A stretch of DNA of 64,000 nucleotides from Halosegnis rubeus (GTDB lineage: Archaea; Halobacteriota; Halobacteria; Halobacteriales; Haloarculaceae), in contig NZ_QJOW01000006.1 in the NCBI RefSeq assembly GCF_009184545.1, forward strand, positions 62,001 through 126,000. The letters are read 5' to 3'. Of this stretch, positions 1 to 64,000 are shown piece by piece. The notes below the pieces were generated by a model, which saw only the letters and a program-made list of their open reading frames with translations, searched no databases and had not been told where the DNA came from. How positions within the stretch are numbered: the first letter of the stretch is position 1; each line of letters starts with the position of its first letter. Position numbers and translations under genes: made by a program.

Positions 1-1
1 T

Positions 2-130
2 GATTACAAAGCTAACTACCAGCCACAATCTATCCGCCGGATGAGTAACAAGGCATATCGGAGTATCAGAAGCGAGTACGATTCCATTGAAGAATTTGTC
101 TCGAAACAGAGCGAAAAGTCGGAATCGTAA
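2..130 (+). CDS. C-terminal end of an unknown protein (truncated by window edge)
   Basis: An open frame enters from the left edge and stops at TAA 128-130, giving 42 residues that begin DYKANYQPQS and end with a Lys/Ser/Glu-rich tail. It is charged and has no recognisable motif. The start lies outside the window, so no function can be given. It is followed on the opposite strand by an integrase-like remnant, so it may belong to the boundary of the element. Confidence 0.45.
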   Translation, partial: DYKANYQPQSIRRMSNKAYRSIRSEYDSIEEFVSKQSEKSES

Positions 131-141
131 CGACGACCAGA

Positions 142-287
142 TTAGTAGTCCCCAATAGTTTGGTCGCTACCGAGGATACGCCGGTAGACGCCGTCGTCAC
201 TCGCCTCGGCTAACTCGTTCTGCCGGTCCACAGGTAGAGGCGAACTGCCTCGTCCGGAGCGATGTGTTCGAGCGTGAATTCGGGCAT
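142..287 (-). pseudogene. remnant of a tyrosine integrase N-terminus (frameshifted)
   Basis: On the minus strand an ATG at 287 opens MPEFTLEHIAPDEAVRLYL and the next frame continues DRQNELAEAS. Together these resemble the N-terminal SAM-like domain start of haloarchaeal phage/plasmid tyrosine recombinases (from memory of the family). One base separates the two frames near 229-231. After about 30 residues the similarity ends and the frame stops at 142-144. No catalytic domain follows. I infer a decayed integrase end, consistent with an old integration boundary. The assignment rests on a short match only. Confidence 0.45.
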
Positions 288-453
288 TGGTGAAATCTCC
301 GAAAGCCCTAAAGGGGTCGCACGCCGCGCGATAAGTCGGTCGTAGTCGAACCTCGTAGGAATGATGTAGGTCTACAGACGCTATACTACCGAGGCCGGTT
401 ACATATCTCCTGATAAAACCTACCGCTTACAACTATTTAATTATGGGATTTTA

Positions 454-921
454 ATGAATTATCGGTGGGAACAAGGCTCAATGGTGCCACCAAAATATAT
501 CCGCTGTCACCCTGATAGTCTCGACTTAATGAGGGATCTCGACGCGATCGGCGGTATGTACAATATCGTGAGGCCAGACCGGAAGACTGCAGACCACCAA
601 GTTCCGGTAGATAAGTTCATCAAGATGCTTCATGAACACGAGGTTCCTGAGGAGCTCTGTGTTGTCGGGCTAGAGTCCGTCCTCGCAGACGATGAGGAGA
701 CTCGCCGTGAAGTAGTTGATACCATGCGAAGCGAGAGCGATTATCTAAACGGCCTCTCGCCACTCCCCAAGGTCCAGTTCGCTGTCGAGGGAAACTTCCA
801 GAGTGTCGGGGAGTCGTTCGAACTTGAACATGATGGGGAGTTCTATCAACTTGAGACCGTTTTTGGATCGAGACTCAAACGTCGGAGCGACGGCTGGCTC
901 GTCTCACCCTACCGGGTGTGA
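454..921 (+). CDS. hypothetical protein, 155 aa
   Basis: An acidic soluble protein with no motif I recognise. An AT-rich TATA-like box (TATTTAA, 434-440) lies only about 20 nt before ATG 454. The in-frame ATG at 481 (MVPPKYIRCHP), which follows a GGTGGGA stretch, may therefore be the true start and give 146 residues. It converges on the McrC-type gene, leaving only six bases between the stops. It may be an accessory of the adjacent restriction module, but only position suggests this. Confidence 0.6.
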   Translation: MNYRWEQGSMVPPKYIRCHPDSLDLMRDLDAIGGMYNIVRPDRKTADHQVPVDKFIKMLHEHEVPEELCVVGLESVLADDEETRREVVDTMRSESDYLNGLSPLPKVQFAVEGNFQSVGESFELEHDGEFYQLETVFGSRLKRRSDGWLVSPYRV

Positions 922-927
922 CATAAG

Positions 928-2721
928 TCAAAGAAGTTTGATCGGGTTAGAAACGTCAACGATTAGTTCCGCCCCATCATCAATGAGGAAATACAGTCGT
1001 ACAGACCCATACTCGCCCTCACCGTCAGGATCGTAGATAGGAACACAGGTTGCTCTGTTCTTCGGGTAGCGAGGATTCCCACTTTCATCCTCTGCAGCCA
1101 GGTGTTCCTCGATTCGCCGCTGGGTAAATCGACCTTTGTTTGGAAGGTCGTTTTTATTAGGTCCGTGTCGTGAGAAGTTAATCGCGGCGACGACCCGGTT
1201 TGTAAATGTGCTCTCGTTGTCGATGGTGAATGGTCCATCGAGATGGGACACTCGTTGGAGGTCCGACTCAGTAGCCCCCTCAAGAGCCAGTATACGGTTC
1301 GAGTCCAAGGCTTCGAACACTCGTAGTTCCGGATGTTCTTCTGCTAAGGCATCGAAGACGTACTCTCGGACGCTCGACCGATATCGCTCACAGGTAAACT
1401 TGTCTGAGGATGTGACGACATTGACAACGCCGTCAGTTTGCTGGACCGCCATATCCATCGCCTCTAACTGAGGGCAGAGGAATGCCATCCGGTTACACCC
1501 GGTCAGATAGGCGTACGTAAACATCCGAGAGCGCGGCCCGGACTCATTAGCAGGATTCGATCCCTCCTCGTAATACTTGGAGTCTAGAATCGCAATAGGG
1601 CCGAGTGGACCATGTAGTAGATGATCGGGTTCGTGTTTCGCTCGTGGGTTTCCTTCGAACGGCTGAAGAGGATACTCTCGACTACATTTGACGCCCTCAA
1701 GGCTATCGAGACGGTCGATATTTGATTTTACGTCTTGGAGGATATCCTCGATTACCCGCTGTGAGTAATCTTCGAACAGCCCGTTCATGCTCAACGCATA
1801 GTCGACAAGCAGCTCTTCGGCGCCGCTTCCAGCCCCACCCAGTAACACCGACGAGAGGATCGAACGGGAGGCATGCAATGCCCGCTGATAGTAATGTCGT
1901 TGTCGAGGCAACATTTCGATCGTTAGCGACCGGTAGCGAGTAATATTGCGCGGCGAGTCCTTGACACCAAGCGATTCAAGCCGTTGAACCTCCCGGTGAA
2001 CCATCGACAGTAAGGTCTCAGTTCGCGGGTGAGACGTCCCTTCTCCTCGGCTCAGCATGCGGAGAAGGATTCGCCCAGCCAGTAACACGGCTTCGTTAAC
2101 CGGATTACTGTGGTCAACTTCCGTCTCGATCCATGTCGGGGCTTGTGTCGGCCCAGTCTGATCAACCAACGTCTGTTCGACGTCAACCGAGCCATAGCCC
2201 TCGAACCCCTGCCGACGGGTGATCTGCAGGTCACGAATCACGCCGTTCCGACGGACTGTCCGCATCCCTGCAACATAGTTGATCGCCAGGATACTGATGA
2301 TCTTCTCCGAAGCAGTATTGTCTGCAGTTAACTCGTCGAGTGGGATACCGTAAAATGACTGAGTTCGATCGATATCGTAGACTGTTAGCAGCATTTCGAA
2401 CGCGGCCTCCCACCCGACCTTCGGTTCGACGTGGACGCTCAACCCTGGAAGTAGCTGCACCATCCCAACGATGTCCTCCGCAGTCACGTGGAGGGCCGAC
2501 CCGACGAGACGGGCGGACAGCACTTGGAGTGCGTCGTCTTCCTCAGTCGGGTTGACGCGAAGTCGAGGTCGCTGCTTGACGAACCGGCTTCCCCGCTGTG
2601 TGAACCCTGCAGCGCGGAGTTCCTGAATTATGTCGGTCGGACAGCCCTCTACGACGAGCTTCTGCTGTTCCTGCACTGCAGCCTGAGTTTCACCGTACTC
2701 GACATGGATCGCCTCACTCAT
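928..2721 (-). CDS. mcrC: McrC-type nuclease subunit of a McrBC-like restriction system (module 1)
   Basis: 597 residues, longer than classical McrC because of an N-terminal extension of about 100 residues. The McrC body is visible: a central conserved block (GYGSVDVEQTLV, then a DHSNPVNEAVLLAGRIL helix) and a C-terminal PD-(D/E)XK core with EPDHLL, then AILDSKYY, then a helix with FTYAYL. In McrBC systems this subunit supplies DNA cleavage once the AAA+ GTPase/ATPase partner has translocated on modified DNA. ATG overlaps the stop of the upstream AAA+ gene by 4 bases (ATGA), so the two are translationally coupled. Sequence divergence from module 2 argues for a separate origin and perhaps a different target. 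Confidence 0.85.
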   Translation of the reverse strand: MSEAIHVEYGETQAAVQEQQKLVVEGCPTDIIQELRAAGFTQRGSRFVKQRPRLRVNPTEEDDALQVLSARLVGSALHVTAEDIVGMVQLLPGLSVHVEPKVGWEAAFEMLLTVYDIDRTQSFYGIPLDELTADNTASEKIISILAINYVAGMRTVRRNGVIRDLQITRRQGFEGYGSVDVEQTLVDQTGPTQAPTWIETEVDHSNPVNEAVLLAGRILLRMLSRGEGTSHPRTETLLSMVHREVQRLESLGVKDSPRNITRYRSLTIEMLPRQRHYYQRALHASRSILSSVLLGGAGSGAEELLVDYALSMNGLFEDYSQRVIEDILQDVKSNIDRLDSLEGVKCSREYPLQPFEGNPRAKHEPDHLLHGPLGPIAILDSKYYEEGSNPANESGPRSRMFTYAYLTGCNRMAFLCPQLEAMDMAVQQTDGVVNVVTSSDKFTCERYRSSVREYVFDALAEEHPELRVFEALDSNRILALEGATESDLQRVSHLDGPFTIDNESTFTNRVVAAINFSRHGPNKNDLPNKGRFTQRRIEEHLAAEDESGNPRYPKNRATCVPIYDPDGEGEYGSVRLYFLIDDGAELIVDVSNPIKLL

Positions 2722-3944
2722 ACATCTCCAATTCCCATCTCCCGCTGCTCGGCTTCGGCTTGCCGCTGAGCAAGGTCGACGGCGGGATGGAGGTTGAATT
2801 CCTCGAACTCGTCATTGAGCGTTTCGTAATGCGCTGCAATCCGGCGGATCTGCGGTAGGGAAGCCGTATTTAATAGCCGCGGCGTGATGTAGGTCGCAAA
2901 GGCTTGCCCCACAGCGTTCGCCTCGTCTCCATTGTATTGGCCACCGTCACCACAGGCCTCCTGTAAGAACTGGGTCACGTCCTGGTAGTGCATCGGTCCC
3001 ATCTCCATGATGCCCCCATCTGCACTTGTGGTGGTGCCACTGTTGATGCCCTGATGGTGTTCTTCAAACAACTTAATGAGTTCATCTGTGTTGATTGCGA
3101 CGCCAGTTCCGATACCACCTACCCATCGGTTGAAGAGTTCCTTCCGATCCTCATCGTCGTAACGACTCAGCTCAATCATCGCGAACCGCCGGGTGATCGC
3201 ATTGTCAAGTTCGTTGACCGTTCGATCGGACATGTTCATCGTACAGATCAGCTTCACCTCATCCGTCAAGGTGAGCTCCTCGCCCCTTTTATTCCGGAAA
3301 ATGACCTGCTCATCGTCTTCGATTGCCGTGTACAACGGACCGAATACCTGAGAGATATCCGCACGGGTTATCTCGTCAATGATGACTCCCCAGTTATCTT
3401 TGTACTTCCGGGCCTTCTCAATCCCTTCAGACACACATCCGGATCGACGGTGGTAGCTAATCTCCCCGCCGTCAACTTCTGGTTGGATACTCCCCGTGAT
3501 GTCGCCGGGTGTCCAAGCTGGCGTCGCCGTGTGAATCGAGTAGTCAATACAGGTTTCCAGCGCAAGTTGCTTCGCGAAATAGGTCTTACCGGTTCCCGTA
3601 GGGCCATACAGAACGACAGGCTTCCCCAGTGCAATAGCAGTTCGAGCGTTTTTTAGAACGTTGTCCGGGACTAGAATATCCGCTAACTGTTTGTTACGCT
3701 GCGCGACTGTTTGTTTGACATCAAGTGGCGCGTCTTCGTTGGTGAGGATACTCTCACGTATCGACTGATTCGACCCCCGGAAGTTCCGATCGATCTGCTC
3801 TTCTTCGACGAGATAGCGAATAGCGTCTGGATCGTTGGTTTGTTGAAGGAACTCCTGGCCCTGGTTCTCATTATTCAGGATCCATTGAGAGAACTCCCTC
3901 GCTTCCTCCTCAGTGTAGTCAGTAAAGGCCCCTTCGTGACTCAT
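2718..3944 (-). CDS. mcrB: McrB-type AAA+ motor (module 1)
   Basis: A 408-residue AAA+ (AAA_5/dynein-related) ATPase. Seen: Walker A GPTGTGKT (about 114-121), Walker B VIIDEITRADIS (DE about 190-191), sensor TMNMSDR (N about 237) and arginine-finger region ITRRF (about 252-254). The short N-terminal region of about 90 residues has no obvious DNA-recognition domain. I chose ATG 3944 (MSHEGAFTDY) because upstream sequence up to 4031 is AT-rich promoter DNA. It is the first gene of an operon with the McrC-type nuclease and diverges from the ATPase-like gene at 4069. Similar MoxR-like motors exist, but the McrC partner supports McrB. Confidence 0.85.
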   Translation of the reverse strand: MSHEGAFTDYTEEEAREFSQWILNNENQGQEFLQQTNDPDAIRYLVEEEQIDRNFRGSNQSIRESILTNEDAPLDVKQTVAQRNKQLADILVPDNVLKNARTAIALGKPVVLYGPTGTGKTYFAKQLALETCIDYSIHTATPAWTPGDITGSIQPEVDGGEISYHRRSGCVSEGIEKARKYKDNWGVIIDEITRADISQVFGPLYTAIEDDEQVIFRNKRGEELTLTDEVKLICTMNMSDRTVNELDNAITRRFAMIELSRYDDEDRKELFNRWVGGIGTGVAINTDELIKLFEEHHQGINSGTTTSADGGIMEMGPMHYQDVTQFLQEACGDGGQYNGDEANAVGQAFATYITPRLLNTASLPQIRRIAAHYETLNDEFEEFNLHPAVDLAQRQAEAEQREMGIGDV

Positions 3945-4068
3945 TATCCCATCAAAATAACCGACACGATAAATAAATATGTGGAGATACGTGGATGGTT
4001 CGACACTGTATACGGAGAAAAATAACAGCATCTATATGTGCCTATACCGTCAATAATCAGTATCCGAG
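3945..4068. promoter_or_regulatory. divergent promoter region
   Basis: AT-rich spacer between two divergent defence operons. For the minus gene, a TATTTATTTAT run (about 3968-3980 on the plus strand as ATAAATAAATAT) lies about 30 nt upstream of ATG 3944. For the plus gene, TATAT at 4033-4037 lies about 32-36 nt before ATG 4069. Both distances fit near-leaderless archaeal transcripts. Confidence 0.55.
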
Positions 4069-5913
4069 ATGCCTATTGACCCCGCGACATACACTAGCGG
4101 GCACCATCTAATCCAGCAACTGGAATCACACAACCCCTGGTGGCGCTTCGATGGGGAGTTCGATCCAGCTGGTGGTGTCGATGCTCAACGTCAAGCCTAT
4201 CGCAATGCAGTAGAAGTTCTTGCCGCCGATGACAAGCGGTTCCTCGTCGTTGGAGGCGTGACCAGCACAGAAACCGCGGGAGTTCTTGAACAGCTTATCG
4301 GGACAGTGCTCCAGCAAGGGTTTCAGGAGCAGTATATCCAGGATGCTGAGCTCCGGGCACAGGCCAGCGAACTCATCGTTCCGCCCGAAAACGTTCTCTA
4401 TCTCCCACTCCGGGCATCACCGCTTTATCAGGTCCAACCAACGACTGGGCTCCACGGAGTCATTGATCACTTTCAGACCCATGTGGTGACATCAGACCAG
4501 CGGCAGTTCCTCTTCCTCGAAGGGTTCCATGAGCTACGGCGGCCCAGTCGGCGGGGCGACGACGCCGAATCTAATTGGCTAGATGTACTAGCCAAGATCA
4601 TAGACGAGACAAATAACGTGACGGTCGTTCTCTCAGTGCCGTCTTCGACGTTCGCCGACGATCAGCTCATCAATCACCCGAAATTCGACACAAGAACAGA
4701 CGACTGGGGGCTCCAGTCAGTCGATCATCTTGGATTCGAAGAGTATCTGCGACTTAGATATCGACGCCTCAACGTGGCGCCACTTGAGCAGCGGTTCGCT
4801 CCCCAGGGCGCGCGACGGTCCTTCCGAGCTGCCGTTCGAAATGGAGAGGTGGCTACCTTCGCAGAGCACGTTCGAACAGCTGAGGGCGAGAGAGTTCTGG
4901 AGCCATCTACGCTCCGCCGAGAGCTCACGACCTACGCCGTCGCTGGGGGGCGGCTCACCGCGACGCTTGACCGTGATGGCGTCGATCTTAGCGACGACAG
5001 ATTCGAGCAGCTACTTCGAAACAGAGGGAATCGCCCGCTTCGAGAGTTCCAAGCGGACCTCGTCGAGGAGCTCAGGGACGAGGTGACCAGCGTGGCGGAC
5101 CGGCTCTACGGACTCAAGGACTCACCTGGTCCGATCCGACTGGCGGCCGTCGTTGCGAACGATCGGCCGACTAAGCCAGTTGACTTCGACGATATCTGTA
5201 CTGTTCTCGATGTCGACCGGCGAACCCTCAGAGAACAGTACCTCCACGTGCTTGAGGAACTGAGCCTGGTCGGCGGGGTTTCGGCGTACGCGAACAAGCG
5301 GCCACGGTCAATCAGTCTCTATCACCGCGACCCGAGCGTCCCCGCCGCATTCGGCGAGTTTGACCTCAGAGATGCGTTGCGTCAGGAGCCGGAGCTCGCT
5401 CCCGACCTCTGGAGCGCGATGGCCTACGATCATACGGTTCGACTCTCCGAAGCGGTGAACGATCCATGGGACCCCAAACGAGGCGTGGTGAAACACTGGT
5501 CAGCGGATGATGGTGTCGTCGACTTCGTGCTGAAAGTTGACGGTCGGCCCGTCCCGGTGGTGCTCTCGCTGGATCACACACTCACGGAGTTCGAACGTAG
5601 GTCCGGAACGGATACGTACGATTCGCTCGTTTCCTTCCTCCGGCGGACGGGTGGATTGGAGGACGAAGACTCGCTTACAAAACGGCACTACGCTGCGGTC
5701 CCCGACCCCGTCGCCGAGCAACGAGAGGCAGTCGTTGACGACGAGAGCTACTTTGGGACGCGCCGAGGGGACGTTGCCGTCGACGGGAGCGCTCCCTTTG
5801 GTATCGTGGTCACGAACGCGCGAGAGGCAACCAACGACGGCGTAGTCATCGACCGCAGCGGACCGTTGCCGATTCTCCAAATCCCCCTCTGGACGTATCT
5901 TCGCCTGGCGTAG
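4069..5913 (+). CDS. AAA_14/DUF4143-like ATPase-like protein with degenerate P-loop
   Basis: 614 residues. The architecture suggests an archaeal-type ATPase: a first strand FLVVGGVTSTETA where the P-loop would be, but without the GKT of Walker A; a Walker B-like strand RQFLFLEGFHELRR (about 145-158); a sensor-like strand NVTVVLSVPSSTF; and a winged-helix-like region near 365-410 (VDFDDICTVLDVDRRTLREQYLHVLEEL). The C-terminal 200 residues resemble a restriction-like or DUF4143-like module. The missing Lys/Thr suggests ATP hydrolysis is lost or unusual. It heads the cluster with the DUF1156 methyltransferase, 84 nt upstream of it, so I infer a structural or regulatory part in that system. Family assignment is tentative. 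Confidence 0.55.
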   Translation: MPIDPATYTSGHHLIQQLESHNPWWRFDGEFDPAGGVDAQRQAYRNAVEVLAADDKRFLVVGGVTSTETAGVLEQLIGTVLQQGFQEQYIQDAELRAQASELIVPPENVLYLPLRASPLYQVQPTTGLHGVIDHFQTHVVTSDQRQFLFLEGFHELRRPSRRGDDAESNWLDVLAKIIDETNNVTVVLSVPSSTFADDQLINHPKFDTRTDDWGLQSVDHLGFEEYLRLRYRRLNVAPLEQRFAPQGARRSFRAAVRNGEVATFAEHVRTAEGERVLEPSTLRRELTTYAVAGGRLTATLDRDGVDLSDDRFEQLLRNRGNRPLREFQADLVEELRDEVTSVADRLYGLKDSPGPIRLAAVVANDRPTKPVDFDDICTVLDVDRRTLREQYLHVLEELSLVGGVSAYANKRPRSISLYHRDPSVPAAFGEFDLRDALRQEPELAPDLWSAMAYDHTVRLSEAVNDPWDPKRGVVKHWSADDGVVDFVLKVDGRPVPVVLSLDHTLTEFERRSGTDTYDSLVSFLRRTGGLEDEDSLTKRHYAAVPDPVAEQREAVVDDESYFGTRRGDVAVDGSAPFGIVVTNAREATNDGVVIDRSGPLPILQIPLWTYLRLA

Positions 5914-5961
5914 ATGCTAAATGATGCGGGCTCGGCTGCGGCACATTCTACGAGTCGGGTG

Positions 5962-5967
5962 TTTTAT
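5962..5967 (+). promoter_or_regulatory. TATA-like box for the methyltransferase
   Basis: TTTTAT lies 30-36 nt before ATG 5998 in an otherwise GC-rich spacer. The distance suggests a transcript with almost no leader. Confidence 0.4.
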
Positions 5968-5997
5968 CCCAGAGAGCAAACACTCTATTGATAGTAA

Positions 5998-8649
5998 ATG
6001 TCTCGGAATCCACGGAGCGACCAGTCAGGCGACCGAACCGAACTCCCCATCGAACGGGGGTTCCCGATCGAGCGCGTGAATGAGATTGCAGAGAAGGAGT
6101 CGCGGGCCAAGCAGCACTACCGCCCGGTCTACACGATGCACAAGTGGTGGGCACGGCGACCGGGCTGTCTATTCCGGGCAATCTCACTGTACTCACTGCT
6201 CGACGACGAGACCGATGAGTCGGAAGTTTCAGTGTACGAACCTGGTGAGAACCAGAGCCTCGGGGCTAACGGTATCGATGAAGCGGACCTGCTGCGTGCA
6301 GTCTCAGATGTGGACATGGAGGACCCCGAGTCGCTCTGGGAGTTCTACCCCAAAGATGTCCGCATCAAGGACAAGAAAGTCTTGGACCCGTTTATGGGTG
6401 GCGGGACCTCGCTTGTTGAGGCATCGCGCTTCGGCGCCGAAACAGTGGGATACGATCTGAACCCAGTGGCCTGGTTCGTCAGCAAAAAGGAGTTGGAGGC
6501 TGGCCAAACTGATCCTGAGGAACTCGAAGAAGCGTTTGAGCGGGTGAAGGAGGATGTCGCCGAGGAGCTCCTCCAATACTACCGGACGCCCTGTCCCAAT
6601 GGGGACCACGAGGCGGACGTGATGTACAACTTCTGGGTGAAGGAACTGGACTGCGTCTCCTGTGGACATACTGTTCCGTTGTTCAATGACTACCGGGTAG
6701 CGAAGGAGCGATATGTCGACGATCCGGGGTACAACGTACTCTGTCCTGATTGTGATGCCGTCACGAGGACCGACGACTGGCAGAGTGAGAGCAGGTGCGG
6801 TGAATGCGACCACGAGTTCGTCCCGAAGGAGGGGAATGTCAGTCGTGGCGGATACTATAATTGTCCCGAGTGCGGGCAAAAGGAATCGATCACAGATGCG
6901 ATCGCGGAGCAGGGTAAAGCAAACACCCGACAGTACGCACTAGAATACTACTGTCCAGACTGTGATCAAAGCGGACGAAATAAAAGCGAGACGAAGGGAT
7001 ACAAGCAAGTAGAACCTGAAGATAAGAATCTTTTCGAGAAAGCAAAGCGGGAGTGGGAGACTAGGACGGATTTGCACGAGTACGTTCCGAGTGAAAAAAT
7101 CCCAGCTGGTCATATGACCTCTAAGCGGAACCCGGTGTTTGACCATGGATATGAAAATTGGGTAGATATGTTCAACGAGCGCCAGTTGCTTTGTTTGGCG
7201 AAACTGCTTGAATCTATTGAGAAGATCCCAGATCAGCATACGAAGGAATATCTTTTGCTTACATTCTCTGAGGTGCTAAATTTCAACAACATGATGGTTC
7301 CTTATCAAGCAGCAAGGAACCACACGACGAACTTGTTCAAATCGAATTCATTCGATCCTCCACAAGCGTCGTCCGAAGGCAATTTGTGGGGGACTGAGTA
7401 CGGGATTGGTCGATTCAAAAGTACATTTGAAATGGTGCTTAATGGAGTCAAGTATGCCCAAGCTCCGACAGATCGTTACTTCGATGAGTCAGGGAATAAG
7501 GCTGAGACAGGAGAATTCTCTCAGCCGATCGGGGATAACTCGTCTGTTTATCAGGGGGATATGCGACAAATAGATGCAGAAGACGAATATGATGCAGTGA
7601 TCACCGATCCGCCGTACTATGACAATATTATTTATTCTGAGCTTGCCGATTATTTCTACGTCTGGCAGAAAGTTCTCCTGGAAGACGTATATCCTGGGTT
7701 TGACCAAGCCAAGACGCCTCGTGCTGAATCAATCGTTACGAACCCGTATCTGAATAAATCCGCCGCAGACTTTGAGCGCGAGATGGCACAAGCTTTGGAG
7801 GTAATCCATCACGCGCTAAAAGATGACGGATTTCTATCGTTTACCTACCATCACAGCGATCAAGAATCTTGGGGAGAACTGCTCGAATCTCTCTGTAATA
7901 CTGGATTTGAGGTTACTGCGACATATCCGATAAATTCGGACATGATGAAGTTCATCGGCGGTGAGTCGGTCTCCTTCGACATCGTTATTGTCGCCAGACC
8001 CACCGACGAGCGCCAGCCGATCGCCTGGAATGCCCTACGGCGCCGGATTGTCCGTACCGCCAAGGAGACCCGAGCGGTGCTTGAAGAGAACCGCGAGCTG
8101 AAAGGCGGCGACATCGGCGTCATTGAGATGGGCAAGTGCTTCCAGGAGTACTCGAAACACCACGGGGAAGTCCGTCGCGGACAGGACATCATGACCGCAA
8201 AAGAGGTTGTCCAGAAGATCTACGGCATTATCCAGGACAACACCCGTGGCGAGCAGGCGATCTACCTTGACCTGCTGGAGGAGTACAATCCTAACTACGA
8301 CGACTTGAACAAACATCTGCGCCACTCCGACGCCTCCGAAGACCAACTCAAGCAGATGGAACTCGTCGAGATGGATGGTGGCACGTTCTCGCTGCTGGAC
8401 TGGCGTGACGAAGGCCGGCAAGCCTACGTCCAAGATAAGGTCCAGGAGGGCGACGCCACGCCGCTGGACAAGGCACACTTCCTGCGCTACCGCTTCGAGG
8501 AAGGTAAGGCCACGTCCGAGTATCTCGAACGTTGGAGCGACGACGACCTCTCGGACGTCTGTGAGGGACTGGCGACAGCCACAGGCGACGAGACGTACCT
8601 GCGGATGATCGGCGTCGACATCTCTCTCGACGAGTATCTGGATCAGTAA
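5998..8649 (+). CDS. DUF1156-type adenine-specific DNA methyltransferase
   Basis: 883 residues. The N-terminus has the DUF1156 signature: PIERVNEIAEKESRAK followed by MHKWWARRP (about 23-55). SAM motif I is LDPFMGGGT (about 129-137), and the catalytic motif IV is DPPYYDN (about 537-543). Between them are several CxxC zinc-binding pairs (about 195-315) that probably read the target or bridge subunits. DPPY predicts N6-adenine (or N4-cytosine) methylation. The gene belongs with the ATPase-like gene before it and the SNF2 helicase after it. DUF1156 methylases with helicases and ATPases are predicted phage-defence systems related in logic to DISARM. Base composition drops in the middle (about 6900-7950), with codons such as AGA, AAA and ATA, unlike both ends, which suggests mosaic recombination. 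Confidence 0.85.
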   Translation: MSRNPRSDQSGDRTELPIERGFPIERVNEIAEKESRAKQHYRPVYTMHKWWARRPGCLFRAISLYSLLDDETDESEVSVYEPGENQSLGANGIDEADLLRAVSDVDMEDPESLWEFYPKDVRIKDKKVLDPFMGGGTSLVEASRFGAETVGYDLNPVAWFVSKKELEAGQTDPEELEEAFERVKEDVAEELLQYYRTPCPNGDHEADVMYNFWVKELDCVSCGHTVPLFNDYRVAKERYVDDPGYNVLCPDCDAVTRTDDWQSESRCGECDHEFVPKEGNVSRGGYYNCPECGQKESITDAIAEQGKANTRQYALEYYCPDCDQSGRNKSETKGYKQVEPEDKNLFEKAKREWETRTDLHEYVPSEKIPAGHMTSKRNPVFDHGYENWVDMFNERQLLCLAKLLESIEKIPDQHTKEYLLLTFSEVLNFNNMMVPYQAARNHTTNLFKSNSFDPPQASSEGNLWGTEYGIGRFKSTFEMVLNGVKYAQAPTDRYFDESGNKAETGEFSQPIGDNSSVYQGDMRQIDAEDEYDAVITDPPYYDNIIYSELADYFYVWQKVLLEDVYPGFDQAKTPRAESIVTNPYLNKSAADFEREMAQALEVIHHALKDDGFLSFTYHHSDQESWGELLESLCNTGFEVTATYPINSDMMKFIGGESVSFDIVIVARPTDERQPIAWNALRRRIVRTAKETRAVLEENRELKGGDIGVIEMGKCFQEYSKHHGEVRRGQDIMTAKEVVQKIYGIIQDNTRGEQAIYLDLLEEYNPNYDDLNKHLRHSDASEDQLKQMELVEMDGGTFSLLDWRDEGRQAYVQDKVQEGDATPLDKAHFLRYRFEEGKATSEYLERWSDDDLSDVCEGLATATGDETYLRMIGVDISLDEYLDQ

Positions 8650-8722
8650 ACGACCGCCGACACTTCCTCGCTGTACAATCTGTCTACATAACGTATTTCC
8701 CGGCCACCTCCGTCTAACGCGT

Positions 8723-10480
8723 ATGGACGATGAGGACCTCGTGTCGGTCGAGGTCACGCACGAACCGCCAGAGGACCTCCTCAAGCGACTCGGCGATGAG
8801 CAACCAACCCCGTCAGCCCATTGGGCCAGCCTGACTGCTACTCGCCTCCAACACGGGAAGGCATCTAAGGAGCTCCGATCACTGACGACCGTCGATGAGG
8901 AGGAAGTAAAACTGCTAGAACACCAGGTAGACGCCGCCTACCGGGCACTTTTCGATATGAACGGGAAGGCTCTCCTAGCGGACGAGGTGGGTCTCGGCAA
9001 GACGATCGAAGTCGGGATGATCCTCAAAGAGATGCATTTCCGAGACACTGACGATTCAGTCCTCATCCTGACCCCGGCACAACTCGCCAAGCAGTGGCAG
9101 GGTGAAATGCTGGAGAAGTTTGGGCTGGAGTTTATGTGCAACTACGACGACGAGTTCGAGGGGTTCGACGCCCACGATCACATCATCGCCAGCATCGACA
9201 CGGCAAAGAGCGATCGGCATCGAGCGACCGTTCTAGCCCGCGATTGGGACGTGCTAGTCCTCGACGAAGCCCACTACGTCAAAAACGAAGATACCGATCG
9301 CTACGACCTGATCGAGCGTATCTCGTACGACTACGCCTTCTTCCTCACTGCCACACCGATCCAAAACGATCTTACAGACCTCTACAACATCGTCACCCTC
9401 CTCCGACCGGGGCTGTTCGGCTCCCGGGAAGTGTTCCATCGCTACTTCATCAACAGCGATCAGGAGACGCTGGTCAACCGGAACGAGCTACAAGAGCGTC
9501 TCCAGCAAGTGATGATTCGAAACCGGCGCGAAGAGACAGATATCGACTTCACGGAGCGCCATGTCGATACCCGGACCTTCGAGCCGAGCCAAGCGGAACG
9601 CGAGCTCTATGAGGCCGTCTCCGAATACGTCACAGGTGCCTATAGCCGGGACCAAGGACAAAAACTCGTCCTGATGCTCCTCCAGAAGGAGGTCGTCTCC
9701 AGCCCAGCAGCGCTCCGGAAAACAATCGAGAAGCGCCTCTACGAACAAGGAGAACTCACTCATAAAGATGAGTTAGAGACGATCCTCGATAAGATAGACG
9801 CGATTGAGACGGTCACGAAACAGGAGCGGCTGTTGGATATCGTTGAGGAAGCCCGCGAGCAGGTAGAGATGGGGCGGGTCATCGTCTTTACACAGTTCCG
9901 TGCCACCCAAGACCAGCTACTGGAGCGCCTCGCCCAAGAAGGCTACGCGACTCACGCGTTCCATGGCGGCCACTCGAGCCAAGAAAAAGAGGAGATCGTT
10001 ACGGAGTTCCAAGAACACGGTGGGGTTCTCGTTTCGACGGACGCGATGAACGAAGGACGAAACCTCCAGTTTTGTAATATTATGGTCAATTACGACCTCC
10101 CCTGGAACCCAATGAAGGTCGAACAACGGATTGGGCGTATTCATCGGATCGGGCAGAAGCGTGCAGTCTACGTATTTAATATGGCGCTTGAGGACACTAT
10201 CGAGGAATACGTGCTTGATCGGCTCTACCACAAGATCGATCTCTTCCAACAATCGGTCGGTGAGCTGAGTTCAATCCTTACCAGGCTCGAGGACTCTGGC
10301 ACGAGCTTCGAGGACGAAATTTTCGAACGGTTAGTCAGTGCTGGCTCAGAGGTCGATCTGGAGAACGATTTCGACGCCATGGCTGTCGACCTGCAGGAAC
10401 AGCGAGAGCTGGCACAAAAGGTCGAGGAATTCAACAGCGGCGTATTCCAAGGGTTCGACCTGGGGGCCGACGATGAGTGA
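8723..10480 (+). CDS. SNF2/RapA-type helicase-like ATPase
   Basis: 585 residues with a complete SF2 SNF2 core: Walker A DEVGLGKT (87-94), motif II DEAH (181-184), motif III LTATPIQNDL (about 208-217), LRPGLFG after it, and motif VI QRIGRIHRIGQK (about 464-475). It lacks the large extra domains of RapA. Such motors translocate on double-stranded DNA; in DISARM-like systems they pair with a methylase. The last 8 bases overlap the next gene (ATGAGTGA), so the two are co-translated. The spacer from the methylase is 73 bp with a possible TATA (TACATAAC) of its own. Confidence 0.85.
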   Translation: MDDEDLVSVEVTHEPPEDLLKRLGDEQPTPSAHWASLTATRLQHGKASKELRSLTTVDEEEVKLLEHQVDAAYRALFDMNGKALLADEVGLGKTIEVGMILKEMHFRDTDDSVLILTPAQLAKQWQGEMLEKFGLEFMCNYDDEFEGFDAHDHIIASIDTAKSDRHRATVLARDWDVLVLDEAHYVKNEDTDRYDLIERISYDYAFFLTATPIQNDLTDLYNIVTLLRPGLFGSREVFHRYFINSDQETLVNRNELQERLQQVMIRNRREETDIDFTERHVDTRTFEPSQAERELYEAVSEYVTGAYSRDQGQKLVLMLLQKEVVSSPAALRKTIEKRLYEQGELTHKDELETILDKIDAIETVTKQERLLDIVEEAREQVEMGRVIVFTQFRATQDQLLERLAQEGYATHAFHGGHSSQEKEEIVTEFQEHGGVLVSTDAMNEGRNLQFCNIMVNYDLPWNPMKVEQRIGRIHRIGQKRAVYVFNMALEDTIEEYVLDRLYHKIDLFQQSVGELSSILTRLEDSGTSFEDEIFERLVSAGSEVDLENDFDAMAVDLQEQRELAQKVEEFNSGVFQGFDLGADDE

Positions 10481-11633
10481 CGCGTCTTTATCCGTCACGC
10501 AAGCCCGTGTTGAGCGGTTTGCCAAGACATATCTCGAAATGTCCGGATGTTCAGTGCAGGAGCGGGACGACGAACTCGTCGTCACCGTTCCGGAAACCGC
10601 AACCACAGACTTGTTGAATACGGGAACGACGACTATTGTGTGTTCCAGCGATCCAGAGCGTATCGGTAACGAATTAGCTCTCCACCCCGAAAGCGAGACG
10701 TTTCAGGGGCTGCTGCGGGAAGCAGCTGATCAGGCCCCAATTGGCCGTGTTGAGCTGATGGATGCGGATACCGAGATTCAGCTTCCTGACTGGCTTGTCG
10801 AGAGCGAGGTGTCCGTTGCTAGCACGCAATTCATGCCGTACTACGATCGGACCGCGGTCGTCGGACTATTCCGTATCGGCATCGAGACTGTCAGTGAGTA
10901 CCAGACAGCTGTCCTTCGTACCGGTGCCGTCGATGCGAACTCCATGGGGGAGCTACCAGCGCTCACGGACCGGCTGCTCGCCCATTCGACACCTGATTCG
11001 GCGCCCATTGAAGCCACTGCAACGACTCTCAACGAGAGCACTGCCCGGGAGGCAATCGATACCATAGGCGAAGTCATCATCAAGCAGGTCCAACCAACGA
11101 TTGCGGAGATCCAAGAGGGTGCAACTCGCGCTGCTGGTGCAGAGTTAGACGAGTATCGACAGCTGCAGGACCAACGCATTGAGGAACTCGAAGCAGAGAT
11201 CTCAGCTGTATCTAATAACATCGAGAAACTCAGTGCAACCATCGAAGAGACTGAAAGTCAAGCTGAGCGGCTGGAAACGCTACAGGAACGCAAGGATTTG
11301 AAATCAAAACGTGAGGAGTTACAGAATGAGTTAGCCGAGCTGACGGAGGCCCGTTCAGCTGGATTTCCTCAAAAACGTCAAGAGGTCAGTAATAGGCACA
11401 GTCTTGAGGTAGTAGTTGAGCCACTGATTATGACCGAACTCCAGTATGAACAGGGAGAACTCGAGGTGACGGTCGTTGACTCCACTACTCAAACTTCTGT
11501 TCGTGTCGGCTACGGGAACGGCATCGGTGTGACCGAATCACTGGCCTGTGAGCGCTGCGGATCAACTCTTTCAGGTGAAAATCCCCTCCGGCTCGACGGC
11601 CAAGCGACTTGCTGCACGTCCTGTCGAAAATAG
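10473..11633 (+). CDS. coiled-coil/zinc-ribbon partner of the SNF2 protein
   Basis: 386 residues starting at the ATG embedded in the stop of the helicase gene. The N-terminal 200 residues form an unrecognised mixed domain. Residues of about 210-310 are a long coiled coil (IEELEAEISAVSNNIEKL and heptads after it). The C-terminus ends in a zinc ribbon, CERCG then CTSCRK. The 8-base overlap makes an obligatory partner of the helicase likely. I infer an adaptor or DNA-sensing arm; no enzymatic motif is seen. Confidence 0.6.
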   Translation: MSDASLSVTQARVERFAKTYLEMSGCSVQERDDELVVTVPETATTDLLNTGTTTIVCSSDPERIGNELALHPESETFQGLLREAADQAPIGRVELMDADTEIQLPDWLVESEVSVASTQFMPYYDRTAVVGLFRIGIETVSEYQTAVLRTGAVDANSMGELPALTDRLLAHSTPDSAPIEATATTLNESTAREAIDTIGEVIIKQVQPTIAEIQEGATRAAGAELDEYRQLQDQRIEELEAEISAVSNNIEKLSATIEETESQAERLETLQERKDLKSKREELQNELAELTEARSAGFPQKRQEVSNRHSLEVVVEPLIMTELQYEQGELEVTVVDSTTQTSVRVGYGNGIGVTESLACERCGSTLSGENPLRLDGQATCCTSCRK

Positions 11634-11832
11634 AGCTTCGGAGTCACTGAAAACACGATCCTCGGACCAACTGCTCCGAAATCCAATCAGGCCACGATTC
11701 ATTGCCGGGCTACTGTAGCATACTGAGTTCAATAGCGAGATCAGGACGCTTTATTTTTGCGAGGGGCACTAAAGTTGGTAATACGCTAGCCGGTCACCCC
11801 AACATTGGGGGAGGACAATAGTGATATTGCCC

Positions 11833-14535
11833 TCAGTAAGAGGTCCTCGTCTTCATTACAGCAGAGTCCCGCTGCCAGTCGCTGCTTGAGAACTCCAATT
11901 TGAAGGTCCCAGCACCGCGTGCCGTTTCTGCATCTGCATACCGGACGGTGGGATCAGTCGACAGAACTTCGGTCACTCGGTACACTCGGTATCGGTCTGA
12001 CTCAGCTTCGAGCAGTTGCGTTTGCGTAGTATTCAGATTGAAATCCTGTTTTGACTCTGCAGTTGATTTGACTTCAATGATTTGTCCATCGGGGTCGCCG
12101 ACAGACCCGACATCTAAATCCCGACCGATTTTCGCCTGCCTCACGTCAACGCCTTGCTTCGCCTCCAGTTGCAACTTCACGAAGAGCTCACCCAGCGCCC
12201 CGATGGTGTGTTTCTTTCCGAGCATCGAGTCGACCCCGTGTTCTCGAAGAAACGGTCTCCAATCCTCGATGTCGAGTTCGTCGAATGCTTCCAGGTACCG
12301 TTCGCTAACGTACCGGGGACCAGTTCTGAGGGCATCGGCACCTGCTTCGGCGAAGATGCCGAGATTTCCAGTCACAGTCTCTGTCGTAAACCAAGGTGCA
12401 GCTTGGAGATCTTGACACACGGCATCTGTCTCATCAGCCACATTCGGCTCGTAGGCTTCACCGAGAAGAAGCCGAGACGGTGAAAGCCAGGAGCCATTCT
12501 CAGTTTGTAGTCGGAGAGTTGGCGTGTGTTCACCGACCTCCCACTCACCATCACTCGATGCTCGGCAGAGCATTGCCGCTACGAGGATTCGATCATTCGC
12601 CGAGAGAGTGTCCCAATCGACGGTCTGGAGCCATTCTTCGATCAGCGCTCCTTCGGTCAATTCTTCCACGTTGTTGCCATCCAGCACCGACCGAATCTCC
12701 TCATTGTCAGCAAGGTCATTATCTACGATATTAAGGGAAGACCTGACTTCCTGTAGCGGGTTCGCAGTTTCGAACTCACCCAAGTCAAGCTCAGCAGGCG
12801 GAAGGTAGACCTGTTCCACATCATCAGTTCCTACAACTCTTCCGTCTTCAAGGGGAATACCAGTCGAACTGAGGGTCCTAGATTGCTTCCAGGGATTTTT
12901 CGTCGAGATACTGTTATAGATTTCTTCGAACGTATCTTTTCGAGTGTCACTGGTGAGTTCTTCAAGAGGATAGGTTACATCGTGATTCTGTAGGAAGTCG
13001 TGAATTCCGAGTGAGCTTCCGTTAGCAATCGTCTGAAGGATCTCCTCGTGTTCCTCGTGAACAGGACGGTCAGCACCCGATTCCTCTACTTGATCAGCGT
13101 CGAAAGCTTCGCGAATGTGTTCGTCAACCACCTGGCAGTCGTCAAGTTTGATTCGCTGACCCGTCTGATCCCGGACCAATTTCGAGTTCTCGACATACTC
13201 GTGGATTTTGTCGACAATTTCCGTGGTTACGAACGTGTCTCCTTGACCCTCCGGTACGAAGACGCCCAGGTCGGTCCACCAGGAGTCGTGACCAGCAACG
13301 ACATCGAGGACATCCTTCGCACACTCAACTACGCCCTGCGCGATTTGACGGTTCCATGGAAGCTCCTGCTTGATGGTTTGTCGGTCAGCAGGTGTGAGGA
13401 AGTCCGCATGAACGAGAAAGTCGAAGTCAGTCTCGAGTTCTTTGAGAGGGAGATAGCTGAATACGCCGGTATGCAGTGTCCCGCTCTCTGGCCGAGCGAA
13501 GCCACCATCTTCGTCTACGATACATGCGATGAACACCTCACGATAGTCCACACCTCCTCGCATATACTGCTCAGTCTTCGGATCTTCCTGAATGCTATCC
13601 GGCACCTCCCAAAGATGTTTGAACAGTACCCACGTATCCGCCTCAGTCGTGCCATTCACTAACGACTCATCGAGCTCTACAACTTCGATAGGATCAAACT
13701 GCGCGTCTGCCTCGTCTCTGAGCGTTTCCTGCTTTGAACTGGGAAACCCCTGTTTCGCTCTCTCAACGGAGGAGGCTAATCCATCATCATGAACCTCGTC
13801 TGTCCGACTAATACGCCTTGAGCTGTCCGAGTAATTATCATCGATAGATAACTTACGAACGTCCTTCAAGAAGAGAAACACACGTCGGTCGATGTTCTCG
13901 CTCCGGAGAGGTTCAAAGAGTTCATCATCGGAAAGCAGTTGTTGGCCCCATTCATCCAGCCTGACAACAAACCGGGTAGTATACTCGGTTCCGTCAATCT
14001 TCGTAGGAACATCTGTCTCCTCCGTAGGCTTACAACTCCAGGGGACAACTCTCCAAGGAATATCATCACCGTGCTCTTCCGCCCGTTCTCTATCGAACGA
14101 GAAGTGGAATTGACCGGAGTGAACCTCAACGGATTGACTGATCTCAAAGATTGATTTGAACCCCACCCCGATGAAACCGATGTGATCACGAGGATGCTTC
14201 GGTGAGACGCCAGCGGCACACAGTCCAGTTACGTCGTCCTTGACGTCACCGGAGCCTCCATCCTGGCCCGCGAGTGCACTATCGGTAAACTCACGACCGT
14301 CGTTGAGAATTTCTAAGCACCAGTCTCCGTTGATCTTTCGGATTTGGAAACGGACAGCACTGGCACCCTCATCGTCTGCATTCTGGATGAATTCGAGTGG
14401 GAAATACGTTGAGGCGAAGTTCATCTGGACGACATTCGAGTGCCCGTGGAGACTCGTCCTCACCAGATCCGGAGAATCAGTCAAATATTGCTCTCGAATG
14501 CTCCGTACTAATTCGTCTGGATTGCTGGCATCCAT
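11833..14535 (-). CDS. sacsin-like GHKL ATPase with C-terminal DUF3883 nuclease-like domain
   Basis: 900 residues. The N-terminus is an Hsp90/sacsin-type GHKL ATP-binding fold: N-box EFIQNADDEGASAVRF (about 48-63), a 'LEILNDG' strand and the G-box GFIGVGFKS. The C-terminal about 100 residues are DUF3883: GRDLDVGS then QIIEVKST, a PD-(D/E)XK-like core with D, E and K in place. The centre has no familiar domain. GHKL-DUF3883 proteins occur repeatedly in prokaryotic defence islands. It is a single gene, convergent with the helicase cluster and divergent from the 310-residue gene at 14603. It probably acts as a stand-alone ATP-gated nuclease, but this is inferred. Confidence 0.8.
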   Translation of the reverse strand: MDASNPDELVRSIREQYLTDSPDLVRTSLHGHSNVVQMNFASTYFPLEFIQNADDEGASAVRFQIRKINGDWCLEILNDGREFTDSALAGQDGGSGDVKDDVTGLCAAGVSPKHPRDHIGFIGVGFKSIFEISQSVEVHSGQFHFSFDRERAEEHGDDIPWRVVPWSCKPTEETDVPTKIDGTEYTTRFVVRLDEWGQQLLSDDELFEPLRSENIDRRVFLFLKDVRKLSIDDNYSDSSRRISRTDEVHDDGLASSVERAKQGFPSSKQETLRDEADAQFDPIEVVELDESLVNGTTEADTWVLFKHLWEVPDSIQEDPKTEQYMRGGVDYREVFIACIVDEDGGFARPESGTLHTGVFSYLPLKELETDFDFLVHADFLTPADRQTIKQELPWNRQIAQGVVECAKDVLDVVAGHDSWWTDLGVFVPEGQGDTFVTTEIVDKIHEYVENSKLVRDQTGQRIKLDDCQVVDEHIREAFDADQVEESGADRPVHEEHEEILQTIANGSSLGIHDFLQNHDVTYPLEELTSDTRKDTFEEIYNSISTKNPWKQSRTLSSTGIPLEDGRVVGTDDVEQVYLPPAELDLGEFETANPLQEVRSSLNIVDNDLADNEEIRSVLDGNNVEELTEGALIEEWLQTVDWDTLSANDRILVAAMLCRASSDGEWEVGEHTPTLRLQTENGSWLSPSRLLLGEAYEPNVADETDAVCQDLQAAPWFTTETVTGNLGIFAEAGADALRTGPRYVSERYLEAFDELDIEDWRPFLREHGVDSMLGKKHTIGALGELFVKLQLEAKQGVDVRQAKIGRDLDVGSVGDPDGQIIEVKSTAESKQDFNLNTTQTQLLEAESDRYRVYRVTEVLSTDPTVRYADAETARGAGTFKLEFSSSDWQRDSAVMKTRTSY

Positions 14536-14602
14536 CTATTGGTGGTAAATCAGATGTTCTTAACATATAACTTCCAACGGCCACACCACGACTGGTAGTA
14601 AC
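14536..14602. promoter_or_regulatory. divergent promoter region
   Basis: The 67-bp spacer between two start codons holds AACATATAAC (about 14562-14571). It lies about 30 nt upstream of the minus-strand ATG at 14535 and is a plausible TATA box for the GHKL gene. No clear separate box for the plus gene is visible. Confidence 0.45.
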
Positions 14603-15535
14603 GTGTCTGATTCAGATATGTACCTCCCTATTGACCCTACTCAGAACGAAGCCTCACCGCAAGACCTCATCCAGAGTTTGCCGACCCGAGCCGCTCGCCG
14701 GCGTGTCCTCCAGGCAGCCGAGATCTCTATCGATGTCGATGACAAGAATTTCGAGAGTTTCCTCAACGAGCTATCCGAGGTCGAACTTCGGCGAGCCGCT
14801 TCCGAACTCAGATTCGCCGGCGAACCCACGGTCTATTACTATCGGGTCAACCACCTCCATCAACTCTCCCCCGACGACGCCCTCGGACGAAGCAATAACG
14901 AGAGTTCTTCTGGAGCATACGGCCCAGATGTCGAGACAGCAATCAGGGACCACGACCGTATCTACGTCGTCTGCCAAGTGCCGGAAACCGGATCACAAAC
15001 ACAACTCACACTCTCCTCTGACGACCGGGAAACGACCGTCGCAACGTTCAAACCGAGGACACAGCTCCTCGCCGTTCGGGCTTCCGACGACGGTACCGCA
15101 GACGCGTCACTACAGGCAGTGCTGAGTTATCTTGGCCTGGATGATGCAACCCGAATTTCCTTCCTCGATAACGGGTTTCGGGGTCGGTTCGAGGATGCCT
15201 GCGTTGATGGATATTCGACGCTTCGACTGAGGAATACGAACCCACGAGACAGCTCGCGGGAGATCGAGGTTCGGTCAAAGGATCCGGAGGCTAAGAACGT
15301 AGCCAACGTCCGTACCGACGTGATCGTCGAGGACCTACTCCAGCGTGGTGACACGGAACTCAACGCGGCAACGGGACTCGTCACCGTCCCGACTGACGTC
15401 CGCTCGATGGAACACGGCGAACCGCTGCATCCGCGAGTAACAATTGGATTTCCGGATGGATGGGTGGCCTTCGAACAGTTTGTACCTGAGCAGATCCTGA
15501 TCGAGTTCGATGATTTGGTGCGAGATTCGCTCTGA
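14603..15535 (+). CDS. hypothetical protein, 310 aa, next to the GHKL-DUF3883 gene
   Basis: The start may be GTG 14603 or ATG 14618 (MYLPIDPTQ). The first 95 residues look helical (DLIQSLPTRAARRRVLQAAEI). The rest is rich in predicted strands, with repeated short acidic loops. No catalytic motif, signal or membrane segment is seen. It is divergently paired with the GHKL gene and placed between two restriction modules, so a defence accessory role is possible but unsupported by motifs. Confidence 0.65.
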   Translation: MSDSDMYLPIDPTQNEASPQDLIQSLPTRAARRRVLQAAEISIDVDDKNFESFLNELSEVELRRAASELRFAGEPTVYYYRVNHLHQLSPDDALGRSNNESSSGAYGPDVETAIRDHDRIYVVCQVPETGSQTQLTLSSDDRETTVATFKPRTQLLAVRASDDGTADASLQAVLSYLGLDDATRISFLDNGFRGRFEDACVDGYSTLRLRNTNPRDSSREIEVRSKDPEAKNVANVRTDVIVEDLLQRGDTELNAATGLVTVPTDVRSMEHGEPLHPRVTIGFPDGWVAFEQFVPEQILIEFDDLVRDSL

Positions 15536-15694
15536 GAGCGATTCAAGATCAGGTCTTTGCTACACGCAATAGGACTCTAGTTCGGTTTGACTCTCCTGAA
15601 CAAAGCTCAAGCCAGAAGCTCGTGAGGTCCGCGGCTACACCTCCGATCAAAAGGGAATCCGGTTCGAGAGCTCACGACTCCTCTCTCCGTGTTG

Positions 15695-16897
15695 TCAACC
15701 CAGGGTCCGGGATAGAAAAGCGAAAAATCGCTCAGCGTTTTCTCGACCGAATTCACCAACATCTGTAGTATTCACCCCGGTCGGTAGCTCCAACATCGCT
15801 AAACTATACCCGTTCTTCACGGAGTAGTCATTCTCGACAGCACCATCGTTGTCTGGATAGACCAGCACACCTGGCGCATCATAGGCAGTCTGGTACGCTA
15901 CGACCTGATAGACGTCGTTATTCTTGACTTGGGTCTTCCACTTGGCGTCTCCGACCAATACTGGCTCACCGTGGCGTTTGACTACGAAATCAGGTCGCAT
16001 ACGAATCGACGGATTTCCTCTGAGTAGATTGTCGGTTCGAGCCTGACCTTCTACGCTCCAGCCATCTCGTCCGTCCACGGTTTCGCGTGCTGTTCTCTCT
16101 ACTACCTTTTCGAACACGTCGTTCATTCCGATCAACAGGGAGTACGATGCACCCTCACCGGCGACGATGTCTTCGATGTAGATGTGTTTCAGCACGAGGC
16201 GAGACAAGGCCAGAACCTTCTCATAGTAATCAGTAAGGCGAGTCAGTTCGATCCGTTCGGCTTCCTCGATCGAAACTTCGCGGAGCGTCACTCGTCGTCT
16301 GAGCCGCGATTGGTATTCGCGTAGTTCGCCAGCGATCTCGGTGCTATCCACCAGCGACGACAGCGTGTTCGCAACACAGAGAATCGCCTGGTTTAGCGTG
16401 GTATCGTAGGTGAATTCATCGTAATCGCACTCGAAATCCGTCTTACCGGGACCGCCTGCGAGCTGTCTCTGAACGTTCAATCTGCCCCGGAGATACTCTT
16501 CTGTTCCTTCTACATCGACGTACTCTCTCCTAAGGCCCTGAGACAGAACTGCTTCCAGTTCTTCGAGAAACAGGGCTGCTACCGTGTCCACAAAATTCGT
16601 CCCGCTTTCGAGTTGCGTTTCGTGTGAGAGGTGGGTTGGTTCTGTCCCGTTTGCGTATCGTAGCAGCGTGACTAGGTTCGGCTCCCCGATTTTCGGTTGT
16701 ATCTCAATAGTGGGTCCATCGGGGAGGGCAACGACTCCGACTCGATGATCCGTGTGCAGTACGACCTGTTTGCCTCGTCTGTACTCCACTCGTAACCCGT
16801 CGACCTGTGATTCGATCATCTCGATATCGTCATCGGACAGGTCGATTGGGTCTGATTCGTCGTACTCGGACAGTTCTATCAGGTCAGCCGTTGTCAC
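15695..16897 (-). CDS. mcrC: McrC nuclease subunit (module 2)
   Basis: 400 residues, of the usual McrC length. Seen: an N-terminal strand-rich region, GRLNVQRQL (about 148-156), DYDEFTYDTTLNQAIL, and the C-terminal PD-(D/E)XK core RPDFVV / LVGDAKWK / YQVVAYQTAY (about 300-345). It cleaves DNA when recruited by McrB. Its ATG overlaps the McrB stop by 4 bases. It is closer to canonical McrC than module 1. Confidence 0.92.
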   Translation of the reverse strand: MTTADLIELSEYDESDPIDLSDDDIEMIESQVDGLRVEYRRGKQVVLHTDHRVGVVALPDGPTIEIQPKIGEPNLVTLLRYANGTEPTHLSHETQLESGTNFVDTVAALFLEELEAVLSQGLRREYVDVEGTEEYLRGRLNVQRQLAGGPGKTDFECDYDEFTYDTTLNQAILCVANTLSSLVDSTEIAGELREYQSRLRRRVTLREVSIEEAERIELTRLTDYYEKVLALSRLVLKHIYIEDIVAGEGASYSLLIGMNDVFEKVVERTARETVDGRDGWSVEGQARTDNLLRGNPSIRMRPDFVVKRHGEPVLVGDAKWKTQVKNNDVYQVVAYQTAYDAPGVLVYPDNDGAVENDYSVKNGYSLAMLELPTGVNTTDVGEFGRENAERFFAFLSRTLG

Positions 16898-19233
16898 TCC
16901 ACTTCACCATCCTCGCCAACGAGTTCGGAAAGCGCGGCACGGAGAGCGTCGGAATCGAAATCGGCGATCCGCTGTTCCTTCCAGTTGAATAGGCTCTCAC
17001 CCCCGCCATCGAATATGTGCTCTTTGAGCCGCTCCATGTCTCCAAAGTAGTACTCATCGAGCAAAGGGAGTATCTCGTTCTTCCAGGACTCTACGAGACG
17101 CTCGTCCGTGGTCCCACCGATGAGGTAGGAGTGACCAACCTGTTTGCCTTTCCCGAGGTTCCCACTGTCCCGAATACGTTCGTTGATAGCACTGAGTGCG
17201 AGAATCGAGAGAGCACCGAGGTCCTCTCCTTCCTCGACTGACGCCTTGGTTTTGACGTCCTGTTCACCATCGAAGCCAAGTTCATCGTAGAGAACTTCGT
17301 AGTTCGGCGGGAAGTGTCGAAATCGGAACCGCCGACGTATCGCGGCATCGACGAGGGCGATTGACCGATCGGCCGTGTTCATCGTCCCGATGATGTAGAG
17401 GTTCGGGGGCACTACGAGCCGGTCCTCTGAATGTGGCAGCTCATCTCTCATCTCGTTCGGCTCGCCGAGTCGCTTGTCGTTCTCGATGAGGGTGATCGTC
17501 TCACCGAAGATCTTTGGGATGTTTCCCCGATTCACTTCGTCGATGATGAGGATGTATCTGGGGGCATCTGCTTTCGAGTCGGCGTCTTCGTAGGCCTCGA
17601 CGGCGTCCTCAGCCATCTCCTTGAACACGCCAGCCTCGGGTTCGTATACGAGGTCGCCGTCACGGGTCTTCGCCGTTATCCCCTCGATGAAATCCTCATA
17701 CGAAAACGTCGGATGGAACGTTACCATCCGAAGGCGGTCCTCGACAGCGTCGTCGAAGTGGTCTTGCTCGTCCAGCCCCCGGTCTATCCACCACTTGGCG
17801 AAGTTGAGCGCTCCATAGGTCTTCCCGGTTCCTGGCGGGCCGTGGAAAACGATCTGTTTCTTGCGCTGGAGATGTTTTTCGACGGTCTCGAACCACGGTA
17901 ACTCGTCGTACTCGGCGGAGTCCGGTTCTTCGATCAGTTCTTCGTTCCACCTCCAGAACGTGTCCAACCGTTCTCTGTACGCTTCGACCACGTTCTGGAT
18001 CGATATTTCGTCTTCAGACTCGAACGACTCGTCATCGTATTCCTTTCGAGGGACGTCGCTCCCGTTATCGATCCCGTATTCAATCTCGTTGGGATAGAAA
18101 TAGATGTACAGTTGATATGCCGATTTGTGATCTCCGAGAACGCTCGGATACAGAACAGCCCACGAGCGAGTACTCGGGATGTTGGTTGCGCCCTGGTAGG
18201 TGACGTAGTGAGTAGACAGTTGGTCAGCGTCTATCTCGTTTCGTAGATAATCGAGCAAATCCTCGATATACGCCTCTACACGGTCTTTGGCATAGTTGTA
18301 GTAAATCTGAGCGAGGATCTTGTAGTCGTCCCACGAGTTCATGATGTTCTTCTCGTGGTTTGCATTCTCTCGTGCGGCGATTTCGTCGATATCTACGGAT
18401 GCATCGTCAAGAATGGCATCGAGCACATCGTACCGGATTTTGGCTATTTTCTGGCGTCCTTCGTACGCCTCAAGCTGTTCTCTGAGAAATGCCTGTGGTA
18501 GCGTGCGAATTTCGTCGAGGAACACAGAGGTTTCGTCCTCGAATTCCTCTAACCGGCTAGTGTGTCTGAAGAGGTATCTGAGAATGAAGTTGTATCTACA
18601 TTCCGCCGAGTGCGTTACAGTACCTACGAACTCTTGAGCGTCTTGGAGCGTGGCGTCAGCGCGTTTCTCGCTCAAAACGTCCGTTTGGATTGTTGAACAG
18701 TAGTCCCGATAGAGCTCGTATCTTTTCCCGACAGAGAGATCGCCGAGATCGGGACTGTGCAACCCAGTGAAGTAACGAATGAGCGTCTCAAAGCCTTCCT
18801 CGTCGTATAGTACATATCGGTCAGGGTCGGAAGTCGTCAAGAGAGTACTAATGACCGTGAGATCTATATCTTGATTCGTCCTGAATCGCTCGATGCGATC
18901 TTCGAGTGAACTCTCATCTTCGAATAGCGCTACCAGGTCCTCGACGAAATTTCCAGCGTCGTCAGCTACCTTCGCTTCCAGGTCGTCGAAGTCTTCCTCG
19001 GACAGAATTGGGTGTTCATCTCCCGTTGCTTCTCTCAGTTCCGACGTATATTCCGATACCGTGTCCGCAGTCAGGTCCCGTTGATTGAGCCACGAATGGC
19101 CGCTATTCAGAACCTCTCGGGTCCAATTTCTCTGGTCCTCATCAGTCGATTTGAAATCGAGGTATGTATCGACAGCCGCGTGGAGGGCCCCTTCGTCGAG
19201 ATTGAATTCCCCTACTGAAACCAGATTAACCAT
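16894..19233 (-). CDS. mcrB: McrB AAA+ motor with long N-terminal recognition region (module 2)
   Basis: 779 residues. The AAA+ core is C-terminal: Walker A GPPGTGKT (about 465-472), Walker B ILIIDEVNRGNIPKIFGE (about 561-578), sensor GTMNTADRS and arginine fingers IRRRFRF. The N-terminal 440 residues are unlike module 1 and contain an MrcB/DUF3578-like stretch (about 330-400: YYNYAKDRVEAYIEDLL, then YVTYQGATNIPSTRSWAVLY). That region probably reads modified DNA. The gene precedes the McrC gene in a two-gene operon. A 50-bp imperfect repeat on each side (about 15611 and 19302) may mark a moved cassette. Confidence 0.9.
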   Translation of the reverse strand: MVNLVSVGEFNLDEGALHAAVDTYLDFKSTDEDQRNWTREVLNSGHSWLNQRDLTADTVSEYTSELREATGDEHPILSEEDFDDLEAKVADDAGNFVEDLVALFEDESSLEDRIERFRTNQDIDLTVISTLLTTSDPDRYVLYDEEGFETLIRYFTGLHSPDLGDLSVGKRYELYRDYCSTIQTDVLSEKRADATLQDAQEFVGTVTHSAECRYNFILRYLFRHTSRLEEFEDETSVFLDEIRTLPQAFLREQLEAYEGRQKIAKIRYDVLDAILDDASVDIDEIAARENANHEKNIMNSWDDYKILAQIYYNYAKDRVEAYIEDLLDYLRNEIDADQLSTHYVTYQGATNIPSTRSWAVLYPSVLGDHKSAYQLYIYFYPNEIEYGIDNGSDVPRKEYDDESFESEDEISIQNVVEAYRERLDTFWRWNEELIEEPDSAEYDELPWFETVEKHLQRKKQIVFHGPPGTGKTYGALNFAKWWIDRGLDEQDHFDDAVEDRLRMVTFHPTFSYEDFIEGITAKTRDGDLVYEPEAGVFKEMAEDAVEAYEDADSKADAPRYILIIDEVNRGNIPKIFGETITLIENDKRLGEPNEMRDELPHSEDRLVVPPNLYIIGTMNTADRSIALVDAAIRRRFRFRHFPPNYEVLYDELGFDGEQDVKTKASVEEGEDLGALSILALSAINERIRDSGNLGKGKQVGHSYLIGGTTDERLVESWKNEILPLLDEYYFGDMERLKEHIFDGGGESLFNWKEQRIADFDSDALRAALSELVGEDGEVE

Positions 19234-19420
19234 ACCTCCGGTATTGACAGAACGGACAAAATAACCTTGTCCCGGTGCGTGAGATGGATCGTGGTACTCG
19301 AGTCAGAAGCTCACAAAGTCCACTCCGCTACAGCTCTAACTAAAAGGAAGCCTCTCAGATTCGCACGGCAATCTCCCAAACCGGCAAAGCCCCCAGTACC
19401 TCTGACTCGTAGCTCACAGT

Positions 19421-19933
19421 ATGCCCTACTGCCCGAATTGTGGGAGACAAGTCAAGGCGGTCCACCACTACTGCGGATCCTGTGGCCAAGCACTGTCTGA
19501 GATTGCAGAGTCGGAGAGCGATCCACCAATGACGGTCGATAGAGATGGATTTCTGTCACTGCGTTCGCTCTCGTACGTCAATGAACTACTAGGCGGAGAA
19601 CAGGAACTTGACCGAGATTCTGTCTCCTATACCCAACTCTCTCGAGAGGTGAGCGCCGCGTTTGCGGATTTCGCTCGTCTTGCGATGGTAAACGACCTCG
19701 ATCTTCTTCAGCTCTGGGCGACGGGGTCAAACACGAATGCATTGAGTAAATCGGTTGATGATATGAATAATAACCAGTTCCAAGAATGGCTTGCTGCGAT
19801 TGGGCTAGGGCGAACTCTTCGAATGTACGATGACGCACTACATACGGAGTTCGAGGACGAGTTCGACGACAGACTGCAGAAACTGATCGAGGTCGCAAAT
19901 GAAGAACTCGACGACGGGGAGCTAACGGGGTAG
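19421..19933 (+). CDS. zinc-ribbon protein, 170 aa
   Basis: The N-terminus is a double-CxxC zinc ribbon (CPNCG at 4-8, CGSCG at 18-22), as in the zinc_ribbon_2 family. A helical C-terminal region of about 130 residues follows, which I do not recognise. No membrane segment is seen. It lies between the McrBC module and exonuclease VII. A protein-protein or nucleic-acid binding role is likely; the partner is unknown. Confidence 0.7.
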   Translation: MPYCPNCGRQVKAVHHYCGSCGQALSEIAESESDPPMTVDRDGFLSLRSLSYVNELLGGEQELDRDSVSYTQLSREVSAAFADFARLAMVNDLDLLQLWATGSNTNALSKSVDDMNNNQFQEWLAAIGLGRTLRMYDDALHTEFEDEFDDRLQKLIEVANEELDDGELTG

Positions 19934-20063
19934 TTCTACGCTGCACAAGCGATATGGTCTGTTGATATCTGGGTTGTTCCCTACTACGATTCCCTTGGTG
20001 AGGTGGTATACTCAGCAGGAAGATAGCTTTTTGAGGATCTTGTTCAAAAGTTAGTAGACGTGT

Positions 20064-21116
20064 ATGGCGGACGCACCGGATGCTGAACGGCAGGCAGCCG
20101 AGCCCGATGCAGGAGAGGTCCTTAGCGTGTCACAGCTGAACGACCGGATCGCGTCGGTCGTCCAGGACACGCCTGCCCTCAACGGCGTCCGCTGTATCGG
20201 GGAGGTCACGGATCTCCATCAGAACAGTACTGCGCTCTATTTCACTCTCACCGACGGCGATGCCGAACTTCCCTGTATGCTCTGGGCAAACCGCTATCGG
20301 AAGATGGATGCTGACCTCGATGACGGAACTGAAGTCATCCTCGAAGGCGATATCGACTACTGGACTGAGGGTGGGAAAATCGATCTCAAGCCGTGGGAGG
20401 TGATTGTCGTCGGCGACGGCGACCAGGCGGCTGCCGTCGAACGACTGCGAAGCGAACTCGAAGAGCGTGGCTGGTTTGACGACGAGCAGAAACAGCGCCC
20501 GCCGGCGTTCCCAGAGCGGGTCGGTGTCGTGACCTCATTCCGAGGGGATGCTCGCTACGACATCCAGAGCGCGATCCACGAGCAGGACCCCACCGTCGAC
20601 ATCCTAGTGAAGGATGCGACCGTCCAGGGATCGGAGGCCCCGACGTCTATCGCGAACGGGATTCACCATCTGGACCGGTCAGAGGACGTCGACGCCATCA
20701 TCGTCGGCCGCGGCGGTGGGAGTGATTCGAACCTCCAAGCCTTCAACACCGAACGGGTCGCGGAGGCGATCTTCACCGCGAACACGCCGATCGTCACGGC
20801 AATCGGCCATACAGACGACCGGTTGATCGCGGATCGGGTAGCGGATATGGCCGCGATCACGCCGACCGCCGCCGGCGAGTATATCGTGAATTCCCGCGAG
20901 GAGTTCTTGGCGGGCGAAGTCAAGCCGCTGGCACAGCAACTCGACGCCGCGTACGAAACCTTCCAGCAAGAGCACGAACATGAACGGGAGCTTGCCGAAG
21001 CAGTCGACGAGGCGGCCGTACCCGAGGGCCTCCCGCCGGTCTACTACAAGGCCGCAATCGCTGTGCTGTTGTTGCTGTTGTTGGCTATCACTGGGCTTTG
21101 GTTGGGGGTGATCTGA
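20064..21116 (+). CDS. xseA: exonuclease VII large subunit, short form with C-terminal membrane anchor
   Basis: 350 residues. An OB-fold (about 18-115: SQLNDRIASVVQ, then GEVTDLHQNSTALYFTL) is followed by the XseA catalytic domain (ERVGVVTSFRGDARYDI, IIVGRGGGSDSNLQAFN, VTAIGHTDDRLIADRVADMAA). Exonuclease VII degrades single-stranded DNA to oligonucleotides together with XseB. The usual long coiled coil is shortened and the C-terminus is a membrane segment (about 327-349, a run of Leu/Ile/Ala), so the enzyme is probably tethered to the membrane. XseB starts three bases after the stop. Placement just before the transfer operon suggests a role with transferred single-stranded DNA (inference). 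Confidence 0.88.
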   Translation: MADAPDAERQAAEPDAGEVLSVSQLNDRIASVVQDTPALNGVRCIGEVTDLHQNSTALYFTLTDGDAELPCMLWANRYRKMDADLDDGTEVILEGDIDYWTEGGKIDLKPWEVIVVGDGDQAAAVERLRSELEERGWFDDEQKQRPPAFPERVGVVTSFRGDARYDIQSAIHEQDPTVDILVKDATVQGSEAPTSIANGIHHLDRSEDVDAIIVGRGGGSDSNLQAFNTERVAEAIFTANTPIVTAIGHTDDRLIADRVADMAAITPTAAGEYIVNSREEFLAGEVKPLAQQLDAAYETFQQEHEHERELAEAVDEAAVPEGLPPVYYKAAIAVLLLLLLAITGLWLGVI

Positions 21117-21118
21117 GC

Positions 21119-21301
21119 GTGGCAAACGACCAAGAGATCCACGACCGGCTGACCCGTGTCGAAGAAATCATTGAGCAGCTCGATGCGGATGAGTGTGATC
21201 TCGATGAAGGGACAAGGCTCCACGAGGAAGGTCAGGAACTCTTGGCCGAGGTGCGAGAAATCCTCGACAACGGGCGTGGAGAGGTCGTGGAACTCGAGTA
21301 G
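21119..21301 (+). CDS. xseB: exonuclease VII small subunit
   Basis: 60 residues from GTG 21119, two bases after the XseA stop. It has the typical XseB helical hairpin: ANDQEIHDRLTRVEEIIEQLDADECDLDEGTRLHEEGQELL, close to the family's 'LEEALAEL…LEKGELSLEEALKLYEEG' pattern. It binds XseA to form the nuclease. Sequence further upstream in this frame overlaps xseA, which supports the GTG. Confidence 0.85.
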   Translation: MANDQEIHDRLTRVEEIIEQLDADECDLDEGTRLHEEGQELLAEVREILDNGRGEVVELE

Positions 21302-21315
21302 AGGCCATCCTAACC

Positions 21316-21356
21316 TTAACCAACAGACAACGGAATCTAACCCCATTGTTGGTTAA
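21316..21356. repeat. dispersed inverted repeat S1 (TTAACCAAC-N23-GTTGGTTAA)
   Basis: Perfect 9-bp arms (10 bp with A/T added) lie 32 bp centre to centre. The site is between xseB and the transfer operon, about 33 nt before its TATA box. One of five copies (S1-S5); likely a regulator binding site. Confidence 0.75.
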
Positions 21357-21388
21357 CGGTACCTTTGCGAGGTGAACGAACTCTCCGG

Positions 21389-21398
21389 TTATAATTTA
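21389..21398 (+). promoter_or_regulatory. TATA box of the transfer operon
   Basis: TTATAATTTA is the best TATA-like sequence before the long operon. It predicts a leader of about 80-90 nt before ATG 21504. A T-run with GCGCC and GGC arms (21406-21426) follows and loosely resembles the L-elements of the 46-60 kb region. Confidence 0.5.
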
Positions 21399-21503
21399 CT
21401 TTAGATTTTTGCGCCAGTTGGTGGCCAGAAAGCATATACCGATCTTCTAGCTATCGCACCACCATGGACCGGGGCTCAACCGGTGCATACCCACCCCGCA
21501 CAT

Positions 21504-21752
21504 ATGATCACACGGGCAGTCACCATCGAAGACATCGATGATCTGTACCTGACGTGGAACAGCCATATCAACGGGTCCGCCCTCTATCGCCGCGCCCTCC
21601 GAGATGAGATGGAGCTTCGCGACGTCGACCCCGACGAGCTTCGAGATCTCTTCGAACGGGCCCGCGAACAGGGCTACACGAAAGACGAGATCGTCGACGA
21701 GACCAACCGCTACGCTGATCTGAAAGCACTCGTCGACGACGCAGAGGAGTAA
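21504..21752 (+). CDS. small acidic protein at the head of the transfer operon
   Basis: 82 residues from ATG 21504 (MITRAVTIEDIDDLYLTWNSHI); a GTG at 21483 is a possible earlier start. It is mostly helical and acidic, with no signal or membrane segment. It is the first gene of the conjugation-like operon, 6 nt before the pilin-like gene. Function unknown. Confidence 0.65.
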   Translation: MITRAVTIEDIDDLYLTWNSHINGSALYRRALRDEMELRDVDPDELRDLFERAREQGYTKDEIVDETNRYADLKALVDDAEE

Positions 21753-21758
21753 CCCGCT

Positions 21759-22181
21759 ATGTCACAGGACAATACGCCCTCCGAGACGGCTTCGAATCGC
21801 CCCGACAGCCAGTCCACGGCATCGAGTAGGCTTCCTAGGCAAGCTATGTTCATCGTCGTCGCCCTGAGCCTGTTCGCTGTGGAACCCGCCGCCGCACAGA
21901 CGAATGCCGTCTGTAGTGCGGACAACCTTCCCAGCATGATCGAGGGCTTCTTCCAGCTTACCACGGCGCTGGGCATTGTCGGCCTCGCAGTCGTGTGGCA
22001 GGCTGACTCCCTTATCGAGATGTTCACGATCACGCCCGAGCAGAAGAAGGGCCTCAAGCGGCACAAACGGTCGGCGATGAAGTCCGCGGTCGTCCTCGTC
22101 GCCCTCGGCCCACTCTACACCGTCGCTGGGTCGATGATGAACCTCCCGTTGGCGCAGTGCGTCGACCTCGCCCCCTGGTAG
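21759..22181 (+). CDS. small membrane protein, VirB2/TrbC-pilin-like
   Basis: 140 residues. A hydrophilic N-terminus is followed by a signal-like segment (about 29-46, FIVVALSLFAVEPAAAQ). Then come two membrane segments, about 62-82 (LTTALGIVGLAVVWQADSL) and 108-124 (AVVLVALGPLYTVAGSMM), with a positive loop between (KKGLKRHKRSAMK). This is the layout of VirB2/TrbC pilins, although sequence similarity is too weak to be sure. Two Cys (in AVCSADN and AQCVD) could pair outside. The position before VirB6- and VirB4-like genes supports a pilin-like role. Confidence 0.55.
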   Translation: MSQDNTPSETASNRPDSQSTASSRLPRQAMFIVVALSLFAVEPAAAQTNAVCSADNLPSMIEGFFQLTTALGIVGLAVVWQADSLIEMFTITPEQKKGLKRHKRSAMKSAVVLVALGPLYTVAGSMMNLPLAQCVDLAPW

Positions 22182-22209
22182 GCGACTACCACCCCCGTCG
22201 CGAGCCCCC

Positions 22210-23946
22210 ATGACACAACGAGAGCTCTCCGTGCTAATGGCCGCCCTGTTCGTGACGAGTTTAGTCACGGGTTTCGTCACTGCAAGCCCGCCACGGCCAG
22301 GCACGGAGGGAAATGGGCTCACTGAGAATGAATCAGCCACGCTGTGGTCTCGCGACGCGGACAACTACATCACCCAGGAAGAATACCAGCAGCGCTACGG
22401 CGAGAGCCGGACCGCGATGCACCAGCTCGCAAACGGGACGGACATCACGTTCACGCGCCCGCCGGCGACAGCTGCAACGTGGACGCGAAACGATTTCGCT
22501 GATCTCGAACCCGGTGGGTCGGATACGTCCGTACATCCGCGCCACGCGTCGCTCGAAGATGGCGTGTTTATCGAGGACGCCCACGCCACGGTGTTCGCAG
22601 TACAGCCGTCGACGCGAGGTCACTTGGAGTCGGGTGACACACCGCTCTATATTGCGCCGAACGGCACGATGCGGGGGTTCGTCGACTATCGCGTTCGCGT
22701 CCCGAACGGAAGCTCTTCGGGGAACACGACGATCGAGTGGTCGCTCACGAGCAACGAGGTCGAGGAGGTTCGATTGAAGAAGGACAGCGAAACCATCGTC
22801 GAGCGCGACGGCTCGCACACGCCGGCCCTCGACTACCAGATCGAGGATGACTGGAGTGCAAAGCTCACGCTTGAAGCCGAAATCAGCGTCCGGCTGAAGA
22901 AGACCACGCGAATCGACCGAGGCGACGAGACCGATGTCGAGGTCACGTATCGTACCGAGTCGCTCAACGTCTCGGATTCGATCGCCGTCGAGATCTACGA
23001 CCTCTCGGCGTACCCCTACTACGCCGAGTACCCCAATGGTGACGCTGGTGTGGCTATCTTCCAGTCCCGACCGTGGCAGGGGTACACGCTGACGGAGAAT
23101 GGAAGCGCACGAGTGCGTGGCGTCTGGCGGTTCTACACCGCTCGGAACACCAACTGGGATACACTCGTCAGGTCGAACCGGACCGACAGCGCCACCGTCG
23201 AGTCGGATGCGATCCCCGTGTACGTCCACGCGTACCCGTCGCGAATCGGCCCGCGTGCTGAACCAGTTCGCGATGGCCCAGAGATTATCGACACCTGGGG
23301 CAGTGACCGACCGTCTCCGGACGGAACGCTCGGTGAGAACATCAACATCGACATCGTCAACCAGTCGTACACGACGACGTACGGCGTCGCCGTTCGAGCC
23401 GAGAACGTCGACCGCGACGCGCTCCAGGTAGCGGGGATCGTACGGGGCGTGAACGCCTCGATTGTGGCACCTGACGCTAGCTCAGAGCGGCAGCTCCGGC
23501 GCAGTAATCTGACGGTTGAGGTGCTCCAGCAGAACGAAAGTCAGGCCACACTCCGCATCGAACTCCGAGACAACGAGACCGGCGCACCAATCGTGCTCAG
23601 CGATCCCGACCGACGATATCCAATCGTCGGGAGCACTCGCAACGGCTACATCACTGTCGCGGAGCAACGCGTCGAGACCAACGCCTCCGGGGTGGCGATC
23701 GTGACGATCGAGGAGCCGGGTATCTACACGGCACGGTACCATCCGGGTTCGTGGCTCGGGCACAACCCCGCATATGTGAGTGCGACGGCTACTGCTCGCT
23801 GGCACCCGCTTGGCACCATCGACGGTTGGTTCGCGTTCATTTTCGAGGTTGGCTGGCAGCTCATCCCGTTTCTTGTGATGTTCTACGCAGGCAAGCGGCT
23901 CCTCCGAATGCTCGGTCCAGAAGACATCTTCCAACGGAACCCATAG
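22210..23946 (+). CDS. large secreted/anchored surface protein of the transfer apparatus
   Basis: 578 residues with a signal peptide (MTQRELSVLMAALFVTSLVTGFVTAS), a long strand-rich extracellular region with several N-glycosylation sequons (NGT, NES, NTT, NRT), and one C-terminal membrane segment (about 548-566, WFAFIFEVGWQLIPFLVMFY). Parts resemble haloarchaeal Ig-like surface modules. It sits inside the transfer operon, so I infer an outside-facing component for cell contact or S-layer passage. Confidence 0.7.
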   Translation: MTQRELSVLMAALFVTSLVTGFVTASPPRPGTEGNGLTENESATLWSRDADNYITQEEYQQRYGESRTAMHQLANGTDITFTRPPATAATWTRNDFADLEPGGSDTSVHPRHASLEDGVFIEDAHATVFAVQPSTRGHLESGDTPLYIAPNGTMRGFVDYRVRVPNGSSSGNTTIEWSLTSNEVEEVRLKKDSETIVERDGSHTPALDYQIEDDWSAKLTLEAEISVRLKKTTRIDRGDETDVEVTYRTESLNVSDSIAVEIYDLSAYPYYAEYPNGDAGVAIFQSRPWQGYTLTENGSARVRGVWRFYTARNTNWDTLVRSNRTDSATVESDAIPVYVHAYPSRIGPRAEPVRDGPEIIDTWGSDRPSPDGTLGENINIDIVNQSYTTTYGVAVRAENVDRDALQVAGIVRGVNASIVAPDASSERQLRRSNLTVEVLQQNESQATLRIELRDNETGAPIVLSDPDRRYPIVGSTRNGYITVAEQRVETNASGVAIVTIEEPGIYTARYHPGSWLGHNPAYVSATATARWHPLGTIDGWFAFIFEVGWQLIPFLVMFYAGKRLLRMLGPEDIFQRNP

Positions 23947-23949
23947 TCT

Positions 23950-24786
23950 ATGACTAGAAACCACCCACACATCAGTCGGCGAACCGCCCTCCGAACAGTC
24001 GCAGGTGCTGCCCTCATGAGCGTCGCTGGCTGTCTGAACGACAATGGCGGTTCTGGAACGCCTGGTGACGGAACGACCTCTCCAGATGGCAAAGGCCCAC
24101 TCACGCGTATTACTGTTGAGGGGACAACACTCGTCGTCGAACTCTCCGGAGAGGCCGACATTGACCAGGTCAATCTCATCCAACCGAACGACGAGCTATT
24201 CGGGAAGCGTGACGTAGCTGCGGGTGCTCAACAGGTCTCGTTTGAGATCGGCACCGCATATGCGCCCGGTGAATATCGCGTACTCGCGTTGAAAGGGGAG
24301 GAGACAGTAGTTGAGACAACGACTGAACTCCGTCCAGAGATGCAGATACAGGATGTCGGACTCTATCGGAATAACCCAGATAAGTCGTGGGACGAAGTCT
24401 ATGGTGAGAGCGAGACAGACCGGATCAAGAATGGCGAGGCATTCGTCACGGTAGAGAACACAGGAAGTGGTCCGGAAGCGATAACTGAACTAATCTTCTC
24501 TGGGGACGTTCCCAATCCAATTGAGAACCCCAGAGGTAGTGGAATGCACGAAACCGACCGGGTAGTGGTCTCCCCTGGCGAGACGGCCGACCTGTTCAGT
24601 AATTCGTTCCCGTTCGGTTCAGAGAGTGAGGACGGAATGGGGTGTTCCCCAGATGGTAACAGCGGGCAGTTCACGGTTATCGTCGAGACTCGAGTCGGTG
24701 GAAATCGGGTCACGAGTACCTACAATGTCCAGTATTCCGGGTCTGACGAGATGACAGACTGTGAGGTCACGATCACGGAGGCCTGA
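23950..24786 (+). CDS. Tat-exported lipoprotein
   Basis: 278 residues. The N-terminus shows a twin-arginine signal (SRRTALRTVAGAALMSVAGC) whose Cys is a lipobox, followed by a Gly/Ser/Asp-rich linker typical of haloarchaeal lipoproteins. Two strand-rich domains follow: about 50-130 and 135-275. It starts 3 nt after the surface-protein stop. Likely anchored on the outer face of the membrane next to the secretion channel. Confidence 0.78.
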   Translation: MTRNHPHISRRTALRTVAGAALMSVAGCLNDNGGSGTPGDGTTSPDGKGPLTRITVEGTTLVVELSGEADIDQVNLIQPNDELFGKRDVAAGAQQVSFEIGTAYAPGEYRVLALKGEETVVETTTELRPEMQIQDVGLYRNNPDKSWDEVYGESETDRIKNGEAFVTVENTGSGPEAITELIFSGDVPNPIENPRGSGMHETDRVVVSPGETADLFSNSFPFGSESEDGMGCSPDGNSGQFTVIVETRVGGNRVTSTYNVQYSGSDEMTDCEVTITEA

Positions 24787-24788
24787 CG

Positions 24789-25904
24789 ATGGTTGATCTC
24801 ATTGACGTCGTTCTTGAGGGTATCAAAGGCGTCGTTGATTGGTTCATCGGGCTCTTCATGGACGGTCTCAGGTCGGGGTATGAGACTCTGACTGAGGGAA
24901 TGTTCGGAACCCCGACCCCAGAGACGAACGGAGCATTTGTCTTCGGTGAACCAACCAACGCACCCTGGCCAGCGATTCACGATGCTCTCATCGGCGGCGA
25001 AATCATGCTGGTTGCCCTTTTGCTCCTTGTGATGAGTGTTCAGGGCCGTCACACGGTTCGGATCTTCAATATTGGAAGTACCTACGAAGCCCGAAAAACG
25101 AAGAAGACGGCCTGGGTCGGTGCTTTTCTAATCATTACGTGGTATTGGGTTGGAACTCTCGCACTCTACCTCGTCGACGGGTTCACCATTGCACTAATGC
25201 CGGAGCTTTCCTCCGTAGCCTCTGCAATGCTTCAGTTCTTGGGCGCAGCCATCACAAACCCAGGGCTGGGGCTATTGTTCGCCGTGATTGGTGGAATCTC
25301 GATGTGGGCGCTGGAGGCGCTGTTCTACATCCGGATGATTCTGCTGTATGTCTACCTGTACGGAATGCCGATTGCATTTGCACTGGCCTACGGAAACATT
25401 CCGGTCGTATCCGATATCGCGATGGGGTTCTGCAAACGGTTTGTCCCGTTGGCTGTCCTCCCGCTCCCGGCAGCGATGGTCCTCAAGGGGTACGACTTGA
25501 TCTACGGCGGTGGGACGCTCACACCCGGAACAGCGTTCCTCAAATATCTCGTTGCTGCGTCCCTCCCGCTGGTCGCCCTCTACATCACGTGGAAGACATT
25601 CAAATACGCGACGCCGTTGACGGCCAAAGTCGTCGGCGGTGCAACGAAAGGCGCAGCACTCGTTGGCGGTGTCGCCGCTGGAGCCTACGTCGGTGGCGCC
25701 GGCGTCGCGACGACCGCCGCTCGGTGGGGGCCGAAAGCCGCCGCTGGCCACGCCGTCGCGCAAAAAGCGGCTGCCCGCGGTGGTCATGGAGGAGACGATG
25801 GCGGGACGCCATCGTACCGTCGAACAGAGAATGACCCAGGTGGAGCGACAGCGGAATCGGCGAGTGACGACCGTGGGATGGAATTTGATCGAGGAATCCA
25901 CTAA
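24789..25904 (+). CDS. VirB6/TrbL-like polytopic channel protein
   Basis: 371 residues. About six membrane segments are visible (about 75-92, 114-135, 152-180, 180-205, 222-243, 252-270). A Gly/Ala-rich stretch (GGATKGAALVGGVAAGAYVGGAG) and a hydrophilic tail follow. This is the VirB6/TrbL layout: an inner channel of a type IV secretion system. It lies immediately before the VirB4 genes. Sequence identity to known VirB6 is not evident by eye, so the role rests on topology and context. Confidence 0.65.
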   Translation: MVDLIDVVLEGIKGVVDWFIGLFMDGLRSGYETLTEGMFGTPTPETNGAFVFGEPTNAPWPAIHDALIGGEIMLVALLLLVMSVQGRHTVRIFNIGSTYEARKTKKTAWVGAFLIITWYWVGTLALYLVDGFTIALMPELSSVASAMLQFLGAAITNPGLGLLFAVIGGISMWALEALFYIRMILLYVYLYGMPIAFALAYGNIPVVSDIAMGFCKRFVPLAVLPLPAAMVLKGYDLIYGGGTLTPGTAFLKYLVAASLPLVALYITWKTFKYATPLTAKVVGGATKGAALVGGVAAGAYVGGAGVATTAARWGPKAAAGHAVAQKAAARGGHGGDDGGTPSYRRTENDPGGATAESASDDRGMEFDRGIH

Positions 25905-25906
25905 CA

Positions 25907-27028
25907 ATGTCAGCAGATCAAGACGCGGCCGCACGGCGCATCATGGATCAGTTCGGCGAGGAGAGTCGCATCCCGTATCTCAATATCGAGGAAGGAGACG
26001 TCGGCATGCTCATCGCCTTCCCCATTATTGGGCTGTTTATCGCTGGCCTCACCGGGATCGAATCACTGGCCCTCCCGTTCGTCGCTGGCGGGCTTGGCTT
26101 TGGCGTCGCCGTCATCTACGTCTCACCAACCCACCTGAACGCCTGGACGTGGACCAAAGACGTCTATCGCTACCTCAAGCGACCTCAGGTCACGTTCAGT
26201 GCGCCCGTCGACGCCGACACGAGTACCAACGAGTCAGAGCGCAACGAGGGCGGACTCGCGAACTACACGCCGTTCAAGCCCGACGAGCGAACGCAGGACC
26301 TCACGAACATCAAGCGGGCGTGGCCGGGCGCTGGTGCCATCCAGCGTGAAGACGGCGCGATGGAGGCGTTCATCGAGATCGATCCGGCCAACATGGACTT
26401 CGCGATGTCCGACGACTGGGCGCAGCTGCAAGACGCCGGCGAAGAGTTCGCTAACAAAGAGCTGGACTCGAAGCTCAAACTCCACGCCACAACCCGTTCA
26501 TTTCCGGTGGAGCAGATTACTGAGACCATCGAGGAGCGCCTCACTGATGAAGACGTCACGGAAAACCCGATTTTCCGGGAACTCCTCGAAGAGTACCGGG
26601 AAACACGGCCGAAGGAGATGCGTGACCGGGGTATTCAGCAGGTCCGGTACTACATCGGCGTTGAAGTCAGCCCGATAGAAGTGTACGACCGCTTCCGCGA
26701 CGAGGGCACCCCCGCCGAGAAGCTGACCCAGTTCCCCGTCATCGGGTTCCTGTTCAACCCGTTCGTCACCCGCCGCGAGGACCTCACCGACGTCGAACGT
26801 CGTGCGCAGATGTTCGAGAAGCTCGACAGTCGCGTCAACGACGTGCGATCCGAGTTCATCCAGCAGGCGTCGGGGTGGTCCGCACGTCGACTCAGCACGG
26901 TCGAGCTGTTCGTCCTGAATATGGACTTCTGGAACGGCCGCGAACACGACTACGACGAGGCGGAGCGTGTCGTTCGCGACCAATCGATCATCGGCCACTC
27001 GCGCCGGGAGGACCCACACGATGCGTAA
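25907..27028 (+). CDS. VirB3-like membrane segment plus VirB4 N-terminal domain
   Basis: 373 residues. Two closely spaced membrane segments near 33-75 (GMLIAFPIIGLFIAGLTG, LPFVAGGLGFGVAVIYV) are of the PrgI/VirB3 kind. They are followed by a soluble region (about 120-370) that matches the VirB4 N-terminal domain pattern (AFIEIDPANMDFAM, KLHATTRSFPVEQITE). The ATPase part is in the next gene, with an 8-nt overlap. VirB4 is thus split between two genes, or this gene is a VirB3-VirB4N fusion. Confidence 0.65.
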   Translation: MSADQDAAARRIMDQFGEESRIPYLNIEEGDVGMLIAFPIIGLFIAGLTGIESLALPFVAGGLGFGVAVIYVSPTHLNAWTWTKDVYRYLKRPQVTFSAPVDADTSTNESERNEGGLANYTPFKPDERTQDLTNIKRAWPGAGAIQREDGAMEAFIEIDPANMDFAMSDDWAQLQDAGEEFANKELDSKLKLHATTRSFPVEQITETIEERLTDEDVTENPIFRELLEEYRETRPKEMRDRGIQQVRYYIGVEVSPIEVYDRFRDEGTPAEKLTQFPVIGFLFNPFVTRREDLTDVERRAQMFEKLDSRVNDVRSEFIQQASGWSARRLSTVELFVLNMDFWNGREHDYDEAERVVRDQSIIGHSRREDPHDA

Positions 27029-29228
27029 CGTGCTCCTCCAGACTGGTGGTGGCGCGCTTGGCTCCGTCGCCGGGTGGCTCCAGAATCTGACGCCAGCAGA
27101 GAGTGCAGTACTTGCCCTTGTGGTGGGTCTCGGCCTTGGCGTCGGCAGCAAGCATCTCTGGGACCGCTTCACTGCGGATGATGAACCAGAGGTAAACTTC
27201 ACCGATGTCCTCGACGAGGAGACACTCGAAGAAGGCGAGGCCGAACGCAAGCTCCTTGACGACATCTCCGAGTCGCACAAGACCGTCACCGCGCCCGGAG
27301 CTGTCGAGTGGGAAACGCGAGCCGCACGGGTCGGCGAGCAGTGGACGACGACGCTGTACATCGCTAACTATGCCGACTATCCCAACGACGGGTATCTGAG
27401 CGACCTCTTCGAGATGACCGACGTCCAGTTCGATCTCACCGCTCATATCACGCCGAAAAATCAGGAGCGGGCTCGGAACGAACTGCAGGACATCGCTGAC
27501 GACCTCCAGGTCGATGCTGACCTCGAACAGAGTATCCGGAGTGCCTACCTGCAGGAACGCGCCAACGAGGCCGCAGCGACGTACAAGGCCGTCGAGAACG
27601 GCGCGAACGTGTTCGACCAAGGGATGTTCATCACCGTCCGGGCCGACGAGAAAGACGAACTCAGAGATGCCGTCCAGACGGTCAAGAGTGCCCTCCGCGA
27701 CGATCCGGCGAACCTCACGCCGAAGACCGCAATTTGTCGGCAAGATCTCGCCCTCCAATCCGCCGCGCCCATCGGCGACAACGAGTTCGGCCGGACGTCG
27801 ATTGCGCTCGGCGGCGCCGTCGGCGCATTGCTGTCTTCGCCGCACAACGCGACGATCCTCGAGGAGGGCGGCGTCGAGTTCGGGATTCACAAGGACAACC
27901 AGAGCCCGGTCGTCATCGACCCGTTCGCGCGGGACAACGGGTACGCGATGTTCACCGTCGGTGACACGGGGTCGGGGAAGTCGTTCAGCTCCAAGCAGAA
28001 CTTCATCCGGTCGATCGAGCAGAGCAAGGACCGGATCGGCATCATCCTCGAACCGCTGAACAACTGGGCTGGTGTCTCAGAGGCGCTCGACGCCAAGCGG
28101 ATCACAGTCGGCGGGACACTCGGGCTGAACCCCTTGGAGATTCGGGAGACACCCGAACACGTCCAGCGGGCGATGGGCGAGGACGCGAGCCCGTTCAACG
28201 AGAAGCTCGACGACGCGATGAGCTTCCTCACGAACTTCTTCGCGCTGCGGGGCATCTCGCTTGGCGACCGACGGACCACGCTCGAACTCGCCCTCAAACG
28301 TGCCTACCAGCGGAAGGGTATCACCGACGACATCTCCACGCACAGCAATCCGAGTCCGACCATCCGTGATATGATGGACGTGTTCGAGGATATGGTCGAC
28401 GACCCCGAGGAGTTCGTCGTCCGGTCCGACGAAGAGGCAGTGAAGATCAAGGAGGATGCGACGTGGCTCCTCGACCAGCTCCGCCCCTTCGAGGACGACG
28501 GTCGCCACGCCAACCTCGGCCAGGAATCCGACTTCGATATCCGGGACGAGAAGGTCATCTATCTCGACCTCGCCCAGCAGGAGGGGAGCGTCGACAGCAG
28601 TACGGCGCTGACCATGCAGCTGCTCATCTCGCTGGTCTACGAGCGAGCGAAGGTCTCGGAGAAGGAGGTCGTGTTCTACATCGACGAGGCCCGCTACATC
28701 ATGCAGGACGCCGCGAGCTTGGCGTTCCTTGAGACGGTGTTCCGCCACCACCGGCACCACGACCTCTCGATCCGACTGGTCACGCAGACGGTCGACGAGT
28801 TCTTCGAGCACGCCGAGAGCGAGGCTATTCTGGACCAGTGTGCGGTCAAGCAGTTCCACCGTCTCGACGGGATGGACGAGGAGTGGGCCGACGAGTTCGG
28901 CCTGAACTACGCGCAGATGCGGTTCGTCCAGGACGCCGTTCCTGGTAACGAGGATGCCGGCTTCTCCGAGGCCCTCGTGGGCGTCGACGGCGAGTGGCGT
29001 GGGATCCAGGTCAAAGCGATGCCCAAGGAGAAGCAGGTCATCGACTTCGAGCCAACCGAGCAACGGCGAGACTCACTCCCCGGGACTGGTGAGAATGCTG
29101 TGGACGCGGAGGTGCAGGCGTTCCAAGACGATATTGAAAGCCGAGCGACCGACAACGGACAACACACACCTGAGCGGACGCCAACAGAGACTGATGGCGG
29201 TGAAACGGGAGGTGACGACGATGCGTGA
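27021..29228 (+). CDS. virB4: VirB4-type secretion ATPase
   Basis: 735 residues from ATG 27021, which overlaps the previous stop. An N-terminal membrane segment (about 18-40) precedes a substrate-handling region and the motor: Walker A GDTGSGKS (about 314-321), Walker B VVFYIDEARYIM (about 549-560) and a sensor/arginine region (LVTQTVDEF). VirB4 ATPases power assembly and substrate transfer in conjugation. The C-terminal tail is acidic and low-complexity. It overlaps the next gene by 8 nt. Confidence 0.85.
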   Translation: MRNVLLQTGGGALGSVAGWLQNLTPAESAVLALVVGLGLGVGSKHLWDRFTADDEPEVNFTDVLDEETLEEGEAERKLLDDISESHKTVTAPGAVEWETRAARVGEQWTTTLYIANYADYPNDGYLSDLFEMTDVQFDLTAHITPKNQERARNELQDIADDLQVDADLEQSIRSAYLQERANEAAATYKAVENGANVFDQGMFITVRADEKDELRDAVQTVKSALRDDPANLTPKTAICRQDLALQSAAPIGDNEFGRTSIALGGAVGALLSSPHNATILEEGGVEFGIHKDNQSPVVIDPFARDNGYAMFTVGDTGSGKSFSSKQNFIRSIEQSKDRIGIILEPLNNWAGVSEALDAKRITVGGTLGLNPLEIRETPEHVQRAMGEDASPFNEKLDDAMSFLTNFFALRGISLGDRRTTLELALKRAYQRKGITDDISTHSNPSPTIRDMMDVFEDMVDDPEEFVVRSDEEAVKIKEDATWLLDQLRPFEDDGRHANLGQESDFDIRDEKVIYLDLAQQEGSVDSSTALTMQLLISLVYERAKVSEKEVVFYIDEARYIMQDAASLAFLETVFRHHRHHDLSIRLVTQTVDEFFEHAESEAILDQCAVKQFHRLDGMDEEWADEFGLNYAQMRFVQDAVPGNEDAGFSEALVGVDGEWRGIQVKAMPKEKQVIDFEPTEQRRDSLPGTGENAVDAEVQAFQDDIESRATDNGQHTPERTPTETDGGETGGDDDA

Positions 29229-32200
29229 GTACCTTCGCGTGACGCCAACCTCCGAACGGCTCAATCCGGAGCGTCTGCCGCAGGCACTGGAGAGCCTCCA
29301 CAAACTGACCTCAACGGACTCGACAGGCCTAGCTGACAAACTCAATCCGCTCCATAGCGACACACCGCTACGCTTCGAATTCCTCGCGCTGAGCGAGGGG
29401 AAAGATGACCCCGTCGAATTCTACTACGGTGCCGACGACCATCTGGATACCCTTGAGAAGCGGCTCCGGTCGGTCTATCCCGAGACGTTCGACATCGAGC
29501 GTACCGAGGTCGACATCGCATCCCGACTCGTACAGCCTGTCGAATTCGACCGCGAGACATTCGTCGAGCACTATGAGTCGGGCGACCTCCAGTACGAGTT
29601 CGGTCCTGACGAGCAATACGAACGTGGGACTGACGACAACGGTCAAGCGGGGTCAGGGGACGCCGAATCAGTCGCGGATGGGGGAACGGTCAGCGATCAG
29701 TCTGCCGACCACTTCATCGAAACCGAAGATACTGTCCTCGAACTCGCCCCACCAGATGCGATTCCCGAGGATGAGCCACTCACGACGCTTGCCAAACCAA
29801 CGGTAACATCGGAGGGGACGATACTCGCCCGGCCAGCGACCGAATCCGTCTCCCCACTCGGCGTGCGGTGGCAAGGGTCGGCGACTCGGAAGCAGGACTG
29901 GATGACTTCACTCTCACCATTTACTGCCGACGACGAAGCAGAACTCCCCGCGGTCGATCAACCAGGGGGTGCGCTCGCGTCGCTCGTCGATCACCTAATG
30001 GAGGCGACAGCACCAGTAGCGTTCCAAGTCGTCTTCCAGCGACGCGAGAGCTGGCAGTCCGATGCCGACCTCCGCAAGGAGGACGTCATCGACGGACGAG
30101 ACACACTCGCTCAGGAAATTATTGGCTCCCTCTTCGAACTCGACGATCAGTCGGAGAGCCGGGACAGAAACCAGCTGAGCGACGCGGTTGCAAAACGTGT
30201 CGCGGCAATCGAGGCGAAAAATCCGAAGCGGTCGTTCACCGCGGACATCCGAGCAGTCGGGATTCCATCCGGTGGTGACGGTCACGATGATCTCGATGAG
30301 CGGATACAGTCACTTGTCCCAGTATTCGACCCGCTTGACGGGCCGTACTACCAGGTTGCGGCCGAACGGGTACGCGACAGCGGTTTCCGGGCAGCCACGA
30401 AAGAACGGAACGCACGAGCGGCGCTGCAGCGGCTCTTGGATCGTGAGATCACGACCGGCCGTGGGAAGACCCGTCCGGAGTTCGTCCTGAGTGGCCGAGA
30501 ACTCGCGAACTTCGTACTCGTCCCTTCCTCGGAACAGCTTACTGTCGAGGGGACACGGGGGACACGTGCGGAACAGCAGAGTCGGAATCCATTGCCCCGT
30601 CCGCACCAGGACCTCATGAGTGAGTTCCGAGACGGGATGGCAATCGGGTATGCCCTCGACGACACCGGCGAGGCCGAAGACGTGCCGACACACATTCCAC
30701 CCGGACTGCTGCCCACTCATTACGGCCGGTTCGGAACAACCGGCTCTGGGAAGTCGAAAGCCCTCATCAACGATATGCTGTCGCTGTACGCCAACACCGA
30801 GGGGCCGACGATCCTCATCATCCCGAAGAACGACGACATGGCCCAGAATTACATGCGGGCTCACGCGCGTCGGTTCGGAATGACTGACCTCGAAGAGAAC
30901 GTCGTCCACTTCCCAATCCCGGACGTCCTCCCCGGGTTCTCGTTTTTCGATCTCGAACCGTCGATGGAGAGTGGACGGCGCCGCGAAGACGCCGTCCAAC
31001 GGAAGGCCGACCACTACGAGGAGATTTTGAAGCTCGTGATGGGAACCGACCGCTACGAGCGGGCGACTGTAGCCCCAACCCTCATCAAGACACTCATCAA
31101 GGCACTGTTCGACGAGGAATACGGGCGTGAGAACGGGCAGTACCGAGCGTCGACGGACTACTTCGCCCACCGACAGCTCGAACACGTCGTCGACCAGCTT
31201 TGGGAGGCCGGGCCACCGAACGAGAACATCGGCGACGCTCCACGGTCGAGCGACGAGGAAGTCACCCGGACGATTCGACGGCAACTCCAGTTAGATTCGA
31301 ACACCTTCGCGAACGTGATGGGCGGTGTCGGAAACCGTCTTGCGTACATTTCACAGGATACGCACCTGCGGCAGATCTTCAACAATACCGAGAACCAGTT
31401 CGACTTTCGGGATGTCCTCGACGAGGATACGGTCATCCTCTTCGACCTCGGAGACCTCCGCGACGACGCTGCCCGGATCATGACCGGTGTGATCCTGACC
31501 AATCTCGATGCAGCTCTCAAAGATCGCAAACAGGCGCTCTCCCAGCACTCGGACGACTACGTCGTGAACTTGCTCGTCGACGAGGCAGCATCGGTCGTGG
31601 TCTCCGACATCATGAACGACCTCCTCGAGAAAGGGCGGGGATTCCGGCTCTCTGTTGGCCTGTCGATGCAGTTCCCCGAACAAATGGAGGCTGAAGGTGG
31701 GCGGAAGATCTACCTGAATGCTCTGAACAACATTGGCAGTTCACTCATCGGGAAAATCAACGTCGACCGGGAACTGGCACGTGCGATGGCCCACGAAGAG
31801 ATGGACCCCGCGGATTTCGCCAATCGGATTCGTTCGTTGCCGCGCGGAGAGTGGATCGCCAGCTTGCCAAGCCCGACGTTCGGTGAAACAGGGCCGTATC
31901 CGTTCAGTCTCGAACCACTCCCGATTCCACCGGGGCACCCCGAGAGCGAATCCCCGCTCACTGAGCGTGAAGAGGAGCAGTTCACCGAGACACTCTCCTC
32001 GATGCACGAGAACATCAGCGACGAACACGGTGTGCCGGCTGAGCCAGACACCTCAACAACGAGCACACCTGCCGACAGACACGAGGTCCTCGATATCGCG
32101 AGCGACGACCTGGATGTCGCGATTGCGAAGGTGGTTCGGAGTCTTCAGCTCCGAGAGGGATGCCGCGAGGAGAACGGCTGGGTGGCCGTTGAAGCAGTTG

Positions 32201-33516
32201 ACGACGAACTCAGGCGGCTCTTCGACGATGTCGACGCCGAGCCGCCATCGTATGATGCACTCGCGGACATCCGAGAACGATCACGATACCTCGATACGAC
32301 CATCGATATCGACGCCGACGAGCTCCGCATCCGACTCACTGAAGCCGGAGAGGATGTCTCGACACCCGATACTGGTAGCGTGCAGGCCGCTGGTGGGAGT
32401 GCTCACGACGCAGCACTCCTCCAGATCGAAGAAGAGCTTACCGCACTGGGCTTCACTGTCTCGATCCTCGCACAGGATGGCAGCGAGAAACCTGACGCAA
32501 GGGCGAGCCACCCCGACGTTGCCGACCGATTCGCCATCGAAGTCGAAACGACGACACCCGAGAATCCCGCAAAGGTACTCACGAACCTCCGGAAGGCCCA
32601 AGCAGCAGGAGATATCCCGCTGTTTGTCGTTCGACCAGGAAACGACGAAACTGAGTGGGCCGAGCGTGTCGACGGCATTCTCACGCCACCCGTCCGTACC
32701 CTCCAGAATGGTGAGACGCGATTCTACACGACTGACTCGAATCTCACGTTCAACGGCGGGGCGACCGAAGAAGGTGGAGTGACGGCCGTCCGTCCGGCGA
32801 CCGACGACGAGAACGGGACCCAGAACATCTGGCAGCGTGATGGCGACGAGATCGTCCTTCGTGATACCAGCGGGACGGAACACATCCGCCTCCCGTCACT
32901 TGAAAAACTCTCGAAGGACCGTGTTCCAGCCATCTACAGCTACGACCACGCTGCCGACGAGTACGTGGTATACGAGCACGGTGAGCAACACATCTACGAG
33001 ACGAAATCGAAGTTCGAGGACGACTGGGTGCGTATCAAGAAGCCATTTGTCCCCGAAGCCGAACTCCAGACACCCGACTATAGCCCCACGTCGTACGCTA
33101 TCGTCATTCTCCCTGAGGAAGGCGACCCGGTCGTGTACGATACTGACGGTACGTACTCGATGGACACCTTACTCGATACCGTCACCACAAGTGAGTTCGA
33201 AGGAACGACAGGAGGACAGGCTGACCATATCCAGCAGGCGCCTCAGCCATCGGTTGACGAGATTGCTGATGATCCAGAGGCGGTTGTTGAGCGATTCGCA
33301 GAGACACACCTCGTCGAAGACCCGCAAAGCAGAGTAGCCGCCGGAGATGTCTACGAAATCTACGAACAGTGGGCTGAAGCTCACGGGATTGATACAGATA
33401 GCAAGCCCTGGTTCGGTCGTCGCCTCGGGAACTATGTCATGTTCGAGCGGAACACAGACAGTGAGAACGGCGACTCCGTTCGATACTACGAGGGGCTTGC
33501 ACTCAAATCTGAATAG
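29221..33516 (+). CDS. VirD4/TraD-like coupling ATPase, very large, with a C-terminal nuclease-like segment
   Basis: 1431 residues from ATG 29221. The N-terminal about 480 residues are an unrecognised domain with an acidic linker. The motor has Walker A GTTGSGKS (about 504-511), DTVILFDLGDLRDDAARI (about 737-754), Walker B VNLLVDEAASVVV (about 782-794) and GLSMQFPEQM. Its closest logic is HerA/VirD4-type coupling proteins that deliver DNA to the channel. Residues of about 1063-1140 show KPDAR then FAIEVETTT, a PD-(D/E)XK-like spacing, and no separate relaxase is visible in the window. The C-terminus holds a further about 280 residues. The last gene of the transfer operon, directly before the candidate origin. 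Confidence 0.78.
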   Translation: MREYLRVTPTSERLNPERLPQALESLHKLTSTDSTGLADKLNPLHSDTPLRFEFLALSEGKDDPVEFYYGADDHLDTLEKRLRSVYPETFDIERTEVDIASRLVQPVEFDRETFVEHYESGDLQYEFGPDEQYERGTDDNGQAGSGDAESVADGGTVSDQSADHFIETEDTVLELAPPDAIPEDEPLTTLAKPTVTSEGTILARPATESVSPLGVRWQGSATRKQDWMTSLSPFTADDEAELPAVDQPGGALASLVDHLMEATAPVAFQVVFQRRESWQSDADLRKEDVIDGRDTLAQEIIGSLFELDDQSESRDRNQLSDAVAKRVAAIEAKNPKRSFTADIRAVGIPSGGDGHDDLDERIQSLVPVFDPLDGPYYQVAAERVRDSGFRAATKERNARAALQRLLDREITTGRGKTRPEFVLSGRELANFVLVPSSEQLTVEGTRGTRAEQQSRNPLPRPHQDLMSEFRDGMAIGYALDDTGEAEDVPTHIPPGLLPTHYGRFGTTGSGKSKALINDMLSLYANTEGPTILIIPKNDDMAQNYMRAHARRFGMTDLEENVVHFPIPDVLPGFSFFDLEPSMESGRRREDAVQRKADHYEEILKLVMGTDRYERATVAPTLIKTLIKALFDEEYGRENGQYRASTDYFAHRQLEHVVDQLWEAGPPNENIGDAPRSSDEEVTRTIRRQLQLDSNTFANVMGGVGNRLAYISQDTHLRQIFNNTENQFDFRDVLDEDTVILFDLGDLRDDAARIMTGVILTNLDAALKDRKQALSQHSDDYVVNLLVDEAASVVVSDIMNDLLEKGRGFRLSVGLSMQFPEQMEAEGGRKIYLNALNNIGSSLIGKINVDRELARAMAHEEMDPADFANRIRSLPRGEWIASLPSPTFGETGPYPFSLEPLPIPPGHPESESPLTEREEEQFTETLSSMHENISDEHGVPAEPDTSTTSTPADRHEVLDIASDDLDVAIAKVVRSLQLREGCREENGWVAVEAVDDELRRLFDDVDAEPPSYDALADIRERSRYLDTTIDIDADELRIRLTEAGEDVSTPDTGSVQAAGGSAHDAALLQIEEELTALGFTVSILAQDGSEKPDARASHPDVADRFAIEVETTTPENPAKVLTNLRKAQAAGDIPLFVVRPGNDETEWAERVDGILTPPVRTLQNGETRFYTTDSNLTFNGGATEEGGVTAVRPATDDENGTQNIWQRDGDEIVLRDTSGTEHIRLPSLEKLSKDRVPAIYSYDHAADEYVVYEHGEQHIYETKSKFEDDWVRIKKPFVPEAELQTPDYSPTSYAIVILPEEGDPVVYDTDGTYSMDTLLDTVTTSEFEGTTGGQADHIQQAPQPSVDEIADDPEAVVERFAETHLVEDPQSRVAAGDVYEIYEQWAEAHGIDTDSKPWFGRRLGNYVMFERNTDSENGDSVRYYEGLALKSE

Positions 33517-33904
33517 AGCTGGAGGTGAATACAATGCAATCCACACTCAGCTCCAAATATACCGTAAATGCAAACTTGAGTTTGCATAACAGGAAAAACC
33601 TCACCCATTACGGGAACATCGATGCATATCGCCTCCGAAGCACCGAAATCAGCAGACGGCAAAGGGTTACGGCAATCAACCGAAATGCCGTAACACAAGC
33701 ATTCTGGAGAGTTTTTGCCGTATACACGCATCGGGAGCCTCAAACCCGGGATTTCGCGGATTTGGATGATCTGTTACGGCAAAAACCAACTAGAATAGAA
33801 CGGGGGGTCCCCGTTGGGACCAAGGGATTGGATCGCGACGTACAGCAGAGAGAGTTCTGTGCTGGCTCAGAGCCAGTGAGAGCCATGCGAGGTGCTACGT
33901 GAGA
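33517..33904. other. candidate replication origin / iteron region
   Basis: A 388-bp spacer between the coupling ATPase and the primase-polymerase. It holds an inverted repeat ATGCAAAC (33568-33575) / GTTTGCAT (33580-33587); GTTACGGCA (33666-33674) / TGCCGTAAC (33686-33694); and TTTTTGCCGTA (33712-33722) / TACGGCAAAAA (33775-33785). So the TACGGCA half-site occurs four times in two orientations. Repeats beside a replication gene are typical of plasmid origins. An alternative is operators controlling the primase gene. Confidence 0.6.
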
Positions 33905-35173
33905 ATGAGTGAACCGATGATCGAAGAGCCGGAGGCAATTCCGGAGACGTTGCGCGAACGCGACCAGTGGGTGTGCTGGCGGGAAGAGGAGCGGGACGGC
34001 AAACCGACGAAGATCCCGGTGACGCCAGGGGCTGGGGGGTTCGCGTCAGCAACAGAATCGGAGACCTGGGCGAGTTTCGAGACAGCACTCGACTACACCG
34101 AGACAGAGCACGCCGATGGCGTCGGGTTCGTGTTTACCGACGACGATCCCATCGTCGGCGTCGATCTGGACGACTGCCGCGACCCGGAAACCGGCGACGT
34201 CGACGACGCAGCGCTGGACATCATTGAGCGACTCGACTCCTATACGGAGATATCTCCATCCGGCACCGGCTATCATGTCCTGATCACCGGCACACTCCCA
34301 GACGGGCGGAACCGACGTGGAAGCGTCGAACTGTATGACACGGCACGCTTTTTCACCGTTACTGGCGACCACGTCGAGCGGACACCGACGCGCGTTGCAC
34401 GTCGTCAGGACGCGCTCACAGCGATTCACCGTGAGTACGTCCAGGACATCGAGCGCGACACAGCATCCGAGTCCGAACAGCGTGGTGGCGCTGCCGCCCG
34501 GTCACCGACGACCGATGCGGTCGACGTCGACGTTGACGTCGACCTCGAGGATGAGGAACTCCTCGAGAAAGCACGGAACGCGTCGAACGGCGAGAAGTTC
34601 GAGCAGCTCTGGAACGGGAATACGGTCGGCTACGACAGTCAGTCCGAGGCCGACATGGCGCTGTGCTGTTTGCTTGCATTCTGGACCGGCGGCGACCAGA
34701 CGCAGATGGATCACCTGTTCCGCCAGTCGGGACTCCACCGCGAGAAATGGGACGAGGTTCACTACGCTGACGGGTCGACCTACGGCGAGAAGACCATCGA
34801 GCGAGCGATTGCGACCACATCGGAGTTCTACAACCCGGACGCCGGCGACGACGCCGCAGATCCCAACGGCACACCTGACGAGGTCACAGCTGGCGGGACA
34901 CCTGACGAGGCAGACCGGAGTCGTGCGTACCTGACGGAGAAAAACCGACTGTTGAGCGAGCGCGTCGACGAGCTCGAAGCAACACTCGAACAGAAGACGG
35001 AGCGGATCGAGACTCTCGAAGCAGAGGTCGAGCGGCTCACCGACGAACTCGCAACCCGTGACCGGGAGACTGCGCAGTCTCACGAGGAAGACTCCGGTAC
35101 TGCGAGAGAGACCGATGACGATTCAGAATCACCCTCTATGTTGAGTCGATTCTTCGGTGGCCAGTCCGAGTAG
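33905..35173 (+). CDS. primase-polymerase (NrS-1 PrimPol-like) replication protein
   Basis: 422 residues from ATG 33905. The N-terminus carries the bifunctional primase-polymerase signature: RDQWVCWREEERDGKPTKIPV (opening motif), FVFTDDDPIVGVDLDDC (about 77-93, catalytic acidic pair DLD), and SPSGTGYHVLITG (about 118-130). A helical domain near 215-315 (NGEKFEQLWNGN, ADMALCCLLAFWTGGD) matches the NrS-1 polymerase-associated helical region. The tail is a coiled coil (about 340-395). No helicase domain follows. It probably starts replication of the element from the repeats just upstream. Confidence 0.8.
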   Translation: MSEPMIEEPEAIPETLRERDQWVCWREEERDGKPTKIPVTPGAGGFASATESETWASFETALDYTETEHADGVGFVFTDDDPIVGVDLDDCRDPETGDVDDAALDIIERLDSYTEISPSGTGYHVLITGTLPDGRNRRGSVELYDTARFFTVTGDHVERTPTRVARRQDALTAIHREYVQDIERDTASESEQRGGAAARSPTTDAVDVDVDVDLEDEELLEKARNASNGEKFEQLWNGNTVGYDSQSEADMALCCLLAFWTGGDQTQMDHLFRQSGLHREKWDEVHYADGSTYGEKTIERAIATTSEFYNPDAGDDAADPNGTPDEVTAGGTPDEADRSRAYLTEKNRLLSERVDELEATLEQKTERIETLEAEVERLTDELATRDRETAQSHEEDSGTARETDDDSESPSMLSRFFGGQSE

Positions 35174-35239
35174 TAGCGCCGCGTCACCTTCATCCGAGAA
35201 GCCCTCCCTCGAGAGTTCTGGTTCCGCGAGATAGAAGTA

Positions 35240-35280
35240 TTAACCAACGTTCTCGCTATATTGCGCTGTTTGTTGGTTAA
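35240..35280. repeat. dispersed inverted repeat S2 (TTAACCAAC-N23-GTTGGTTAA)
   Basis: Perfect 9-bp arms with the same 23-bp spacer as S1, S3 and S4. It lies about 78 nt before the TATA box of the HTH/TumE-like operon and after the primase gene. Confidence 0.75.
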
Positions 35281-35356
35281 CTACGCTCAATCTCGCCGCA
35301 AAATGGGGGCTATCGCAGGATACTGTTGTTCGGGAAACTATTCCTCAAAGTAAGAA

Positions 35357-35363
35357 CTATATC
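35357..35363 (+). promoter_or_regulatory. TATA box before the HTH/TumE-like pair
   Basis: The sequence ACTATAT ends about 22 nt before ATG 35385, so the transcript should be nearly leaderless. Confidence 0.5.
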
Positions 35364-35384
35364 CTTAGACCTGCAATTCTGAGT

Positions 35385-35918
35385 ATGTCCGAGACAGACG
35401 CCGCCGATGGGCCACCTCCCTTTGAGGATGCGTTCGCCAGCGACGACGTCGAACAACGCATCTACGGCACCATCCTGCAGACCCGCGAGCCGACGACGGC
35501 AAGCGCGATCGCCGACAGCGCCGACTGTGACCCCAAGACCGCCCGAAAGTATCTGGGCTGGTTCGACGATCTCGGCATCGTTACCCGACACGACGGCCAC
35601 CCAGCCACCTACGAGCGTAATGACGCGTACTTCGAGTGGCGACGCATCAACCAGCTCGCAGCCGACCATTCTGTCGAGGAACTCCAGGACCGCGTTCGTG
35701 AGCTGACGACGCGCATCACCGAGTATGAGGAGGCGTACGACGCCGCGTCACCGGCCGCCGTCGACGCCGTCGCCGCCGCGGAAGCCAGCGACGAACGGAC
35801 CATCGACGACGTGTACAGCGACCTCGCCGACTGGGCGACCGCCCGCGAGGAGCGTGACCGCTACGAACGCGCACGCCAGCAACGCACGGGTAGCGAACGC
35901 GAACAGGCATCCGGGTAA
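35385..35918 (+). CDS. winged-helix protein, probable antitoxin/repressor
   Basis: 177 residues. A winged helix-turn-helix is clear at about 20-75 (VEQRIYGTILQTREPTTASAIADSADCDPKTARKYLGWFDDLGIV). A C-terminal helical/coiled region follows (about 85-170). It precedes a DUF6516/TumE-like protein by 8 nt. In such pairs the HTH protein neutralises the toxin and represses the operon. The near-leaderless promoter fits a DNA-binding autoregulator. Confidence 0.72.
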   Translation: MSETDAADGPPPFEDAFASDDVEQRIYGTILQTREPTTASAIADSADCDPKTARKYLGWFDDLGIVTRHDGHPATYERNDAYFEWRRINQLAADHSVEELQDRVRELTTRITEYEEAYDAASPAAVDAVAAAEASDERTIDDVYSDLADWATAREERDRYERARQQRTGSEREQASG

Positions 35919-35926
35919 CCCGCTCG

Positions 35927-36361
35927 ATGGTGCCACCGACAGGCGATGGCGGGAGCCCCGCCCCCATCGATCGCCCCATCCTCGAGTTCCTTCAGACACG
36001 GCTCCAAGCCACCGGACAAGTCTCCCGAGCGGCCATCACGGATGCAAGTGGCCATCTCGAGCTTCAGGTCGTCTTTGCATCATCGTACTACCCAGCGTCG
36101 GTCGACGACGCAACCCTGACGGTCCGCTGGTACACGAACGACGACTTCACAATCCACTATCGAGAGCAGCACGCGGAGCACACCTGGGAATGCCGATGGG
36201 ACCGGCATCCAAACCCCCACAATACACGAGACCACTTCCATCCCCCGCCCACCGCCCCGACGTCCGGTGACGATGACTCCTGGCCGATCGACCATCGTGA
36301 TGTCCTGCGACTCGTCCTCGACGAGATCGAAGACCGGATTGCAGTACTGTGGGACGAGTAG
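35927..36361 (+). CDS. DUF6516/TumE-like toxin candidate
   Basis: 144 residues. The core has LQVVFASSYYPASVDDATLTVRWY, then WECRWDRHPNPHNTRDHFHPPP and an acidic helix LVLDEIEDRI. The 'YRYDN.PHHP…FPHHKH' style His-rich block is typical of DUF6516 (TumE) proteins, here as WDRHPNPHNT/DHFHP. It follows the winged-helix gene in one operon. Toxicity is inferred from family memory; an alternative is a plain conserved plasmid protein. Confidence 0.6.
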   Translation: MVPPTGDGGSPAPIDRPILEFLQTRLQATGQVSRAAITDASGHLELQVVFASSYYPASVDDATLTVRWYTNDDFTIHYREQHAEHTWECRWDRHPNPHNTRDHFHPPPTAPTSGDDDSWPIDHRDVLRLVLDEIEDRIAVLWDE

Positions 36362-36488
36362 ACGACTCCCCCGCAGTGGCGTTTATCACGCCGACCAAGG
36401 GTGACGGCGCTCAGTACAATGGGCACCACCACGAGAGCCGTTGTGGTGTCCAGACTGTTGCCGGCTGAGCGCGGTCACAGGTGAATCC

Positions 36489-36977
36489 ATGTCTACGTTC
36501 AGTAACTCCGAGGCAGCGAGTGCATCGCCGTCAGAGAACCACACGAGTCCACCGAGAGAGACCGAGGACACAGATTCGCAGCCGTCGTGGCCAGACGATG
36601 CGAGCAGCGAGGATGAAACGCCAACGCTTAGGCTGAACCACTGTCCGGAATGCGGGGCTCGTCGCTTCGTCTCGAAACTCCTCGTGTACGAGGTTACAGG
36701 CTACGACGAGGGCGGCGAGCAAGAATTTCGCCGGCAGCACGTCCGGGCAGAGTTCGAATACACCTGCAGCGAGTGCCAGACGACACTCCGGACGCTTCCC
36801 GCAGATCGCCGTGACTACTACGACGAAGTTGCGGTCCTCGAAACGGAACGGCGGGCAGCGCTCCGTGATCAATTGCGCCAGCTGGGGAGGCGGGTTTGGC
36901 AGCGTCTTGCAGCGCGGACGACGTGGCTGGCACTCGGACTCGTAACACTCGTGACCGGGCTCGTGATCGCCCTCTAA
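36489..36977 (+). CDS. membrane-anchored zinc-ribbon protein
   Basis: 162 residues from ATG 36489. A Ser/Glu-rich N-terminus of about 50 residues precedes a CPECG / CSECQ zinc ribbon (about 56-100), a helical region and one C-terminal membrane segment (about 144-161, TTWLALGLVTLVTGLVIAL). Tail-anchored topology with the zinc ribbon in the cytoplasm is likely. Function unknown. The 127-bp spacer before it holds CACCAC/GTGGTG arms (about 36423-36458). Confidence 0.68.
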   Translation: MSTFSNSEAASASPSENHTSPPRETEDTDSQPSWPDDASSEDETPTLRLNHCPECGARRFVSKLLVYEVTGYDEGGEQEFRRQHVRAEFEYTCSECQTTLRTLPADRRDYYDEVAVLETERRAALRDQLRQLGRRVWQRLAARTTWLALGLVTLVTGLVIAL

Positions 36978-37172
36978 CAGACCGACCGGGACCGACAGCG
37001 AGGGGTGGCTCACAGTAGTTGTTGGGGTAGCGTCATGCTCCCTTCCGGCTAGGAATGAGGCTAGCTGGAGGCAGATCGCTGACGTAGGACATCGTGCCCG
37101 CACCACAGGTATGTCTATCGGCGCCAGGAGGCGTGAGGCGCGCTCGAAGCGCGTGCAGAAGCGTGAGTCCCT

Positions 37173-37463
37173 ATGACTGGTCAAGATATTATCGACGACA
37201 CGACAGGCGACTACGACCGGCTCGAAACCGAACTCATTGCACAGGACCGGGATGCGTCCCGGGTCGCGACGGCGGACATCGATGAGACGACTGCCCGCCG
37301 TCTCGTTGGCGAGCTCGTCGAAGACGATGTGGTGGCGCCGATCCCTGACCAACGCATTCTCGTCCACGAGCCCAGTAGCACGCCCTTCGAGTCGATCACC
37401 CAGCTCGCCGTGTTCCATCGTGGCTGGCGGGCTGCCACCGACGCCGACGCAGAGGATAACTGA
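37173..37463 (+). CDS. hypothetical acidic protein, 96 aa
   Basis: A small acidic protein with a helical N-terminus (DDTTGDYDRLETELIAQ) and a basic patch near the end. Its stop overlaps the ATG of the next gene (TGATG), so the two are co-translated. No motif. The 195-bp spacer before it has GCGCC/GGCGC arms (37121-37141) that loosely resemble the L-elements but lack a T-run. Confidence 0.62.
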   Translation: MTGQDIIDDTTGDYDRLETELIAQDRDASRVATADIDETTARRLVGELVEDDVVAPIPDQRILVHEPSSTPFESITQLAVFHRGWRAATDADAEDN

Positions 37464-37789
37464 TGCAACAGACGCTTTCTGGGTGTGCGTTCTGCGATTC
37501 ACCGCCTGGTGCAGAGATGGGCGAGGCGCATACGTGGGGGAAAGACGAACGGATGACGCACCCAATCTGTGTCGACTGCGCCACCCAGACGCGGTCGGAT
37601 CCCGACGAGCGCGACCACCACGCCTGCGACGGGTGCGGACTGGTCGTCGACGCCCTCGCGGCACTTACCCGGTTCCGCGTCGAACTCGGCCATCTCGAGG
37701 GGCCGCTCCAACTGTGTGCTCGCTGTAGCCCTGGTGAGCTCGCGACGTACTGGACGCGTGACCTCGAGGAACACCTCGTGGCCGAGTGA
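37463..37789 (+). CDS. small multi-zinc-finger protein
   Basis: 108 residues with four CxxC/CxxD-type knuckles: CAFC (8-11), CVDC (36-39), CDGCG (about 55-59) and CARC (about 86-89). Two zinc sites are likely. Haloarchaeal plasmids carry many such small zinc proteins. It is coupled to the 96-residue gene and lies 72 nt before the RHH antitoxin gene. Role unknown. Confidence 0.66.
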   Translation: MQQTLSGCAFCDSPPGAEMGEAHTWGKDERMTHPICVDCATQTRSDPDERDHHACDGCGLVVDALAALTRFRVELGHLEGPLQLCARCSPGELATYWTRDLEEHLVAE

Positions 37790-37804
37790 CGCTTGGCCGC
37801 GTGA

Positions 37805-37858
37805 GGCTCACATCGTACACACGAAAACGGCTAAGTGCGTTGGCTCACAATGTACACA
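37805..37858 (+). promoter_or_regulatory. paired direct repeats, likely antitoxin operators
   Basis: GGCTCACATCGTACACA (37805-37821) and GGCTCACAATGTACACA (37842-37858) agree at 15 of 17 bases, 37 bp apart. The second ends two bases before ATG 37861. This is the expected position for autoregulation by the ribbon-helix-helix protein. Confidence 0.6.
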
Positions 37859-37860
37859 TT

Positions 37861-38163
37861 ATGAGCACCGATAAGAAGCGCGTGCAGTTTCGGGCCCCCG
37901 ATCGGCTCATCGACCGGGCCGACGCACTGGCCGCAGTCCTCGGGGAAGACCGAACAGATATCCTCGTGACCGCGCTTCGGGAGTACCTCCAAGATGCCGC
38001 TCACGACGACGCACTCACCCAGGAGATCGCTGCCGCCTATTACGACGATGAGATCACCTTCGAGCAACTCAAAGCGCTCGTCGGAGCCGAGGAGGCGGCA
38101 AACCTCCGAGTGTTGAAACAGCAGTTGGACGAGGACTTCATCGACGAGGTCGCCGACGCTTAG
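37861..38163 (+). CDS. ribbon-helix-helix antitoxin
   Basis: 100 residues from ATG 37861. The first 45 residues are an RHH DNA-binding fold (KKRVQFRAPDRLIDRADALAAVLGEDRTDILVTALREYL). A helical tail follows that should cover the toxin. It ends one codon before the PIN toxin starts. I infer an autorepressing antitoxin acting on the direct repeats just upstream. Confidence 0.78.
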   Translation: MSTDKKRVQFRAPDRLIDRADALAAVLGEDRTDILVTALREYLQDAAHDDALTQEIAAAYYDDEITFEQLKALVGAEEAANLRVLKQQLDEDFIDEVADA

Positions 38164-38676
38164 ATGTCGCGGCTTATCGCAGACGCCTCCGCCCTCGTGA
38201 GTCTCGGAATCGTTACTGACGACGATCCCGATCCACTCGCACTTTGTCTCTCCCGGTACGAGGTCGTCGTCCCAACAGCGGTCATCGATGAGCTCCGAGA
38301 GATCGCCTCCTACGATGACGTCCATGGACACGCCGCGTCCGCCGTCCTTGACCAGGTGGATGCATTCACGACACAGTCGGTCGACCTCGATGTCGAGTTC
38401 CCGCTCGATGACGGTGAGAACGCGGCGGTGACGCTCGCGAATAATCTCGATGCTGCGCTCTTCCTCTGTGACGAGTTCAACCAACTTGGCTTGATCCACG
38501 CCTCACTCGCTGATACCCGGCTCGTCACGACACCGACACTACTCTCGGTGCTCGTTCGAACTGAACACCTATCAGCTGCCGACGCGCGGCTGCTCCTCGA
38601 TGCGATCAGTGACGCCCGTAGCTGGGGCGCGAACAGTTACGTGCAGCGAGCTCGCTCGTTGCTCGAAGAGCCCTAA
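38164..38676 (+). CDS. PIN-domain toxin (DUF3368-like)
   Basis: 170 residues. PIN acidic residues are visible: IADASAL (D7), VIDELREIA (E about 43), the DDGENAAVTLA block (about 82-92) and LFLCDEF (D about 104). These would bind metal for RNA cleavage, as in VapC. It begins directly after the RHH stop with no spacer. The paired layout makes a VapBC-like toxin-antitoxin system likely. Confidence 0.8.
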   Translation: MSRLIADASALVSLGIVTDDDPDPLALCLSRYEVVVPTAVIDELREIASYDDVHGHAASAVLDQVDAFTTQSVDLDVEFPLDDGENAAVTLANNLDAALFLCDEFNQLGLIHASLADTRLVTTPTLLSVLVRTEHLSAADARLLLDAISDARSWGANSYVQRARSLLEEP

Positions 38677-38707
38677 CACCGTGGAGGATCCTTCGAAGTG
38701 ATTTGGA

Positions 38708-39037
38708 ATGCCTGATAACGACGCTCTCTACGACGTTCGTGAACGAACGAAGAATCCCGAGCACGCATCAGTTGACGATGTAGTCGAACTCGTGCTCGAA
38801 CGCGCACAGCATCCCCGGACGGAGCACCGGGATGCACATCTCGACGAGATGATGGCGACTGTCGTCGACAGGTACGGGACCGGCCCTGTCCGAACTGTTA
38901 TCCATCGCGTTCTCGTCGACCACCACCCCTTTCGGACTGCCACGCATGACCTCGAGATGCGTAACGTCGACGGTGTTCGTATCGGGACAGCAGCCGGCCA
39001 GTTCCTTACAGAATTGAACGCGCAGCACGACGATTGA
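38708..39037 (+). CDS. hypothetical protein, 109 aa
   Basis: A helical His/Asp-rich protein (DDVVELVLERAQHPRTEHRDAHLDEMMATVVDRYG). No motif. A GGAGG sequence in the 31-nt spacer lies about 20 nt before the ATG. It ends where the GC-rich non-coding stretch begins. Function unknown. Confidence 0.62.
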   Translation: MPDNDALYDVRERTKNPEHASVDDVVELVLERAQHPRTEHRDAHLDEMMATVVDRYGTGPVRTVIHRVLVDHHPFRTATHDLEMRNVDGVRIGTAAGQFLTELNAQHDD

Positions 39038-39700
39038 AATACAGTTTCTGAAAGCCCTCGGCCGCTCGGCATCCCGCGACCACCGCTGCGCGCCTCGTGC
39101 CTGCGGTGCTTGCGGGGTCGGGGGACGGCCGAGGCGGCCTCGCCCTTTCTGAGTCCACCAGGACGGTAGCTGGATCGCCGAGTGTCGCGGCCGGCTAGAC
39201 AGGTGTGTCCGTTATGGCCCGCACCGCTCGCCGCGTTCCGCCCTCCGCGTCGCTCGCGACCGACCATTCCGGGCGTGCGGGCGCTCTCCGCACCGCCCGC
39301 GCCCGTTCCGGGCTAAAATGGATGTGCCCTCGGCGCCAGCGGGTATCCCCGTCGGTTGCGCCCCTTGCGGGCTTTCGCGTTCCAGCGCTTGGTGCCGCCT
39401 GCGCTGTCGCGCGCCACACCGCGGCGCGCGTTCTCGGCGACAGTCGCCCTGGACACGGACCCGCACATCGGGCCGGACACGAGCGGGCATATCCCGCTGG
39501 CCGCTCGCTCCGGGCGGGTCGGCGCGCGGTGCTGGATGGTCGTCCGCCTCGGGCGCGCTCTCGCTCGCGCCCACAGGGCGCTCGCGAAGGCGCGAGCGAG
39601 AGCGCGCAGACGAGTCTGTCGGTCGTTGTCGTCGAGGAAATCCGCGATGTTGAGGCATCGCGGTGTCGGGCGCGTGAGCGCCTTCAGGAGCTGAACTCCA
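39038..39700. other. GC-rich non-coding stretch before the RPA-like gene
   Basis: 663 bp of very GC-rich sequence. Frames open on both strands, but they are low-complexity Arg/Ala/Gly-rich translations with no motif, so I do not call them. The main structure is the hairpin at 39553-39607. The position next to a single-stranded-DNA-binding protein gene makes a replication or transfer site possible; a structured RNA is an alternative. Confidence 0.5.
39553..39607. repeat. perfect 18-bp hairpin
   Basis: Arms GCGCGCTCTCGCTCGCGC (39553-39570) and its exact complement (39590-39607), with a 19-nt loop. A perfect arm of this length does not look like coding sequence. Confidence 0.8.
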
Positions 39701-40567
39701 ATGTCGAGTAAGAACGTCTTCGGTAATGAGGTTTCGGTCGATGAACAGGCTTTCGAGAAACACGATGACGTCGAGGTCGACGAGGATGGGTTCGAGGTCG
39801 TCGACGAGACCCCGGAGTTCCGGGCGACGGTCGACATGGAAGTGCAGGCGAAAGTCGATTCCAACCACCCAGATGCGCGGGTCGAGGAAGGCCCGGATCA
39901 CATGTTCGGGAAGACCCTCGAACAGGAAGAGCGCATCGAGGCACGGGAGGCCGAGTTGGAGCACATCAGTGCCCAAGCGGAACTCAGTCAGCAGGAGGGA
40001 CGCGCGAAGCGGACGCGGGAGGTCGTCGTCGAGCAGTGTGGCCGAGACGAGCCCGAACCGGTGGAGCGCACGGATCCACGGGAGAAACTGACGCAGAGCG
40101 AACTCGCGGCGGTGAACAAGCAGGCGATGCGGATCAGCGACGAAGTGCAAGGCGGCTGGTCGAGAGCGGTCGTCGCAAAGCAGCTGGCCGAGAAGGTGCA
40201 GCGCGGGCAGGACGTGACGAAGGCGGTGCTGGAGACGTTGGAGGAGCAGAAGGCGGTCCCCGGTGCAATCGTGCCCATCGCGGATGTGCCGGACGTCCCG
40301 GTCGGTGAAGTGACAGTCCAGGGTGAAATCACTGAGCTCTGGACCCCAAGTGACAACTCAATTCAACAAGTCGGGCTCATCGAGGACGATAGCGGGCGAA
40401 CGAAATTCACGGTCTGGGAGAAGAGCGGGAAAACGATAGTTCGAGAAGGGCAGACGGTCAGGTTCAGAGCGGTCAAGAAGAACTGGTACCAGGGCCGGTG
40501 CAGTCTCGCCATCACGGGCTGGAGCAGGATCGAGTTCCCGGAGCGCGGTCGGTGGTGGGAAGAATAG
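39701..40567 (+). CDS. RPA-like OB-fold single-stranded-DNA-binding protein
   Basis: 288 residues, with a GGAG 8-9 nt before ATG 39701. The first 175 residues are acidic and helical/coiled. The C-terminal OB-fold (about 200-285) shows EVTVQGEITELWTPSDNSIQQVGLIEDDSGRTKFTVWEKS and VRFRAVKKNWYQGRCSLAITGWS, the haloarchaeal RPA41-type pattern. It probably protects single-stranded DNA in replication or transfer. No zinc finger is seen. A T-run (40586-40591) follows and may end transcription. Confidence 0.78.
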   Translation: MSSKNVFGNEVSVDEQAFEKHDDVEVDEDGFEVVDETPEFRATVDMEVQAKVDSNHPDARVEEGPDHMFGKTLEQEERIEAREAELEHISAQAELSQQEGRAKRTREVVVEQCGRDEPEPVERTDPREKLTQSELAAVNKQAMRISDEVQGGWSRAVVAKQLAEKVQRGQDVTKAVLETLEEQKAVPGAIVPIADVPDVPVGEVTVQGEITELWTPSDNSIQQVGLIEDDSGRTKFTVWEKSGKTIVREGQTVRFRAVKKNWYQGRCSLAITGWSRIEFPERGRWWEE

Positions 40568-40585
40568 CCAGTTGAGGCAATCTTC

Positions 40586-40591
40586 TTTTTT
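40586..40591 (+). terminator. T-run after the RPA-like gene
   Basis: TCTTCTTTTTT lies 14-24 nt past the stop. Archaeal terminators are often simple T-runs. No hairpin is needed or seen. Confidence 0.4.
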
Positions 40592-40780
40592 GCTGTGTGC
40601 CGGACCGACCCAGACCCCGCCACCCCACCCTCCGCTCCCGGCCTCCCGCTGGTCGGCCGGCAGCCACGACCGGGCTCGCACCCTTGAGAGGAGCGCGGTG
40701 AGACGGCTGTCCGGGGTTGAGAGAGGGTGTTTGTGTGTAGCCAGAGGGGAAGTGGGGCAGACAACGTGCCCTGAGCAACG

Positions 40781-40900
40781 ATGTTCAAGGAACATACCCT
40801 CACAGCCCGCGAACGGCTTCGCATTCACCTCCGCGAAGCTCGCCGGACGACCGACTCACCGATCGTCGAAGCACAGTTAGCCGCCACACTGGACCCCTAG
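40781..40900 (+). CDS. small basic-acidic peptide, 39 aa (possible)
   Basis: ATG 40781 opens MFKEHTLTARERLRIHLREARR and stops at TAG 40898-40900. The composition is soluble and helical, with GC-ending codons typical of the neighbours. It lies in the spacer between the RPA-like gene and a minus-strand operon. There is no independent support. Confidence 0.3.
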   Translation: MFKEHTLTARERLRIHLREARRTTDSPIVEAQLAATLDP

Positions 40901-40960
40901 GAAGACCTACCGCCAACGAACCTGCGGGAAGGGGCCTCGGTCATAGACGATGCAGGACAC

Positions 40961-41107
40961 CTAACACCACCAGACGCTGAATGAGTTCGATGGGTCGGGA
41001 CACAGGAGGTGTACCACGTCCCCGAATGCGCCCATAACGGTCCCGAACGTTCCGGTGAGGACCAAGAGGGCAAGCAAGACCAAGAACGGCCACAGTTCGT
41101 CGGCCAT
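40961..41107 (-). CDS. small single-pass membrane protein, 48 aa
   Basis: ATG at 41107, one base after the stop of the gene at 41109. MADELWPFLVLLALLVLTGTF gives one strong membrane segment (about 6-28) and a short hydrophilic tail. The spacing suggests it is the third gene of the operon with the two genes upstream. No similarity recognised. Confidence 0.5.
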   Translation of the reverse strand: MADELWPFLVLLALLVLTGTFGTVMGAFGDVVHLLCPDPSNSFSVWWC

Positions 41108-41108
41108 C

Positions 41109-41567
41109 TCAGTCTCGGAGGTGAGAGTCCTGGACCCGGACCAGCTGGAGGGACGGAAACGGGGCGAATGGAATTTCCTCATCAACGAGCTCTTCGAGGG
41201 GGATCGCGGCCTCTCGCTTGTCCCATCTCGGCATGTACTCTTCAAGCACATCAAGTGGGGTAACTACAATGACCTCGTCGTCATCCGGGTACTTCGGAGT
41301 CTTGTCGGCCAGCGTGTCTCCGTCCTCGAACTCCCACTCGTCGAGTTCGAGTCCAGGAATGTTCACGACGACCAAGGCGATCGGCTCGTCGGCCTCAGTA
41401 TCGTGGACGATATCGCCGTAGATGAACTCCGGGTCTTCCTCCTCATCGTCCAGTTCAAGTTCCAAGGCCATATCGAGTGACCGTTGGAGTGGTTCCTCTC
41501 GTCCCGGAGGCTGCCATTGTTCTTCGTCGGTACGTCCGTCAGGTGGTCCGCCGCCTTTGCGTGGCAT
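41109..41567 (-). CDS. acidic hypothetical protein, 152 aa
   Basis: Very acidic, with DDEEEDPEF and DEWEFEDGD stretches. A strand-rich middle (YGDIVHDTEADEPIALVVVNIPG) is present. The ATG overlaps the upstream stop by one base (TAATG), so translation is coupled. No known domain. It may bind the protein encoded just upstream. Confidence 0.6.
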   Translation of the reverse strand: MPRKGGGPPDGRTDEEQWQPPGREEPLQRSLDMALELELDDEEEDPEFIYGDIVHDTEADEPIALVVVNIPGLELDEWEFEDGDTLADKTPKYPDDDEVIVVTPLDVLEEYMPRWDKREAAIPLEELVDEEIPFAPFPSLQLVRVQDSHLRD

Positions 41568-42355
41568 TAGTTGATCACCATGAATTCGTCAAGTGCTGTT
41601 TGCGAGCTGTGCAGGGCCTCGATCCTCCAATTGATAGTCTCGGTCAACCGTTCGGGGTCGTGTTCCCCGTTTGGTTGCCTGCACTCGTCCAGGATCGACG
41701 TCTTCCCGGAGAACGCAACGACCTCGTCTGGGGCGTGGAGGAGATGTTCGTGTGAGACCCGACCGTTGAGGTAGATCCGATCCGGGCCGAGCGTCTCGAC
41801 CAGGGCCTCCAGGTCGTCCCAGAGGTTGAACTTCGAGTTGTACTCGGTCCCGTCGAAGGCACACGACTTCGTACCGAAGACCTCGAACAGCTCCCGGCAG
41901 TGCTCGTAGTGCCACGGCTTCCACCCCACGATGATGGGATAGAGCTTGACGTCGAGTCCGGCATCCTCAACCATCCGGTAGAGCGTCTTCTGTCCCTCGA
42001 CCGATCGCTCAATCTCGCTCAGGAGCTCGCGACGGTCCATCTCGTCGCTGTCCATGACCCAGCGGTCGCCTGGGAAGTAGACGTCGACGATCCCGTCCAG
42101 TTCCTGTAGCCGCTCGAACTCGTCCTCAGGAGTACGACCGACCAGGAACTCGTTCTGCTCCATCGAGTTGATGATGAGCATCTGGTCGGGATGCATGAAC
42201 GCCTCTCGTGGTTGGTTTACGAACCAAGTCGACCGGCGGAACGGTGCTTGGAGGGCCGGGAATTCCTCGACGTTGTAGCCGAAAAGGCGTCTATCGGTGG
42301 AAGCTCCAGGTTTGGTCTTCGGTACGAACTCGTGCGGGAATCGGTCGCCGGGCAT
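41567..42355 (-). CDS. hypothetical protein, 262 aa, possible TIM-barrel-like fold
   Basis: First gene of a three-gene operon divergent from the CARF-HTH regulator. It has alternating strand/helix segments (DQMLIINSMEQNEF, VDVYFPGDRWVMDSDEM, LKLYPIIVGWKPWHYEHCRELFE, PDRIYLNGRVSHEHLL, EVVAFSGKT). These remind me of TGT-like TIM barrels, but no catalytic signature is certain. The divergent regulator probably controls it. Confidence 0.6.
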   Translation of the reverse strand: MPGDRFPHEFVPKTKPGASTDRRLFGYNVEEFPALQAPFRRSTWFVNQPREAFMHPDQMLIINSMEQNEFLVGRTPEDEFERLQELDGIVDVYFPGDRWVMDSDEMDRRELLSEIERSVEGQKTLYRMVEDAGLDVKLYPIIVGWKPWHYEHCRELFEVFGTKSCAFDGTEYNSKFNLWDDLEALVETLGPDRIYLNGRVSHEHLLHAPDEVVAFSGKTSILDECRQPNGEHDPERLTETINWRIEALHSSQTALDEFMVIN

Positions 42356-42433
42356 GTCGGATCTCTCAGGCGCGGTTGTGTCTCGGTGGCGCCTGTCGTG
42401 ACACTATTCACCGCACAGGCTTAAGTCTTGTTT

Positions 42434-42453
42434 GCGTTTGTTCGCACAAACGC
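42434..42453. promoter_or_regulatory. palindromic operator candidate in the divergent spacer
   Basis: GCGTTTGT (42434-42441), loop TCGC, ACAAACGC (42446-42453): a perfect 8-bp inverted repeat between the minus operon and the CARF-HTH gene. A likely site for that regulator. Confidence 0.6.
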
Positions 42454-42561
42454 TATTTCTTAGGCTTGCTAAAATACATACTGCCCTTAGAGATCATAAT
42501 TCGGCCCACATACGAAGCGTATAACGAAGGTCTTTAGCCTAAACCGCAGACAGAGGGAACT

Positions 42562-43470
42562 ATGACCGAACGAGTCCATATCATCCCAGTTGGATTCGAC
42601 TTCGAGCGTCTCATCTACCCAATTTCGCAGGGACAGATGGAGGCCGACCGAGTCGTGCTCATCACGCACGAAGGCGATCCAGACGATGAGGCAACGAGTA
42701 AGGCCGCGCAACTCGCATCGAATATGACTCGCCGATTGGAAGATTCGTTCAAACTGATTGACGTCGAGGTCCAGCGCGAATCCATCGAAATCGAGGGCAT
42801 GTTTGACTATGAGACCCTCTATCCGATGGCGTACGACTACATCCTCGACGAACTGAAGGCTGATAACGAGGTTTTTGTCAACATCTCTTCGATGCCTCGC
42901 ACGGTCGCCTTCGCGTTCGCTACTGCGGCCGACTCGATAATCGCCGAGTTCCAGGAGGCTATGGATGAAATTCGAGACCGGCTCCACACCTACTACGTCT
43001 CGCCGGAGGAATATCTCGTGCACCGGATGATGGAGGTTCTGGAGAACGCCGCGGACACGCTCGATGATCTGAAGCAGTACGAGGACCTGACCGTGCACAG
43101 CCAGTACGAGGAGATCGTGCAGCTTCTCGACCGAATCAACGAAAGCGGTGTGACGGAGGGTGCCCGAGACCTCGACGGGCAGATGTACGTCGAGTTCCCG
43201 TCGTCGCCTGGCAGTGACGTTGAGGATTTCGAGAAGACCATTCTGAACTTCCTCTTTGGGAAGGATCCGATTGCGTCGACGTCGGCGCTCGCCGAACAGC
43301 TGGCCGAAGAAGAGGGTGAGGAGTACGACGAGTCGTTCCGCAGCCGCGTCCAGTACAACGTCTCGAAACTCGACGAAAAGGGGTATGTGGACCGCGAGAA
43401 GGTCGGAAATAGTCTCGAAACGCAGCTCTCGACGATGGGGCGGATGTGGGTGGAAACTCACCGGGGATGA
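42562..43470 (+). CDS. CARF-like sensor/winged-helix regulator (HFX_2341/DUF6293 type)
   Basis: 302 residues. The N-terminal Rossmann-like domain (about 1-135) has the CARF hallmarks: VHIIPVGFDFERLI (strand 1 and ligand loop), ADRVVLITHEGDPDDEAT and FVNISSMPRTVAFAFATAA (motif near 110-128). The C-terminal winged helix (about 225-300) includes ILNFLFGKDPIASTSALAEQL. This is the layout of haloarchaeal HFX_2341-type regulators related to Csa3, whose ligands are cyclic oligonucleotides in CRISPR contexts. No cas gene or array is in the window. It diverges from the 41.0-42.4 kb operon. Confidence 0.78.
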   Translation: MTERVHIIPVGFDFERLIYPISQGQMEADRVVLITHEGDPDDEATSKAAQLASNMTRRLEDSFKLIDVEVQRESIEIEGMFDYETLYPMAYDYILDELKADNEVFVNISSMPRTVAFAFATAADSIIAEFQEAMDEIRDRLHTYYVSPEEYLVHRMMEVLENAADTLDDLKQYEDLTVHSQYEEIVQLLDRINESGVTEGARDLDGQMYVEFPSSPGSDVEDFEKTILNFLFGKDPIASTSALAEQLAEEEGEEYDESFRSRVQYNVSKLDEKGYVDREKVGNSLETQLSTMGRMWVETHRG

Positions 43471-43607
43471 ACTGGATCCTCGCATAATGGACACTCCGCG
43501 TAGACCGCTCGGTGGTCGTCCTTCTCGTACTCGATGAGGAGCATACCTGCGGGTATCTCGGTGTCGCAAGCCGGACAGGTTCCGAGGATCGATTGTTCCG
43601 ACGACAT
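43458..43607 (-). CDS. zinc-finger micro-protein, 49 aa
   Basis: ATG 43607 gives MSSEQSILGTCPACDTEIPAG and CPLCEDPVHP near the end: two CPxC knuckles, the haloarchaeal small zinc-finger type. Upstream codons in the frame look non-coding. It overlaps the regulator's stop by 13 bases, convergently. Known members affect growth mode or biofilm in some species, but the partner here is unknown. Confidence 0.68.
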   Translation of the reverse strand: MSSEQSILGTCPACDTEIPAGMLLIEYEKDDHRAVYAECPLCEDPVHPR

Positions 43608-43723
43608 GGGGGATGGAGCGCTGGAGCGTGTGACACTGTATTCCAGGCTCCAAGTGTAATAACGGAGTATACGTTCAAAAGTTCGATCCAAGCGAAGTGA
43701 AAGTGGAACCCGGAACAAGACCT

Positions 43724-44155
43724 ATGCTGGAACAGTCTGATTATCCGACAGTGTTCGACGACCTCCATCAGACCATCAACAAGATCCGAGGTGACTTCTC
43801 CGGTAACAAGGACACCTCTATCGCGGTGGGTCGGGAGGCCGTTCTAGAGAACCTCGAATGGATCTACAGTGGCGTGTGCCTGCTACTCCTCTTTGGCGTG
43901 CTGAAGTTCAAGGACGCCGTCCTGCTCGCCGTCTACGGTGGTACACCATTCGTTCTCGACTCAGGCCTCTTCCTGCAATCCGTCCCGTTGCTCAGTCGTG
44001 TGCTGCCGCGTGTGACGATGTTGATAGAGCTCGGGATGGAGTTCGGGGCTGTAACCGTCGGTATCTCCCTTGGCGCCGTCTACGGCATCTACAGACTCAT
44101 TGGCGCGGTGAGGATGGGCGTGCCGTACTACGCAGCACTGAAGCGGGACGATTAG
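43724..44155 (+). CDS. membrane protein, 143 aa
   Basis: From ATG 43724 (MLEQSDYPTVF). The first 45 residues are soluble and helical. Membrane segments lie at about 48-65, 69-85 and 105-125. A basic tail follows. No family recognised. It is divergent from the zinc micro-protein, sharing a 116-bp spacer. Confidence 0.6.
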   Translation: MLEQSDYPTVFDDLHQTINKIRGDFSGNKDTSIAVGREAVLENLEWIYSGVCLLLLFGVLKFKDAVLLAVYGGTPFVLDSGLFLQSVPLLSRVLPRVTMLIELGMEFGAVTVGISLGAVYGIYRLIGAVRMGVPYYAALKRDD

Positions 44156-44387
44156 TCCTGCCCCATCATTTTGGTCAGGAAGGGCTCATCTGGTGTACAA
44201 GAGGTCTAGTGACATATTGGTGTAGCCCCAGTCGAGGACCTCGGTTCACTTCTTGCCGTTCTTACGGCAGGTGTCGAAGTTCACCCGACTCCCTGTATAG
44301 GCACTTCAGTTCTGCATAGAGTCTATTGTCCCCTCAATGGGTGAGGGGCTCGCTGTACTGGCGAGTATCCTGAACACGGTGAGAACG
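44156..44387. other. spacer upstream of the TFB gene
   Basis: 232 bp without a supported gene. It has a hairpin TGCCGT (44254-44259) / ACGGCA (44264-44269), including TTACGGCA as in the origin repeats. It may control the TFB gene; no clear TATA box was found. Confidence 0.4.
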
Positions 44388-45314
44388 ATGGCAACCAGAG
44401 ACATCTACGAAACTGGCTTTGACGAAGACGTCCGAACGGAATCGAGTGCGAACCAGTGTCCCGAGTGCGACGGCCGGGTTACCACCAATACAGTCGAAAC
44501 CGTCTGCGAGGAGTGTGGGCTCGTCATCGACGAGCAGCGGATCGACCACGGGCCTGAGTGGCGAGGGTTCGACGAAGACGAACGGGAGCGCACGGGCGCT
44601 CCGTTGACGGCGGCACGACACGATCGAGGGTTATCGACGGAGATCGGCCGCGGGACCGATGCGAACGGGAACGAACTCTCAGGACAGAAGCGACGGCGGC
44701 TCGCTCGGATGCGGCGTGAACAGACCCGTGGGCGGTTTCAGTCGAAAGCTGAACGCAACCTCGCACATGGGTTTAGTGAAGTCCGCCGGATCAGTAGTGC
44801 GCTCGAACTATCTGAGACGACCCGTGACCAGGCCTGCCAGCTCTTCCGTAGCGCTCAGAACGAGGACCTCCTGCAGGGCCGGTCGATCGAGGCGATGGCC
44901 GCCGCGAGTGTCTACGGCGCGTGTCGGTGTAACGGGCGGCCGCGAACGCTCGACGACATCACCGAGTCGGCGCGCGTCGAGCAATCGCGGGTGACGAACG
45001 CATACACGACGCTGAATACGGAACTCGGCCTGCCAGCCCAGCCCGTGACGCCGAGTGCGTTCGTTCCGCGGTTGGCCTCGGAGCTCGACGTCTCCGATCA
45101 AATCCGGCAGCGGGCTCGGCAGCTGGCAGAAGCATCCGAATCGACCGGGGCAACCACGGGGGTTCGGCCGTCCGGGTTCGCTGCAGCCTGTCTGTACAAG
45201 GCCGGACGCGAAGACGGACGGTGGCTCACCCAGTCAGACATCGCTGACGTTGCGAACGTCTCGGTGGTTACCGTACGGACCCACCGCGACACACTGGACG
45301 AACTGGCTGTCTAA
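44388..45314 (+). CDS. tfb: transcription initiation factor B
   Basis: 308 residues from ATG 44388. The N-terminal zinc ribbon is complete (CPECDG, CEECGLV, about 22-42). It is followed by the B-reader region (GPEWRGFDEDERERTGAPLT) and two cyclin-like repeats (about 118-205 and 215-300), ending in an HTH (SQSDIADVANVSVVTVRTHRDTL). Haloarchaea use several TFBs to set promoter choice. A plasmid-borne TFB could direct expression of element genes, perhaps those with unusual promoters such as the L-elements (inference). Confidence 0.93.
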   Translation: MATRDIYETGFDEDVRTESSANQCPECDGRVTTNTVETVCEECGLVIDEQRIDHGPEWRGFDEDERERTGAPLTAARHDRGLSTEIGRGTDANGNELSGQKRRRLARMRREQTRGRFQSKAERNLAHGFSEVRRISSALELSETTRDQACQLFRSAQNEDLLQGRSIEAMAAASVYGACRCNGRPRTLDDITESARVEQSRVTNAYTTLNTELGLPAQPVTPSAFVPRLASELDVSDQIRQRARQLAEASESTGATTGVRPSGFAAACLYKAGREDGRWLTQSDIADVANVSVVTVRTHRDTLDELAV

Positions 45315-45413
45315 CGTCCACACTGCTGATTTTCGGTTGTATTTTGTTGTCTGATTGATGTGAGAGCCATTGTTTAAATCCGAAGACGAAGCATGATACG
45401 GCCAGAACACTCT

Positions 45414-46301
45414 ATGACCGACCAGTACGCCGACTACGAAGCCCTCCGACCGCTCGGCGAAGCGACCCACGTTCCCGACGATCAACTCGCCAATAGTAGT
45501 GGCGAGCCCCGGCGGCAACGCTCTGGTGGCGTCGACGCGGGCTATCCAGACGACCCGACAGAAGGTGAGACCGAGTGCGATTCCTGTGGAGCGTCGATCC
45601 CCGCTGGCCAGTCGAAGTGCCGGTTCTGTCTCACGAACCATCTCGAAGCAGCCGACGATCAGGACACATCGACTGCCGAACAGACTCTCCTCCATATCAT
45701 CCACATAGTCGTTGAGGCGTCGACGTTCTACGGCGCCGTCGGGAAGGGATCTGCTGCGGCTACCCTCCTCGCGAAGGCAGACGATGACCCAGTAGTCGAT
45801 GACTGCAAGCTAATCTATGATCTCGACGAGGAACCGGCCCCACGGCTTGTCGATCAGTGGCCCTCGCTCCCATCGGCGACACGGGTCACGTCTGAATGTG
45901 GTAATCAGCTGCTCGCGGCTGCTCGTGAGCGGACGGCGTGGACAGAGACGACGCAGTCCTGTCACGACGGCGAGCACACGACGTTCCTCTACGAGGAAAC
46001 CGGGAGTGGGGTTCACTCCGAAGATCGTCTTGCAAGCCTACGTGAGGACGCAGACGACGACCTCTGGCTGGTGCCGGCGATTGCGCTCCAGGAATCCGTT
46101 GGCAAGACCGATACCGAACAGCCACGACGCGAGCGCCCGAACAGAACTCACCTCGAGTGTCGGGAGTGTGATCGGGAGACTAAGCATCGATTTCGCGAAT
46201 TCGAGGCTATCCCCGACGACGAGTGGACCGGGCAGCCCATGTGGGAGTGTCAGCGGTGCGGGACACCTCGCTATGGGCCCGAACCCGAAGCCGGTCAATA
46301 G
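45414..46301 (+). CDS. zinc-finger protein, 295 aa
   Basis: From ATG 45414. Two zinc ribbons are visible: CDSCGASI and CRFC (about 54-70), and CREC, then CQRCG, at the C-terminus (about 248-285). The central 170 residues are an unrecognised mixed domain. It follows the TFB gene by 99 bp. The role is unknown; nucleic-acid binding is possible. Confidence 0.66.
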   Translation: MTDQYADYEALRPLGEATHVPDDQLANSSGEPRRQRSGGVDAGYPDDPTEGETECDSCGASIPAGQSKCRFCLTNHLEAADDQDTSTAEQTLLHIIHIVVEASTFYGAVGKGSAAATLLAKADDDPVVDDCKLIYDLDEEPAPRLVDQWPSLPSATRVTSECGNQLLAAARERTAWTETTQSCHDGEHTTFLYEETGSGVHSEDRLASLREDADDDLWLVPAIALQESVGKTDTEQPRRERPNRTHLECRECDRETKHRFREFEAIPDDEWTGQPMWECQRCGTPRYGPEPEAGQ

Positions 46302-46314
46302 AGACGGTGTCAGT

Positions 46315-46355
46315 TTAACCAACTAATCCCGATATCGATTCGTCCTGTTAGTTAA
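46315..46355. repeat. dispersed inverted repeat S3 (TTAACCAAC-N23-GTTAGTTAA)
   Basis: Same geometry as S1, S2 and S4, with one mismatch in the right arm. It opens the 46-60 kb gene block, about 55 nt before L1. Confidence 0.7.
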
Positions 46356-46409
46356 TTGGAGACCAGTTCGAGATCACTCCCGGACCGCCCCGCTGACTGC
46401 CCGCCGGTG

Positions 46410-46439
46410 TTTTTTCGCGCCGTAAATTGGCGGAGGCGC
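46410..46439 (+). promoter_or_regulatory. leader element L1
   Basis: TTTTTT (46410-46415), then GCGCC (46417-46421) and GGCGC (46435-46439). The right arm carries GGAGG, the ribosome site for ATG 46444. First member of the L-family. Confidence 0.6.
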
Positions 46440-46443
46440 ACAC

Positions 46444-46632
46444 ATGGACCCACGAGACACCCCAGGCTATCGACTCCACCGCGCGCTTAGCAGCCTCTCC
46501 AGTATCGACGCCGACCAATTGGGGCCCGCTGATCGAGAGCGAATTAGCACCGCGACGACGCTCCTCGAGCGGGTAGATGTTCTCACCCAACCGAATACGA
46601 CGGGGGACGGTGACGCCAAAGAAGAATCCTGA
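46444..46632 (+). CDS. small hypothetical protein, 62 aa
   Basis: An acidic helical peptide (YRLHRALSSLSSIDADQLGPADRERISTA). GGAGG lies 7-11 nt before the ATG inside L1. No motif. The 3' spacer holds L2. The leader element supports it as a real gene. Confidence 0.55.
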   Translation: MDPRDTPGYRLHRALSSLSSIDADQLGPADRERISTATTLLERVDVLTQPNTTGDGDAKEES

Positions 46633-46678
46633 CAGCACGACGCGTCGGCAACGCAGTGTCCTGTGGCCGTCACAGCGT

Positions 46679-46726
46679 GAGCGGTTGTTCGCCCCCTTGA
46701 AGGGGTGCGGGGGCGCGAGACCGCTC
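46679..46726 (+). promoter_or_regulatory. leader element L2
   Basis: Nested inverted repeats: outer GAGCGG (46679-46684) / CCGCTC (46721-46726) and inner CGCCCCC (46690-46696) / GGGGGCG (46709-46715), with core AGGGGTGC. The 5' C-run can also pair with the GGGG at 46702-46705, so two folds compete. Confidence 0.65.
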
Positions 46727-46739
46727 CCGAGAACAACCC

Positions 46740-47120
46740 ATGGCAACACTCCAAGCCACAACGACATCGACCGGCGCGCTCGTATCGGATCCACAGGCAG
46801 TCCGCGAACTCTGTGAGAACCACTGCTTCGGGACGCTCAACTGGGAGGTGGACGACGACGGCGAACTGATCATCTGGGGCTACGACAGCTTCGACGTGTA
46901 CGAGGCTCGTGAGAACGGGCTTCCTGACTACGACGGTGGCATCGTCACCCACGAGTTCCTCCGGTCGCTCGCAGAATATCTCGAACCGGACGAAGAATTC
47001 GACATTCAGACAGCCGGATTTACCAAGTGCCGCTTTCCCGTGCTGGCGAAGCGGTACGTCATCCGCGACGGTGAGGTCCTGTACGCGGACCTCAGTTCCC
47101 CCGACCCGATCGACGAGTAG
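46740..47120 (+). CDS. hypothetical protein, 126 aa
   Basis: Acidic, with strand-rich segments (GTLNWEVDDDGELIIWGYDSFDVYE, CRFPVLAKRYVIRDGEVLYADL). No domain recognised. It is preceded by L2 with 24 nt to the ATG. One of the set of small genes with L-elements in front. Confidence 0.62.
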   Translation: MATLQATTTSTGALVSDPQAVRELCENHCFGTLNWEVDDDGELIIWGYDSFDVYEARENGLPDYDGGIVTHEFLRSLAEYLEPDEEFDIQTAGFTKCRFPVLAKRYVIRDGEVLYADLSSPDPIDE

Positions 47121-47122
47121 CG

Positions 47123-47154
47123 TTGTTCGTCCCCCGGGAGGGGTGCGGGGCGAT
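47123..47154 (+). promoter_or_regulatory. leader element L3
   Basis: TTGTTCGT then CCCCC (47131-47135), loop GGGA and core GGGGTGC then GGGGCGATC. It starts 2 nt after the previous stop and ends 34 nt before ATG 47189. A separate GAGGTGAT ribosome site lies 6-13 nt before that ATG. Confidence 0.55.
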
Positions 47155-47188
47155 CCAGTCGTGGGTCGTCCTGTGAGGTGATTGTTCA

Positions 47189-47851
47189 ATGGGCCACCGC
47201 GCACTCGTTGCGTACGAACGCACAGACGGACAGTACACGCTCCACTACTCTCATTGGGGTGCAGCGAACCTGAAGCTCAAGCACCGAATCTCGGCCGAAA
47301 CACCGTTCGGTGGCGACGACACCGACTCAAAGTGGGCGAAACAGCTGCTGGCGGAACTGGCCGATGGCCTCGAGGCAGATGCCGTCGACAGCTACCTCGC
47401 CGGCGAAGACTGCCCATCGACGGTCGTCGAGCCGAAGCCCCGCGCCACCGGGCTCACGCTCGAGGAGATTATCGCTGACCATCTCGATTACCTCCATCAC
47501 GAGGCGTTCTTCGTGGTGTCGACGACATTCGAGGTAGCCGCCTACCGGACACTATGGTTCGGCCTCCAGTACGATTCAGAGACGGTCGACCACGGCGAGA
47601 CAGTCGGGAACGGGGCGCTTGCGACCGTTCGGTGGCACGACGGCGAGCCGGTCGGCGATGGCCATCTGAAGGGGCAGTTCCGGGCACTGAAAGACGTCGT
47701 TGGCGATATGGTCGACAAGGGTGTGTTCACCCAGTCGACGGCTCGCCAGTACCTCAAGCAGAAGCTCGGCGAGTGGATCGGAAAGCGCCAAGAGTTGCGC
47801 ATCCCGAGCGGTGAAGCACCGTCTCCGGACGCGACACTCAGCCGCTCGTAG
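47189..47851 (+). CDS. DUF6735-like haloarchaeal protein
   Basis: 220 residues. The opening MGHRALVAYERTDGQYTLHYSHWGA is, from memory, the signature of the haloarchaeal DUF6735 family. The middle has LEEIIADHLDYLHHEAFFVVSTTFEVAAYRTLWFGL. No enzymatic residue pattern is known to me. Common on haloarchaeal plasmids; function unknown. Confidence 0.7.
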   Translation: MGHRALVAYERTDGQYTLHYSHWGAANLKLKHRISAETPFGGDDTDSKWAKQLLAELADGLEADAVDSYLAGEDCPSTVVEPKPRATGLTLEEIIADHLDYLHHEAFFVVSTTFEVAAYRTLWFGLQYDSETVDHGETVGNGALATVRWHDGEPVGDGHLKGQFRALKDVVGDMVDKGVFTQSTARQYLKQKLGEWIGKRQELRIPSGEAPSPDATLSRS

Positions 47852-47878
47852 GGCGATTTGCGTCGAAGCAGATGGTGG

Positions 47879-47908
47879 TTTTTCTGGGGCAGAAAGAACT
47901 GAGCCCCA
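47879..47908 (+). promoter_or_regulatory. leader element L4
   Basis: TTTTT (47879-47883), TGGGGC (47885-47890) and GCCCCA (47903-47908). A variant with inverted arm order and no GGGTGC core. It ends 18 nt before ATG 47927. Confidence 0.5.
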
Positions 47909-47926
47909 CCGTAGGCTCGTGATTTG

Positions 47927-48349
47927 ATGCCCGAGAAACCAGACGACGATCCATTCCACGATTGCGAGTTAGATCCCGACGCAGTCCTCGGGACACGCAC
48001 CTTCCACGATGTCCTGTTCACCGACGATACCGAGACGCCGGTAAACGTGCTCACCGGCGAGACGCCCGCACATTCGCAGGCGAGCGTCGAGGAAGCGAAG
48101 GCGTTCGCTGCGAGTATCGACACGGACACACCACAAATCGCGCTCCCGGCCTCTGTCGAGACGCAAGTCGAGACTCAGAGCAAGCCCTACACTGCAGCTG
48201 CGTTCTTCCACTTCAAGGCGACGGGGTCACTCGAACGACACCGTGCCTACCACGCCGCGTACGACTCGGATGCGTTCACCGTCGACTTCGAGGCCGACTA
48301 CGCGTCGGGCAATCTAACCATCACAGTCGAGCGAGCGAACGAGTCCTAA
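47927..48349 (+). CDS. hypothetical protein, 140 aa
   Basis: From ATG 47927 (MPEKPDDDPFHD). An acidic N-terminus is followed by a region with short strand segments (SKPYTAAAFFHFKATGS, AFTVDFEADYASGNLTITVE). The TTG three bases earlier is a less likely start. No known domain. Member of the L-preceded set. Confidence 0.6.
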   Translation: MPEKPDDDPFHDCELDPDAVLGTRTFHDVLFTDDTETPVNVLTGETPAHSQASVEEAKAFAASIDTDTPQIALPASVETQVETQSKPYTAAAFFHFKATGSLERHRAYHAAYDSDAFTVDFEADYASGNLTITVERANES

Positions 48350-48369
48350 AAATCGACCGCTAGATCAGG

Positions 48370-48400
48370 TTTTTCGAGCGCCGGCGATGGGTGCCGGCGC
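48370..48400 (+). promoter_or_regulatory. leader element L5
   Basis: TTTTT (48370-48374), perfect arms GCGCCGGC (48378-48385) / GCCGGCGC (48393-48400) and loop GATGGGT. Almost identical to L7. Confidence 0.65.
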
Positions 48401-48455
48401 AGCAGGAGTGAGCGAGCAACGACTCCTGGTGCGTCGGCGCTTCGAGGTGTTCGAG

Positions 48456-48947
48456 ATGCACATGGTGATTTACGCTCTGGTAGAAGCATCGACAGAAGAC
48501 GAAGCACTATCCACCGGAAAGACGGTGTTCGACCGCCTAGTCGGCGCGGACCCACATGCCAGCGCCGTCTTCGACTACCACGTGACGTTCGATGAGGAGG
48601 ACACGTCCGTTGCGGGGAAGGCGCGGTGGGGTGAATTGCCGACTGCAGCCCCCGTCGACTCCGATGACGGCCAAGACCTGCTTGAGCGTGGCTGGGGGGC
48701 GACGAAAGAGGAGTTCGAGCGCAACCTCGACCGGGTGAGGGAAGCACTTGACGAACTTTCCGATGAGGAGATCATGCGCGACGAAGATCTCGCTCGGCAC
48801 GCCTTCCACCAGGTCGGCGCCTACGACGGGCCAACAATCTTCCTGTACAACGAATACGCGAACGGCATCCGTCACCGTGAACAACTGGATCGAGTCCTCG
48901 AAGAGAGCGAGGACCTCTGGATCGTCCCCGCGGACGTCCACTTCTAA
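48456..48947 (+). CDS. hypothetical protein, 163 aa
   Basis: From ATG 48456 (MHMVIYALVEAS), with GAGGTG 7-12 nt upstream; a GTG at 48408 is less likely because it sits next to L5. A ferredoxin-like start (VIYALVEASTEDEALSTGKTVFDRLV) is followed by helices, then GPTIFLYNEYANGIRH and LWIVPADVHF. The last segment resembles the end of the 295-residue zinc protein ('DLWLVPAIAL'). Function unknown. Confidence 0.62.
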   Translation: MHMVIYALVEASTEDEALSTGKTVFDRLVGADPHASAVFDYHVTFDEEDTSVAGKARWGELPTAAPVDSDDGQDLLERGWGATKEEFERNLDRVREALDELSDEEIMRDEDLARHAFHQVGAYDGPTIFLYNEYANGIRHREQLDRVLEESEDLWIVPADVHF

Positions 48948-48952
48948 CGACG

Positions 48953-49318
48953 ATGCCACGGATCACCAACTGGGCACGAGAAAGTCGCACGCCGACGCTC
49001 GCGTATCGAAACACCGAGACCGGTTCCCGAGCCGTCCTGCACCGAGCCCCCGCCTCCTACCGGTACAAGTGGCGTGGCGCTATCCTCGTCGAGGGGTACC
49101 CGGTGTGGTCGCAGGGGTACGGGACGAAGGACGCGAAGTCGTTCCGAGATGAACTCCGGAAGCAGCCTGCGCCCAAGCTGAATTGTCCGGAGTGTCCGAG
49201 CGACGACGTCCTCGTCGGTGAGAAGTCAGCAGACGGGGCGAAGGTCCAGCGCTGGTTCGACTGTCTGGACTGTGGGTATGAAGCACCATCACGCATCATC
49301 TACGCTACCGAGCGGTGA
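48953..49318 (+). CDS. zinc-ribbon protein, 121 aa
   Basis: Starts 5 nt after the previous stop. N-terminal about 75 residues are basic with a strand pattern (YRYKWRGAILVEGYPVWSQGYGTKDA). A C-terminal zinc ribbon follows (CPECPSDD, CLDCGYEA). Similar to haloarchaeal DUF7568-type proteins (from memory). Likely RNA/DNA binding, unproven. Confidence 0.65.
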   Translation: MPRITNWARESRTPTLAYRNTETGSRAVLHRAPASYRYKWRGAILVEGYPVWSQGYGTKDAKSFRDELRKQPAPKLNCPECPSDDVLVGEKSADGAKVQRWFDCLDCGYEAPSRIIYATER

Positions 49319-49341
49319 CTAAGCGGATGTCCGTCGTGTTG

Positions 49342-49371
49342 TTTTTCGTCCGGGCACGAGGGGTGGCCCGG
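49342..49371 (+). promoter_or_regulatory. leader element L6
   Basis: TTTTT (49342-49346), arms CCGGGC (49350-49355) / GCCCGG (49366-49371) and core AGGGGTG in the loop. It ends 21 nt before ATG 49393 and so supports that start. Confidence 0.6.
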
Positions 49372-49392
49372 TTCGACTGGGTCAGTCCAACG

Positions 49393-49788
49393 ATGAGTCT
49401 CGAAATACTCAACCGACACAGTGAGGCACTGTTCGAGTTCCTCTGGTGTCCCGTCTGCGGGCACGAGATATTCAGCCACATTCCCTTCGAGGGGGTGTTC
49501 TGCAAGAACTGCAACACGCAGGTTGAACTCCAAGAATCACGGGAGACACGCGGCTACGAGGAGGCTGTCCTCGCTTGCTTCGACACGGATTCGACGTGGA
49601 ACCTTCACGTCGACGAAAAACTGCGTCGTGACCTGCCTGATGGGTCGGCACGGGTGAAAATCCTCGGTGCACCGGGTGCCTACGAGGTTGACTGGTGGAG
49701 TCCAGCACCTGGAGAGGACTGGGAGCCGGTCGAGCGAGGGGAATTCGAGGATATTGAGGAGCCGAGCGAAATATCCCACTTGGCATAA
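49393..49788 (+). CDS. DUF7567-like zinc-knuckle protein
   Basis: 131 residues from ATG 49393 (MSLEILNRHSEALFEFLWCP); the frame extends upstream, but that part overlaps L6. Zinc knuckles CPVCG and CKNCN (about 19-44). Then a charged domain with WNLHVDEKLRRDLPDG and a tail rich in Glu. From memory this matches haloarchaeal DUF7567. Role unknown; a plasmid-core gene. Confidence 0.7.
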   Translation: MSLEILNRHSEALFEFLWCPVCGHEIFSHIPFEGVFCKNCNTQVELQESRETRGYEEAVLACFDTDSTWNLHVDEKLRRDLPDGSARVKILGAPGAYEVDWWSPAPGEDWEPVERGEFEDIEEPSEISHLA

Positions 49789-49805
49789 TATGATTTAGAC
49801 TAGAA

Positions 49806-50822
49806 CTACTCTCGAGAGGTTCCTAAAGCGACAAAGTACCCGAGGAACCCTAATACGACATATAGAGCGAACAAATAGGTGATGATGGTACCGTTATAGG
49901 CGGTGATTCCACCAAAGAATTCGTCCAATGTTTCAGTGACAATTACGATTGTCCCAGCAAGTAACAAAACCGGTAGGCAGACTAAATAAGACAGGAAGAG
50001 AGCACCCAGAGAGATACCGGGATCATCACTAAATCTCTCACGGTGCTCCTTACTACCTTGAGAACTCAGCTTGAGGAGTCGGCCAGTGATCTCACTCACC
50101 ACACCGATAGATCCAATCAACGTATCTCGTGGACTTGAGTTCGAAGACGATGAGTGACGAAAGTCGCTTCTCAGTTGAATTACGCCCCTACGTAGGCGGG
50201 TGCTTGCCAAAGCAGACACAATTATCGCAACAAACGAGAACACGAACAGCTGGGCTCTGAATCGCTCCCACTGGGGCAGTCTAAACGTGATTTGACCGGA
50301 AGTTGCTCGAGAAGAATGGCCGACTCTTCCCTCATCAGAGCTAATGACAGTATCTACCCAAACGGTGTGAGGGTAACTGATTGAACTCTGTGTCACCTCA
50401 TTCGGCGAAAATTCGTAAGTGACCTCTTTCGTCTCACCAGCGGGGATTGTTATCGTATCCCGGAGGATAACAGTATCTCGATACCCATTCTCAGTGACCA
50501 CCAGTTCAAAATCTACATCATGAGCCAGTCTGTGGTCATCGTTCGACAAGCGAACCTCAACCTCTGCCTTTTGCTCAGTTGTTATTAGGGTGTCAGAGAC
50601 GCGTGATTCTACACCAATCCAAATCGCTGGATCCTCAGAGTCCGCTTGATTATTATCGTCCCCTGGACCATCAGCGAACATCGCAAAGCCACCACTTCCC
50701 CAGGCTGAAGGGCCACCTTCATCCTCAATCACTCCAGGCGCCCCAAACAGGAACCCGACTATTGATAGTATCAAAATTAAGTTGGCAACGAGTTCACGTC
50801 GAGAGAGATCCGACTCTGACAT
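49806..50822 (-). CDS. multi-pass membrane protein with an extracellular Ig-like domain
   Basis: 338 residues with a signal-anchor (about 11-30), a strand-rich outside domain of about 60-175, and membrane segments at about 190-210, 272-294 and 310-332. Codon use is AT-richer (ATA, AGA, TTA) than in the neighbours, pointing to recent acquisition. No family recognised. It diverges from the L7-led gene. It could be a surface or anti-phage sensor, but nothing proves this. Confidence 0.6.
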   Translation of the reverse strand: MSESDLSRRELVANLILILSIVGFLFGAPGVIEDEGGPSAWGSGGFAMFADGPGDDNNQADSEDPAIWIGVESRVSDTLITTEQKAEVEVRLSNDDHRLAHDVDFELVVTENGYRDTVILRDTITIPAGETKEVTYEFSPNEVTQSSISYPHTVWVDTVISSDEGRVGHSSRATSGQITFRLPQWERFRAQLFVFSFVAIIVSALASTRLRRGVIQLRSDFRHSSSSNSSPRDTLIGSIGVVSEITGRLLKLSSQGSKEHRERFSDDPGISLGALFLSYLVCLPVLLLAGTIVIVTETLDEFFGGITAYNGTIITYLFALYVVLGFLGYFVALGTSRE

Positions 50823-50866
50823 AATACAGGGGCGTTGAGACTGTTGTTATAGGGTATGTAATGTTA

Positions 50867-50914
50867 TTTTTGCGCCGGCGATGGGTGCCGGCGCAAACGC
50901 GCCGGCGGTGATCG
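50867..50914 (+). promoter_or_regulatory. leader element L7, bistable
   Basis: TTTGCGCCGGC (50869-50879) and GCCGGCGCAAA (50887-50897) make a perfect 11-bp hairpin with loop GATGGGT. A second GCGCCGGC (50899-50906) can pair with the same right arm and would hide the ribosome site GGCGGTGATC that runs up to ATG 50915. The spacer is divergent, so this is a promoter/leader, not a terminator. Confidence 0.65.
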
Positions 50915-51490
50915 ATGTCGACACGTAGTCAACTCCGATTCGTTCAACGAGTCGAACAGCCCAGTGAAACGGACGGCGACGACGAGCGGATCGCGCAGGT
51001 GTACCGGCATTCAGACGGATATCCGGCGAGTGTACTGCGCGACCTCGCTCAGTTGAAGGAACTTCTCGACGCGACCCGTGCCGAGCGCGGTCCAGCCTAC
51101 ACGGCGGCGACGTTCGTGTTTCTCGATAAGCTCTCGACGGTCGGCTTCTATCTGGATGGCGACCCGGAACGAACAATCGATGCGGCGCAGCCAGCAGACC
51201 TCCTCGAGCCGTCCAACATAGAGCACCTCGACCAGCCGCTGTTCCTGCTGGGCCACGGCGTCGAGAATCCGGCTGACGGCATCCACGGCGACGAGGAGTA
51301 CCTCTACGTCGTCGAACTTCCGACGACGAACGCATTCGACGAGCCCGCCGAGTGGACAGTCAAAGTGAGCGGTCACTCCGCATTCCCTCGCTGGGACGGC
51401 CCAACCGACGAAGCCTTTGAACAGGCGACTTGGCAGTTCGAAGGGGCGCTGACAGTCGCTCTCGACGATCTGCTCGCTGAACCCGTGTAG
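50915..51490 (+). CDS. hypothetical protein, 191 aa
   Basis: Acidic, soluble, strand/helix mixture (PAYTAATFVFLDKLSTVGFYLDGDPER, EEYLYVVELPTTNAFDEPAEWTVKV). The GGCGGTGATC ribosome site lies directly before the ATG in L7. No catalytic motif. Haloarchaeal plasmid protein by appearance; function unknown. Confidence 0.66.
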   Translation: MSTRSQLRFVQRVEQPSETDGDDERIAQVYRHSDGYPASVLRDLAQLKELLDATRAERGPAYTAATFVFLDKLSTVGFYLDGDPERTIDAAQPADLLEPSNIEHLDQPLFLLGHGVENPADGIHGDEEYLYVVELPTTNAFDEPAEWTVKVSGHSAFPRWDGPTDEAFEQATWQFEGALTVALDDLLAEPV

Positions 51491-51573
51491 GAAATGGTTT
51501 GATCGGTACTCATAGAATTGTAGAAGTCTCGAAAGCAGGTGGTTCTTCGAGGGTATTCTTGTGGTGTCCGTAG

Positions 51574-52362
51574 TTACGTCGAGACAGCGTCCAGACAGTC
51601 AGTGAGTGTCGTGTAGGTCTGCTCTACGGACCCGATCGTTCTGCCCTTTCCCAACCCCTCGCCAGTGTGCTGAACGATCAGTTGGGAATGAGCAACGGAG
51701 TTTCGCAACTTGGTCAAGTCGTCGAGCTGGCTCGACGCTCGGTGATCACTCGAAAAGCCACAGGCATCCCAGCAGGCCTCGATACTGCTAATGATTGTCG
51801 CAAGCGTTGAGAACTGAGCGTAATGGGTTTCATCGAGTTCGATGTTTGATTGGCGGGCGTCAGCGTGTCTCTCTTCGATATCTTCCACAATATTCGGATC
51901 GAGGGATACACGTTCCTTCCAGTCAGGGGCCTCGTCAAGAATGAGCTCACGGAAGCGCTCTTCGAGTAGTGTAATGCGGTCGAAGAGGTGGATCAGCGCG
52001 GGCGACGTGTTCAGGTCGGCACGCGTCAGGATGCCCGTCAGCCGGTTCCGCCCGCCCAGAAAATAAAACGGGGCCTCGTAGAGTGCCGAGAGTACCTCAT
52101 CGAACGTGGCGTCGGTACTGATGATCTCCTCGAGCGTTACTGGGTTCGTGTGCGCTGCAATTTGATCGTCCGCCGCTGCATCCTGCAGGTGGTCGAGTTC
52201 GACGTATCCGACAACTGTCTCTCCGTCGATGACAGGTGCTACATCATATCCCTCCGACTCAAGCCAGTCAGTGGTCGCAGCGACCGTGGCATCCGGTGAT
52301 TGTGACGCAATCGACCGCGTAGCGAGATCACCCGCGGTACAGACGTAGAGGTCTCGTCCCAT
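51574..52362 (-). CDS. CBS-domain protein with HEPN-like C-terminus
   Basis: 262 residues from ATG 52362 (MGRDLYVCTAG); frame upstream of it is promoter DNA. Two CBS repeats (about 1-60 and 70-120; DVAPVIDGETVVGYVELD, NRLTGILTRADL) should bind adenine nucleotides. The C-terminal helical domain ends with LRNSVAHSQLI (about 228-238), matching the HEPN RNase motif Rx4H. A nucleotide-gated RNase is plausible, but this reading needs structural support. It diverges from the 115-residue gene. Confidence 0.6.
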   Translation of the reverse strand: MGRDLYVCTAGDLATRSIASQSPDATVAATTDWLESEGYDVAPVIDGETVVGYVELDHLQDAAADDQIAAHTNPVTLEEIISTDATFDEVLSALYEAPFYFLGGRNRLTGILTRADLNTSPALIHLFDRITLLEERFRELILDEAPDWKERVSLDPNIVEDIEERHADARQSNIELDETHYAQFSTLATIISSIEACWDACGFSSDHRASSQLDDLTKLRNSVAHSQLIVQHTGEGLGKGRTIGSVEQTYTTLTDCLDAVST

Positions 52363-52443
52363 TATCCCAGCCCTCGGCTTCGCGGCGAATAATCCTTCGG
52401 CCAGCACAAGAAATAAGTGAAAGTAATTATTAAGTATAATTTG
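52363..52443. promoter_or_regulatory. AT-rich divergent promoter
   Basis: The segment AATTATTAAGTATAATTTG (52423-52441 approx.) is the most AT-rich stretch here and directly precedes ATG 52444. A TATA box in it would serve one or both genes. Confidence 0.5.
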
Positions 52444-52791
52444 ATGAGCATAGCGCATTTCTTCGATGCGGGCGGATATCTCGACTACGGGGACGCAGTT
52501 GCGTTGCTGCCAGTGGAAGAGTTGCGGGCGAGAGTTTACACCCACCGAGATGCGGAGTGTGCGCTCAGGGACGCGCCAGCCGATTCCGTGCTCGCTATCA
52601 GACCAACAGGTTTGGCGAGCAGCTACGCGTTGACTCAGCGACCACTGACGGCGATCGAGGTCGCATCGCTGGACGACGAGCTTCGGAACCAAATCGACGG
52701 AGCCGTCGATGTCGATCTGGCGCAGTTCGAGCTCATCCAGGTTGGGAGAGCGACGACGCCAGCACAGAACCGGAGTCTCGCAGAGTTTTGA
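52444..52791 (+). CDS. hypothetical protein, 115 aa
   Basis: From ATG 52444 (MSIAHFFDAGGYLDYGDAVAL); nine residues upstream in frame are promoter-like AT-rich DNA. Helical, with repeated Ala-Leu segments. No motif. It faces the Mrr-type gene tail to tail (16 nt). Function unknown. Confidence 0.6.
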   Translation: MSIAHFFDAGGYLDYGDAVALLPVEELRARVYTHRDAECALRDAPADSVLAIRPTGLASSYALTQRPLTAIEVASLDDELRNQIDGAVDVDLAQFELIQVGRATTPAQNRSLAEF

Positions 52792-52807
52792 CGGCTACTG
52801 GCGACAT

Positions 52808-54172
52808 CTAGAGCACTCCGGATGCGGCGAGGAGGCCCAGGATCACCAGTAGCGTCATTACAATACCACCACCGACCAGCAGTGTATTCTCCATCGCCTT
52901 CTCGTGAATCGGCATGTTCGCGTACTCTTCGCGGAACGCTTCGAGGTTCTCCTCGTCGTAGAAGTACTTCGTCTTCAGCGCGAATCGCTCGGTGACTGCA
53001 CAGCCCGTACAGACCGGCTCCTGTTCAAGCCGTTCGGTCTCGGTGTGGCTGTCGCAGGCGATCGCCCCGCAGTTCGGACAATACGTGTACATCTCGTCGA
53101 CACCGCTGGTCTCGCAGTGGACGCAACGATGGATACCGTCCTCGGCGGTTACTCTGGACGGGCCCGCTACGAAGTACTCATAGGAGTAGGTGTACTCCTG
53201 GATGTCGTTTATATGTCGAACCTCGGGGAGGTACACTGGTTCGATCGACTGGACGGAGATATCTGAGCGGTTCGGCTCACAGGTTTTGTTGTACGTGACG
53301 TTGTTGTCGCCAGTGTAGGTCACCGTCGTCGTGTGATGCTTCTGGAGCCGCTCGACGGCCCACTCCTTGTACTCCGTTTGAGTCTGCCCGAACCGATGTT
53401 CCCCGACATCGTCGAACACCTCTCCGAACTGCTCGGTGTCAAGTTCGACCGTGGCGTGGAGGTTCTCCGTGACCAGTGTCGCGACGTCGTCAGCAGCGAC
53501 CTGCGGATGTCCTCGTTCGGCGTGAACGACGAACCGCGTCCGCTCGTTGATTCGGTGGATGATGCCCACCGACGTCTCGAAGACGGCGTTTGTGTCCGCG
53601 GTGACCGCGACCACCGGGCGGAATGTCACCGACGAGTGCGGTTCTGGGAGGTCGGCGGCCTCGATATTCTCGATGTCGCGGAACGCCTCCTCGACAGGCG
53701 CGTCGAAATCGACCGCGGGGTCGTACGGGCGGAGCGTCTCGTCACAGAGAATCTCGATCCGTCCGTTGTAGAGGTCAAGGCCGATTTCGTCAGCGATCTC
53801 ACGGAGGTCCTCGCCGTCAAGCAACTCAATTGGGTGTGGGTCGTCGTTTTGTTGGAGTCGATTCGCGTAGTCCTGGGCGGGATTCGTGAACCGCCCCGTC
53901 GTGACGACCATGCCGCGTTTGGGGCCGTCGAAGTCGAACGTCGCGATCGCCGAATGGAGCTTCTGGACGACCGGCCGCCCGACCGTCCCCGTGTGCTTGC
54001 ACTCGACGATGATCGCACGCCGCGTGCCGTCGACGACATCCTCCATCAGGACGTCGCGGCCCTCGTCGGCCGTCTTCTCGGCCTGGCGGACGTTCTCGTA
54101 GCCGAGGTTGCGGAACACGTCCTCCATCACGTCCTCGAACTCGAACCCCGAGAGATCGTCCAGTACAGCCAT
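52808..54172 (-). CDS. membrane-anchored Mrr-type restriction endonuclease
   Basis: 454 residues from ATG 54172 (MAVLDDLSGFEFED). An Mrr_cat PD-(D/E)XK domain (about 5-115) has GRDVLMED and AIIVECKHTG: D, E and K are present. After an about 200-residue middle, a zinc ribbon (CVHCE, CPNCG, CTGC; about 345-410) and one C-terminal membrane segment (about 433-453) follow. Cleavage of modified DNA is the family role; attachment to the membrane is unusual and could target incoming DNA at the cell envelope. Confidence 0.8.
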   Translation of the reverse strand: MAVLDDLSGFEFEDVMEDVFRNLGYENVRQAEKTADEGRDVLMEDVVDGTRRAIIVECKHTGTVGRPVVQKLHSAIATFDFDGPKRGMVVTTGRFTNPAQDYANRLQQNDDPHPIELLDGEDLREIADEIGLDLYNGRIEILCDETLRPYDPAVDFDAPVEEAFRDIENIEAADLPEPHSSVTFRPVVAVTADTNAVFETSVGIIHRINERTRFVVHAERGHPQVAADDVATLVTENLHATVELDTEQFGEVFDDVGEHRFGQTQTEYKEWAVERLQKHHTTTVTYTGDNNVTYNKTCEPNRSDISVQSIEPVYLPEVRHINDIQEYTYSYEYFVAGPSRVTAEDGIHRCVHCETSGVDEMYTYCPNCGAIACDSHTETERLEQEPVCTGCAVTERFALKTKYFYDEENLEAFREEYANMPIHEKAMENTLLVGGGIVMTLLVILGLLAASGVL

Positions 54173-54234
54173 CCCGATATACCTGGACAGTGCGTTGCAA
54201 CTGTCAAATACGTTGTCGAACACAGCCCGTCCTG

Positions 54235-54269
54235 TTTTTTGAACCCCCGAGAGGGGTGCGGGGGTGATC
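54235..54269 (+). promoter_or_regulatory. leader element L8
   Basis: TTTTTT (54235-54240), CCCCC (54244-54248), loop GAGA, core GGGGTGC, then GGGGGTGATC (54260-54269). It lies between divergent genes, so the T-run cannot be an upstream terminator. GGGGGTGATC is near-complementary to the 16S rRNA end but 25 nt from the ATG. Confidence 0.65.
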
Positions 54270-54294
54270 GAACGAGCCTCCCGCGAACCAACCT

Positions 54295-54696
54295 ATGAGT
54301 GGAATCAGCGACCCACGCTCGCATGTACAGTCACGGACCTCGGCTGATCCCGACGTCATCTACGTCGGTTACCGCCGTCGAGGCCGCGCCATCGTCGAGA
54401 AGCAATCGGATCAAGAACAGCTCACGCCAGAGCGGAGTCTCGAGCTGGCGAATCACAGTCCTTCGGGATTCGAATGGGGATATTGTGGCAGCGGGCCGGC
54501 CCAACTCGCACTCGCCCTTCTGCTCGATTACACGGGCGACGAGGCGTTCGCCCTCGATCACTACCAAGAGTTCAAAACCGAGGTCGTGAGCCAACTCGAA
54601 TGTACAGGCCCCGACGGATGCTGGCGCCTCACCGGCAGTGACATCGACGCAGTCCTGCACGAAACATTCGGAGAGCCGGTCGCACCTTCCATCTAA
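54295..54696 (+). CDS. DUF6166-like protein (copy 1)
   Basis: 133 residues. The core HSPSGFEWGYCGSGPAQLALALLLDYTGDE and WRLTGSDIDAVL is, from memory, DUF6166. A second copy at 55776 keeps the same block and a longer C-terminus, so the pair arose by duplication. Function unknown. Preceded by L8. Confidence 0.75.
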   Translation: MSGISDPRSHVQSRTSADPDVIYVGYRRRGRAIVEKQSDQEQLTPERSLELANHSPSGFEWGYCGSGPAQLALALLLDYTGDEAFALDHYQEFKTEVVSQLECTGPDGCWRLTGSDIDAVLHETFGEPVAPSI

Positions 54697-54719
54697 GTAC
54701 CAATCACCGAGAGTAATCC

Positions 54720-54995
54720 ATGTCAGAACACAACCAGTCGTCTCGTTCGAACGGCGAATCGACCGAAGCCAGTGAACAGCGGACACGAACGGAATACGTC
54801 GAACGTAGTGATGTCGGCGTCTCCCTCACCGTGAAGCTCAAACGGGGAACCGGTACCAGAGATCAAGACGAAGTGATCGCGAAGGCGAAAGGCAAGACCC
54901 TCGAAGACGCCCGCAAGGACATGGAAATCCTCAGAGAGTACATCCACGATCTCGCTGAGGACGCCCGTCAGATTCAGCCGGAAGAAGACGGGTAG
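54720..54995 (+). CDS. DUF7389-like small protein
   Basis: 91 residues. A Ser/Thr-rich start precedes YVERSDVGVSLTVKLKRGTGTRDQDEVIAKAKGKTLEDA, which I associate with the haloarchaeal DUF7389 family, and a helical tail. 23 nt after DUF6166 copy 1, possibly one transcript. Function unknown. Confidence 0.72.
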   Translation: MSEHNQSSRSNGESTEASEQRTRTEYVERSDVGVSLTVKLKRGTGTRDQDEVIAKAKGKTLEDARKDMEILREYIHDLAEDARQIQPEEDG

Positions 54996-55007
54996 CGGAG
55001 AACGCTG

Positions 55008-55040
55008 TTTTTTCGCGCCTCAGCAGTGCTGGAGGCGATC
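55008..55040 (+). promoter_or_regulatory. leader element L9
   Basis: TTTTTT (55008-55013), CGCCTC (55016-55021) / GAGGCG (55032-55037), with AGCA/TGCT inner pairs. The right arm GGAGGCGATC doubles as the ribosome site for GTG 55045. Confidence 0.6.
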
Positions 55041-55044
55041 ATCT

Positions 55045-55266
55045 GTGACCAATCCTGATGGACAATCGACTGACGCAAACGAGCTTTCACCAGAGCAACG
55101 GCTCGAAGCTCCGAATACGCGACTCATCAACGCCGGCATCGTGACGATCAATGATATGGAGACGCTACGAGCCTGCGTCGCCTACGAGAACGCGAATCAG
55201 CAGCGCATCCAGATCCTGCGCCGACTCGAGCATCGGGCCAGCGAAATCCGCGCAGAAGACGGTTGA
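55045..55266 (+). CDS. small hypothetical protein, 73 aa
   Basis: A GTG start with GGAGG 9-13 nt upstream inside L9. Helical, acidic (PNTRLINAGIVTINDMETLRACVAYENANQQRIQIL). No motif. The next gene follows after 53 nt. Confidence 0.62.
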   Translation: MTNPDGQSTDANELSPEQRLEAPNTRLINAGIVTINDMETLRACVAYENANQQRIQILRRLEHRASEIRAEDG

Positions 55267-55319
55267 CCCAACACCCGGAGGTGTCTGTTGGAGCCTCGGT
55301 GGGTGGAAGCTCAATCCAG

Positions 55320-55619
55320 ATGAGCGATCGAATCGAAATCGAGATTCAGCGACAGACAGCGTTCGGTGACGATTGCCAGCTCGAAGTGACCGAAGCGAGC
55401 GTCGAGACCTCACTCGAGAACTTCGGTGACGACGTGGATCACCGCGACCGGAATTCGCGGCTTGATCGCCCCGAGCCGAGTGAGTTCGGCGTCGACGACC
55501 GACCCGAAGTTGAGCAAACATCGGAGGGTGATCAGTCGACCCTCTTCGCTGATACAGACGAAGACCAGCAGACCCTCGCTGGTGATGATGGGGTCAGCCG
55601 CTGTCTCTTCGAAGAATAA
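55320..55619 (+). CDS. acidic hypothetical protein, 99 aa
   Basis: From ATG 55320 (MSDRIEIEIQRQTAFGDDCQLEV); a TTG at 55263 overlaps the previous stop and is less likely. A short strand-rich start is followed by a long disordered acidic tail. No motif. Confidence 0.55.
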   Translation: MSDRIEIEIQRQTAFGDDCQLEVTEASVETSLENFGDDVDHRDRNSRLDRPEPSEFGVDDRPEVEQTSEGDQSTLFADTDEDQQTLAGDDGVSRCLFEE

Positions 55620-55723
55620 ACTGCCCCTGTTGATTAGTTATCCGCCGAAATATTATAGTCTGAACTATAATAGTCTGAGTTCTAACTTTGAAGCGACGCT
55701 GAGGGCCTAATAGCCGGTGGTGG

Positions 55724-55756
55724 TTTTTCGACCCCCAGCAGGGGTGCGGGGAATCC
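55724..55756 (+). promoter_or_regulatory. leader element L10
   Basis: TTTTT (55724-55728), CCCCC (55732-55736), loop AGCA, core GGGGTGC, then GGGGAATCC. Close to L8. It ends 19 nt before ATG 55776. Confidence 0.65.
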
Positions 55757-55775
55757 GAACGCCCGCATTCAACCG

Positions 55776-56462
55776 ATGGAGACGGATCCGACCACCGACC
55801 CACGATCAGTCGTACAGGATGCAAATGAGCGATGTCAGGCGAATGCAGACCGCGTCGAGTACGTCGGGATGCGCGTCGACGGGACGCCAGTGGTGCTGAA
55901 CCTCACCGAACACGAGCGCCTCACCCCCAATCGAAGCCTCGATCTCGTGCGACATAGCCCGGCGGGATTTGACTGGGGCTACACCGGAAGTGGTCCATCG
56001 CAACTCGCCTGTGCGCTCCTCCTCGATTACAGCAACGACGAAACCGTCGCCCAGCAACACTACATCCAGTTCCGAAACGAGGTGGTCAGTCAGTTGGCGT
56101 GCGACGGCCCAGCCGACTGCTGGCACCTCACTGGGAGCGGCATCGAAGCAGCACTCGCCGAGTTCAAAGCGCACCACGCACTCACACCAGATGGAGGGGA
56201 ATCGTCGCCGTCGCTACCGGCGAACTGGAGCGCCGTGAGTCGAGCAGATCGGACGGTCTTCCAGCGCCGAGACATCGACCACTACGTCGTCCTCGGCGAC
56301 GGGAGCGAGGAGTGGTTGATCATCCTCTGCGCGCAAGGTGGCCGAGCGTATCCCGCCCCGCTCGACCATCGAACGCTTCCGGTCGAAAACGACCCTGCCT
56401 CTGCCGTTCAGGAACTCGTCACTGAGAGTAACGACCTCGTCGAGCCAGAGGAGGACACTTGA
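55776..56462 (+). CDS. DUF6166-like protein (copy 2, extended)
   Basis: 228 residues. About 15-125 match copy 1 (HSPAGFDWGYTGSGPSQLACALLLDYSNDE, then WHLTGSGIEAAL). The C-terminal 100 residues are new, with a strand-rich block (TVFQRRDIDHYVVLGDGSEEWLIILCAQGG). The last base overlaps the A of the next ATG. Function unknown. Confidence 0.75.
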   Translation: METDPTTDPRSVVQDANERCQANADRVEYVGMRVDGTPVVLNLTEHERLTPNRSLDLVRHSPAGFDWGYTGSGPSQLACALLLDYSNDETVAQQHYIQFRNEVVSQLACDGPADCWHLTGSGIEAALAEFKAHHALTPDGGESSPSLPANWSAVSRADRTVFQRRDIDHYVVLGDGSEEWLIILCAQGGRAYPAPLDHRTLPVENDPASAVQELVTESNDLVEPEEDT

Positions 56463-56617
56463 TGGAGAAATTCCGACTTTCGCGAGCCACGCACCGACTC
56501 ATCGAACGCGCCGCCAAGGCGTTGGAGTGCATCGGCCGAGAACTCGAGCGATACAATGACCGGCACGAGCGAACAGCGGGAGAAGACACAGACGAGATGA
56601 GTCCCCGTGAATTATGA
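56462..56617 (+). CDS. small helical peptide, 51 aa
   Basis: The ATG overlaps the DUF6166 stop and the stop overlaps the next ATG (ATGA). MEKFRLSRATHRLIERAAKAL begins a basic amphipathic helix, and an acidic tail follows. Double overlap with both neighbours supports a real gene. No family known. Confidence 0.65.
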   Translation: MEKFRLSRATHRLIERAAKALECIGRELERYNDRHERTAGEDTDEMSPREL

Positions 56618-57150
56618 CCGGCGAAGCGACGCTCGACGATTTCGAGGCCGAGAAATCATGCGGAGAGTCCAGCTCGATCACGCTGGAAGAGCGACTCCTC
56701 GCCCCGATCTCCCCGTTCATCGGTCTGCGGGTGATTCCGGGTCGCGGCGATCCGCTCTATCTCCAAAATCGGGGAAGAGAGCGGTATCTCTTCCGCGACG
56801 ACCACGATCGGTGGTTCATCTTCCAACCGTCGGCGAAAGACTCTGAAGATGGGTTCGTCCGCTGGGTGTATCTCCCAGCAGACCGGCCCGAGCGGCTGGC
56901 GCAGTCGGCGCTTCGTCAACAGACGGTGATCGGCTATGACTACGTCCGGCGGTCGGTTGCACCAGACCCAATCAGATCAACGGTGACGGCGATGTTCGTC
57001 ACAGAACGCTGGCCCGAGACGATCTACGAATGTGGGTCATGTGAGGCGCTGTTCGATACGGCACGAGAGCACGCCCTCCATTGCTGGGATGTTCATCCTT
57101 GGGTGCCGAATCCAGAGCAGGTACGCCGGCGGCGTCAGCCCAACGAGTGA
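56614..57150 (+). CDS. C2H2 zinc-finger protein, 178 aa
   Basis: A central strand-rich domain (FIGLRVIPGRGDPLYLQNRGRERYLF) precedes a C-terminal C2H2-type finger, CGSCEALFDTAREHALHCWDVH (about 143-164). Fingers of this kind in haloarchaea are thought to bind nucleic acid. Third gene of an overlapping trio. Its exact role is unknown. Confidence 0.68.
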   Translation: MTGEATLDDFEAEKSCGESSSITLEERLLAPISPFIGLRVIPGRGDPLYLQNRGRERYLFRDDHDRWFIFQPSAKDSEDGFVRWVYLPADRPERLAQSALRQQTVIGYDYVRRSVAPDPIRSTVTAMFVTERWPETIYECGSCEALFDTAREHALHCWDVHPWVPNPEQVRRRRQPNE

Positions 57151-57190
57151 GTTGGAAAATCCTTGGCAGGTATCGGAGCCGTCCAGATAA

Positions 57191-57231
57191 TTAACCAACA
57201 AAGTGCGGGTCTGGGGTTTAACGTTGGTTAA
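57191..57231. repeat. dispersed inverted repeat S4 (TTAACCAAC-N23-GTTGGTTAA)
   Basis: Perfect 9-bp arms and the same 23-bp spacer as S1-S3, about 19 nt before L11. Confidence 0.75.
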
Positions 57232-57249
57232 TAGTGGACTGCGACTCCG

Positions 57250-57280
57250 TTTATTGCCCCTCTGAGAGGGTGCAGGGCGG
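57250..57280 (+). promoter_or_regulatory. leader element L11
   Basis: TTTATT instead of a pure T-run, GCCCCTCT (57256-57263), core AGAGGGTGC, and AGGGCGG. It ends 27 nt before ATG 57308. Confidence 0.55.
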
Positions 57281-57307
57281 CCGGATTCGCCCTCGCAGGC
57301 CACATTC

Positions 57308-58309
57308 ATGTCGCTCGATATCAGCCCCAGCAGCAGCACTGAACGCGAGATTGCCGCTGCCAGACAAGCCGGCAGCGTGGCGTTCCTTCATCGAGCGCCG
57401 TTCGCTCTGGATGCCTACAGGCTCGGCTACCTACCTGGGTTCCGAGAGGACTGCGGATATCAGCAGGCCCAGTTCAAGCATCTGAACATCCCCGTCGGGA
57501 TGTTGGATAACGACTTTCGGAATCCCGATCTGGATCGATACGTCGCCCGATTTTTCGAACACGAACCCAAGGTCGGCGTGATTGGAGACGTGTACGACCC
57601 CGACGACGTCGATAGGTACGTGGCCGCTACGCGCGAGATCCAGGCGAGCTATCCCGATGCAGACCTCGTCATCGTCCCCAAGTGCCGCAAGGTGATCGAC
57701 ATGATTCCCGACGACCTCGTGCTCGGCTACTCACGAGGGTATGCCGACCGATTGGCCCACGAGTTCTCCGAGCCGACCGACTGGCGGGGCCGTCGTGTTC
57801 ATATCCTCGGTGGAAGCCCGCCGAAACAGCTCGACGTCATCGAGCAACTGACCCGACCGACGCTCACGGACGATCCACCGGCCGACATTGCCGGTCTCGA
57901 CTGGAACGGCCTGCATCGCGGGGCGCAGTTCGGAGAGTTCTGGACGGCTGACGGGTGGGACGACAGCGGTCGCGACGCCGACCACGTCACCGTGCGAAAG
58001 ACGGTGCGTCACAGCCTCGCCCGAGTCCGTGAGTTCTGGAAATCCCACGGAATCTGGCCCGAAACGACACCACAAAACGAGGGGCTCGACGTCAAGTACG
58101 AGGGACCGAGTCCTGCCGATCTTGAGGACGCCGCCTGTACCGAGTGCGGGACGAACGTCTGGCGAACTCGGCGTGGCCCGCACGTCGCCGAATACGATAC
58201 CGGCGCTATCTGTGGATACTGCAGCTACGAGTGCTACTTCAGCCACCGTCACCGGAACAACCTCGAGGAGATCGCCGGCGAACAGAGCGTCTACCTCCCG
58301 CCGGCGTGA
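57308..58309 (+). CDS. DUF6610-like haloarchaeal protein
   Basis: 333 residues. FLHRAPFALDAYRLGYLPGF and LNIPVGMLDNDFRNPDL are, from memory, DUF6610 hallmarks. The alternating strand/helix layout (KVGVIGDVYDPDDVDRYV, ADLVIVPKCRKVI, LVLGYSRGYADR, VHILGGSPPKQLDVI) suggests a TIM-barrel-like fold of the TGT type. A C-terminal zinc site (CTEC, CGYC; about 278-310) is present, also as in TGTs. A base-modification role is possible but no catalytic Asp has been placed with confidence. Confidence 0.72.
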   Translation: MSLDISPSSSTEREIAAARQAGSVAFLHRAPFALDAYRLGYLPGFREDCGYQQAQFKHLNIPVGMLDNDFRNPDLDRYVARFFEHEPKVGVIGDVYDPDDVDRYVAATREIQASYPDADLVIVPKCRKVIDMIPDDLVLGYSRGYADRLAHEFSEPTDWRGRRVHILGGSPPKQLDVIEQLTRPTLTDDPPADIAGLDWNGLHRGAQFGEFWTADGWDDSGRDADHVTVRKTVRHSLARVREFWKSHGIWPETTPQNEGLDVKYEGPSPADLEDAACTECGTNVWRTRRGPHVAEYDTGAICGYCSYECYFSHRHRNNLEEIAGEQSVYLPPA

Positions 58310-58321
58310 CTTCGCGACCTG

Positions 58322-58350
58322 TTTTTCGTGCCCCCAGAGAGGGCGAGGGC
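58322..58350 (+). promoter_or_regulatory. leader element L12
   Basis: TTTTT (58322-58326), GCCCCC (58330-58335), loop AGAGA, GGGCGAGGGC (58341-58350). The core is GGGCG rather than GGGTG. Confidence 0.55.
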
Positions 58351-58380
58351 TCCTTCGAAAGCTCTCAGAGGAGACTTCCA

Positions 58381-58728
58381 GTGAGTCAACAACAGAGTCC
58401 CGACAACGTCTCGGTCGACGATATTCCCGTCGATATCGACAACACGCAATCAGCGGAGGTCGATCCCGCCGACGTCCCCAACGAAATCGAGTCCATCACC
58501 CGTGGGCTCGCCGGTGAGCAGCCACCGACGAATCCGCTCGTCGTGCTGAAAGCGGCCCGCTGGTGGTACATTCACGGCAAAGGCGGGTCAGATCCCGTCT
58601 TTCGATGGGCAATCGAGTGGGCGCGGCACCTCGCGACCGACACGCCCAGCGACGTCGAACGCTTCGACGACTTCCTCGAGTACCTCGTCACGGTCGGCTT
58701 TGCTGACGAACCCCACGAACTCCGGTAA
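58381..58728 (+). CDS. hypothetical protein, 115 aa
   Basis: A GTG start with AGAGGAG about 7-13 nt upstream. A disordered acidic N-terminus of about 40 residues is followed by a helical domain (NPLVVLKAARWWYIHGKGGSDPVFRWAIEWARHLA). No motif. Followed by the CCGC/GCGG hairpin and L13. Confidence 0.62.
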   Translation: MSQQQSPDNVSVDDIPVDIDNTQSAEVDPADVPNEIESITRGLAGEQPPTNPLVVLKAARWWYIHGKGGSDPVFRWAIEWARHLATDTPSDVERFDDFLEYLVTVGFADEPHELR

Positions 58729-58740
58729 CCGCGAGAGCGG

Positions 58741-58770
58741 TTTTTTGTGCGCCCCAGAGGGGTGCGGCGC
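58741..58770 (+). promoter_or_regulatory. leader element L13
   Basis: TTTTTT (58741-58746), GCGCCCC (58749-58755), loop AGA, core GGGGTGC, then GGCGC. Just before it, CCGC-GAGA-GCGG (58729-58740) makes a hairpin that, with the T-run, also looks like a terminator for the gene upstream. Confidence 0.6.
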
Positions 58771-58815
58771 GTCCTGAACTGCCGCAGTCGCAGTGAACTC
58801 GATTTGGTGACTACA

Positions 58816-59745
58816 ATGGCTACAACCAGTAACTCGGCGGTTTCCTTCGAGGAGACCGACACGCGATCAGACGAGATGAACAGCACTATCGAACAGTGGA
58901 TCGACGACCTCGTCACCGGCGTCGACGACGCGCAGGCCAGTGACGAGTTCCAAGAGTGGCTCGATGTCCAGTCCCGGTTCCACGACTACTCGCATCGAAA
59001 CACACTCCTCATCAAACTCCAGTGTCCCGAGGCGACGAAGGTCGCGGGCTACAACACCTGGCGAAACGAGTTCGACCGGCACGTCCAGGAGGGCGAGTCG
59101 GCCATCTGGATCTGGGCACCAATCATCGCCAAGCAGTGCCCGGAGTGTGAGAACTCGCCGAGCTACCACGAGCAGAGCGACTGTGACTACGACGAGACAC
59201 CGTCCGAGGAATGGTCCAAAGGCCTGGTTGGCTTCAAGCCCACAGCTGTCTTCGACGTCTCCCAGACCGAGGGCGAGCCGCTGCCCGAACTCGAAACCGA
59301 GGCCACTGGGAACGGCGAAGGGTTGGTGCCCGCACTCAGGGATACTGCTGATGACCTCGGCGTGATTGTGGAGATCGTCGACGCTGCCGAATGGGAGCAT
59401 GGCGACGCGAAGGGCATCTGTAAACATCGGAGTGGAGACAACGACCGCCCTGTCGTTGAGGCGAAAGCCCGCTCGAATCAGGCCGACCTCGCAGTGACAC
59501 TGATTCACGAGTACGCCCACGCGCTGCTGCATTTCGACGTCGGCGACGAACCAGAGCGCGCGAAACGCGAGGTCGAAGCCGAAGCCGTCGCGTACATCGT
59601 CGGGCGGTATTTCGACCTGGATACGAGCGGGTCAGCGTTCTACCTCGCCGCGTGGCAGGACGGCGATGCGGCAGGCATCCAGGAGCGTCTCGGGCGGATC
59701 AGCTCCACTGCACAAGAGATCATCGGGACGGTTGGAGAAAGCTGA
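58816..59745 (+). CDS. ArdC-like antirestriction protein (ssDNA-binding plus zincin)
   Basis: 309 residues from ATG 58816. The N-terminal half matches ArdC-type domains (FQEWLDVQSRFHDYSHRNTLLIKLQ, VAGYNTWRNEF), with a CxxC pair inserted (about 115-130). The C-terminal half is a metallopeptidase-like zincin: HEYAHALLHF (about 232-241, HExxH) and the downstream EVEAEAVAYIVG glutamate. ArdC proteins shield incoming plasmid DNA from restriction during conjugation. A truncated paralogue closes the window at 63.6-64.0 kb. Confidence 0.82.
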   Translation: MATTSNSAVSFEETDTRSDEMNSTIEQWIDDLVTGVDDAQASDEFQEWLDVQSRFHDYSHRNTLLIKLQCPEATKVAGYNTWRNEFDRHVQEGESAIWIWAPIIAKQCPECENSPSYHEQSDCDYDETPSEEWSKGLVGFKPTAVFDVSQTEGEPLPELETEATGNGEGLVPALRDTADDLGVIVEIVDAAEWEHGDAKGICKHRSGDNDRPVVEAKARSNQADLAVTLIHEYAHALLHFDVGDEPERAKREVEAEAVAYIVGRYFDLDTSGSAFYLAAWQDGDAAGIQERLGRISSTAQEIIGTVGES

Positions 59746-59763
59746 ACACGCAATTCTTCCTCA

Positions 59764-59805
59764 TTAACCAACAATCGACCGGGAAGACGGTGGTTTGTTG
59801 GTTAA
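59764..59805. repeat. dispersed inverted repeat S5 (TTAACCAAC-N24-GTTGGTTAA)
   Basis: Perfect 9-bp arms with one extra base in the spacer. It lies between the ArdC-like gene and L14. Confidence 0.72.
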
Positions 59806-59813
59806 TTCTATCA

Positions 59814-59837
59814 GCGCCCGCCGAGGAGTGGAGGCGC
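59814..59837 (+). promoter_or_regulatory. leader element L14 (partial)
   Basis: GCGCC (59814-59818) / GGCGC (59833-59837), no T-run; TTAATT from S5 is in its place. The right arm GGAGGCGC resembles a ribosome site 22 nt before ATG 59861. Confidence 0.45.
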
Positions 59838-59860
59838 AGTTCAGTCACCACGAATCATAA

Positions 59861-60062
59861 ATGACCAGTATCTCACCGCTGTCCTCAACGAGGCGGAACA
59901 AGTTGCACAACAGCACGACAAGATCGCACGATCAACGGATGATCCAGCACACGAGTACCTGCGGTACGCCGTTCTTCGGCTGCTCGAAGGCGAAGCTACC
60001 GAGACGACAGTGGATGGGCTCGATATCTGCGGTGTGACCATCGGTATGGGGAGGACGACGCG
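59861..60062 (+). pseudogene. frameshifted small gene
   Basis: The frame starting one base before ATG 59861 reads NDQYLTAVLNEAEQVAQQHDK and then RSTDDPAHEYLRYAVLRLLEGEAT, clearly coding-like. The ATG itself opens another frame (MTSISPLSS) without coding character. One base must have been lost just after the start codon. The intact protein would be about 65-70 residues, helical and acidic. The end is placed at the next start for convenience. Confidence 0.5.
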
Positions 60063-60468
60063 ATGTTCGACAGGTGGGGAGCCGACATCGAGTGGTGGGA
60101 CGATATCCCACCGCGAGAGGCGTGTACCCGGTTCCGAATCTTCTATCCCGACAAGCACGAGCCCGTTCCACGAGTGATCGTCGACGTGATGGCCGCCCTC
60201 GGCGCGTGGCGCGTGGGCTGGGACCGCCGCGGCCTGTGGCTCCTACGACCATCGCGAGCGCCGCGAAGTCCACTACCGCTGGCCGGAAGGGCATTCGGTT
60301 GAAGACCTCCTGCAGAATCGGCTCCAGGGCCCTGCCGACGCCGTCGCGCCGGACGGTGGCCGAACAGGCGATGCTCGCGACCGGATGGTCGTCACGGAAG
60401 ACTCGAGCCAATATACGACCTCGAACCGCGAACCCGACGCGCCGTCGACGAAACGAGTTATATTATAA
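60063..60468 (+). pseudogene. gene with one-base insertion near 60240
   Basis: ATG 60063 reads MFDRWGADIEWWDDIPPREA through to GWDRRGLW. The next frame continues SYDHRERREVHYRWPEGHSV to a TAA at 60466-60468. An extra C at 60240-60243 explains the break. The repaired product is about 134 residues: a conserved haloarchaeal-looking domain with a charged tail. It could be a sequencing error, but the gene before it is also broken, so decay is more likely. Confidence 0.55.
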
Positions 60469-60521
60469 CTAATCCAGGGTAGTGCGGTAGTTTCAGGTAG
60501 TCAAACCCTGAACCAGGTTGC

Positions 60522-61316
60522 ATGTCTCAGGATCCTATGAATACCCTCATCGGCCAATTCACCCGGTTTGCCGTCCAGAACGACTTGGAAACCGATGATT
60601 GGGGAATGGTCGCTACAGAGTTCGATGTCAAAGACACGCTGAGAGATATCGACCGGTTCCACGCCAGTTGGAACCACAGCGACGACGACAAGCAGGCGAA
60701 CACGACTCAGTTTCTCAGAGAAGTAACAGAGGAAGACGAGGAAAAGGCGGTCGGTGTCATGGAGCGGATTTACACCTTGGCCGACACCGACTCAGAAACT
60801 CTGGAGAAGTACCCAGCCCTGGAAATCCTTGAAAACGAAGAACCGGGTACAGAAGTCCTGTACTCCACATTCCACTCCGAACAGTTCCTCGACATCGCCA
60901 ACGTTCCAGGCACGTTCTACCCTGACCTCGTTGAGGACATCAACCAGTGCTACAGTATTGGAGTCAACGACGCCACCCTCATCCTGACACGAAAGCTTCT
61001 GGAGAACCTGCTAATCGACATCCTTCGAAAACAGTACGGGATACAGGAGATCCATCTGTACTACCGTCCGGACAACCACCGGTTTCAGAACTTCAGCACA
61101 CTCATCGACAACTTCGAGGACAACCTAAGCGACTTCCAGCACTTGTCTGGAGGCCTTGACAGCGACTTCATCGATCAACTGAACGCTTTCCGGCAGGACG
61201 CCAACGCAGAGGCCCACTCCATCGAGACCAACATCACCGAAGACGAGATTGAGAGCTACAGGGAGCAGGCCCGTCACGCTTCCCGAATCCTGTTCCGGGT
61301 TAAGAAGAATATTTGA
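60522..61316 (+). CDS. DUF4145/HEPN-like protein
   Basis: 264 residues. The C-terminal helical domain (about 140-260) has LTRKLLENLLIDILRKQYG and FRQDANAEAHSI (about 223-234). The latter matches the RxxGNxaAH signature of DUF4145, a HEPN-related fold found in defence proteins. The N-terminal half is acidic and helical, with no motif. It is convergent with the zinc protein at 61320. A role in nucleic-acid degradation during defence is plausible. Confidence 0.62.
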   Translation: MSQDPMNTLIGQFTRFAVQNDLETDDWGMVATEFDVKDTLRDIDRFHASWNHSDDDKQANTTQFLREVTEEDEEKAVGVMERIYTLADTDSETLEKYPALEILENEEPGTEVLYSTFHSEQFLDIANVPGTFYPDLVEDINQCYSIGVNDATLILTRKLLENLLIDILRKQYGIQEIHLYYRPDNHRFQNFSTLIDNFEDNLSDFQHLSGGLDSDFIDQLNAFRQDANAEAHSIETNITEDEIESYREQARHASRILFRVKKNI

Positions 61317-61319
61317 GGG

Positions 61320-61742
61320 CTACTGTAGCGTATTGAGGGAAGCAGTTAGCTGCTGCTGCATATCAAGACCGGTGTGGAACCGGCCAACGATCTCTGCCTG
61401 ATGCTCTGGACAGGCAAGGATGGCAACTGCTCCGTCTTGTACCGGGACCACTGGTTGATCTGGATTATGGGGTGCGAGGTGGCAACTGGGACAGTTTATA
61501 CCGCCGGCTGGCCGATGCTCTATGAATTCAGCTGTGTTCTCGGTTGACAAACCGCAGACAGACGTGAACTGCTCAACGTGTTCAGGACATCCGACAAGAG
61601 GGAGCGTGAGCTGATCCAAGAGAAGGAAGGACAGCGTGTGACCACTGTTAGAGTGGAGAGCAGACTCGCACGCATCACACTGGATAGGCGGAAGACTATG
61701 GAAGTCGTCCGTCTGTTGCTGAGAGGAATCTGCTGGAGGCAT
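61320..61742 (-). CDS. haloarchaeal zinc-binding protein, 140 aa
   Basis: Two halves of similar layout: CDAC with CPEH (about 22-55) and CPSC with CPEH (about 84-113). Each pair can bind one zinc through Cys/His. A Gln-rich tail follows. Possible adaptor. It lies downstream of the TIR operon on the same strand, 41 nt after its last stop, so it may be co-transcribed. Confidence 0.6.
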
Positions 61743-61783
61743 ACTGTGGTTGTTGAATTGGGTTTTACTGCCACACGGGTAAG

Positions 61784-62470
61784 TTATGGGAACATACTGT
61801 CGTCTCCAGTTCTCTGCTGGTACTGAGATAAGTCAAAATTCTCCAATAGGTCTATATCCGTATACTGGTCGATCAAGATAGCGATGATGATGAGCAAAAC
61901 GACAGCTGTGCCAGCATCGAAATTCAGGCCTTCAGCGATCGATTCTCTGCGTCTAACCGATCTCCGCTGAACATCCGATAATTGATTAGAGGCCTGGGCG
62001 GCTTCCTCAACCCAGTCACCGATGTTTTCTCGCCCGTTGTCCCTGTCCCAGTGGTAGGTGGGAAAAATACTGGAGAGGGTTTGCACGTCGCCGTCTTGCT
62101 CTACGACGAACTTCTTCAACGGGTTGCTTCCACTGAAATCAGTACTGCCCTCTTTGTCCTTCAGAGAGTGGACTTTGATTCCGACAATTCCGTTCCCTCT
62201 CTTGATACTTTTCTTGATCTCGTATCGGATCCAGTCTCTGTCCGCTGTCTCATTCCCAATCAGGACTGCAGTGACAGATGTGCCGTGCATCTGGTCATCG
62301 ATCCACTCCTTGATAGCATCTTCACCCTCTCGCTTTACTTCCTCCCACTCTGCTGCATCGACGAACCCTGCACCTTCCCTGTCCTTCTTAGCAACCCAGC
62401 TGTTTCGGACCTGATTCACCCTCCAGATGTCCCGGCCGTAGTGGAAGCTGAAGAAAACTTGTCTAACCAA
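61784..62470 (-). CDS. ThsB-type TIR protein with C-terminal membrane anchor
   Basis: 228 residues. The TIR domain (about 1-160) is of the MTH538/DUF1863 (ThsB) kind: [39 protein letters not shown], and [19 protein letters not shown] with the conserved Glu at about 84. A membrane segment (about 187-201) follows, absent from the upstream TIR paralogue. ThsB TIRs make NAD-derived signals in Thoeris. Overlap of 8 nt with the membrane-protein gene. Membrane anchoring of the TIR suggests it works in complex with that protein. Confidence 0.82.
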
Positions 62471-62894
62471 AGATATTTCCTCCGTTGATCAAGATCAGGA
62501 GGGCCGAGTACAATATAAGTAAGCCGCCGACCGTGCCGTAGAACCACAGCAAAGAGGTATTTAGCATCAATTTGGCAGTGCCGTTGACATCACCATCAAC
62601 CCTGGATGGATCCATGTTAAAGAGATGATCTTCGTTGTCAGGTCTGTTTTTTCTCACCCAGTTATAGAGCTCTCGGAACCTATGCTCCTGCTTCAGGTAA
62701 TATGCGTCCAAGTACCAGAAACCGATGAGAGGGATGAATGCCGCGAATAGCTGGAAGTTATTCGTCCGGAAGAGCAGAGCGACCACGACCAAGGTCACGG
62801 TCCATCCCTTGATTTTGAAAGAGTTAGAGGCCTGCCGGTCGATAACGTTCTGGATTTGCTCGAGCTCTTGATGGAAGCTCTCGTCCGAAACCAT
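62463..62894 (-). CDS. small polytopic membrane protein of the TIR operon
   Basis: 143 residues with membrane segments at about 30-45, 48-66 and 112-137. Between the second and third is a conserved-looking cytoplasmic block (FWYLDAYYLKQEHRFRELYNWVRKNR). The helix-TM-TM layout recalls SLATT-type effectors, which open membranes in response to nucleotide signals, though sequence match to SLATT is not established. It is flanked by the two TIR genes with a 4-nt gap and an 8-nt overlap. Candidate effector or receptor of a TIR-derived signal. Confidence 0.72.
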   Translation of the reverse strand: MVSDESFHQELEQIQNVIDRQASNSFKIKGWTVTLVVVALLFRTNNFQLFAAFIPLIGFWYLDAYYLKQEHRFRELYNWVRKNRPDNEDHLFNMDPSRVDGDVNGTAKLMLNTSLLWFYGTVGGLLILYSALLILINGGNIFG

Positions 62895-62898
62895 GCTC

Positions 62899-63390
62899 TT
62901 ACCGGCCTGCTATTTGAGCCGCTTCTTCAACCCAGTCTCCCAGGTTATCGTAGCCGCTGTCCCGCTTCCAGCGATAGGTGTTGAAAATGTCGTCGAAGAA
63001 CTTTTTCCGGCCGGTTTCCTCGATGTAGATGTTGCTGAGCGGGTTCTTCCCTCGGGAGTCAGTTCTGCCGTCTTTGTCCTCTAAATTGTGGACTCGGATT
63101 CCTACGATGCCGTTGCCCTCCTTCCAGCTTTTCTTGATTTCGTATTCGACCCAGTCCCGGTTGTAGGTCTCTTTGCCGATGAGAACTGCTGTGACTGAGG
63201 TACCCTTCATCTGGTCGTTGATCCAGCGTTTGATCGCGTCGTCACCTTGACGTTTCAGGCTCTCCCAGTCAGCTGCATCGATGTATCCGGCAGATTCTCG
63301 GTCGTCCTGAGTCAGCCAGCTGTTCCTGACTTGGTTGGCCCGCCAGTGATCGCGGTCGAAGTGGAAGCTGAAGAATACTCTCCGAACCAT
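62899..63390 (-). CDS. ThsB-type TIR protein
   Basis: 163 residues, a single TIR domain: [63 protein letters not shown] (Glu about 84). It is a clear paralogue of the other TIR without the anchor. First gene of the operon. Codons such as AGG, ATA and TCG mix unlike the core genes, pointing to transfer. Predicted to hydrolyse or cyclise NAD when infection is sensed. Confidence 0.84.
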   Translation of the reverse strand: MVRRVFFSFHFDRDHWRANQVRNSWLTQDDRESAGYIDAADWESLKRQGDDAIKRWINDQMKGTSVTAVLIGKETYNRDWVEYEIKKSWKEGNGIVGIRVHNLEDKDGRTDSRGKNPLSNIYIEETGRKKFFDDIFNTYRWKRDSGYDNLGDWVEEAAQIAGR

Positions 63391-63448
63391 TGTTACTTCT
63401 TAACGGAGTGGTGACGCTTACCCCTCAAATAGTTACTGTTCTACCGGG

Positions 63449-63601
63449 TCAAGGCCGGGATTTCCCCTTCTCGACTACCTCAAATTCGTTGTCGAGAAGG
63501 GTACCTACCAAGTCGATGTGGCTGTCTCCTGCAAAGAACATTATCTCGGAGTACTGGTTTCCGTACTGCCTCAGCCCCTCAGCTATCCTCCTATCGCGCA
63601 T
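63449..63601 (-). pseudogene. C-terminal fragment resembling TraB/GumN-type protein
   Basis: On the minus strand 50 residues read MRDRRIAEGLRQYGNQYSEI and then MFFAGDSHIDLVGTLLDNEF, ending at TGA 63449-63451. The 'RD..IA..L' helix followed by 'GxxHxxL' is the C-terminal pattern of TraB-family proteins. The N-terminal part is missing; the frame meets the truncated ArdC-like gene at about 63600. It also contains an inverted repeat, CCCTTCTCGAC (63465-63475) / GTCGAGAAGGG (63491-63501). It precedes the TIR operon by 58 nt. Confidence 0.5.
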
Positions 63602-63604
63602 CCC

Positions 63605-63990
63605 CATTCGTTGATCGCCTAACCGACGCCGCGGATGAACTCGGCGTGACGGTGCGGATCATTCCGTCAGCCGAGTGGACCCACGGTGAGGCGAAGGGAA
63701 TCTGCGAGCAGCTGAGTCTCGTCGATACGCAGCCGCGTGTCGAGGTTCGGGATCGGGAGAACGACGCCGATCTCGCCCGGACGCTGGTCCACGAATACGC
63801 GCACGCCCTGCTCCACTTCGACGTCGACGACGACACCGAGCGGGCGAAACGCGAAGTCGAGGCCGAAGCCGTCGCGTACGTCGTCGGGCGGTACTGCGGG
63901 CTCGACATCAGCGGCTCTGCATTCTACCTCGCAGCCTGGGAGTCGGACGATCCCGAGGTTGTTCGCGAGCGGCTCGGACGGATCACTTGA
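63605..63990 (+). pseudogene. ArdC-like zincin, 5'-truncated paralogue
   Basis: Reads FVDRLTDAADELGVTVRII and on to the HEYAHALLHF zinc motif, EVEAEAVAYVVG and ERLGRIT, matching residues of about 176 to 297 of the ArdC-like gene at 58816. The N-terminal ssDNA-binding half is missing; similarity begins at about 63605, next to the TraB-like fragment. The frame runs back without an ATG; GTG 63646 is the first usable start and would give a short metallopeptidase-like domain. Probably a remnant left by an insertion or recombination. Confidence 0.6.
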
Positions 63991-64000
63991 GCGGCAGAGG

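Follow-up and report, generated by a model that had tools for sequence, protein, structure and literature searches.

The stretch analysed here raises the question of which genes in and around a group of four collinear reading frames form one functional system, and to which known class of defence that system is related. The window, a stretch of 64,000 nucleotides, corresponds to C2:62001-126000 of a 2.66-Mb haloarchaeal genome, and the four genes (positions 4069-11633) were originally predicted to form a single defence system composed of a degenerate ATPase, a DUF1156 methylase, an SNF2 motor and a coiled-coil/zinc protein (CCZ). All four were found intact on the same strand with short gaps between them, and the description of the individual products proved accurate: the first has GGVTSTET instead of a GKT-type motif, where its relatives have GPDGxGKT or GRRGVGKT; the second has a DNA methylase domain besides its match to DUF1156 (Pfam E 2e-11); the third contains SNF2 and Helicase_C domains; and the fourth combines a long coiled coil (helices 188-259 and 263-295 in the AlphaFold model) with a C-terminal four-Cys motif. 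The limits of the proposed unit were misplaced, taking in a first gene that is rare in such loci and leaving out four conserved genes, of which those for the McrB-like, McrC-like and S proteins are located at 454-4031 and that for DUF499 just outside the window. The relevant genes, including those read upstream on the same contig, are the following:

454-921, + strand: S, small protein of 155 aa without recognised domain or Pfam match
928-2721, - strand: McrC-like nuclease, 597 aa, PD-(D/E)XK motif (PDH...LDSK)
2718-4031, - strand: McrB-like AAA+ NTPase, 437 aa, with Walker A GPTGTGKT, DEITRAD and the NxxD-type signature NMSD; its gene shares 4 nt with that of McrC
4069-5913, + strand: G1, AAA_14-DUF4143 family member, accessory, 614 aa, Walker motifs lost
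5998-8649, + strand: MT3, DUF1156 DNA amino-methyltransferase, 883 aa, motif I DPFMGGGTS at 6385-6411 and motif IV DPPY at 7606-7617
8723-10480, + strand: SNF2 motor, 585 aa, DEVGLGKT and DEAH intact; N-terminal half of a helicase of the BrxHII/DrmD/RapA type that is divided over two genes
10473-10480, + strand: SNF2/CCZ gene overlap, 8 nt
10473-11633, + strand: CCZ, 386 aa counted from an internal ATG; C-terminal half of the split helicase, with an alpha/beta region, a coiled coil and a four-Cys C terminus (about 11547-11624)
C2:52344-55028, upstream of the window: MT1
C2:55266-58493, upstream of the window: DUF499
C2:58533-61160 (L103:2533-5160), just upstream of the window: MT2, second DUF1156 methylase

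The order is MT1, DUF499 and MT2 outside the window, followed inside it by S, McrC, McrB, G1, MT3, SNF2 and CCZ.

Homologues of CCZ, G1, the methylase and the McrC-like protein were searched in 392 haloarchaeal genomes, and the DNA around the CCZ matches was read. CCZ was identified at 61 loci in 57 of these genomes, with SNF2 immediately upstream in nearly all, and 52 of the 61 loci have an McrC-like gene within 30 kb; several of the remaining loci end at contig boundaries. These 52 loci were selected for CCZ and McrC within 30 kb, the presence of McrB, S, methylase, DUF499 and SNF2 being unselected. Fifty carry the full set of seven genes: a McrB-like AAA+ protein, a McrC-like PD-(D/E)XK nuclease, S, a DUF1156 methylase, a DUF499 ATPase, SNF2 and CCZ. 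Taken singly, McrB, the methylase and SNF2 are present in all 52 loci, and DUF499 and S in 51 each; in genome G360 DUF499 is gone and unrelated genes occupy its slot. The S family, of about 130 aa, is usually found between McrC and the methylase/DUF499 genes. In the commonest order (32/52 loci, and also in a RefSeq record of Halapricum desulfuricans), McrB and McrC read forward, S, methylase and DUF499 in reverse, and SNF2 and CCZ forward again; seven loci have the methylase flipped beside SNF2. Seven to eight loci show an extended form, among them that of the source genome, which has three paralogous methylases together with the accessory G1. The extended order is annotated in RefSeq on a plasmid of Halorientalis litorea and was also found in genomes G135 and G085, with variants without MT3 (G081) or without G1 (G036 and G051). 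Other genes in the gaps vary among cassettes, including GmrSD, an HTH and nucleotidyltransferase pair, and NA37.

At the level of whole genomes, 51 of the 57 genomes with CCZ also have McrC, and three genomes have McrC without CCZ, while the methylase accompanies CCZ in 53 of the 57. Fisher p values are about 1e-53 (CCZ-McrC) and 1e-55 (CCZ-methylase), uncorrected for kinship, yet many genera are represented. This conservation strongly supports the seven genes as one functional unit. CCZ is confined to Halobacteria, which account for all 50 loci found when 84,980 species genomes were scanned and for all 16 plasmid records; none was found in the viral contigs searched.

The CCZ protein, labelled "hypothetical protein" in RefSeq, is no unfamiliar partner: it is the C-terminal half of a helicase of the BrxHII/DrmD type, encoded as a separate protein. 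A profile of 38 CCZ sequences aligned to the tail of a Haloplanus rubicundus helicase with an hhalign probability of 96% (E 6.6e-9, score 67.5), residues 9-239 of CCZ matching residues 694-905 of this 967-aa protein, which is encoded beside a BREX-5 PglX. DrmD-like tails were matched with a probability of 92% (score 56) over columns 8-175 of the CCZ profile, outside the coiled coil; among the controls, the best of 120 unrelated proteins scored 36 and the best of 60 shuffles 20.7. The homology surfaced only through profile comparison with full-length helicase tails: single-sequence comparisons of CCZ with RapA or with individual DrmD proteins did not reach significance by themselves, a Foldseek search of the PDB with the CCZ model, a good one (pLDDT 86), gave no significant match, and a sequence-profile search of the PDB returned coiled coils only. 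A DrmB match on CCZ was weak (E 1.5e-4) and lies over the coiled coil, and the gene adjoining SNF2 in Oscillatoria (346 aa) is a weak match to CCZ. The SNF2 protein has all motor motifs, and its nearest solved structure by sequence is RapA; no nuclease domain was matched on CCZ or on SNF2, where SNF2/Helicase_C are the only domains. The overlap of the two genes, exactly 8 nt as originally noted, recurs in 49 of 53 SNF2-CCZ pairs, the start-codon pattern not being found in the other four, and is thus a family trait and not chance. Together, the tail homology and this overlap show SNF2 and CCZ to be one helicase divided over two proteins. Like BrxHII/DrmD/RapA-type helicases, the pair has C-terminal alpha/beta and coiled-coil regions after the SNF2 core, here contributed by CCZ. 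BrxHII of BREX type 3 and type 5, DrmD of DISARM and ArmA of ARMADA, whose helicase and C-terminal parts are matched by SNF2 and CCZ, are single chains, whereas the cassette helicase is encoded by two overlapping genes and has an extra four-Cys C terminus, the Cys pattern of which was found in 53/53 sequences.

The degenerate ATPase did not hold its place as a member of the system. Judging by its relatives, G1 belongs to the AAA_14-DUF4143 family, with a STAND/AAA-like fold in a model of modest confidence. Its Walker A position reads GGVTSTET (4255-4278), and the Walker B "DD" is replaced by "EG" (4519-4524). In its four closest relatives the Walker A position reads GPDGxGK(T/S) or something close to it, and in the paralogues GRRGxGKT; the degeneration is private to the source genome. 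G1 is present in five of the 52 cassettes and absent from 47, and a role as a core, inherently degenerate ATPase was rejected, this gene being rare and its relatives keeping GKT.

A similar private loss affects one methylase. MT2 has DLPF in place of the DPPY seen in every other member of the family examined, and is probably catalytically dead in the source genome only, so that a generally dead subunit was likewise rejected. That both G1 and MT2 have lost catalytic residues suggests that these two subunits have decayed or been re-used in this lineage, and the copy of the source genome may be partly decayed; the catalytic motifs of MT3, SNF2, DUF499, McrB and McrC are intact. A tree of 69 methylases sets the MT2 group, whose members adjoin DUF499 and S, apart as a deep clade and places MT1 and MT3 of the source genome together in the other half. 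The overall identity of MT1 and MT3 is 69%, but it drops to 45-57% over residues 321-480, a region in which MT3 is closer to the MT1 of another genome. Several CxxC pairs lie between motifs I and IV of MT3, in a probable target-recognition region, and the divergence over residues 321-480 suggests that MT1 and MT3 differ in target specificity.

The McrB and McrC proteins bring together an AAA+ NTPase with an NxxD signature and a PD-(D/E)XK nuclease. Walker A GPTGTGKT, DEITRAD and NMSD of McrB and PDH/LDSK of McrC are conserved in the family alignments (n=56), and the Pfam McrBC match of McrC is below the cut-off in the source genome and above it in homologues. Type IV McrBC systems (PMC11090510) have the same pair of domains in adjacent overlapping genes. 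They differ in that the cassette McrB has no reader domain recognised by Pfam, McrC is about 600 aa long, and DUF499, DUF1156, SNF2 and CCZ are fixed partners; a reader domain might sit in the long C-terminal part of McrC. Methylase-linked and DISARM-like-linked branches of McrBC are mentioned in the same paper, their description being deferred to a later one.

The likeness to RM-like defence systems that had been predicted for the locus was borne out, but not the DISARM-like logic: among the cassette proteins scanned, neither DrmA/DrmB (DUF1998) nor a YprA-like product was recognised, and membership of DISARM or ARMADA was rejected. The closest kin of the core are the DUF499-centred BREX-related (BR) systems, types 1-3, defined in PMC12839542, and the Hma system of PADLOC (PMC8565338), with which the cassette shares DUF499, an SNF2 helicase and a DUF1156 methylase with a Cys-rich insert between motifs I and IV. 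DUF499 ATPase, N6-type DUF1156 methylase and SNF2 helicase are each found in 51-52 of the 52 loci, and PADLOC models gave matches to HmaA (E 8e-61), HmaB (E 9e-36) and HmaC (E 1e-17), DUF499/HmaC being present in the source genome. In contrast to BR/Hma, the helicase is split over two proteins, and McrB, McrC and S are constant. BR type 1 has a helicase-fused PD-(D/E)XK nuclease, and no such fusion was found in the cassette; type 2 has an HKD nuclease on the helicase and a stand-alone DUF3780, and neither a PLD nor a DUF3780 Pfam match was obtained in the scanned cassette proteins, S included; type 3 has PglZ and an inactive STAND protein, and PglZ (PF08665) was found in the source genome only on contigs C1 and C7. 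A PglZ hidden in the cassette was searched for and not found, and the ATPase matches DUF499, so the PglZ and BrxC/PglY pair of BREX is not seen here. G1 has a STAND-like fold, with Walker motifs lost here and intact in relatives, and is present in five of the 52 loci. An archaeal COG1743-DUF499-SWI2/SNF2-nuclease operon with EVE (PMC7641849) likewise combines methylase, DUF499 and SNF2 at a single locus, but there the helicase carries a fused nuclease and has EVE instead of McrBC as partner. The original statement that this set of partners is not a named type was upheld for the exact combination in the libraries and papers searched, and no description of the seven-gene set was found in the literature searched, subscription papers lying outside the search. 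Since about a fifth of BR type 1 systems are without the fusion and have other nucleases nearby, some haloarchaeal loci may sit unremarked in the tables of PMC12839542, the main text of which contains neither "McrB" nor "McrC".

We therefore consider it likely that the genes studied make up the right-hand part of an RM-like defence cassette of haloarchaea, akin to the DUF499-centred BR/Hma systems, with McrC as the probable cutter, and we infer that the cassette is best read as an undescribed haloarchaeal variant of such a system. An antiviral role would follow from this kinship, and the effector role of McrC is the least certain step. A more specific version, plausible but held tentatively, is that of an RM system of its own type restricted to Halobacteria, in which DUF499, DUF1156 and the split SNF2 would recognise and mark DNA, and McrB-McrC would be the effector against unmarked DNA. 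In the broader reading, host DNA would be marked by the methylase or methylases on an amino group of adenine or cytosine, the DUF499 ATPase, which is Orc/Cdc6-like, would assemble on DNA and sense unmarked incoming DNA, and the SNF2/CCZ motor would translocate or remodel (the roles of DUF499 and SNF2 being assigned from homology only). The McrB NTPase ring would then power McrC, which would cut, McrBC filling the place held by PglZ or a fused nuclease in described BR types.

The main competitor of this scheme, which we find rather unlikely, is that two mutually complementary systems travel together, one a methylase system of BR/Hma-like kind, the other a Type IV McrBC that acts independently against foreign modified DNA. 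McrBC forms a separate transcription unit, usually divergent or convergent, its association with methylases is known in general (PMC11090510), GmrSD genes occur inside several cassettes, and complementarity of BREX with a Type IV enzyme is reported for a plasmid (PMC8565348). However, McrBC is as constant as the methylase (51/57 CCZ genomes) and fixed beside S, while GmrSD comes and goes, and a McrB without a recognised reader domain speaks against a stand-alone Type IV role. A housekeeping or plasmid-maintenance cassette for DNA modification or remodelling, with no part in antiviral defence, is improbable: several cassettes are carried on large plasmids and RapA-type motors act in transcription too, but the spread is patchy (57/392 genomes), the surroundings are dense in defence genes, and the homologous Hma/BR systems have reported anti-phage activity (PMC12839542). 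Hardly credible is the four-gene system as proposed, G1, methylase, SNF2 and CCZ acting independently of the flanking genes. Collinearity on one strand with short gaps speaks for it, and methylase, SNF2 and CCZ do form one unit, being present together in 52/52 loci, but G1 is missing from most, the methylase lies elsewhere in most, and DUF499, McrB, McrC and S are constant. Rare co-occurrence, named in advance as the outcome that would count against the proposal, applies to the first gene only; the neighbourhood counts largely refute the four-gene reading.

If the reading of one RM-like cassette is right, McrBC, regarded as an enzyme for cutting modified DNA, would have come to serve a methylase-protected system as its nuclease, and a motor of the RapA/BrxHII type would work as two proteins. 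Between BREX-like and Type IV restriction there would then stand an undescribed system that is common in haloarchaea, with about 15% of the 392 genomes searched carrying it, and CCZ, an unannotated protein family, would be explained. Some carriers are species of Haloferax, a genus with laboratory genetics, which makes the idea testable.

Several further genes were observed around the cassette and elsewhere in the genomes. To its right, a 900-aa protein (11833-14535, - strand) has a sacsin-like N-terminal ATP-binding region and a NO VEIN C-terminal domain, is TmtA-like by PADLOC, and has a homologue adjoining the extended cassette in G085. Two copies of the H310 family (about 310 aa, no Pfam domain above cut-off) flank the cassette, at 14603-15535 (+ strand) on the right and at L102:11272-12213 on the left, and the family recurs beside extended cassettes. 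The same island contains a second, more typical McrC/McrB pair (15695-19233, - strand; 400 and 779 aa), homologues of which flank the extended cassette in G110 and G135, with McrB alone in G036. An AddA/AddB-like pair (L102:3919-11189; a UvrD helicase with PD-(D/E)XK and a PD-(D/E)XK protein of 1144 aa) adjoins the cassette in the source genome, G110 and G135. On another contig, a PglZ domain in an 812-aa frame (C1:10067-10567, L134) possibly belongs to a separate BREX system. Further upstream on C2, at about 27-35 kb (L099:7288-15297), a recurrent set comprises an active paralogue of G1 (AAA_14-DUF4143) together with a VWA protein, a protein with HEAT repeats and other genes, to which the Halorientalis litorea version adds a ring nuclease annotated as CRISPR-associated and an ADP-ribosylglycohydrolase; this is possibly another undescribed defence set. 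Finally, GmrSD-type (DUF262/DUF1524) Type IV enzymes occupy variable slots of many cassettes between S and SNF2 (L140, L151, L195, L202 and others), resembling BREX-linked GmrSD elsewhere.
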